Part shown: positions 1-19,999 of the stretch, piece by piece | Numbering within the stretch: the first letter of the stretch is position 1 | Layout: every line of letters starts with the position of its first letter | Assembly (NCBI GenBank): GCA_003243255.1 | Contig: QFQM01000078.1 | Coordinates: 1 to 19,999, forward strand | From: Flavobacterium psychrophilum | Lineage (GTDB): Bacteria; Bacteroidota; Bacteroidia; Flavobacteriales; Flavobacteriaceae | Direction of reading: 5' to 3' | Length of the DNA stretch: 19,999 nt | Translations under genes and position numbers: made by a program | Notes under the pieces: generated by a model | Databases searched by the model: none | The model's input: the letters and a program-made list of their open reading frames with translations, nothing else | Told to the model about the DNA's origin: nothing

Positions 1-99
1 ATGAACCTTAAAAAAGTATTGGAGACCGCCGTGGTAGCCTGGGAAAAACAAAGGCAGACGAAAGAAAATGAGGGCTGGGTGGTCAACGCGATAAAGTAA
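1..99 (+). CDS. C-terminal end of an unrecognised gene (or very small ORF)
   Basis: An open frame runs from the first base to a TAA at 97-99, giving 32 residues. They are rich in Lys, Glu and Gln and end VVNAIK. The frame begins with ATG at base 1. Whether that is the true start or an internal Met of a longer gene cut by the window edge cannot be seen. No family is recognisable from so little. A strong hairpin follows 43 bases later, consistent with the end of a transcription unit. Confidence 0.4.
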   Translation: MNLKKVLETAVVAWEKQRQTKENEGWVVNAIK

Positions 100-141
100 A
101 AAGAAAATGATGACAAAATCTCATATATGCATGTTATCATT

Positions 142-175
142 ACCCCTTCCAGTTCTCTGGGAGGGGTTCTTGTTT
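142..175. terminator. Probable bidirectional terminator between convergent genes
   Basis: An 11-bp stem (142-152 with 157-167, one wobble pair) closes a TTCT loop and is followed on the plus strand by a T-rich run, TTCTTGTTTATT. It lies between the plus-strand ORF ending at 99 and the minus-strand gene ending at 174, so it probably serves both. Confidence 0.7.
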
Positions 176-1244
176 ATTGACCCACCTCGAAGAACTTCAA
201 CTTGCGCTTCAGCTTGGGCCCGGGAGCCAGCCGGTAAGCAGCATTGAGACGCACATTACCAGTGCGGATGGCGTACTCCCCTTGTTTTCCTTTAGTTTGA
301 ACACTGCTGTTTACCCATATCATGCTAAAATTCATGCGGTCGCTATTATAGCCAACCCCAAGACGGTAAAGCAGGTCAGGGCTTATAGATAGTCGGTGTT
401 CAGATTCATCATTACGCCATTGCTTATGAAAACTGAAAGGAAAACTAACAGTAAGACCGCCGGTACCATAAAAATGCTCTTTCACAACAACAGTATAAGC
501 ATAACCCACGCCCGGGCCAATATCGAAATAACGCATCTTGGTCACCCCGGCTGCTTCAAACAGGTCTGCCAATGCACCCGGCACCAGCGCACTATCACCC
601 CGGTTGGTGCCATAATAAAACTCCGCACCGATTAACAGGCTTCCCGCCGACCTTTTTTGCCATTCATTTTGCAACGTGGCAGCACGTAGCGAAAACCTTT
701 TCCAATTATAGATATAATAAGCAGCCGCTCCAAAATGCCGCATCTTGACATCTGGTCTTGTATACCATCCATCTTCATTTTGCGGAACAAGCCTTTTGGG
801 GAAAGCATAAAACCCTTTGTACAATTGACCAAACAGGTCGATGCTCATCTTGCGGGTATAAATATGAGATTGCAGGTCCAGGTAGCGCGTTTTCCCCTTC
901 GACTCATCCCTACGGTTTAAAAAATCGAAGCCATAAGCCAGGTTTAGCGTAAACCAGCCATAAGTGGCGCCTACACCAAAGTTGAGTGTCGTATTAGGGC
1001 GGTATTGAAGATCCCTGATACGCTCCGAACCACGGATACGTAACGAAGTATATTTCTGGGAAAAATAGACCCGGGAAGTGATCAGGTCTGTGTACGACTC
1101 ATAAAAAGCCCTGTCAAACTTTTTTGATGTATCAACCTGCGCCCAGCCCTTGAAGGAAGAGGAAATACATAAAAATGCAGTAAGAATAGCCCCTTGAATA
1201 CCCGGGAGCAGCTTTGCTACTAAATCGTCTGCCTGTCGTTGCAT
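174..1244 (-). CDS. DUF4421-family outer-membrane beta-barrel protein
   Basis: A 356-residue protein if translation starts at the ATG at 1244. The open frame extends to 1292, but the ATG at 1244 puts a signal peptide directly at the N-terminus: a basic start, then a hydrophobic stretch ending SSFKGWAQ, so I prefer it. The mature part alternates aromatic and polar residues in short strands (for example NFGVGATYGWFTLNLAYGF and RHFGAAAYYIYNWKRFSLRA), as in porin-like beta-barrels, and carries the DxGPGxGYAY-type strand seen in DUF4421 proteins. The family is common in Bacteroidota and its function is unknown. An outer-membrane location is inferred from the signal peptide and strand pattern. The gene lies 160 bases downstream of the patatin gene on the same strand, so co-transcription is possible but not evident. 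Confidence 0.75.
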   Translation of the reverse strand: MQRQADDLVAKLLPGIQGAILTAFLCISSSFKGWAQVDTSKKFDRAFYESYTDLITSRVYFSQKYTSLRIRGSERIRDLQYRPNTTLNFGVGATYGWFTLNLAYGFDFLNRRDESKGKTRYLDLQSHIYTRKMSIDLFGQLYKGFYAFPKRLVPQNEDGWYTRPDVKMRHFGAAAYYIYNWKRFSLRAATLQNEWQKRSAGSLLIGAEFYYGTNRGDSALVPGALADLFEAAGVTKMRYFDIGPGVGYAYTVVVKEHFYGTGGLTVSFPFSFHKQWRNDESEHRLSISPDLLYRLGVGYNSDRMNFSMIWVNSSVQTKGKQGEYAIRTGNVRLNAAYRLAPGPKLKRKLKFFEVGQ

Positions 1245-1318
1245 AAACCTGCAATATCCATTTTTAGATTGAAATATAACAAGTACATGCAATATTACTG
1301 CCCGGCTATTTTTACATT

Positions 1319-1383
1319 GTCATTTCGAACCCTGCCATATGCACTCGCCCCCACAACCAGTGTACAAGGTGAGAAATCTGCTA
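1319..1383. repeat. Intergenic imperfect inverted repeat (GTCATTTCG...GAGAAATC type)
   Basis: GTCATTTCGAACC (1319-1331) faces GGTGAGAAAT (1368-1377). The two arms are complementary at 8 of 10 positions. It fills the space between two minus-strand genes. Elements with these two conserved ends are widely scattered between genes in Bacteroidota; that is recalled family knowledge, not checked here. Confidence 0.4.
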
Positions 1384-1404
1384 ACGAAAGAGAAAAGGCT
1401 GCAA

Positions 1405-2724
1405 TTATACAGGCGATACCAGCGTAGGACAATACAACCTTACCTGTAATTCTGTGAGGTTGGCAGCCTGTATAGCAAGATAAGTGAGTTCCTCTTTAGA
1501 TAAAGGAGTCAGGTTTGTACCCACATTACGGGCGATGGTAAGCTGAGGCGGTTTCAAATTACGTTGCAGGATAGTTTTATAATCCACTTCGTTTTCAAGA
1601 TAGGTAGTGAGCTCTCTGCGATACCGGTTGGGATCGGCTACCCACTCAGGCTTGAATTGGTGCGCCTCGATAACCTCCTCTGTGATCTTCCCTCCAGCCA
1701 GGTTATTGATAAAACCGGGAATACATTGCTCCAGGTTCCATCCCAACGATAAATACGCGATCTGCCGCTGCTCGGTAGCAGCATTGCCATAAATATCTTC
1801 GATCATCTGGAATTTCTTGATCCTTTCCATAAATACATCCATGGTCCGGATCAATAAGATCACCAGGTTATTATAGGACCCTTCGAAAGGCAACTTATCG
1901 CCCGCATCACTGGTAATGATAATATCACAACCATACATGCTGCCCTTTTGTGTGATCTTCTGGATACCCTGGTTATCATAAACACCCCCATCTACCAATT
2001 GAGGATTTACACGCAGAATATCCTCGGGGTTTACATAAAACTGCTTGTCGATATGAACAGGGGTAAAAGCAAAAGGAACACAGGAAGAGGCCATCACAGC
2101 ACGAGCTACGGGGAAATCATCGTTCTTGAACCGCACAGGAGATTCCATATAAGCATACGACGAGTCTTCCATTTTTAACCGGGAAAAAGTAAACGGACGT
2201 GAAGTCTGTAGATTGGTAGAGCCAATCGCCAGTAGCGGTTTGTTGGATAACTTCGATAAGGTAGCCTGTTGATAAAAGAACTTATCGTAAGCCCGCTCCA
2301 CTTCTTTGCTCACGGGAAAAATAGCAAATTGAAAACGCACGAATAAATACAACATCACACCGATCAGAATGAGCGATAACCATGCATAAGAAGTAAACAA
2401 AACATAGATCGCTGGCACCAGGAAAAGCAACAGGAACAACAATGTCCTGATAAAAGTAAAAGAAAGAAACACCTGCTTGATCACATTCTTGGAGCCCAGC
2501 GCCTCGAACATATATTTTTCGAAAGCATCAAAATCTTTATTATTCAAACAATAATAAGCACCGGTAATAGACCCCCCTGAAATAGTGCTCATCACATCGA
2601 CCCGTTCCAAAATGCCCATCTCATGCAGCTTCCGCAAAGTGCCCAGGTGAAAAGCAGCAGCGCGGTATCCTCCACCCGATAAGGATAGACCCAATTTTTT
2701 TTCAACAGCCATAAACTTATTCAA
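1405..2724 (-). CDS. Patatin-like phospholipase with an inserted membrane hairpin
   Basis: A 439-residue patatin-fold lipid acyl hydrolase, expected to cleave acyl chains from phospholipids. The oxyanion motif GGGYR is at residues 17-21. The nucleophile is Ser49 in TISGGS, where the usual first Gly of GxSxG is Thr. The catalytic Asp is 245 in VDGGVYDNQG. Both dyad residues are therefore present. Between them, about residues 85-131, lie two adjacent hydrophobic segments separated by TSYAW, which should anchor the enzyme to a membrane as a hairpin. There is no signal peptide, so the catalytic domain is probably cytoplasmic on the inner membrane. An alternative start is Met5. It is transcribed away from the L,D-transpeptidase gene across a 683-base gap. 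Confidence 0.88.
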   Translation of the reverse strand: MNKFMAVEKKLGLSLSGGGYRAAAFHLGTLRKLHEMGILERVDVMSTISGGSITGAYYCLNNKDFDAFEKYMFEALGSKNVIKQVFLSFTFIRTLLFLLLFLVPAIYVLFTSYAWLSLILIGVMLYLFVRFQFAIFPVSKEVERAYDKFFYQQATLSKLSNKPLLAIGSTNLQTSRPFTFSRLKMEDSSYAYMESPVRFKNDDFPVARAVMASSCVPFAFTPVHIDKQFYVNPEDILRVNPQLVDGGVYDNQGIQKITQKGSMYGCDIIITSDAGDKLPFEGSYNNLVILLIRTMDVFMERIKKFQMIEDIYGNAATEQRQIAYLSLGWNLEQCIPGFINNLAGGKITEEVIEAHQFKPEWVADPNRYRRELTTYLENEVDYKTILQRNLKPPQLTIARNVGTNLTPLSKEELTYLAIQAANLTELQVRLYCPTLVSPV

Positions 2725-2891
2725 ATTATGTTACAATGACAGATATGCGGTGCAAGGAAACAAACAGTCCTGCTAAACTGACGCTTTTTTAAAACAACGG
2801 CAATAGTATAAGTACTTAATCTTTAAATACCTGCATGCCACAATTGAGTGAGTTATAGTGAATTAGTTTATAATGTTAGTATGAAGCGTAT

Positions 2892-2913
2892 GTCAGGCTG
2901 AGCTTGTCGAAGC
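2892..2913 (+). repeat. Interspersed repeat copy 1 (TGAGCTTGTCGAAG core)
   Basis: The core TGAGCTTGTCGAAG is preceded by GTCAGGC. Further copies of this element lie at 5979-6000, 9556-9577 and 9589-9610, all in the same orientation. It is a widespread non-coding repeat of the Bacteroidota. Confidence 0.7.
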
Positions 2914-2942
2914 CCTCAATGGAAGATTAGTACTGAGTGCTA

Positions 2943-2998
2943 AAAAGCGAAAAGTGCACTCCGTAGGGAATACACTTTTCATGAACGCTTATTCCCTT
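2943..2998. repeat. Nested inverted-repeat element with two alternative hairpins
   Basis: GAAAAGTG (2949-2956) pairs with CACTTTTC (2973-2980). The loop of that hairpin contains GGGAATA, which pairs instead with TATTCCC just downstream (ends near 2998). An outer AAGCG/CGCTT pair also brackets it. The two hairpins exclude each other. This is probably a dispersed repeat unit, because it follows directly on the repeat at 2892. Confidence 0.45.
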
Positions 2999-3300
2999 TT
3001 GTTAATCGACTCCTTTTTCAAGTAGTTGACTTTTTTCCTGGGAAATCACCGTTCGTTGTACAATATACATTGTAAAATTCATGCCAAATAATTACAACAG
3101 GAAGCTGTACTGAAAATCAGGTAATTAAAATTTGTGACAGTATCTATTGAATAATAACGGGCGATTATTCCACACACTGTGAAATACAAACTGTAGAATA
3201 AATACCTGCATTAGGCAGTACACACGCTATAGCTGCTCATTACACCAACGAACATTTGTATTACAGTAATGAATACTACTTAGCACACATAAGCACAAGC

Positions 3301-3319
3301 TGTTAAAGTTTATTTAACA
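3301..3319. promoter_or_regulatory. Short palindrome upstream of L,D-transpeptidase
   Basis: TGTTAAA and TTTAACA are perfect 7-bp arms around GTTTA, 89 bases before the ATG at 3408. The size fits a dimeric-regulator site or a small leader hairpin. There is no other support. Confidence 0.25.
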
Positions 3320-3407
3320 CGCCACCAGGGCGAACCAATCAGCGCTGCAGAACGTCTTATGCAGAGACGAACGAAACCATTCATTCAAAAAAGCACATTT
3401 AAAATCC

Positions 3408-4190
3408 ATGCAGCCGAAAGCAAAGCCATTTATTTTTTTATTAGCATTGATTGGATGCGTAACAGTAGTATGGGGAACTACCGCCTTCACAGGAGCTTCC
3501 AAATCCGTTACAAAAGCAGTAACACCAGTAGCTGATCCCAAACCTGCAAGTAAAACAATATTATACGACAGCCTTCGACTGGACACACTGAAACTTTCAC
3601 GTGAAGCATTTCTGTGCGCCATGCAAGGCTACAGCAGCTTGCAGCAATCAGGTGAGCTCAGAAATTCACGCTACCTGACCATTGCAGATTTTAGCCTGCC
3701 CTCCTCTCAAAAGCGCCTGTTCATTATTGATATGAAAACGGGTAAATTGATCTACAATACATATGTGTCACATGGCAGAAATTCTGGTACCGATATGGCT
3801 ACCCATTTCTCCAACAGGCCCGAAAGCAATCAAAGCAGCCTGGGCTTTTATGTTACAGGAGACACTTACCGTGGATCGAATGGATATTCAATGAAGCTCA
3901 CTGGAATGGAAGAAGGCATTAATGACAATGCTTTCATACGCAATATAGTGATGCATGGATCAGCCTATGTAAGCGAAAAAGTAATTGCTATGAAAGGCTA
4001 CGTTGGTCGCAGCTTGGGCTGTCCGGCAATACCTGCTGTGCTCACCAAAGCCATCATCAATACCATTAAGAACGGCAGCTGTATGTTCATCTATGGAAAT
4101 GACCAGCGTTACCTGGCCCAATCCAGAATATTGATGCAGATGCGTACACTGATGGCCACCGATTCCATTACCACCGACACCATCAGCTAA
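3408..4190 (+). CDS. Murein L,D-transpeptidase catalytic domain protein (YkuD_2 type)
   Basis: A 260-residue exported protein with one hydrophobic N-terminal segment (about residues 7-23), either a signal peptide or an anchor. The catalytic domain covers about residues 85-235. VMHGSAYVS places His183 and GRSLGCPAIP places the catalytic Cys205, the pattern of the YkuD_2 branch (Bacteroidota and Gammaproteobacteria) rather than classical YkuD. The family is expected to form or exchange 3-3 peptide cross-links or attach proteins to murein in the periplasm; the exact reaction is not known for this branch. Residues 25-60 are a Thr/Lys/Ala-rich linker. It is convergent with a second, unrelated-type L,D-transpeptidase whose stop lies only 40 bases away. 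Confidence 0.87.
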   Translation: MQPKAKPFIFLLALIGCVTVVWGTTAFTGASKSVTKAVTPVADPKPASKTILYDSLRLDTLKLSREAFLCAMQGYSSLQQSGELRNSRYLTIADFSLPSSQKRLFIIDMKTGKLIYNTYVSHGRNSGTDMATHFSNRPESNQSSLGFYVTGDTYRGSNGYSMKLTGMEEGINDNAFIRNIVMHGSAYVSEKVIAMKGYVGRSLGCPAIPAVLTKAIINTIKNGSCMFIYGNDQRYLAQSRILMQMRTLMATDSITTDTIS

Positions 4191-4199
4191 TACCTGATA

Positions 4200-4235
4200 T
4201 TTAATTCGTGTAATTCGCCAAAATTCGTGTTATCG
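4200..4235. repeat. AATTCGTG-type repeat between convergent genes
   Basis: The spacer contains TTAATTCGTGTAATTCG followed by AAATTCGTGTTA. A related block, with GTGTAATTCG and TTAATTCGTGT, occurs at 7623-7645. The repeat lies at the 3' ends of both L,D-transpeptidase genes and runs into the last codons of the minus-strand one. Confidence 0.5.
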
Positions 4236-5855
4236 GTTTGCCAGCGTCTCATCTACAGTACCGGGCATAAATAATTTACGGCCCAGCTTTTCATCATGTC
4301 CATAAATATCATCCCTGAACTGAAGCTGCTTGTTGCCATCAACCCAGGCCGTATAATAATAGATGAGCACCGGAACAGGATCTTTTACCCGTACATACTT
4401 TTCCTTGCCGCTGTTCATGGCACTGTCGATTTTCTCAGGCGTCCACTGCGGCTGGTTCACCAGCAGGTATTCGGCCAGCTTTCCCGGTTCGCGTAGCCGG
4501 ATACAGCCATGGCTAAAAGCACGTTTATCCCGGTTAAATAGCTCCTTGTAAGGCGTATCGTGAAAGTAAATATTGAAACTATTGGGGAAAAGGAATTTGA
4601 TCTTGCCCAGTTGATTCTTATCACCAGGCCGTTGGCGAACAACAGGCACCCCCTCTTCCTCACCAGTGATCTCCATATTATTTTCAGCCAGGTAATTGGA
4701 ATTCTTTTCAATAGAAGGAAGGATTTCTTTCTTCACAATATTTTCCGGAACATTCCAATAGGGACTAAACACAACCTGGTTTAGATTACCGGAAAACATA
4801 ACGGTACTATGCCCCTCTTTACCAACTACCACATCCATATTGAATAATTGATTCGTGCCATCCTGCACATACAACTTGAAAGCAGGAATATTCACCCAGA
4901 TCAGATTACCTGAGGGTTCCGCTGGCATCCACCGCATGCGCTCCAGGTTTACCAGCAACTGCTCGATCCGCTTCGATACAGGAACATTGAGCTCTTTGAT
5001 CAGCATAGGAGAAACAACCCCATCGGCGGTAAAACCATAATTAGATTGAACAACCTTGATAACCTTTACCAATTCATCATTGAAGACCCTGCTGGTATCG
5101 GCTGTAGCAAATTGTCCGGAGGCTTGCAATCTCTTTTTAATAAGCACAACAGCTGTATCGATACTGCCTTGTTTTAATTTTTTCCTGGGAGCAGGAATAC
5201 TCGACCAGCCACCCTTTTCTGCTATCGCCACATAATTACCCAGCTGCTGCTGTAAAGCCTTGTAATTATCATTCGGCACATCCTTGATGTCCAGTTCAGC
5301 CTTGGCCAGTTCCATCACAGATTGCTTTTTGGCTGGTAGCAAAGCTTCCAAAGCCGAAGCACGTGCCTTCTTACCATCATACCTGTCCCAAACATAATTC
5401 ACATAACGCCAGGTAAGCAACAACTCCGTTTTACGGATACTTGCATCACCAGATGTGACATGCAAGCTGTCGTCGGCCATCAGGCTTTCCAGGCGCCGGT
5501 CAAGCGCTTTCCTCGTAGTACCACTATCCTTGGTGTAATCATACAAATTCCGGAAAGCAAGCGCTTGTTCCGTGATGCCGTCACTTGCAAACCATGCATA
5601 TTGATAATTGCGTGCATTATAAAAGTTGCGCATGCCAGTACTCAAGGTGTCATTGAGCTTTTGCTCGGCAATAAAAGCCTCCATAGCTGCACTATCCAGG
5701 AACAGATCACTGTAAGAGTTGGCTTTAGAAATACTGAAGTTGCGTGGAGTGAGGTCCTTATCGACGCGGGCGGTACCGGCAGCCTGTCCGGGTTCATTGT
5801 TACAGGCAGCTAAAATGAGTACGGCGGCGGTTAATACAAAAAGTTGTTTATGCAT
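4230..5855 (-). CDS. YcbB/LdtD-type L,D-transpeptidase lipoprotein
   Basis: 541 residues from the ATG at 5855. The frame opens earlier (5909), but this start places a lipoprotein signal first, with lipobox LAAC and Cys18 as the lipidated residue. The order matches E. coli YcbB: a helical scaffold region (about residues 50-240), a peptidoglycan-binding helix bundle including QSNYGFTADGVVSPMLIKEL (about 245-305), then the YkuD domain from NLIWVNIPAFKLYVQDG onward. The catalytic motif is SHGCIRL with Cys451, preceded by the conserved His in YFHDTP. The enzyme should make 3-3 cross-links in periplasmic murein. It is somewhat shorter than E. coli YcbB (about 615). The divergent neighbour is a lipoprotein isomerase, so the two may share a regulatory region. 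Confidence 0.9.
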   Translation of the reverse strand: MHKQLFVLTAAVLILAACNNEPGQAAGTARVDKDLTPRNFSISKANSYSDLFLDSAAMEAFIAEQKLNDTLSTGMRNFYNARNYQYAWFASDGITEQALAFRNLYDYTKDSGTTRKALDRRLESLMADDSLHVTSGDASIRKTELLLTWRYVNYVWDRYDGKKARASALEALLPAKKQSVMELAKAELDIKDVPNDNYKALQQQLGNYVAIAEKGGWSSIPAPRKKLKQGSIDTAVVLIKKRLQASGQFATADTSRVFNDELVKVIKVVQSNYGFTADGVVSPMLIKELNVPVSKRIEQLLVNLERMRWMPAEPSGNLIWVNIPAFKLYVQDGTNQLFNMDVVVGKEGHSTVMFSGNLNQVVFSPYWNVPENIVKKEILPSIEKNSNYLAENNMEITGEEEGVPVVRQRPGDKNQLGKIKFLFPNSFNIYFHDTPYKELFNRDKRAFSHGCIRLREPGKLAEYLLVNQPQWTPEKIDSAMNSGKEKYVRVKDPVPVLIYYYTAWVDGNKQLQFRDDIYGHDEKLGRKLFMPGTVDETLANR

Positions 5856-5978
5856 ATCCTCACTTGCATTCAAAATATATGCCTCCAGACCTTCTGCTAT
5901 GATTTTCAATTATATAAGCATAATATAACTGTGGTGTGTCCGCTACATAAAACAGAACTTTCCTAATTTGCGCTCTAT

Positions 5979-6000
5979 GTCACCCTGAGCCTGTCGAAGG
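5979..6000 (+). repeat. Interspersed repeat copy 2 (TGAGCCTGTCGAAG core)
   Basis: GTCACCC precedes the TGAGCCTGTCGAAG core, the same element as at 2892 and 9556-9610. It lies in the 262-base gap between the divergent L,D-transpeptidase and isomerase genes. Confidence 0.7.
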
Positions 6001-6024
6001 GCTGTCGGAGGGTTTCCATCAGTC

Positions 6025-6075
6025 GCCAGCCTCTGGCTGGTGGCGCCTATTTCAAAGCCAGAGGCTTTGAAATAG
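6025..6075. repeat. Compound palindrome with three mutually exclusive hairpins
   Basis: CTATTTCAAAG (6047-6057) and CTTTGAAATAG (6065-6075) form a perfect 11-bp stem around CCAGAGG. Upstream, CCAGCC-TCT-GGCTGG with flanking CGCC/GGCG forms its own hairpin. In addition GCCTCTGGCT (6029-6038) can pair with AGCCAGAGGC (6056-6065). A T-rich TATTATTTTG follows. The position 43 bases upstream of the isomerase start allows either a mobile palindromic repeat or a leader structure. Confidence 0.5.
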
Positions 6076-6117
6076 TATTATTTTGCAAGTATCTTCAACC
6101 AATCCACACGAAGCCTA

Positions 6118-6699
6118 ATGCAGATTTCTAAGCACATCTTTATTGTACTAATCGTACTCCTCTCCGCCTGCTCCTCCAACAAATACAAGAATCCCCACGT
6201 TGAGATCGAAACCAGGATAGGCGACATCGAAATAGAACTCTATCCCGATCAGGCGCCTAAATCAGTAGCCGCCTTCCTATCCTATATCGAAGCAGGATAT
6301 TATAAAGACGGCAGCTTTTACCGCGTGCTCAATGCCGATAACCAGCCATCCAATGCACCCAAGGCCGAGCTGATACAAGGAGGACTATACGGTAAAAAAA
6401 GGCCCGAACTTCCCGGAATACCCCATGAAACCACAGAGCAAACAAAGATTCTCCACAAAGACGGCGTCATTTCTCTCGCCCGCCTGGAGCCCGGCACGGC
6501 CAACACGGAATTCTTCATCTGCATAGGCGACCAACCAGGTTTCGACTTTGGAGGCGAAAACAACCCCGATAAACAAGGCTATGCCGCCTTCGGCAAAGTG
6601 GTAAAAGGCATGGATATAGTACGCCGGATTTACAATATGCCCGAGGACGAACAGCGCTTTGACCCCCCTGTTCCAATTTATAGCATAAAAAAATTATAG
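6118..6699 (+). CDS. Cyclophilin-type peptidyl-prolyl isomerase, lipoprotein
   Basis: A 193-residue protein starting with a lipoprotein signal (hydrophobic segment then LSAC, Cys18). The cyclophilin domain begins at VEIETRIGDIEIELYPDQAP and shows AAFLSYIEAGYYKDGSFYRV, VISLARLEPGTANTEFFI and YAAFGKVVKGMDIVRRIY, the ordered conserved blocks of the family. It should catalyse cis-trans isomerisation of Xaa-Pro bonds in periplasmic or outer-membrane proteins. Some usual active-site positions are altered: the segment expected to read QGGD reads QGG then LYGKK, as in the smaller periplasmic cyclophilin-like lipoproteins of Bacteroidota. It stands alone, with no gene for 740 bases downstream. Confidence 0.88.
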   Translation: MQISKHIFIVLIVLLSACSSNKYKNPHVEIETRIGDIEIELYPDQAPKSVAAFLSYIEAGYYKDGSFYRVLNADNQPSNAPKAELIQGGLYGKKRPELPGIPHETTEQTKILHKDGVISLARLEPGTANTEFFICIGDQPGFDFGGENNPDKQGYAAFGKVVKGMDIVRRIYNMPEDEQRFDPPVPIYSIKKL

Positions 6700-7045
6700 G
6701 ACAAAAAATAAGTATTTTGAATAAATGCTAATAAATTTTAATGCAATTGAGATTAATCATGTCTGCCTGTTTTTAAGTTACAAAATATTAATAAACAATT
6801 ACTTAAATAATATCACTTCTTAAACTCGCTCTGTAAAACCATCATATAGGAGCAGAATCCACTCCGGTTTCAACAAATAACAATTAATTATTATTTATAG
6901 GTTAAAAACCGTTGGACATGAGGGGTAAAAACGGCTGAAACCCTTTCTGGTAAAGGATTTTGTATTTTCTTTAAGACCTTAGAGATCATTAAAATGCCAA
7001 AAACTTGATTTACACCGCAACAAAAGACGCTGTACTTTTACATCA

Positions 7046-7207
7046 GAAACAGAGACGATAGGTAAGCAGAGAAGAAAAAGAAAAGAGGATAAGAAAAGCT
7101 TAAGAAACGGTAGCAAGAGGCTACCACTCAAATCAGATCATTACGTTTTTTCATATGGCAAGCAATCGTTAGAGGTCGTCTGTTTCTACAGGTGACCATT
7201 TTTTTTT
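7046..7207 (+). ncRNA. Candidate small RNA ending in a strong terminator
   Basis: The segment has no convincing ORF but ends in a textbook intrinsic terminator. A TACTTTTA box at 7033-7040 resembles the Bacteroidota -7 element and would start transcription near 7046. The first bases, GAAACAG plus ACGA (7046-7058), are complementary to TCGTCTGTTTC (7176-7186), which is also the left arm and loop of the terminator. A full-length closing stem therefore competes with the terminator. A GGTAGC/GCTACC hairpin lies in the middle, and 7060-7110 is purine-rich. It could be a 6S-like or trans-acting RNA, or a leader attenuator. No known family was identified. Confidence 0.42.
7174..7207 (+). terminator. 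Intrinsic terminator
   Basis: GGTCGTCTGT (7174-7183) pairs with ACAGGTGACC (7188-7197), with tandem G-U pairs in the middle and a TTCT loop. It is followed by A and nine T residues. The last protein gene upstream ends 475 bases earlier, which favours an independent transcript. Confidence 0.8.
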
Positions 7208-7287
7208 AACTAAGTCCTGCGGGATTCTACACAAACACATAAGCTGCCAAAACACACATAGCTGATACGCTATACTCCGGTAATCGA

Positions 7288-7386
7288 TTGCCCCTTACAC
7301 ATGGATTGTTTTGTCTTCCGCGATTGAGTGGCGCTAACCGCCAATAACTTGACCTGTTTAATCATGTACGAGCTGTCATGGGGCAA
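7288..7386 (+). ncRNA. Candidate structured leader RNA before a 48-codon ORF
   Basis: Three nested helices fit within 99 bases: TTGCCCC (7288-7294) with GGGGCAA (7380-7386); ACATG-G-ATT (7299-7307) with AATCATGT (7360-7367); and TGGCG (7329-7333) with CGCCA (7339-7343) around CTAAC. It begins 80 bases after a terminator and ends 53 bases before an ATG, the position of a regulatory leader. No known riboswitch class was recognised. It may be an RNA gene of its own. Confidence 0.35.
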
Positions 7387-7439
7387 CCCTTGGCAAAGCA
7401 CGCTGCAATTATATACGCATACAATAAAAAATATATAAA

Positions 7440-7586
7440 ATGAAATCGATTATTAAGCAATTATTCTTTGACAAAGAACTGGTAGGTCGCATCAAGAATA
7501 CAAAGACCAATAAAGCAGTTTTATACAGTGCCCTGTTAGATGGCCGTATTACCCTGGCCGAATACATCGCCGCCACAAAAGGCTAA
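7440..7586 (+). CDS. Small basic protein of 48 residues, unknown
   Basis: ATG at 7440 to TAA at 7584-7586, starting MKSIIKQLFF and ending AEYIAATKG. It is Lys-rich at both ends with a plausible helical middle (NKAVLYSALLDGRITLAEYI), no signal peptide and no membrane segment. Codon use looks normal (GGC, CTG, GCC late in the frame) and the composition is protein-like, so I think it is real. It is preceded by AAAAAATATATAA, AT-rich as at many starts in this phylum. I do not recognise a family. Confidence 0.5.
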   Translation: MKSIIKQLFFDKELVGRIKNTKTNKAVLYSALLDGRITLAEYIAATKG

Positions 7587-7621
7587 TCAGCGAAGCTATC
7601 TGGTGCCGGCGAAGCAGAATT

Positions 7622-7689
7622 GGTGTAATTCGCATTAATTCGTGTCTCTGCGCATATTGGAAATCGTGAACGAATGTCGTATATTGGAA
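7622..7689. repeat. AATTCGTG-type repeat and a direct repeat ATATTGGAA
   Basis: GTGTAATTCG and TTAATTCGTGT (7623-7645) echo the block at 4200-4235. ATATTGGAA occurs at 7654-7662 and again at 7681-7689, 27 bases apart, just before the DUF6159 gene. The second part may be regulatory; nothing else supports that. Confidence 0.4.
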
Positions 7690-7719
7690 TGATCGTACAC
7701 CCCTTAAATAAACCACTAT

Positions 7720-8550
7720 ATGTCATTCTTCACACGCTTGTCCAATGGCTGGCAGATTTCCATGAACAGCTTTAAAGTACTGAAGGAAAACAAACAACTT
7801 ATCCTCTTTCCCATCCTCTCCGGAATATCCATGATACTCATCATGGGATCATTCTTCCTGGTCATGTTTGGCCTCGCCGGTTGGGATACCTATGGCCTTG
7901 AACAATTCGACGATTGGGTTTACCTCGTGTCCCTGCTTGGCTACTACCTTATCAACTATTTTATAGTAGTGTTCTTCAATGTAGCGCTTACACATTGTAC
8001 ACGACTCTACTTCCATGGCGAAGAAGTTACCATACGCAAAGGAATCGACTTTAGCATCAGCCGCATTGGGGCCATCTTCTCCTGGGCCTTATTTGCCGCT
8101 ACGGTAGGCACCCTTTTAAGATATATTCAGGAAAATACAGGCTGGTTGGGAAGAATTATTATAGGTCTCCTCGGAATAGCCTGGAGCGTAACAACCTTCT
8201 TTGTAGTACCAGTGATCGCATATGAAAACCTCGGCCCCCTCGGCGCATTCAAACGCTCGGCAGGAATTATGAAACAACAATGGGGTGAAAGCGCTGCTGC
8301 TACTTTCAATTTTACCGTGATCCAGGTACTCGCCATCATATGTATATCGATCCCTTTATTTATACTTGGATTGGCTATCCATCCTGCAGTAGGCGTTGCC
8401 TTAGGACTGTTAAGCGCCTTTGTCGTGATGGCTGTTCTCAGCGCTGCACAAACCATCTTTATCAGCGCCATTTACCACAAGATCAATGGCGATCCGGTAC
8501 AGCATTTCAACGACCAGTTTGTAGAAAACCTGTTTGTATACAAATCATAA
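7720..8550 (+). CDS. DUF6159-family integral membrane protein
   Basis: A 276-residue protein with about six transmembrane segments, roughly residues 28-54, 67-91, 112-128, 141-166, 196-216 and 221-248. The polar N-terminus FTRLSNGWQISMNSFKVLKENKQLILFPILSG matches the start of the DUF6159 family. The cytoplasmic-looking loop ENLGPLGAFKRSAGIMKQQWG resembles the corresponding loop in this and other membrane families with a glycerophosphodiesterase-type membrane domain. No catalytic residues are evident and the function is unknown. It is followed by a perfect terminator, so it is probably monocistronic. Confidence 0.75.
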   Translation: MSFFTRLSNGWQISMNSFKVLKENKQLILFPILSGISMILIMGSFFLVMFGLAGWDTYGLEQFDDWVYLVSLLGYYLINYFIVVFFNVALTHCTRLYFHGEEVTIRKGIDFSISRIGAIFSWALFAATVGTLLRYIQENTGWLGRIIIGLLGIAWSVTTFFVVPVIAYENLGPLGAFKRSAGIMKQQWGESAAATFNFTVIQVLAIICISIPLFILGLAIHPAVGVALGLLSAFVVMAVLSAAQTIFISAIYHKINGDPVQHFNDQFVENLFVYKS

Positions 8551-8576
8551 TTACCACATACAAAAATACATGCAGG

Positions 8577-8605
8577 AAGCCGGTCACAAGACCGGCTTTT
8601 GTGTG
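8577..8605 (+). terminator. Intrinsic terminator after DUF6159 gene
   Basis: A perfect 9-bp stem, AAGCCGGTC (8577-8585) with GACCGGCTT (8590-8598), closes an ACAA loop and is followed by TTGTGTGT. It begins 26 bases after the stop codon. Confidence 0.8.
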
Positions 8606-8639
8606 TACAAAAATTATCATACCCAACCGGTCATTTCCT

Positions 8640-8647
8640 TAAATTTG
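8640..8647 (+). promoter_or_regulatory. Bacteroidota -7 promoter box for DUF3127 gene
   Basis: TAAATTTG followed by C is an exact match to the TAnnTTTG element used by the primary sigma factor of this phylum. It sits 13 bases before the ATG at 8661, which implies a very short leader. A matching TTG at -33 is not obvious. Confidence 0.45.
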
Positions 8648-8660
8648 CCCAAAATCACTT

Positions 8661-9008
8661 ATGGATATCAGCGGAAAGATCTTACAGATGTTGCCACTGC
8701 AAACAGGACAGGGCAAAAACGGAACGTGGAAAAAACAAGATTTCATCCTGGAAACAGCCGATACATACCCTAAAAAAGTTTGTATAGCAGTATGGGGTGA
8801 TAAAATCGACATGAGCGGAGTAGTACCTGGCGCACAGGTTACCGTGTCATTCGATGTCGAAAGCCGTGAGTTCAACGGCCGCTGGTACACAGACGTAAAA
8901 GCCTGGAAAATAGTAGCAGGCAACAAAGCCGGCGGCGCACCAGCCTCCGAGCCAGCCCCCACCTTCCACAACGCTCCCGGTGGAGCAGATGATGACCTGC
9001 CATTCTAA
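8661..9008 (+). CDS. DUF3127 protein with SSB-like acidic C-terminal tip
   Basis: A 115-residue protein. Residues 1-85 are the DUF3127 domain (GKILQMLPLQTGQGKNGTWK, then KKQDFILET, PKKVCIAVWGDKID and VESREFNGRWYTDVKAWKI), a predicted OB-fold-like beta domain found across Bacteroidota. Residues 90-109 are a Gly/Ala/Pro-rich linker. The protein ends DDDLPF, nearly identical to the acidic tip of single-stranded DNA-binding protein (DDDIPF), which recruits repair and replication proteins. A nucleic-acid-binding role with SSB-like partner recruitment is an inference from this layout. It stands alone between two terminators, with its own -7 box. Confidence 0.85.
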   Translation: MDISGKILQMLPLQTGQGKNGTWKKQDFILETADTYPKKVCIAVWGDKIDMSGVVPGAQVTVSFDVESREFNGRWYTDVKAWKIVAGNKAGGAPASEPAPTFHNAPGGADDDLPF

Positions 9009-9028
9009 GATCACACAAGCACACAATA

Positions 9029-9074
9029 AAAATACCGGCTATGACACACACATGTTATAGCCGGTATTTTATTT
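9029..9074 (+). terminator. Strong hairpin terminator after DUF3127 gene
   Basis: A 14-bp perfect stem (9029-9042 with 9057-9070, core TACCGGCTAT/ATAGCCGGTA) is flanked by A-rich and T-rich sequence on either side. It begins 20 bases after the stop codon. The A/T symmetry would let it act in both directions. Confidence 0.75.
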
Positions 9075-9088
9075 AGATTCGCTCAATC

Positions 9089-9565
9089 ATGAAAGCAGCT
9101 ACAGTACACGAACTGAAAGATGAACTACAGCAACTGCCAGTCAAACAATTGGTAGAACTGTGTTTGCGCCTCTCCAAATTCAAGAAAGAGAACAAAGAGC
9201 TGCTCACCTATCTCTTATTTGAGGCACATGACCTGCCTGCGTACATTACCATGGTAAAACAGCAGATGGATGAAGCCTTCGAAGCCCTCAATACATCCCA
9301 GATCTTCCTGGCCAAAAAGACGATCCGCAAAACCCTCCGCATTGCCAACAAGCACATCCGCTTTACCGGTAGCAAATTGGCCGAAGTAGAATTGCTCATA
9401 CACTTCTGTACCCTGCTGCAGGGAGCAGGTATCAACTTCCGCAAAAGCACCGCCATGGACAACCTGTACCACAGCCAGCTCAAAAAAGTGAACGCTGCCC
9501 TCAAAACCATGCACGAAGACGAACAATACGATTACAAAAGAGAAGTGGAAAAACTGTCACGCTGA
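9089..9565 (+). CDS. DUF6155-family protein
   Basis: A 158-residue, largely helical, soluble protein. The N-terminal block VHELKDELQQLPVKQLVELC, then LRLSKFKKENKELLTYLLFE, matches the DUF6155 family of Bacteroidota; function unknown. It is rich in Lys and Glu with no signal or membrane segment, so cytoplasmic. A TAGATTCG box at 9074-9081 may be its -7 element. The stop codon TGA and the last two codons lie inside a copy of the interspersed TGAGCTTGTCGAAG repeat, so the repeat appears to set the C-terminus. Confidence 0.72.
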   Translation: MKAATVHELKDELQQLPVKQLVELCLRLSKFKKENKELLTYLLFEAHDLPAYITMVKQQMDEAFEALNTSQIFLAKKTIRKTLRIANKHIRFTGSKLAEVELLIHFCTLLQGAGINFRKSTAMDNLYHSQLKKVNAALKTMHEDEQYDYKREVEKLSR

Positions 9566-9610
9566 GCTTGTCGAAGCCTCTACCGGATGTCACGCTGAGC
9601 CTGTCGAAGC
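9556..9610 (+). repeat. Two direct copies of the TGAGCYTGTCGAAG repeat
   Basis: Copies at 9556-9577 and 9589-9610 differ at a single position (CTTG versus CCTG) and lie 33 bases apart. The first overlaps the end of the DUF6155 gene and supplies its TGA stop. Same orientation as the copies at 2892 and 5979. Confidence 0.75.
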
Positions 9611-9617
9611 GTTTGAA

Positions 9618-9715
9618 GGGTGGGTCGCCCTACCCGTCCGTTGACGGGACGGCTCAGCCTGATCTAAGGTGAGTTAAAACTAAGAAGGGGCAACGTTGCA
9701 TTTGCACGTCGCCCC
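9618..9715. repeat. Cluster of GC-rich hairpins
   Basis: Three hairpins follow the paired repeats. GGGTGGG pairs with CCC-t-ACCC (9618-9635). CCCGTC-CGTT-GACGGG lies at 9633-9648, with an alternative CCGTCC/GGACGG pairing. The third, at 9687-9715, has outer arms GGGGC/GCCCC and inner arms ACG/CGT and TGC/GCA around ATTT. They may act together as terminators for DUF6155 or belong to a composite repeat. Confidence 0.45.
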
Positions 9716-9817
9716 CTATATCGCCGCTTTCCTATAGCCTTGGCTTTATTAATCCAAAGATAAGGGTTACAATGATATAGGAGTGTTTAATCGGTGCCCA
9801 TTGAGTAAGCGGGGATC

Positions 9818-10086
9818 TTACGCCACATCTTTCGCAAAAAAATGCCTGAACAATAGCCGGGAGACAGTAAGTAAGATCCATCCTCCCATCAAGCCGCCGG
9901 CAAACCCAATAGGAATGCCCTAGGACAACGTTGTTTTCAAAGAATAACTGGTGTTGCCAAACTCGTTCGCCAACAGGCACACGAAAGCAGCGCCCGCCAT
10001 ACCGACTAAATAACAGAACTGTCCGCCTGAGCCAGTAGCAAAACCGCCGGAAGCAGAGCTGACAGCAAAAGAAGTAATCTTTTCAT
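9818..10086 (-). pseudogene. Decayed gene for a small exported/membrane protein
   Basis: From an ATG at 10086 the minus strand reads a convincing signal peptide (MKRLLLLLSALLPAV, then LLLAQADSSVI) and stops at a TAG. In another frame across the same point the reading continues plausibly: CYLVGMAGAAFVCLLANEFG, then an in-frame TAG at 9920-9922, then GIPIGFAGGLMGGWILLTVS and a TAA at 9818-9820. A signal peptide, a glycine-zipper membrane segment, one frameshift and one stop suggest a broken gene. The family is unknown. Chance composition cannot be excluded. Confidence 0.38.
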
Positions 10087-10286
10087 CGTGGAGGCATTCG
10101 GGGTATATTTTTTAAAGATACACAAAAAAGGCAGTGCCATGTTGGCATGCCACGGCCTTTGGTTGACTTGGAGTACAAGGGAATATAAAGCCAGATAAGT
10201 TGGCCAGCCCCCCAATTCCGGCAAGGTTCATTCCTAAGATAAGCCGTAGATGAACCGTGGATGCGCCCCAGATAAGAATGGCTACA

Positions 10287-10341
10287 AGTAAGGTGTAAGT
10301 AAACCGCAAGTAAACTGAAAGTAAACCGCAAGTAAGTGGAC
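10287..10341. repeat. 11-bp tandem direct repeat, five units
   Basis: Five consecutive 11-base units start AGTAA: AGTAAGGTGTA, AGTAAACCGCA, AGTAAACTGAA, AGTAAACCGCA, AGTAAGTGGAC. Units two and four are identical. The period is close to one helical turn, so bound proteins would line up on one face of the DNA. It lies 205 bases upstream of vsr and 200 bases upstream, on the other strand, of the decayed gene ending at 9818. Confidence 0.65.
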
Positions 10342-10505
10342 GCTGTTTTAAAACAATCCAAAGGCTACCGGAAGTGTCCGGAGAAAAAAGAGATGATATG
10401 GGCCGGCGTCAGTTCTCAATGCTTGAAGACGTTTAAATGAATACATAAATATACTGATAAAGTGTCAGGTTAGTTGAAATGAACCAAACAAATTCTTGCC
10501 TTTAA

Positions 10506-10515
10506 CCCGATCGGG
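10506..10515. promoter_or_regulatory. Perfect 10-bp palindrome upstream of vsr
   Basis: CCCGATCGGG stands 31 bases before the vsr ATG, in otherwise AT-rich sequence. The position and symmetry would suit an operator of the R-M module, possibly of the decayed XRE regulator at 11020. Only position and symmetry support this. Confidence 0.3.
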
Positions 10516-10546
10516 GCATTAAAATACAACATCCTAAATTTACACT

Positions 10547-10969
10547 ATGGCAGATGTGCACAACAAGGCAACCCGCAGTTATAACATGAGCCAGATAAAA
10601 GGCAAGAACACCAGGCCGGAGATGTTGGTACGACGTTTCCTGCACGCACATGGCTTTAGATATAAATTGCATGACAAGTCTTTGCCCGGTAAACCCGATC
10701 TCGTTTTACCCAAATACAAAACCGCCATCTTTATTCACGGATGCTTTTGGCATGGTCATGAAGGTTGCCGCTATTTTGTTGTGCCTAAAACTCGTACTGA
10801 GTGGTGGCTCAATAAAATACGAGGAAATATTACTAATGACCATAAAGCGCAGGACGCATTGGTAGCACAAGGATGGACCGTCATTGTTATATGGGAGTGC
10901 GACCTAAAGCCGGCAAAGGTCAACGACACTCTCAGTAACTTGGTCAGATTGATCAACTTCACCAAGTAA
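10547..10969 (+). CDS. vsr: Very short patch repair endonuclease Vsr
   Basis: A 140-residue protein, close to the E. coli Vsr length (156). It nicks DNA 5' of the mismatched T in T:G pairs that arise when 5-methylcytosine deaminates at Dcm-type sites, starting repair back to C:G. The opening TRSYNMSQIKGKNTRPEMLV is characteristic. The catalytic Asp51 is in LPGKPDLV and the active-site histidines are His64 and His69 in IHGCFWHGH. The structural zinc ligands are Cys66, His71, Cys74 and Cys118 (IWECD). All key residues are present. It lies 296 bases upstream of the methyltransferase, on the same strand, with only a decayed regulator between, the usual companion arrangement. Confidence 0.95.
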   Translation: MADVHNKATRSYNMSQIKGKNTRPEMLVRRFLHAHGFRYKLHDKSLPGKPDLVLPKYKTAIFIHGCFWHGHEGCRYFVVPKTRTEWWLNKIRGNITNDHKAQDALVAQGWTVIVIWECDLKPAKVNDTLSNLVRLINFTK

Positions 10970-11019
10970 TTCACCCATTATCCACTTTTGCTAAAGAAGT
11001 TATCAAAATGTGACTTAAA

Positions 11020-11269
11020 ATGAATAGTATTGCCTATGGATTTAAAGATCCAAATAAGCTTAAAAATCAAGGAGCTACGTACTAAAAAAAACTTTCTTAG
11101 GAAGAAATTACCTGGAAGGTAGAAATCGATAGAACCTTCATGAATCATGTCGAAAATGGATGCAGGAATGTTTCAATAGAAAGCCTGGAAAAGATATGTA
11201 TTGGCCTTGATATCATCTCTTGAAGATTTTTGTACGGAATATTTCAATAGCAAAAAAGGAAGCAAATGA
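11020..11269 (+). pseudogene. Frameshifted XRE-family (C-protein-like) regulator
   Basis: Reading across frames restores a typical small HTH protein: MNSIAYGFKDPNKLK, (shift) IKELRTKKNF, (shift) EEITWKVEIDRTFMNHVENG, CRNVSIESLEKICIGLDI, (shift) SLEDFCTEYFNSKKGSK. The pattern RTxxxHVExGxRNVSIExLEKI is the second half of an HTH_3 domain. At least three frameshifts and no single open frame mean it is dead as written. Its restored stop TGA overlaps the methyltransferase start as ATGA at 11266-11269, so the two were once translationally coupled. Controller proteins of this kind commonly sit beside type II R-M genes and time nuclease expression. Sequencing indels are an alternative explanation. Confidence 0.72.
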
Positions 11270-12546
11270 TTATCGCGGAAAAAAAACCTGTTCTTTTAAG
11301 CGCTAAAATTCATGCAGTAGCAGATAAAATATGGAAAGCAGCATTATTCGGACCAGAGAACTATAAATCTGCTGTAATAAGCCATTATTTACATTCAAAG
11401 GAAAGGCGATTTAAAAAGGATGCAATTGAATACGCTATAGACATATTGGAGAGTTATCTTGATGAAGAGATTACTAATAAGGTTGCTGAAGAGGCGCTGC
11501 AGTATATTATCAGATACAAGGACGATATTCCATTCCCCACTCCGGCTAATTCACAGTTTACCTTTATTGATTTATTTGCAGGTATAGGAGGATTCAGGAT
11601 CGCAATGCAAAAATTACAAGGAAAGTGTGTGTTTACTTCTGAATGGGATAAAATGGCCCAGCGTACTTATTATGCCAATTTTGGAGAAATACCATTTGGC
11701 GATATTACAAAGCCTGAAACAAAAGAATGGATCCCCGAAAAGTTCGATATAATCTGTGGAGGGTTTCCGTGTCAGCCCTTTTCAATTGCGGGAGTTTCAA
11801 AAAAATTGAGCTTAGGTAGAAAACATGGCTTTGAAGATGAACGTCAAGGCAATCTGTTTTTTCATCTGGCCGAAATAATTGAGAAACACAGACCCAAAGC
11901 ATTTTTTCTCGAAAATGTGAAAAATCTTATTTCACACGATAAAGGCAACACATTTAAAGTAATAAGAGATACGTTAATTAACCTTGGATATTCGTTTCAT
12001 TCAAAAGTTTTGGATGGAAAACATTTTGTTCCCCAACATCGCGAGAGAACATTTATGGTAGGGTTTGACGCTGAAGTATACAACTACCAGGAAAATTTCC
12101 AGTTCCCCGAAATGCCTGAGGTATCGAGGAAAGTAAAGGATATTTTACAAAAGAAAATCGACCCCAAGTATACACTTTCCGATAAACTGTGGGATTATTT
12201 ACAAAATTATGCAAAGAAGCACCAGGAAAAAGGCAATGGGTTTGGTTTTGGAATAGCTGATCCTAATGGGATTACAAGAACTATAAGCGCAAGATATTAT
12301 AAAGACGGTTCGGAAGCTTTGATTGGACAAAAAGATAAAAACCCGAGAAGGCTTACTCCAAGGGAATGCGCTTTTTTACAAGGCTATCCCGAACATTTTG
12401 AAATCCCGGTTTCAGACAACCAGGCATATAAACAATTTGGAAATTCAGTAGTTGTTCCATTGATTGAAGCCATTGGAGAAAAAGTAATTAAGGCACTAAA
12501 TAATAAACCGACACGTAAAATACAAGAGAAATTGGTAAATAAATGA
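11266..12546 (+). CDS. dcm: Dcm/M.EcoRII-like DNA (cytosine-5-)-methyltransferase
   Basis: A 426-residue C5 cytosine methyltransferase using S-adenosylmethionine. About 95 residues of helical N-terminal extension precede motif I, FIDLFAGIGGFRIA (101-113). Motif IV is GGFPCQPFSIAG with catalytic Cys169, motif VI is FFLENVKNL (216-218), motif VIII is QHRER (257-261), motif IX is RRLTPRECAFLQGYP, and motif X is QFGNSVVVP. The target-recognition segment NYAKKHQEKGNGFGFG plus RTISARYYKDGSEALI is very close to that of E. coli Dcm and the CCNGG-group enzymes, so CCWGG or CCNGG is the expected target (inference). All catalytic motifs are intact. The start overlaps the decayed regulator (ATGA), and the stop overlaps the start of the decayed nuclease. 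The region looks AT-richer than the flanking genes, suggesting horizontal transfer. Confidence 0.95.
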   Translation: MIIAEKKPVLLSAKIHAVADKIWKAALFGPENYKSAVISHYLHSKERRFKKDAIEYAIDILESYLDEEITNKVAEEALQYIIRYKDDIPFPTPANSQFTFIDLFAGIGGFRIAMQKLQGKCVFTSEWDKMAQRTYYANFGEIPFGDITKPETKEWIPEKFDIICGGFPCQPFSIAGVSKKLSLGRKHGFEDERQGNLFFHLAEIIEKHRPKAFFLENVKNLISHDKGNTFKVIRDTLINLGYSFHSKVLDGKHFVPQHRERTFMVGFDAEVYNYQENFQFPEMPEVSRKVKDILQKKIDPKYTLSDKLWDYLQNYAKKHQEKGNGFGFGIADPNGITRTISARYYKDGSEALIGQKDKNPRRLTPRECAFLQGYPEHFEIPVSDNQAYKQFGNSVVVPLIEAIGEKVIKALNNKPTRKIQEKLVNK

Positions 12547-12817
12547 GCAATCAAAATGAAGCTACCCAAAGTTTAGCGAATGCAGATACTGGGCATTTTG
12601 CGAAACTATTTGAGGTGTCCGATCGTATCTTGATCAAGAAATTATCAAAAAATGATCGTGACTGGGCACGTTTCTCCAATAAACATCAAGCCGGAGTTTA
12701 TATACCACATATGTAGGGCACAAGAACGTAATTAGTTTCAAGGAATTTTGCGAAGTTCATTTGAAACCACATATTAAAAAGTGGAAACTGCAAAATGGGA
12801 AACAGCATTTGTTCTAA
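12543..12817 (+). pseudogene. EcoRII-type restriction endonuclease remnant with large internal deletion
   Basis: An ATG at 12543 overlapping the dcm stop opens a 57-codon frame ending at a TAG (12714-12716). It contains ILIKKLSKND and KHQAGVYIP, which match the EcoRII N-terminal (B3-like effector-binding) domain pattern IKRLSAND...HQVGLYIP. Directly after, a different frame reads YVGHKNVISFKEFCEVHL, then KPHIKKWKLQNGKQHLF and TAA at 12815-12817, a plausible C-terminus. The two ends are joined out of frame near 12700-12712. Compared with the roughly 400-residue EcoRII, the middle, including the PD-(D/E)XK nuclease core, is gone. The stop overlaps by four bases (CTAA) the ancestral stop of the convergent DUF6339 gene. 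Confidence 0.7.
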
Positions 12818-12868
12818 TGCGTTTTTATTTTGTAAAAAGAACATAATTTAACCAACTGCTGTTCCACC
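12814..12868 (-). pseudogene. Detached 3' end of the DUF6339 gene
   Basis: On the minus strand, downstream of the IS, GTGGAACAG continues as codons for VEQQLVKLCSFYKIKTH and ends at TAG (12814-12816). Removing the IS and one copy of the 8-bp duplication joins this exactly in frame to the DUF6339 reading frame at 14269. The original protein would have been about 241 residues. Confidence 0.88.
12861..12868. repeat. Left target-site duplication of the IS
   Basis: GTTCCACC at 12861-12868 is repeated exactly at 14269-14276 on the other side of the element. Eight bases is the usual duplication length for the IS256 family. Confidence 0.92.
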
Positions 12869-12896
12869 GGTAGTGTTTCATAAACTGTGTCAGTAG
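12869..12896 (+). repeat. Left terminal inverted repeat of the IS
   Basis: Starts GGTAGTGTTTCA and ends TGTGTCAGTAG. It matches the reverse complement of 14241-14268 at 24 of 28 positions. Confidence 0.9.
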
Positions 12897-12999
12897 GATT
12901 ACATTTTGTACTCATCGGCATATGATGTTCTTTTCTGATGGAGCTGATTAGTATTACTGTTGATGCAAAAGACATCATGTGACGATGAGGCTTCACTAT

Positions 13000-14211
13000 T
13001 CAGAGATTTAGTTTCAGCCTGTCTCCAAAGATAATAGATAATTGCGCTAAGGTCTGGTTCCAGTTGTGGACCGGTTTATTCCATTTGGTGCTGATATTCT
13101 CCTGCACTAAGAACAGCAGTTTCATTAAAGCATCTTCACTCTGGAAGGCGCCTTTTGTTTTGGTGACCGTTCGGAGTTGCCGATGGAAGCCTTCAATGAT
13201 GTTGGTGGTATACATGATGCGGCGTATATCCTTGTTGTACTGGAAGTAACCGCTCAAACGGTCCCAGTTCTTTCTCTAGGATTCAATCACTTTAGGATAG
13301 CGCTGCCCCCAGTTGGCAGCTACCTGGTCAAGGTTGCGCTCAGCCTGCTCTTTGGTAGTGGCTTTGTAAACACCTTGCAAATCCTTCATAAAGGGTTTTA
13401 CGTCTTTGTAAGATAAATACTTGTATGAGTTCCTGATCTGGTGAACCACACAGAGCTGGACTTCAGTTTTAGGGAAGATGCTTTCTATGGCGTCGGCAAA
13501 GCCCTGCAGGTTATCAATGGAAGCAATGAAGATATCTTCAATGCCCCGGTTCTGCAGGTCAGTAAGTACTTGTAGCCAGAATTTAGAGCCTTCGTGCTCG
13601 CCGATATACATACCCAGCAGTTCTTTATATCCCTCCTGGTTAAGCCCGATAATGCAGTATACAGCACGATTAACCACCCGCCCTTCATGGCGAACTTTGT
13701 AATGAATAGCATCCAGCCAGACAAAGGGATAAACCCGCTCCAATGGCCGGCTTCGCCATTCCTGAATCAGGGGTAAAATCTTGTCTGTTACACGACTGAT
13801 AGTAGCAGGTGAAATATCAAGCCCGTACATATCACTGAGGTGATCGCGGATATCACTGTAGCTGGAGCCGCGGGCATACAAGGCGATAATTTGACGGTCT
13901 AAATCAACACCTAAGGTCTTTTGTCGTTTGGGAACAATCTCCGGCTCAAAAGTGCTGTTGCGATCTCTGGGAGTGCTGAGATCAACATCGCCTACCGGTG
14001 TTTTGACCTTCTTCTTGCCCTTGCCGTTCTTGCGGTTAGGATCTTCAGTCTGCTCAATGTGAGCTTCCAGTTCGCCCTCCAGGGCTTCTTCCAGAAACTC
14101 TTTCAACAATGGGGTAAAGACGCCGTCTTTACCAAGCAAGGTCTCTCCGCTTTTTAAGCGGGCTGCAGCCTGCTTCTTGAATGCTTCGAAATCAAAGTTT
14201 TGCTTTTCCAT
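13000..14211 (-). pseudogene. IS256-family transposase with an in-frame amber codon
   Basis: The frame would encode 403 residues, the normal size for Transposase_mut (IS256) proteins, but a TAG at 13276-13278 ends it after residue 311. The reading is VIES-stop-RKNWDRLSGYF. Relatives have Trp at the stop position (VIxSWRxNW), so TGG to TAG is the likely change. Catalytic Asp167 (VWLDAIHYK) and Asp233 (ASIDNLQGF) lie before the stop, while the catalytic Glu340 (TTNIIEGFHRQLR) lies after it. The truncated product should be inactive. No other frameshift is seen, and the second part remains open to 13000. It could still be mobilised in trans by an intact copy elsewhere. Confidence 0.93.
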
Positions 14212-14947
14212 ACTGTATCAGTTTAAAGTTACTTAACTTTCTACTGACACACTTTTTGAAACACTCTCGTTCCACCTCTTGTTCATGCATCAATGACAAT
14301 ACCCGTACGCCACCCAAAGCATTTAAGCCTTTAAACAACTTCCGCATATCCTGCTTCATATCCAGATGTTTGTTCTTTGCATAAAAGGTTAGAAACCCTT
14401 TTAGCGCTCCTTGATAAGTACTGAACCGCCGGTCAATCAGATTCTGATAAAAATCCTGCTTTTCCCACAACAGCTTGGTCAGTTCAAACGGGTCACTCTG
14501 TTTGGGGTCCCAGGTAAGCCTGGCCGCCCACCACAGGCGGGCAATACTATGCTGGTTGCGTTGCCGTAGCGCAGCGCCTTCAAAATGAAAGCGGTCTTTG
14601 ATGGTATCATCACTACTTTCCTCATCAATACCCCACCGCTGCCTTGTATAATTGTAAAACAAAGTATGTGCAAGAGTAACCCACAAACGCTTGTCGTTAG
14701 CCTGCACAAGATCAAGATGCTTAAGAGCATTGAATAACTTAATGGAATTTTGCGCATCCCCTCCGGGGATAGGCCTGAAACCATCAACCTCATCCAGATT
14801 CATATCCAGCTTTACTGTATCACGAAGCCAGATAGCATCTGAAAAATCAAACATCTCTTCATTATACCTGCTGCGGATACCTTCATCCGTTCTATAATTT
14901 AGTAACTGAGTGCAGGTGGCAGCACTGAAGATCCGGGTTTCAATCAT
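14192..14947 (-). CDS. DUF6339-family protein, C-terminus replaced by IS sequence
   Basis: The third gene of the ATPase operon. It is helical and rich in Trp and Arg, with ARLWWAARLTWDPKQSDPFE and LWEKQDFYQNLIDRRFSTYQ, which I match to DUF6339 (unknown function, often near restriction-type genes). The start overlaps the preceding gene's stop by ATGA (14944-14947). The native sequence runs to residue 226 (HEQEVE). The IS then supplies 25 foreign residues to a stop at 14192, inside the transposase start region. Only the last 15 native residues are lost, so the 251-residue hybrid could still fold and work. The missing tail is found at 12814-12868. Confidence 0.72.
   Translation of the reverse strand: MIETRIFSAATCTQLLNYRTDEGIRSRYNEEMFDFSDAIWLRDTVKLDMNLDEVDGFRPIPGGDAQNSIKLFNALKHLDLVQANDKRLWVTLAHTLFYNYTRQRWGIDEESSDDTIKDRFHFEGAALRQRNQHSIARLWWAARLTWDPKQSDPFELTKLLWEKQDFYQNLIDRRFSTYQGALKGFLTFYAKNKHLDMKQDMRKLFKGLNALGGVRVLSLMHEQEVERECFKKCVSRKLSNFKLIQYGKAKL
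14241..14268 (-). repeat. Right terminal inverted repeat of the IS
   Basis: Read on the minus strand it starts GAGAGTGTTTCA and ends GTGTCAGTAG. Partner of the repeat at 12869-12896. Confidence 0.9.
14269..14276. repeat. Right target-site duplication of the IS
   Basis: GTTCCACC, identical to 12861-12868. Confidence 0.92.
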
Positions 14948-15792
14948 GGCTTGATATTTTTAATCCTTAATAGCTCTTCAAAGGCAAAATTTACCGGTAC
15001 ACCCGTTCTGATCACCTTTTGGGCATTGATAAAATTATCATTGTGGCGCATACCTCTTGGAAGCAAAGTGTCCAGCACCGTAAACCATTTGAACCCACCA
15101 AAGTGGCCGGACTCCTGCTCATCGGTAATTATCTTAAATGCTTGTTCCAGAGCAGGGATTACATAAAGGTTCAATGCGGTAAAAGGCGCACCGCCCTTCT
15201 TATCGAAAAGAAAAGTAATAGGGTCTGTTTCCGTATTGGCCGAAGGGTAATAAATAACGATCTGGTCGGCGTCAAAATCGAAATGCAATTCCTTTACCGG
15301 AGAGTTGACGTCTATCTTTTCAAACCTGAATATGCTGCCGATAGTTGCCTTCTCATTGTCCTTCTCTATGGGAATTTTTTGCGTACCGGTAAGCCCCACG
15401 ATATCGCCTTTTACAAGGTCAAACACCTTTTCTTCAAAAACGCTACTAAAGCTATCATCATAATAAGGCAATTTATCATCTCTTACCAGCAGGAAAGACT
15501 CTGTTTCAAGAATAATATCGACTTCATTTTCCGGTAGATTGAACTGTCGTGGGTTTAAGAACGTCCAATTCATATACGTTGGCACACAACTGATCTTTAA
15601 GACAAAATCCAGTTTGCCGGCTTCATACAGGCTGGCCAGATAGACATTGCTGATCTCAACCATTATGTCGGAGAATACATATTGTCTGATTTGGCGGTCC
15701 ATCGTTATCTTAAACCGTACGTGAAAAGCGCCATCCATATCGTCTGGTATACCCAGCACGGGATGCGGCATTGATATATTAATACCTGTCAT
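14944..15792 (-). CDS. Unrecognised 282-residue protein, middle gene of the ATPase operon
   Basis: No family recognised. The composition suggests a soluble, mostly beta protein with many short alternating strands (HVRFKITMDRQIRQYVFSDI, KLDFVLKISCVPTYMNWTF, ELHFDFDADQIVIYYPS) and a helical C-terminal third (LYVIPALEQAFKIITDEQES and LLRIKNIKP). It has no signal peptide or membrane segment. There are several acidic clusters (ENEVDIILETE, YYDD) but no clear nuclease motif. It starts 5 bases after the ATPase stop and overlaps the DUF6339 start by 4 bases, so it is surely translated with them and likely works in one complex. An adaptor or target-binding role is a guess from position. Confidence 0.85.
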   Translation of the reverse strand: MTGINISMPHPVLGIPDDMDGAFHVRFKITMDRQIRQYVFSDIMVEISNVYLASLYEAGKLDFVLKISCVPTYMNWTFLNPRQFNLPENEVDIILETESFLLVRDDKLPYYDDSFSSVFEEKVFDLVKGDIVGLTGTQKIPIEKDNEKATIGSIFRFEKIDVNSPVKELHFDFDADQIVIYYPSANTETDPITFLFDKKGGAPFTALNLYVIPALEQAFKIITDEQESGHFGGFKWFTVLDTLLPRGMRHNDNFINAQKVIRTGVPVNFAFEELLRIKNIKP

Positions 15793-15797
15793 AGATA

Positions 15798-17699
15798 CTA
15801 TTTAATAATAAATGCAGATCGTTGGTTATCCGAAACCTCCAGGTACAACGTTTGTTTGCCGGAAATAGGAGTAGCTATTGCGTATTCCTTTATAGTTCCG
15901 TCTGCATCAGTAATTTCCCGGAATTTTATCTTCTTTCCCTGCGCATCTGTTACCTCATGCAATACAAATGCGATTTCGTCTCCCGAATCAGAATATTGAT
16001 AAAGATTTAGTTCTGCATTATCGACAGGCTCAGCCGTACTAAGAACAGCTTTATATACATTCCTGCCGGAACTTTCTCCAAAGTGAAAAACCCTGCTTTT
16101 AACTGCAATCCTTGGTGTTTTACCACCTCTTGAACTGCCTGCTTTTTTACTGGATTTTCCATTTTTAGCGATTACTTCCCTGTCCCTTGGGGCTTCGCCA
16201 CCGCCTGTCCCAGGAATATTGCCACGTGAACTGCTCACGAAACTGTTTTCCTGTTCTGAACGGAGGTTAATATTGATTTCATCCTGAATGGCACGTCGGT
16301 GGATAGTTTCGGGCTCACTGGGTGTGTTGTTCCGGCTCCCTTTGTTGGAATCAGCAAAGGCCTTTTGAAGATCGTCAAACAACTCTGTCAGAAAAGCCGG
16401 AGTTTCTGTCGGTTGTTTATATTTATCGATGAGCTCCTTGATAACCCCTCTGATACTATTCTTAATATTCTTCAGAATAAGAACTCCGTCTTTTTTAGTA
16501 AGCTCATCATCATTGTTTTCCAGCATTTGTTCCTCAAAGCTATCATGCTTTGGAGGCTCCATCATCCGTAACACCTGGTTACCTTTTTTATTATCACAAA
16601 GGAATACCCCGGTAATATTTACCCCTACGAGCCTTAGTTCTGTCTTGCTGAAAATGACCATACCATTCCGCAAATAGGCAACATTGTTTTCTCCCTGTTC
16701 ATGTTCAATATAATAGAACGTACACGGGCCAATAATGGGAATGTCAAACGATGTCTGCTTCCCGTTTTTAACCGCCTGATAAAACCAGTAAGGATTACCA
16801 TAAGGAGTCAACGTTTCATCCTGTTCCTCTTCCTGGGAAAACAACTCTTCCATCATCGATTCTACATTCCTCGCGTTAATGCGCTGAATACTGGTGCCGT
16901 TTTTAAATAACTCCACTTCCAGGCGTCCTTCATGAAGCAACATCCAGTAATTCCTTAGTACTGCTTTGGAGAACTCGGTGTGCCAGTTATCTTCAAGCTC
17001 TACGCCCATCACATATTGAGATAGTCCGGAGGCATCTCTCCGGAATACTTCAGGAATATCCTTCTGTTTCCTGATAGAACTTCTTTCTTCACCATTGCCA
17101 AGATAAATACGGCCCTCATGATTTCTGCTGCCGGTTTTATAAGAAGCCAATTTAGCCACACCCTGAAAAATATGTTCACCATCCCTATTGTAGGAAGAAT
17201 AAAAGACTGTTCTTAGGTTTGAGATGCCATAAATGGCATTTTTCCCTATACCAAAGGAGCCGCCCGCACTTTTATCTTCTTTAGCTGATACCCCTTCTGA
17301 TAATACACAGGCTACAAAGCTGGAACCATTTTCCGTATCCTTACCTTCAAGGCCTTTTGTATTATAATCAGAATAAACAAGAAAAGGGATTTTGTCACCT
17401 TTAATAGACTCGTAAGCTTTTTTGAAAAACTTCACCTGATAGGGATGGGACTTCTGAACCTGGTCCAGGACTTTTTTAAACTGATCAAACGCGGGAATGT
17501 CGCTTTTCCTGATAGTACAATATTCAATATTGATTACAACCTTACTTTTACCCGGCAACCTCGCATCGTTCGAGTTTTGAAAAAGCTCTCTGACAAAAGA
17601 ATTGATCGCATGACTGTTAAAAGTCAGTATACCGGCGTTGTTAAATCCTTCATCTCCTTTCTTTTTTTCCTCAGCGCCCCATTTCCAGTTTATAGCCAT
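15798..17699 (-). CDS. GHKL-type ATPase (Hsp90/MutL/MORC-like) of a putative defence operon
   Basis: A 633-residue cytoplasmic protein with a GHKL nucleotide-binding domain in the first 300 residues or so. The N-box is RELFQNSNDA (Glu38 base, Asn42 for magnesium). The second motif is VYSDYNTKGLEG (Asp111). The lid glycines are GGSFGIGKNA (146-155). A transducer-like region follows, with HEQGENNVAYLRNGMVIF. A Ser/Gly/Lys-rich flexible segment (about 470-545, GNIPGTGGGEAPRDRE and SSKKAGSSRGGKTPR) leads to a small beta domain ending QTLYLEVSDNQRSAFIIK. Such ATPases dimerise on ATP and clamp DNA or protein. Close prokaryotic MutL/MORC-like relatives occur in R-M neighbourhoods, which fits the convergent vsr-dcm module. 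It is the first gene of a three-gene operon. A histidine kinase is excluded by the missing phospho-acceptor domain. Confidence 0.85.
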   Translation of the reverse strand: MAINWKWGAEEKKKGDEGFNNAGILTFNSHAINSFVRELFQNSNDARLPGKSKVVINIEYCTIRKSDIPAFDQFKKVLDQVQKSHPYQVKFFKKAYESIKGDKIPFLVYSDYNTKGLEGKDTENGSSFVACVLSEGVSAKEDKSAGGSFGIGKNAIYGISNLRTVFYSSYNRDGEHIFQGVAKLASYKTGSRNHEGRIYLGNGEERSSIRKQKDIPEVFRRDASGLSQYVMGVELEDNWHTEFSKAVLRNYWMLLHEGRLEVELFKNGTSIQRINARNVESMMEELFSQEEEQDETLTPYGNPYWFYQAVKNGKQTSFDIPIIGPCTFYYIEHEQGENNVAYLRNGMVIFSKTELRLVGVNITGVFLCDNKKGNQVLRMMEPPKHDSFEEQMLENNDDELTKKDGVLILKNIKNSIRGVIKELIDKYKQPTETPAFLTELFDDLQKAFADSNKGSRNNTPSEPETIHRRAIQDEININLRSEQENSFVSSSRGNIPGTGGGEAPRDREVIAKNGKSSKKAGSSRGGKTPRIAVKSRVFHFGESSGRNVYKAVLSTAEPVDNAELNLYQYSDSGDEIAFVLHEVTDAQGKKIKFREITDADGTIKEYAIATPISGKQTLYLEVSDNQRSAFIIK

Positions 17700-17856
17700 A
17701 GCAAATAAGTTAGTTCGGAACTATTATGGAATAGAAAAGGTATTGCCTGAAACACATCTCCGGGAGCGGATTGAATGATAGGGAAATCCGTTTCAGCTAT
17801 TCGCAATATACATATAACGCCAAAACATGCTTTATATACTATGATTAAAATGCAGA

Positions 17857-17874
17857 AAGACAAATAATTGTCTT
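17857..17874. promoter_or_regulatory. Inverted repeat upstream of the ATPase operon
   Basis: AAGACAA and TTGTCTT are perfect arms around ATAA, 158 bases before the ATPase start. The size fits an operator for a small dimeric regulator. There is no run of T after it on the plus strand, which argues against a terminator. Confidence 0.3.
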
Positions 17875-18101
17875 AAATCAACGAGCGCATATAGGTTTCA
17901 TGTATAGTATAGATTTTATGAATACTTAAGCAAACCATTGTTTCTGTGGAAATATCTTTGGTCATTTTAGACATATTCATTGGAAGGAGCCAGCTATCCT
18001 TTTGATCACAAATTTGGCCTGTTCGAGGGTTATTTTCTGTCTATTTCTGCAGCAAAACCCTGTATTGTCCCCACTTATAAATAAATATTTCTCCTGCTCC
18101 A

Positions 18102-18132
18102 TTGATTTTCATCGTATTTATACGCAACTTTG
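18102..18132 (+). promoter_or_regulatory. Promoter-like pair for the gene at 18230
   Basis: TTG (18102-18104) is followed after 20 bases by CAACTTTG (18125-18132), seven of eight matches to TAnnTTTG with the expected spacing for Bacteroidota. It would give a leader of about 90 bases. Confidence 0.4.
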
Positions 18133-18229
18133 CAGTAACTGCACTTTATCTTATTGGAAATTTCTAAGCACTGAACCGCACCAAAACGAAGCCTGCCAGG
18201 CATACGAAACAAGTAAAAACAACGAATAG

Positions 18230-18601
18230 ATGTACACACAAGTATGGGCTAAGTACCTGCCGATCATTAAGATACTGCTGAAAAAGTCCATCACGGACAA
18301 TCAGGACCTAACACTCAATCGCATCGACTTTGAGAAGCTGGGCATTGCCCGTAAAGCTGGTTATAAATTTACCATCCTGTTCGAGGAAGGTAAAGCAGCC
18401 AACACCATTGGCAGTTCCCAGCTGGCGCGCGACCTCGCAACGGTATTGCTCGAAAACAACGATACCAAATATCTTTTCAAGCACAACACCTACGAGGTTA
18501 CCCTTACCCCCAAGTTTGTGTTGCAAATAGTAAACAAGACCAAGAACCCGGTGCCGCTGCCTTCTGCCGAGCCCGAAACCGAGCAAACAGAAGAAGAATA
18601 A
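18230..18601 (+). CDS. Hypothetical protein of 123 residues
   Basis: Not recognised. Residues 1-35 are amphipathic and Lys-rich (MYTQVWAKYLPIIKILLKKS). The middle reads as a compact alpha/beta unit (KLGIARKAGYKFTILFEEGK, ARDLATVLLENNDTKYLFKH, YEVTLTPKFVLQIVNKTK). The last 18 residues are Pro/Glu/Thr-rich and acidic (ETEQTEEE), probably disordered. There is no signal or membrane segment, so cytoplasmic. Codon use resembles the flanking chromosomal genes rather than the island. A hairpin follows 8 bases after the stop. Confidence 0.75.
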   Translation: MYTQVWAKYLPIIKILLKKSITDNQDLTLNRIDFEKLGIARKAGYKFTILFEEGKAANTIGSSQLARDLATVLLENNDTKYLFKHNTYEVTLTPKFVLQIVNKTKNPVPLPSAEPETEQTEEE

Positions 18602-18608
18602 TACAAAC

Positions 18609-18657
18609 GGAACCGGAAGTACGAACATGCTTGATTGCTGTACGTTCTTTCGGTTCC
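18609..18657 (+). terminator. Hairpin after the 123-residue gene
   Basis: An 11-bp stem, GGAACCGGAAG (18609-18619) with CTTTCGGTTCC (18647-18657), one wobble pair, encloses a second GTACG/CGTAC-like pairing. It is followed by ATACCTCTTACC rather than a T run, so it is a weak terminator or a transcript-end hairpin. Confidence 0.45.
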
Positions 18658-18790
18658 ATACCTCTTACCTCATACTTCTTGCCGCACACTTCCTGCTTCC
18701 ATTTCCCAACTCATTCCTGATTTTTACCACCCCATACACTGCGTGCAACGAACACCCACTCCACGGTTGTTAATTGCATAAAATATAGCC

Positions 18791-19387
18791 ATGAAGCAAG
18801 TGTATGTTATGGCGCTGGCCCTCGCATCGTTGGCCGCGTGCAAGAAGGATAATGCCCTCAAATCACCTGAACAACCCGGTAACCAACAACCGGAAATGAT
18901 CTATACCGATCTGCAAAACCAGGAGCTGAAGTTCCAGCAAGGAAAAGTAATAGACCTCGACAAAGACGGCACAGCCGACATTGGCTTTGCCACCTGGTAT
19001 ATTGGTGACCCTATCGAGAAAGAAGACGAAGTCCTGTTCTTTGCAGGCTCCTACGTCCACAGCAACCTGCTGGTGAATGATGCCAATACCTCACATGCCT
19101 TTAACCTGGGCGAAACCATTCCGGTAGGCGCCTATCCCGGCCATGAGTGGTACCAGGTATCACAGGTAGAAATGGCGCTGAAGAACACGCCCGAAACCGG
19201 TAACCCCTATTGGGAAGGCGCCTGGAAACAGGTACACCACCAATACCTCGCTATTCAGATCGTAAAAGACAACAAACGGTACAATGGCTGGATAGAAGTC
19301 TCCTTCGACACGGCAGGAGAAAAGCTGGTACTACACAAAGCAGCCATCAGCAAAGAAGCAGAGAAAGCAGTAATAGCTGGAAAATAA
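18791..19387 (+). CDS. Lipoprotein of unknown function
   Basis: A 198-residue protein with a lipoprotein signal: hydrophobic segment, lipobox LAAC, lipidated Cys17, followed by KKDN. After a Pro/Gln/Asn-rich linker the globular part begins at IYTDLQNQELKFQQGKVIDL. DLDKDGTAD at about 56-64 is a calcium-loop-like DxDxDG motif, as found in secreted proteins. The rest alternates strands (DIGFATWYIGD, GWIEVSFDTAGEKLVLHKAA) and looks like a beta-sandwich. It probably sits in the outer membrane or periplasm. Family not recognised. It is followed after 16 bases by a terminator. Confidence 0.8.
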   Translation: MKQVYVMALALASLAACKKDNALKSPEQPGNQQPEMIYTDLQNQELKFQQGKVIDLDKDGTADIGFATWYIGDPIEKEDEVLFFAGSYVHSNLLVNDANTSHAFNLGETIPVGAYPGHEWYQVSQVEMALKNTPETGNPYWEGAWKQVHHQYLAIQIVKDNKRYNGWIEVSFDTAGEKLVLHKAAISKEAEKAVIAGK

Positions 19388-19403
19388 ACCAATAAGCAAT
19401 CCC

Positions 19404-19450
19404 GGACTGCCGGCTTCCTGAATAACTACAGGCGCCGGCAGTTCCCGTTT
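19404..19450 (+). terminator. Intrinsic terminator after the lipoprotein gene
   Basis: ACTGCCGGC (19406-19414) pairs perfectly with GCCGGCAGT (19434-19442) and is extended outward by two more pairs and inward by CCTG/CAGG. It is followed by TCCCGTTTT. Confidence 0.7.
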
Positions 19451-19481
19451 TGGTAGAGTAATTCGAAAATCTGTATGTTCG
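19450..19481 (+). promoter_or_regulatory. Promoter-like pair for the DUF6934 gene
   Basis: TTG at 19450-19452 and TATGTTCG at 19474-19481 are separated by 21 bases, close to the TTG / TAnnTTTG pattern of this phylum. The start codon is 32 bases downstream. Confidence 0.45.
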
Positions 19482-19512
19482 CAGACACCAAAGCTTACCA
19501 AAACCTTTAACT

Positions 19513-19999
19513 ATGGCCGCATCGCCCAAAATAGATTTCAATAACCTCTATGACATAGACAACATATCCGAAGACCTGCGCGTCAGCTCATTCAAGACAA
19601 AGCTGGATAGCGGTCGCTCCCTGCCCTTGCTCGTTAAGATCAGCAACCAGTCACATGCCCTGCTCCCCAACGTATACAACCTGTCCTTTGGCCCCCAAAA
19701 CGCAAAAGGAAAGATTGACGATAAGGCCGAGCTCACACATACAGATTATTCAAAAGTGTTTTCCACTATTTTGTTCTCCGCACTGGCCTACCTGAAAACC
19801 AACCCCGACCATTACCTGGGCATCGATGGCTCAGACAACGCCCGCGCCTATTTCTACTACCGGGCCCTCCAAAGAAATTTTAGCTACCTCAATCAGCATT
19901 TCCGCATGTTTGGCGTTAAGTACTTTGTACGGATCACCCGCTTCGGAAAGACCCAGTACGACAACCCGTTTGATTTTGAAGATATCATGCCCTATCCCT
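19513..19999 (+). CDS. DUF6934-family protein, N-terminal part (cut by window end)
   Basis: An open frame from the ATG at 19513 to the window edge, 162 codons. YNLSFGPQNAKGKIDDKAEL, then DYSKVFSTILFSALAYLKTN, then LGIDGSDNARAYFYYRAL follow the block order of DUF6934 proteins (NLxFGD, DD, KVxxTxxxxxxxF, GSxxARTRLYR), with some substitutions. The family is soluble, common in Bacteroidota, and of unknown function. The C-terminal part lies outside the window, so length and completeness are unknown. Confidence 0.65.
   Translation, partial: MAASPKIDFNNLYDIDNISEDLRVSSFKTKLDSGRSLPLLVKISNQSHALLPNVYNLSFGPQNAKGKIDDKAELTHTDYSKVFSTILFSALAYLKTNPDHYLGIDGSDNARAYFYYRALQRNFSYLNQHFRMFGVKYFVRITRFGKTQYDNPFDFEDIMPYP

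Follow-up and report, generated by a model that had tools for sequence, protein, structure and literature searches.

In eukaryotes, MORC proteins silence DNA. Gene context has connected the MORC-like ATPases of prokaryotes with restriction-modification (R-M) since 2008, and their mechanism in bacteria is unsettled. MORC and paraMORC ATPases of R-M operons have been described from such gene neighborhoods (Iyer, Abhiman, Aravind 2008; PMC2292703), and a further protein with a GHKL N-terminal domain, VcSduA of a Shedu system, was found by experiment to act against phages, an activity abolished by the substitution E27A (PMC12137116). The three-gene set considered here, for which the original prediction knew of no described role, is already catalogued: PADLOC names it as the candidate PDC-M33, which is unexplained there. 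The PDC names reportedly go back to a preprint by Payne and others from 2024. A full-text literature search, with bioRxiv preprints outside its scope, found no paper on DUF6339 or PDC-M33.

The PDC-M33 genes in the window

The window, a stretch of 19,999 nucleotides from Flavobacterium psychrophilum (contig QFQM01000078.1), carries the three genes, here called A, B and C.

15798..17699, minus strand: A, putative GHKL-type ATPase, 633 aa (PDC-M33A); PADLOC E 6.6e-93 and motif residues
14944..15792, minus strand: B, 282-aa protein (PDC-M33B); PADLOC E 1.6e-21
14192..14947, minus strand: C, DUF6339 protein (PDC-M33C), open frame of 251 aa; PF19866 E 6.6e-49, PADLOC E 3.2e-46

They are adjacent and co-directional, with a gap of 5 bases between A and B and an overlap of 4 bases (ATGA) between B and C in the window sequence, and the predicted coordinates of A and B and the start of C at 14947 were confirmed. 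The PADLOC models PDC-M33A, PDC-M33B and PDC-M33C match the window proteins along almost all of their length, with the gene order also in agreement, which bears out the proposal of a defense candidate, as the Pfam match does the naming of the third gene as DUF6339. A, B and C in the window are a real trio and form one unit.

The original prediction had called A a MutL/MORC/Hsp90-like ATPase and singled out Glu38. The residues E38, N42 and D45, D111, T114 and G116, and G147, G150, G152 and K153 correspond to the GHKL N, G1 and G2 boxes, and the N-box residues Glu38, Asn42 and Asp45 are present in the window protein; together with R344, E381 and H385, all are identical in 78 of 78 aligned relatives and present in window A. 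The wider likeness fared less well: A has no Pfam match to a GHKL domain, the NCBIfam match to a sacsin-type ATP-binding family (18.8 bits) lies below the cut-off of 50, and profile comparisons with MutL, HtpG and a GHKL-nuclease aligned at most a brief segment or yielded no usable alignment (0.7%, 17% and 0.2%). The assignment of A as a putative GHKL-type ATPase is thus made from motifs only.

Neither B nor C was identified by any fold. B matches no Pfam family and has a conserved N-terminal PHPVL motif, and its predicted structure is weak (best pLDDT 80.9, the other four 62-66, pTM 0.48). C is confidently predicted to be all-helical; its model gave no Foldseek match at E <= 0.001, and its alignment lacks a conserved acidic set of the kind that marks a metal nuclease. 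No nuclease domain was recognized in A, B or C with Pfam, PADLOC or NCBIfam.

Inheritance of the trio among relatives

A genome scan with a single window protein found no relative, and an alignment-based genome scan returned 340, the best 80 of which are used for the counts given below. All three genes were detected in 77 of these 80 loci, mostly overlapping or a few bases apart, and in the 53 loci of the 80 where A, B, C and the methyltransferase discussed below were all full-length, pairwise distances correlate closely (A-B 0.925, A-C 0.908, B-C 0.881). Starting instead from DUF6339, A adjoins it in 7/7 genomes with a match above the Pfam cut-off and B in 6/7, with methyltransferase and Vsr genes present in 4/7. 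A weak DUF6339 match in another genome (G597), below the cut-off and with none of A, B or C alongside, was rejected as a trio member. Two outcomes named in advance as refuting, that homologs of B and DUF6339 would be unlinked to the ATPase elsewhere and that the trio would lie mainly beside non-defense housekeeping genes, were not what was found. By these comparisons, A, B and C are one inherited unit.

A is associated with mobile R-M loci, and also with plasmids and with viral contigs. The trio occurs in each of the seven plasmid records examined among 28, although in one of them (L100) the match of B is weak (E 1.2e-6). Five of the seven also carry a C5 methyltransferase, one trio adjoins N6-methylase and S-subunit genes, and one an AlwI-type nuclease. 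Close kin seldom carry the system: a search of 147 kin genomes for the PDC-M33A family gave a single match, a distant A (G039). One diverged operon (L086) encodes Vsr, a dcm-type enzyme, a GHKL protein whose tail weakly matches HSDR_N_2, an A-like protein of 652 aa whose homology to A is seen with hhalign (99.9%) and hmmsearch (9.6e-37), and proteins of 253 and 240 aa that do not match B or C.

Linkage to cytosine methyltransferases and Vsr

In the window, two genes of the plus strand converge on the trio.

10547..10969, plus strand: Vsr mismatch endonuclease, 140 aa; PF03852 E 3.3e-34, TIGR00632 above cut-off
11266..12546, plus strand: dcm-type DNA cytosine-5 methyltransferase, 426 aa; PF00145 E 6.1e-92

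The best PADLOC match of the methyltransferase is MTase_II (E 2.8e-137), followed by DrmMII of DISARM (E 1.1e-134). The original prediction had treated the trio and the vsr-dcm-nuclease genes as distinct modules joined into a single island and had asked how often the trio neighbors vsr or dcm. Among the best 80 of the 340 relatives, a C5 methyltransferase lies in the examined flanks of 63 loci and Vsr in 24, all within those 63. By chance, a C5 methyltransferase would be expected in 0.71 loci (based on 112 matches across 50 of the host genomes, 165 Mb in all), so the excess is 90-fold. The linkage is therefore systematic, so that the vsr-dcm side is part of the same picture and a split into two modules is not supported. 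In 31 of the 80 loci a co-directional methyltransferase gene lies within 1.2 kb upstream of A, and in 14 its stop overlaps A or lies within 13 bases of it. Across the 53 loci, the A-methyltransferase distance correlation is 0.605 overall; it reaches 0.872 in the 27 co-directional loci as against 0.328 in the other 26, where the methyltransferase hardly follows A, as an exchangeable neighbor would. Comparison thus shows a trio linked to C5 methyltransferases, with one lineage class that forms a co-varying operon of S (a protein of about 72 aa, described below), methyltransferase, A, B and C.

Because it usually lies beside a DNA cytosine methylation gene, the trio is probably part of a little-known R-M defense against foreign DNA. 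We somewhat favor the reading that PDC-M33 is the ATP-driven part of R-M systems, most often of the 5-methylcytosine (m5C) kind. A rather unlikely alternative is that the trio is an autonomous defense, for example by abortive infection, that is merely located in R-M islands and makes no use of the methylation mark. It would account for the 17 of the best 80 loci that have no C5 methyltransferase in the flanks examined, several of which are short, for the poor correlation outside the co-directional class, and for trios beside N6-methylase genes, as at L098 and, by matching coordinates, at L022 (from three family searches of 14 genomes without a C5 enzyme at the trio). Yet the 90-fold excess, the stop-start overlaps and the close co-variation in 27 loci exceed what island company alone would give.

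In very short patch repair, MutL, a GHKL ATPase, and Vsr act around methylated cytosine, and Vsr of Escherichia coli works with MutL. The trio could accordingly be imagined as a repair helper, a MutL-like ATPase aiding T:G correction after deamination of 5-methylcytosine, together with Vsr or a glycosylase. It would fit that Vsr accompanies 24 of the 63 loci with a methyltransferase, and that HhH-GPD glycosylase genes follow C in two loci (L051 and L063). We nevertheless consider this improbable: the other 39 of these 63 loci show no Vsr in the flanks examined, Vsr is in any case a common companion of m5C R-M systems, the trio also lies by N6-methylase genes, and PADLOC lists it as a defense candidate.

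Nucleases and the small protein S

Varied nucleases occur near the trio and are not universal, as judged from 236 of 238 neighbor proteins among the 25 of 111 and 25 of 116 families listed. A PADLOC scan of 120 of 121 neighbor proteins from 15 loci gave REase_II (PDLC03398) as the top entry among the 25 of 177 families listed, and the HhH-GPD proteins of L051, L063 and L080 fall under this entry. The L080 protein resembles MutY, judged by its NUDIX domain. A Mrr-type gene adjoins C at L074, and a type II nuclease is present in some relatives. In two loci the operon of S, methyltransferase, A, B and C sits alone among housekeeping genes, between gyrB and an acyltransferase gene (L028, Massilia) and between a pseudouridine synthase gene and Fic/thiC genes (L034, Methylotenera), and no nuclease was seen between the flanking genes; the claim of absence is limited to these two, because the PADLOC neighbor scan lists 25 of 177 families.

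S lies upstream of A or of the methyltransferase in 41 of the best 80 loci and is also found upstream of other GHKL-like ATPases. It has no match in PADLOC.

Damage to the locus in the window

The C-proximal part of the locus is disrupted.

12869..14268, minus strand: IS256-family (mutator) insertion element, 1400 bp, inside the 3' end of C; inverted arms, direct repeat and transposase
12814..12868, minus strand: detached 3' end of C, to its native stop; translation of the left IS flank alone
12543..12817, plus strand: decayed remnant after dcm, the predicted "nuclease"; two short frames in different phases

The element has inverted arms of 25 nt (12872-12896 and 14241-14265, 92% complementary), is flanked by the 8-bp direct repeat GTTCCACC at 12861-12868 and 14269-14276, and has two frames, 13276-14211 and 13000-13257, that code for transposase (PF00872). 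The stretch 12814-14947, previously taken as one intact C gene, is thus split: the first 226 residues of the open frame are native, the last 25 are coded by the element, and the frame ending at 12814 is present in the left flank only. After dcm, where an intact nuclease had been proposed, there are frames of 57 aa (from 12543) and 44 codons (12683-12814). Their sole plasmid match, to a protein annotated as type II restriction endonuclease, lacks significance (E = 1). The predicted 4-base stop overlap between the trio and the vsr-dcm-nuclease module exists in the letters, but since C is split and the "nuclease" is a remnant, it does not join two intact genes. Neither an intact nuclease gene nor the small gene S was seen in the window.

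The unit in this window is probably impaired. Whether it is a decaying relic of such a system with no present function seems evenly balanced: the insertion in C, the decayed frame after dcm and the missing S speak for decay, against which A and B are intact, the 226 native residues of C cover the whole Pfam domain (PF19866, residues 64-230), and the window proteins are 74-87% like their relatives with no relaxed motifs seen.

Proposed role

The data are compatible with a candidate role as an ATP-driven clamp able to sense the methylation of DNA. In such a scheme, A would dimerize on binding ATP, as other GHKL ATPases do, and clamp onto DNA; B and C would join it in a complex, and S may bind the ATPase, given that it also precedes other GHKL-like ATPases. 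The clamp would be triggered on DNA that the partner methyltransferase has not marked and would then block, trap or hand over that DNA, either to a type II nuclease in loci that have one or, where none is seen, through a B/C effector of its own. With self marked by methylation, loss of the mark should switch the ATPase on.

A more far-reaching version can be offered tentatively. A, B and C may be the restriction half of an unrecognized R-M type, in which the cytosine methyltransferase protects the host, while a GHKL clamp and its two partners, neither of recognized fold, attack or silence with the aid of S unmethylated DNA without a recognizable nuclease. Its minimal form would be the five-gene operon of L028 and L034, type II nucleases and Vsr, as in the window, would be add-ons, and the pairing of S with a GHKL ATPase would extend more widely still.

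Comparison with known systems

As in the MORC and paraMORC systems (PMC2292703), a GHKL-type ATPase gene here neighbors genes for cytosine methyltransferase and Vsr. The ExxxH motif of paraMORC2 is placed C-terminally within its S5 domain, and A has a putative counterpart in E381 and H385, present in 78/78 relatives; the partners described in the part of that article considered here are superfamily II helicases and RE-fold nucleases, not a pair such as B and DUF6339. VcSduA (PMC12137116) is likewise a GHKL ATPase, but its nuclease, DUF4263, is fused in one protein, whereas no nuclease domain is recognized in the trio. The HEF_HK GHKL proteins with Response_reg_2 also have neighbors enriched in C-5 cytosine DNA methylases, yet in the portion of the source considered they have other domains, a proposed signaling role and no DUF6339 (PMC8011034). 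From MutL of very short patch repair, A differs in giving no alignment past the N-box stretch and in being tied to mobile R-M loci.

A compact operon of a methyltransferase, a GHKL ATPase, two small partners and a protein of about 72 aa would make the question of MORC-like ATPases testable. The PADLOC entry for PDC-M33 gives neither a mechanism nor a methyltransferase, nor the small gene S; what is added to it here is the R-M linkage, and an unexplained entry would thereby gain a specified partner and a prediction.

Organization of the trio in the Flavobacterium contig

The three genes considered here are each matched by their respective phage-defence-candidate models in PADLOC (PDC-M33A, B and C). 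Together with the transposase of an element inserted in C, they are positioned as follows:

15798-17699, minus strand: A, GHKL-type ATPase, 633 aa
14944-15792, minus strand: B, 282-aa protein
start at 14947, minus strand: C, protein of family DUF6339
13000-14211, minus strand: IS256-family transposase, in two frames

The vsr and dcm genes are located on the plus strand, facing the trio. Re-measurement in the window gave the 5-base A/B gap and the 4-base B/C overlap of the original prediction, so that the three-gene set and its spacing stand, but not the intact nuclease gene or the uninterrupted C. Instead of a nuclease gene, dcm is followed by a short remnant in two phases, and the C gene is split by an IS256-family element of 1400 bp, whose inverted arms are 25 nt long and whose target repeat measures 8 bp. 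Because of this insertion, the C reading frame consists of 226 native residues followed by 25 coded by the element. Since the transposase is parted by an in-frame stop, the element, judging from its sequence, is probably not mobile by itself. The trio copy in the window is probably impaired.

Conservation of the trio and features of its proteins

Using an alignment of A as query, the best 80 of 340 relatives were retained (loci L003-L082), and A, B and C were sought there with profiles from three protein alignments. All three genes occur in the same order on one strand in 72 loci, and a deeper profile recovers B in five more, bringing co-occurrence to 77/80. Among the other three loci, the contig ends inside B in L052 and L057, and in L027, where A is in two pieces, no B was seen in the 788 bases of remaining contig. 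One gene is broken into two frames in each of L036, L075 and L080. Hosts include Bacteroidota, Planctomycetota, Patescibacteria groups, Bacillota, several proteobacterial classes, Cyanobacteria, Verrucomicrobiota, Nitrospira relatives and others. Linkage was also found from the DUF6339 side: in the seven different genomes above the Pfam cut-off (two samples of 395), C is adjoined by A in 7/7 and by B in 6/7. Pairwise distances, host relatedness included, are correlated across 53 loci (A-B 0.925, A-C 0.908, B-C 0.881). In a Cyanobium contig (L079), a further A and a further C lie on the opposite strand, adjoining the first set and a C5 DNA methyltransferase. The DUF6339 protein of L084/L087 (191-1648, minus strand; 485 aa) has an extra C-terminal part of ~240 aa that matched no Pfam family.

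The original interpretation holds for a linked trio, but its assignment of A to the MutL/MORC/Hsp90-like GHKL ATPases only in part: the N, G1 and G2 box residues are invariant in 78 aligned sequences, as are Arg344, Glu381 and His385, but profile searches with A did not confirm the GHKL superfamily. Modeling weakly suggests that B has an Ig/FN3-like sandwich at its N terminus and helices in its C-terminal part, and confidently predicts that C, past a short region of strand, consists of helices only; the C model matched no solved fold at E <= 0.001. In C, Trp89 and Arg104 are invariant and Trp139/Trp140, Ala83, Tyr100 and Asn209 nearly so, with no nuclease-like acidic set among the conserved positions.

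Association with DNA methyltransferases

The tie of the trio to methylation is the strong result of the analysis. Profiles from the window Dcm and Vsr detected a C5 methyltransferase in the examined flanks of 63/80 loci and Vsr in 24/80, every one of them among the 63. From the PF00145 background (112 matches in 165 Mb from 50 of the 80 host genomes), the expectation for the flanks, which total 1.05 Mb, is 0.71 methyltransferases. In 31/80 loci, the methyltransferase is read in the direction of A and lies <1.2 kb upstream of it; in 14 of the 80, its stop lies <=13 bases from the A start or past it. Distances of A and the methyltransferase are correlated with r 0.872 in 27 co-directional loci versus 0.328 in 26 others, so the methyltransferase seems to have two states, a fixed operon member and an exchangeable neighbor. 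The converging layout of the window recurs in L089 (= L005) and L117. Directly after C, L051 (13520-14188) and L063 (9561-10265) have HhH-GPD glycosylase genes, which perhaps fill the role of Vsr there.

The trio was present in all seven plasmids examined, from 28 plasmid records with a match, and was accompanied by a C5 methyltransferase in five (Planococcus, Deinococcus, Priestia, Arthrobacter and Halomicrobium). It adjoins N6-methylase and S-subunit genes in the Ligilactobacillus plasmid, and an AlwI-type nuclease and AbiG in that of Lactococcus. In the archaeal Halomicrobium trio (L100), beside a cytosine methyltransferase, B is strongly diverged (E 1.2e-6). Four viral contigs carry the trio, two with a methyltransferase. 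Nucleases near the trio are varied: scans of 236 of 238 neighbor proteins, each listing its first 25 families, include HpaII, EcoRII-C, NgoFVII, Mrr and HNH_2.

A small upstream gene and a possible minimal operon

A conserved gene for a protein of ~72 aa, S (GNCSN..NYEYTEEDV..IF), lies directly upstream of A, or of the methyltransferase abutting A, in 41/80 loci, and is absent from the window. Four examples matched nothing in PADLOC and no Pfam family over the cut-off. S is also present in L116 and L118, and directly precedes a large frame with an E-x3-N-x2-D box in L123, L124, L126, L127 and L128. Judged by eye, these frames appear to be other GHKL-type ATPases; a stricter scripted pattern did not flag them. 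Because S precedes such frames in five further loci, it is not confined to the PDC-M33 trio. An S-anchored search gave 7/395 genomes, four of them strong, and S directly precedes a putative GHKL-type frame in three of these four, L125 being the exception.

Given the linkage of the trio to the methyltransferase, it is proposed that the latter would supply a self mark and that the ATPase complex would act on DNA lacking it; we infer a clamp mechanism. S, methyltransferase, A, B and C stand alone between gyrB and an acyltransferase gene in L028; in L034, the five have a pseudouridine synthase gene on one side and, on the other, a 106-aa frame with genes for Fic and thiC. Because these five-gene operons stand alone, A-B-C itself may be the restricting part; this reading is based on L028 and L034, and the neighbor scan of the operon class lists 25 of 177 families.

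Comparison with known systems

The trio is already in the PADLOC list, without a mechanism. In locus L086, a tight operon (5254-12378, plus strand) consists of vsr, dcm and genes for proteins of 619, 652, 253 and 240 aa; the first of these proteins is HATPase_c_3 with a weak HSDR_N_2 tail, the second is a distant homologue of A, and for the last two, no similarity to B or C was detected. As Shedu VcSduA illustrates, a GHKL ATPase can be essential to phage defence (PMC12137116). MORC/paraMORC ATPases have been described next to genes for cytosine methyltransferases, Vsr, helicases and nucleases, with DNA looping as their proposed activity (Iyer and colleagues, PMC2292703). The trio fits this kind of R-M-linked ATPase, although neither B nor the DUF6339 partner figures in the abstract or section 3 of that paper, and it is therefore regarded as a variant within a known kind.
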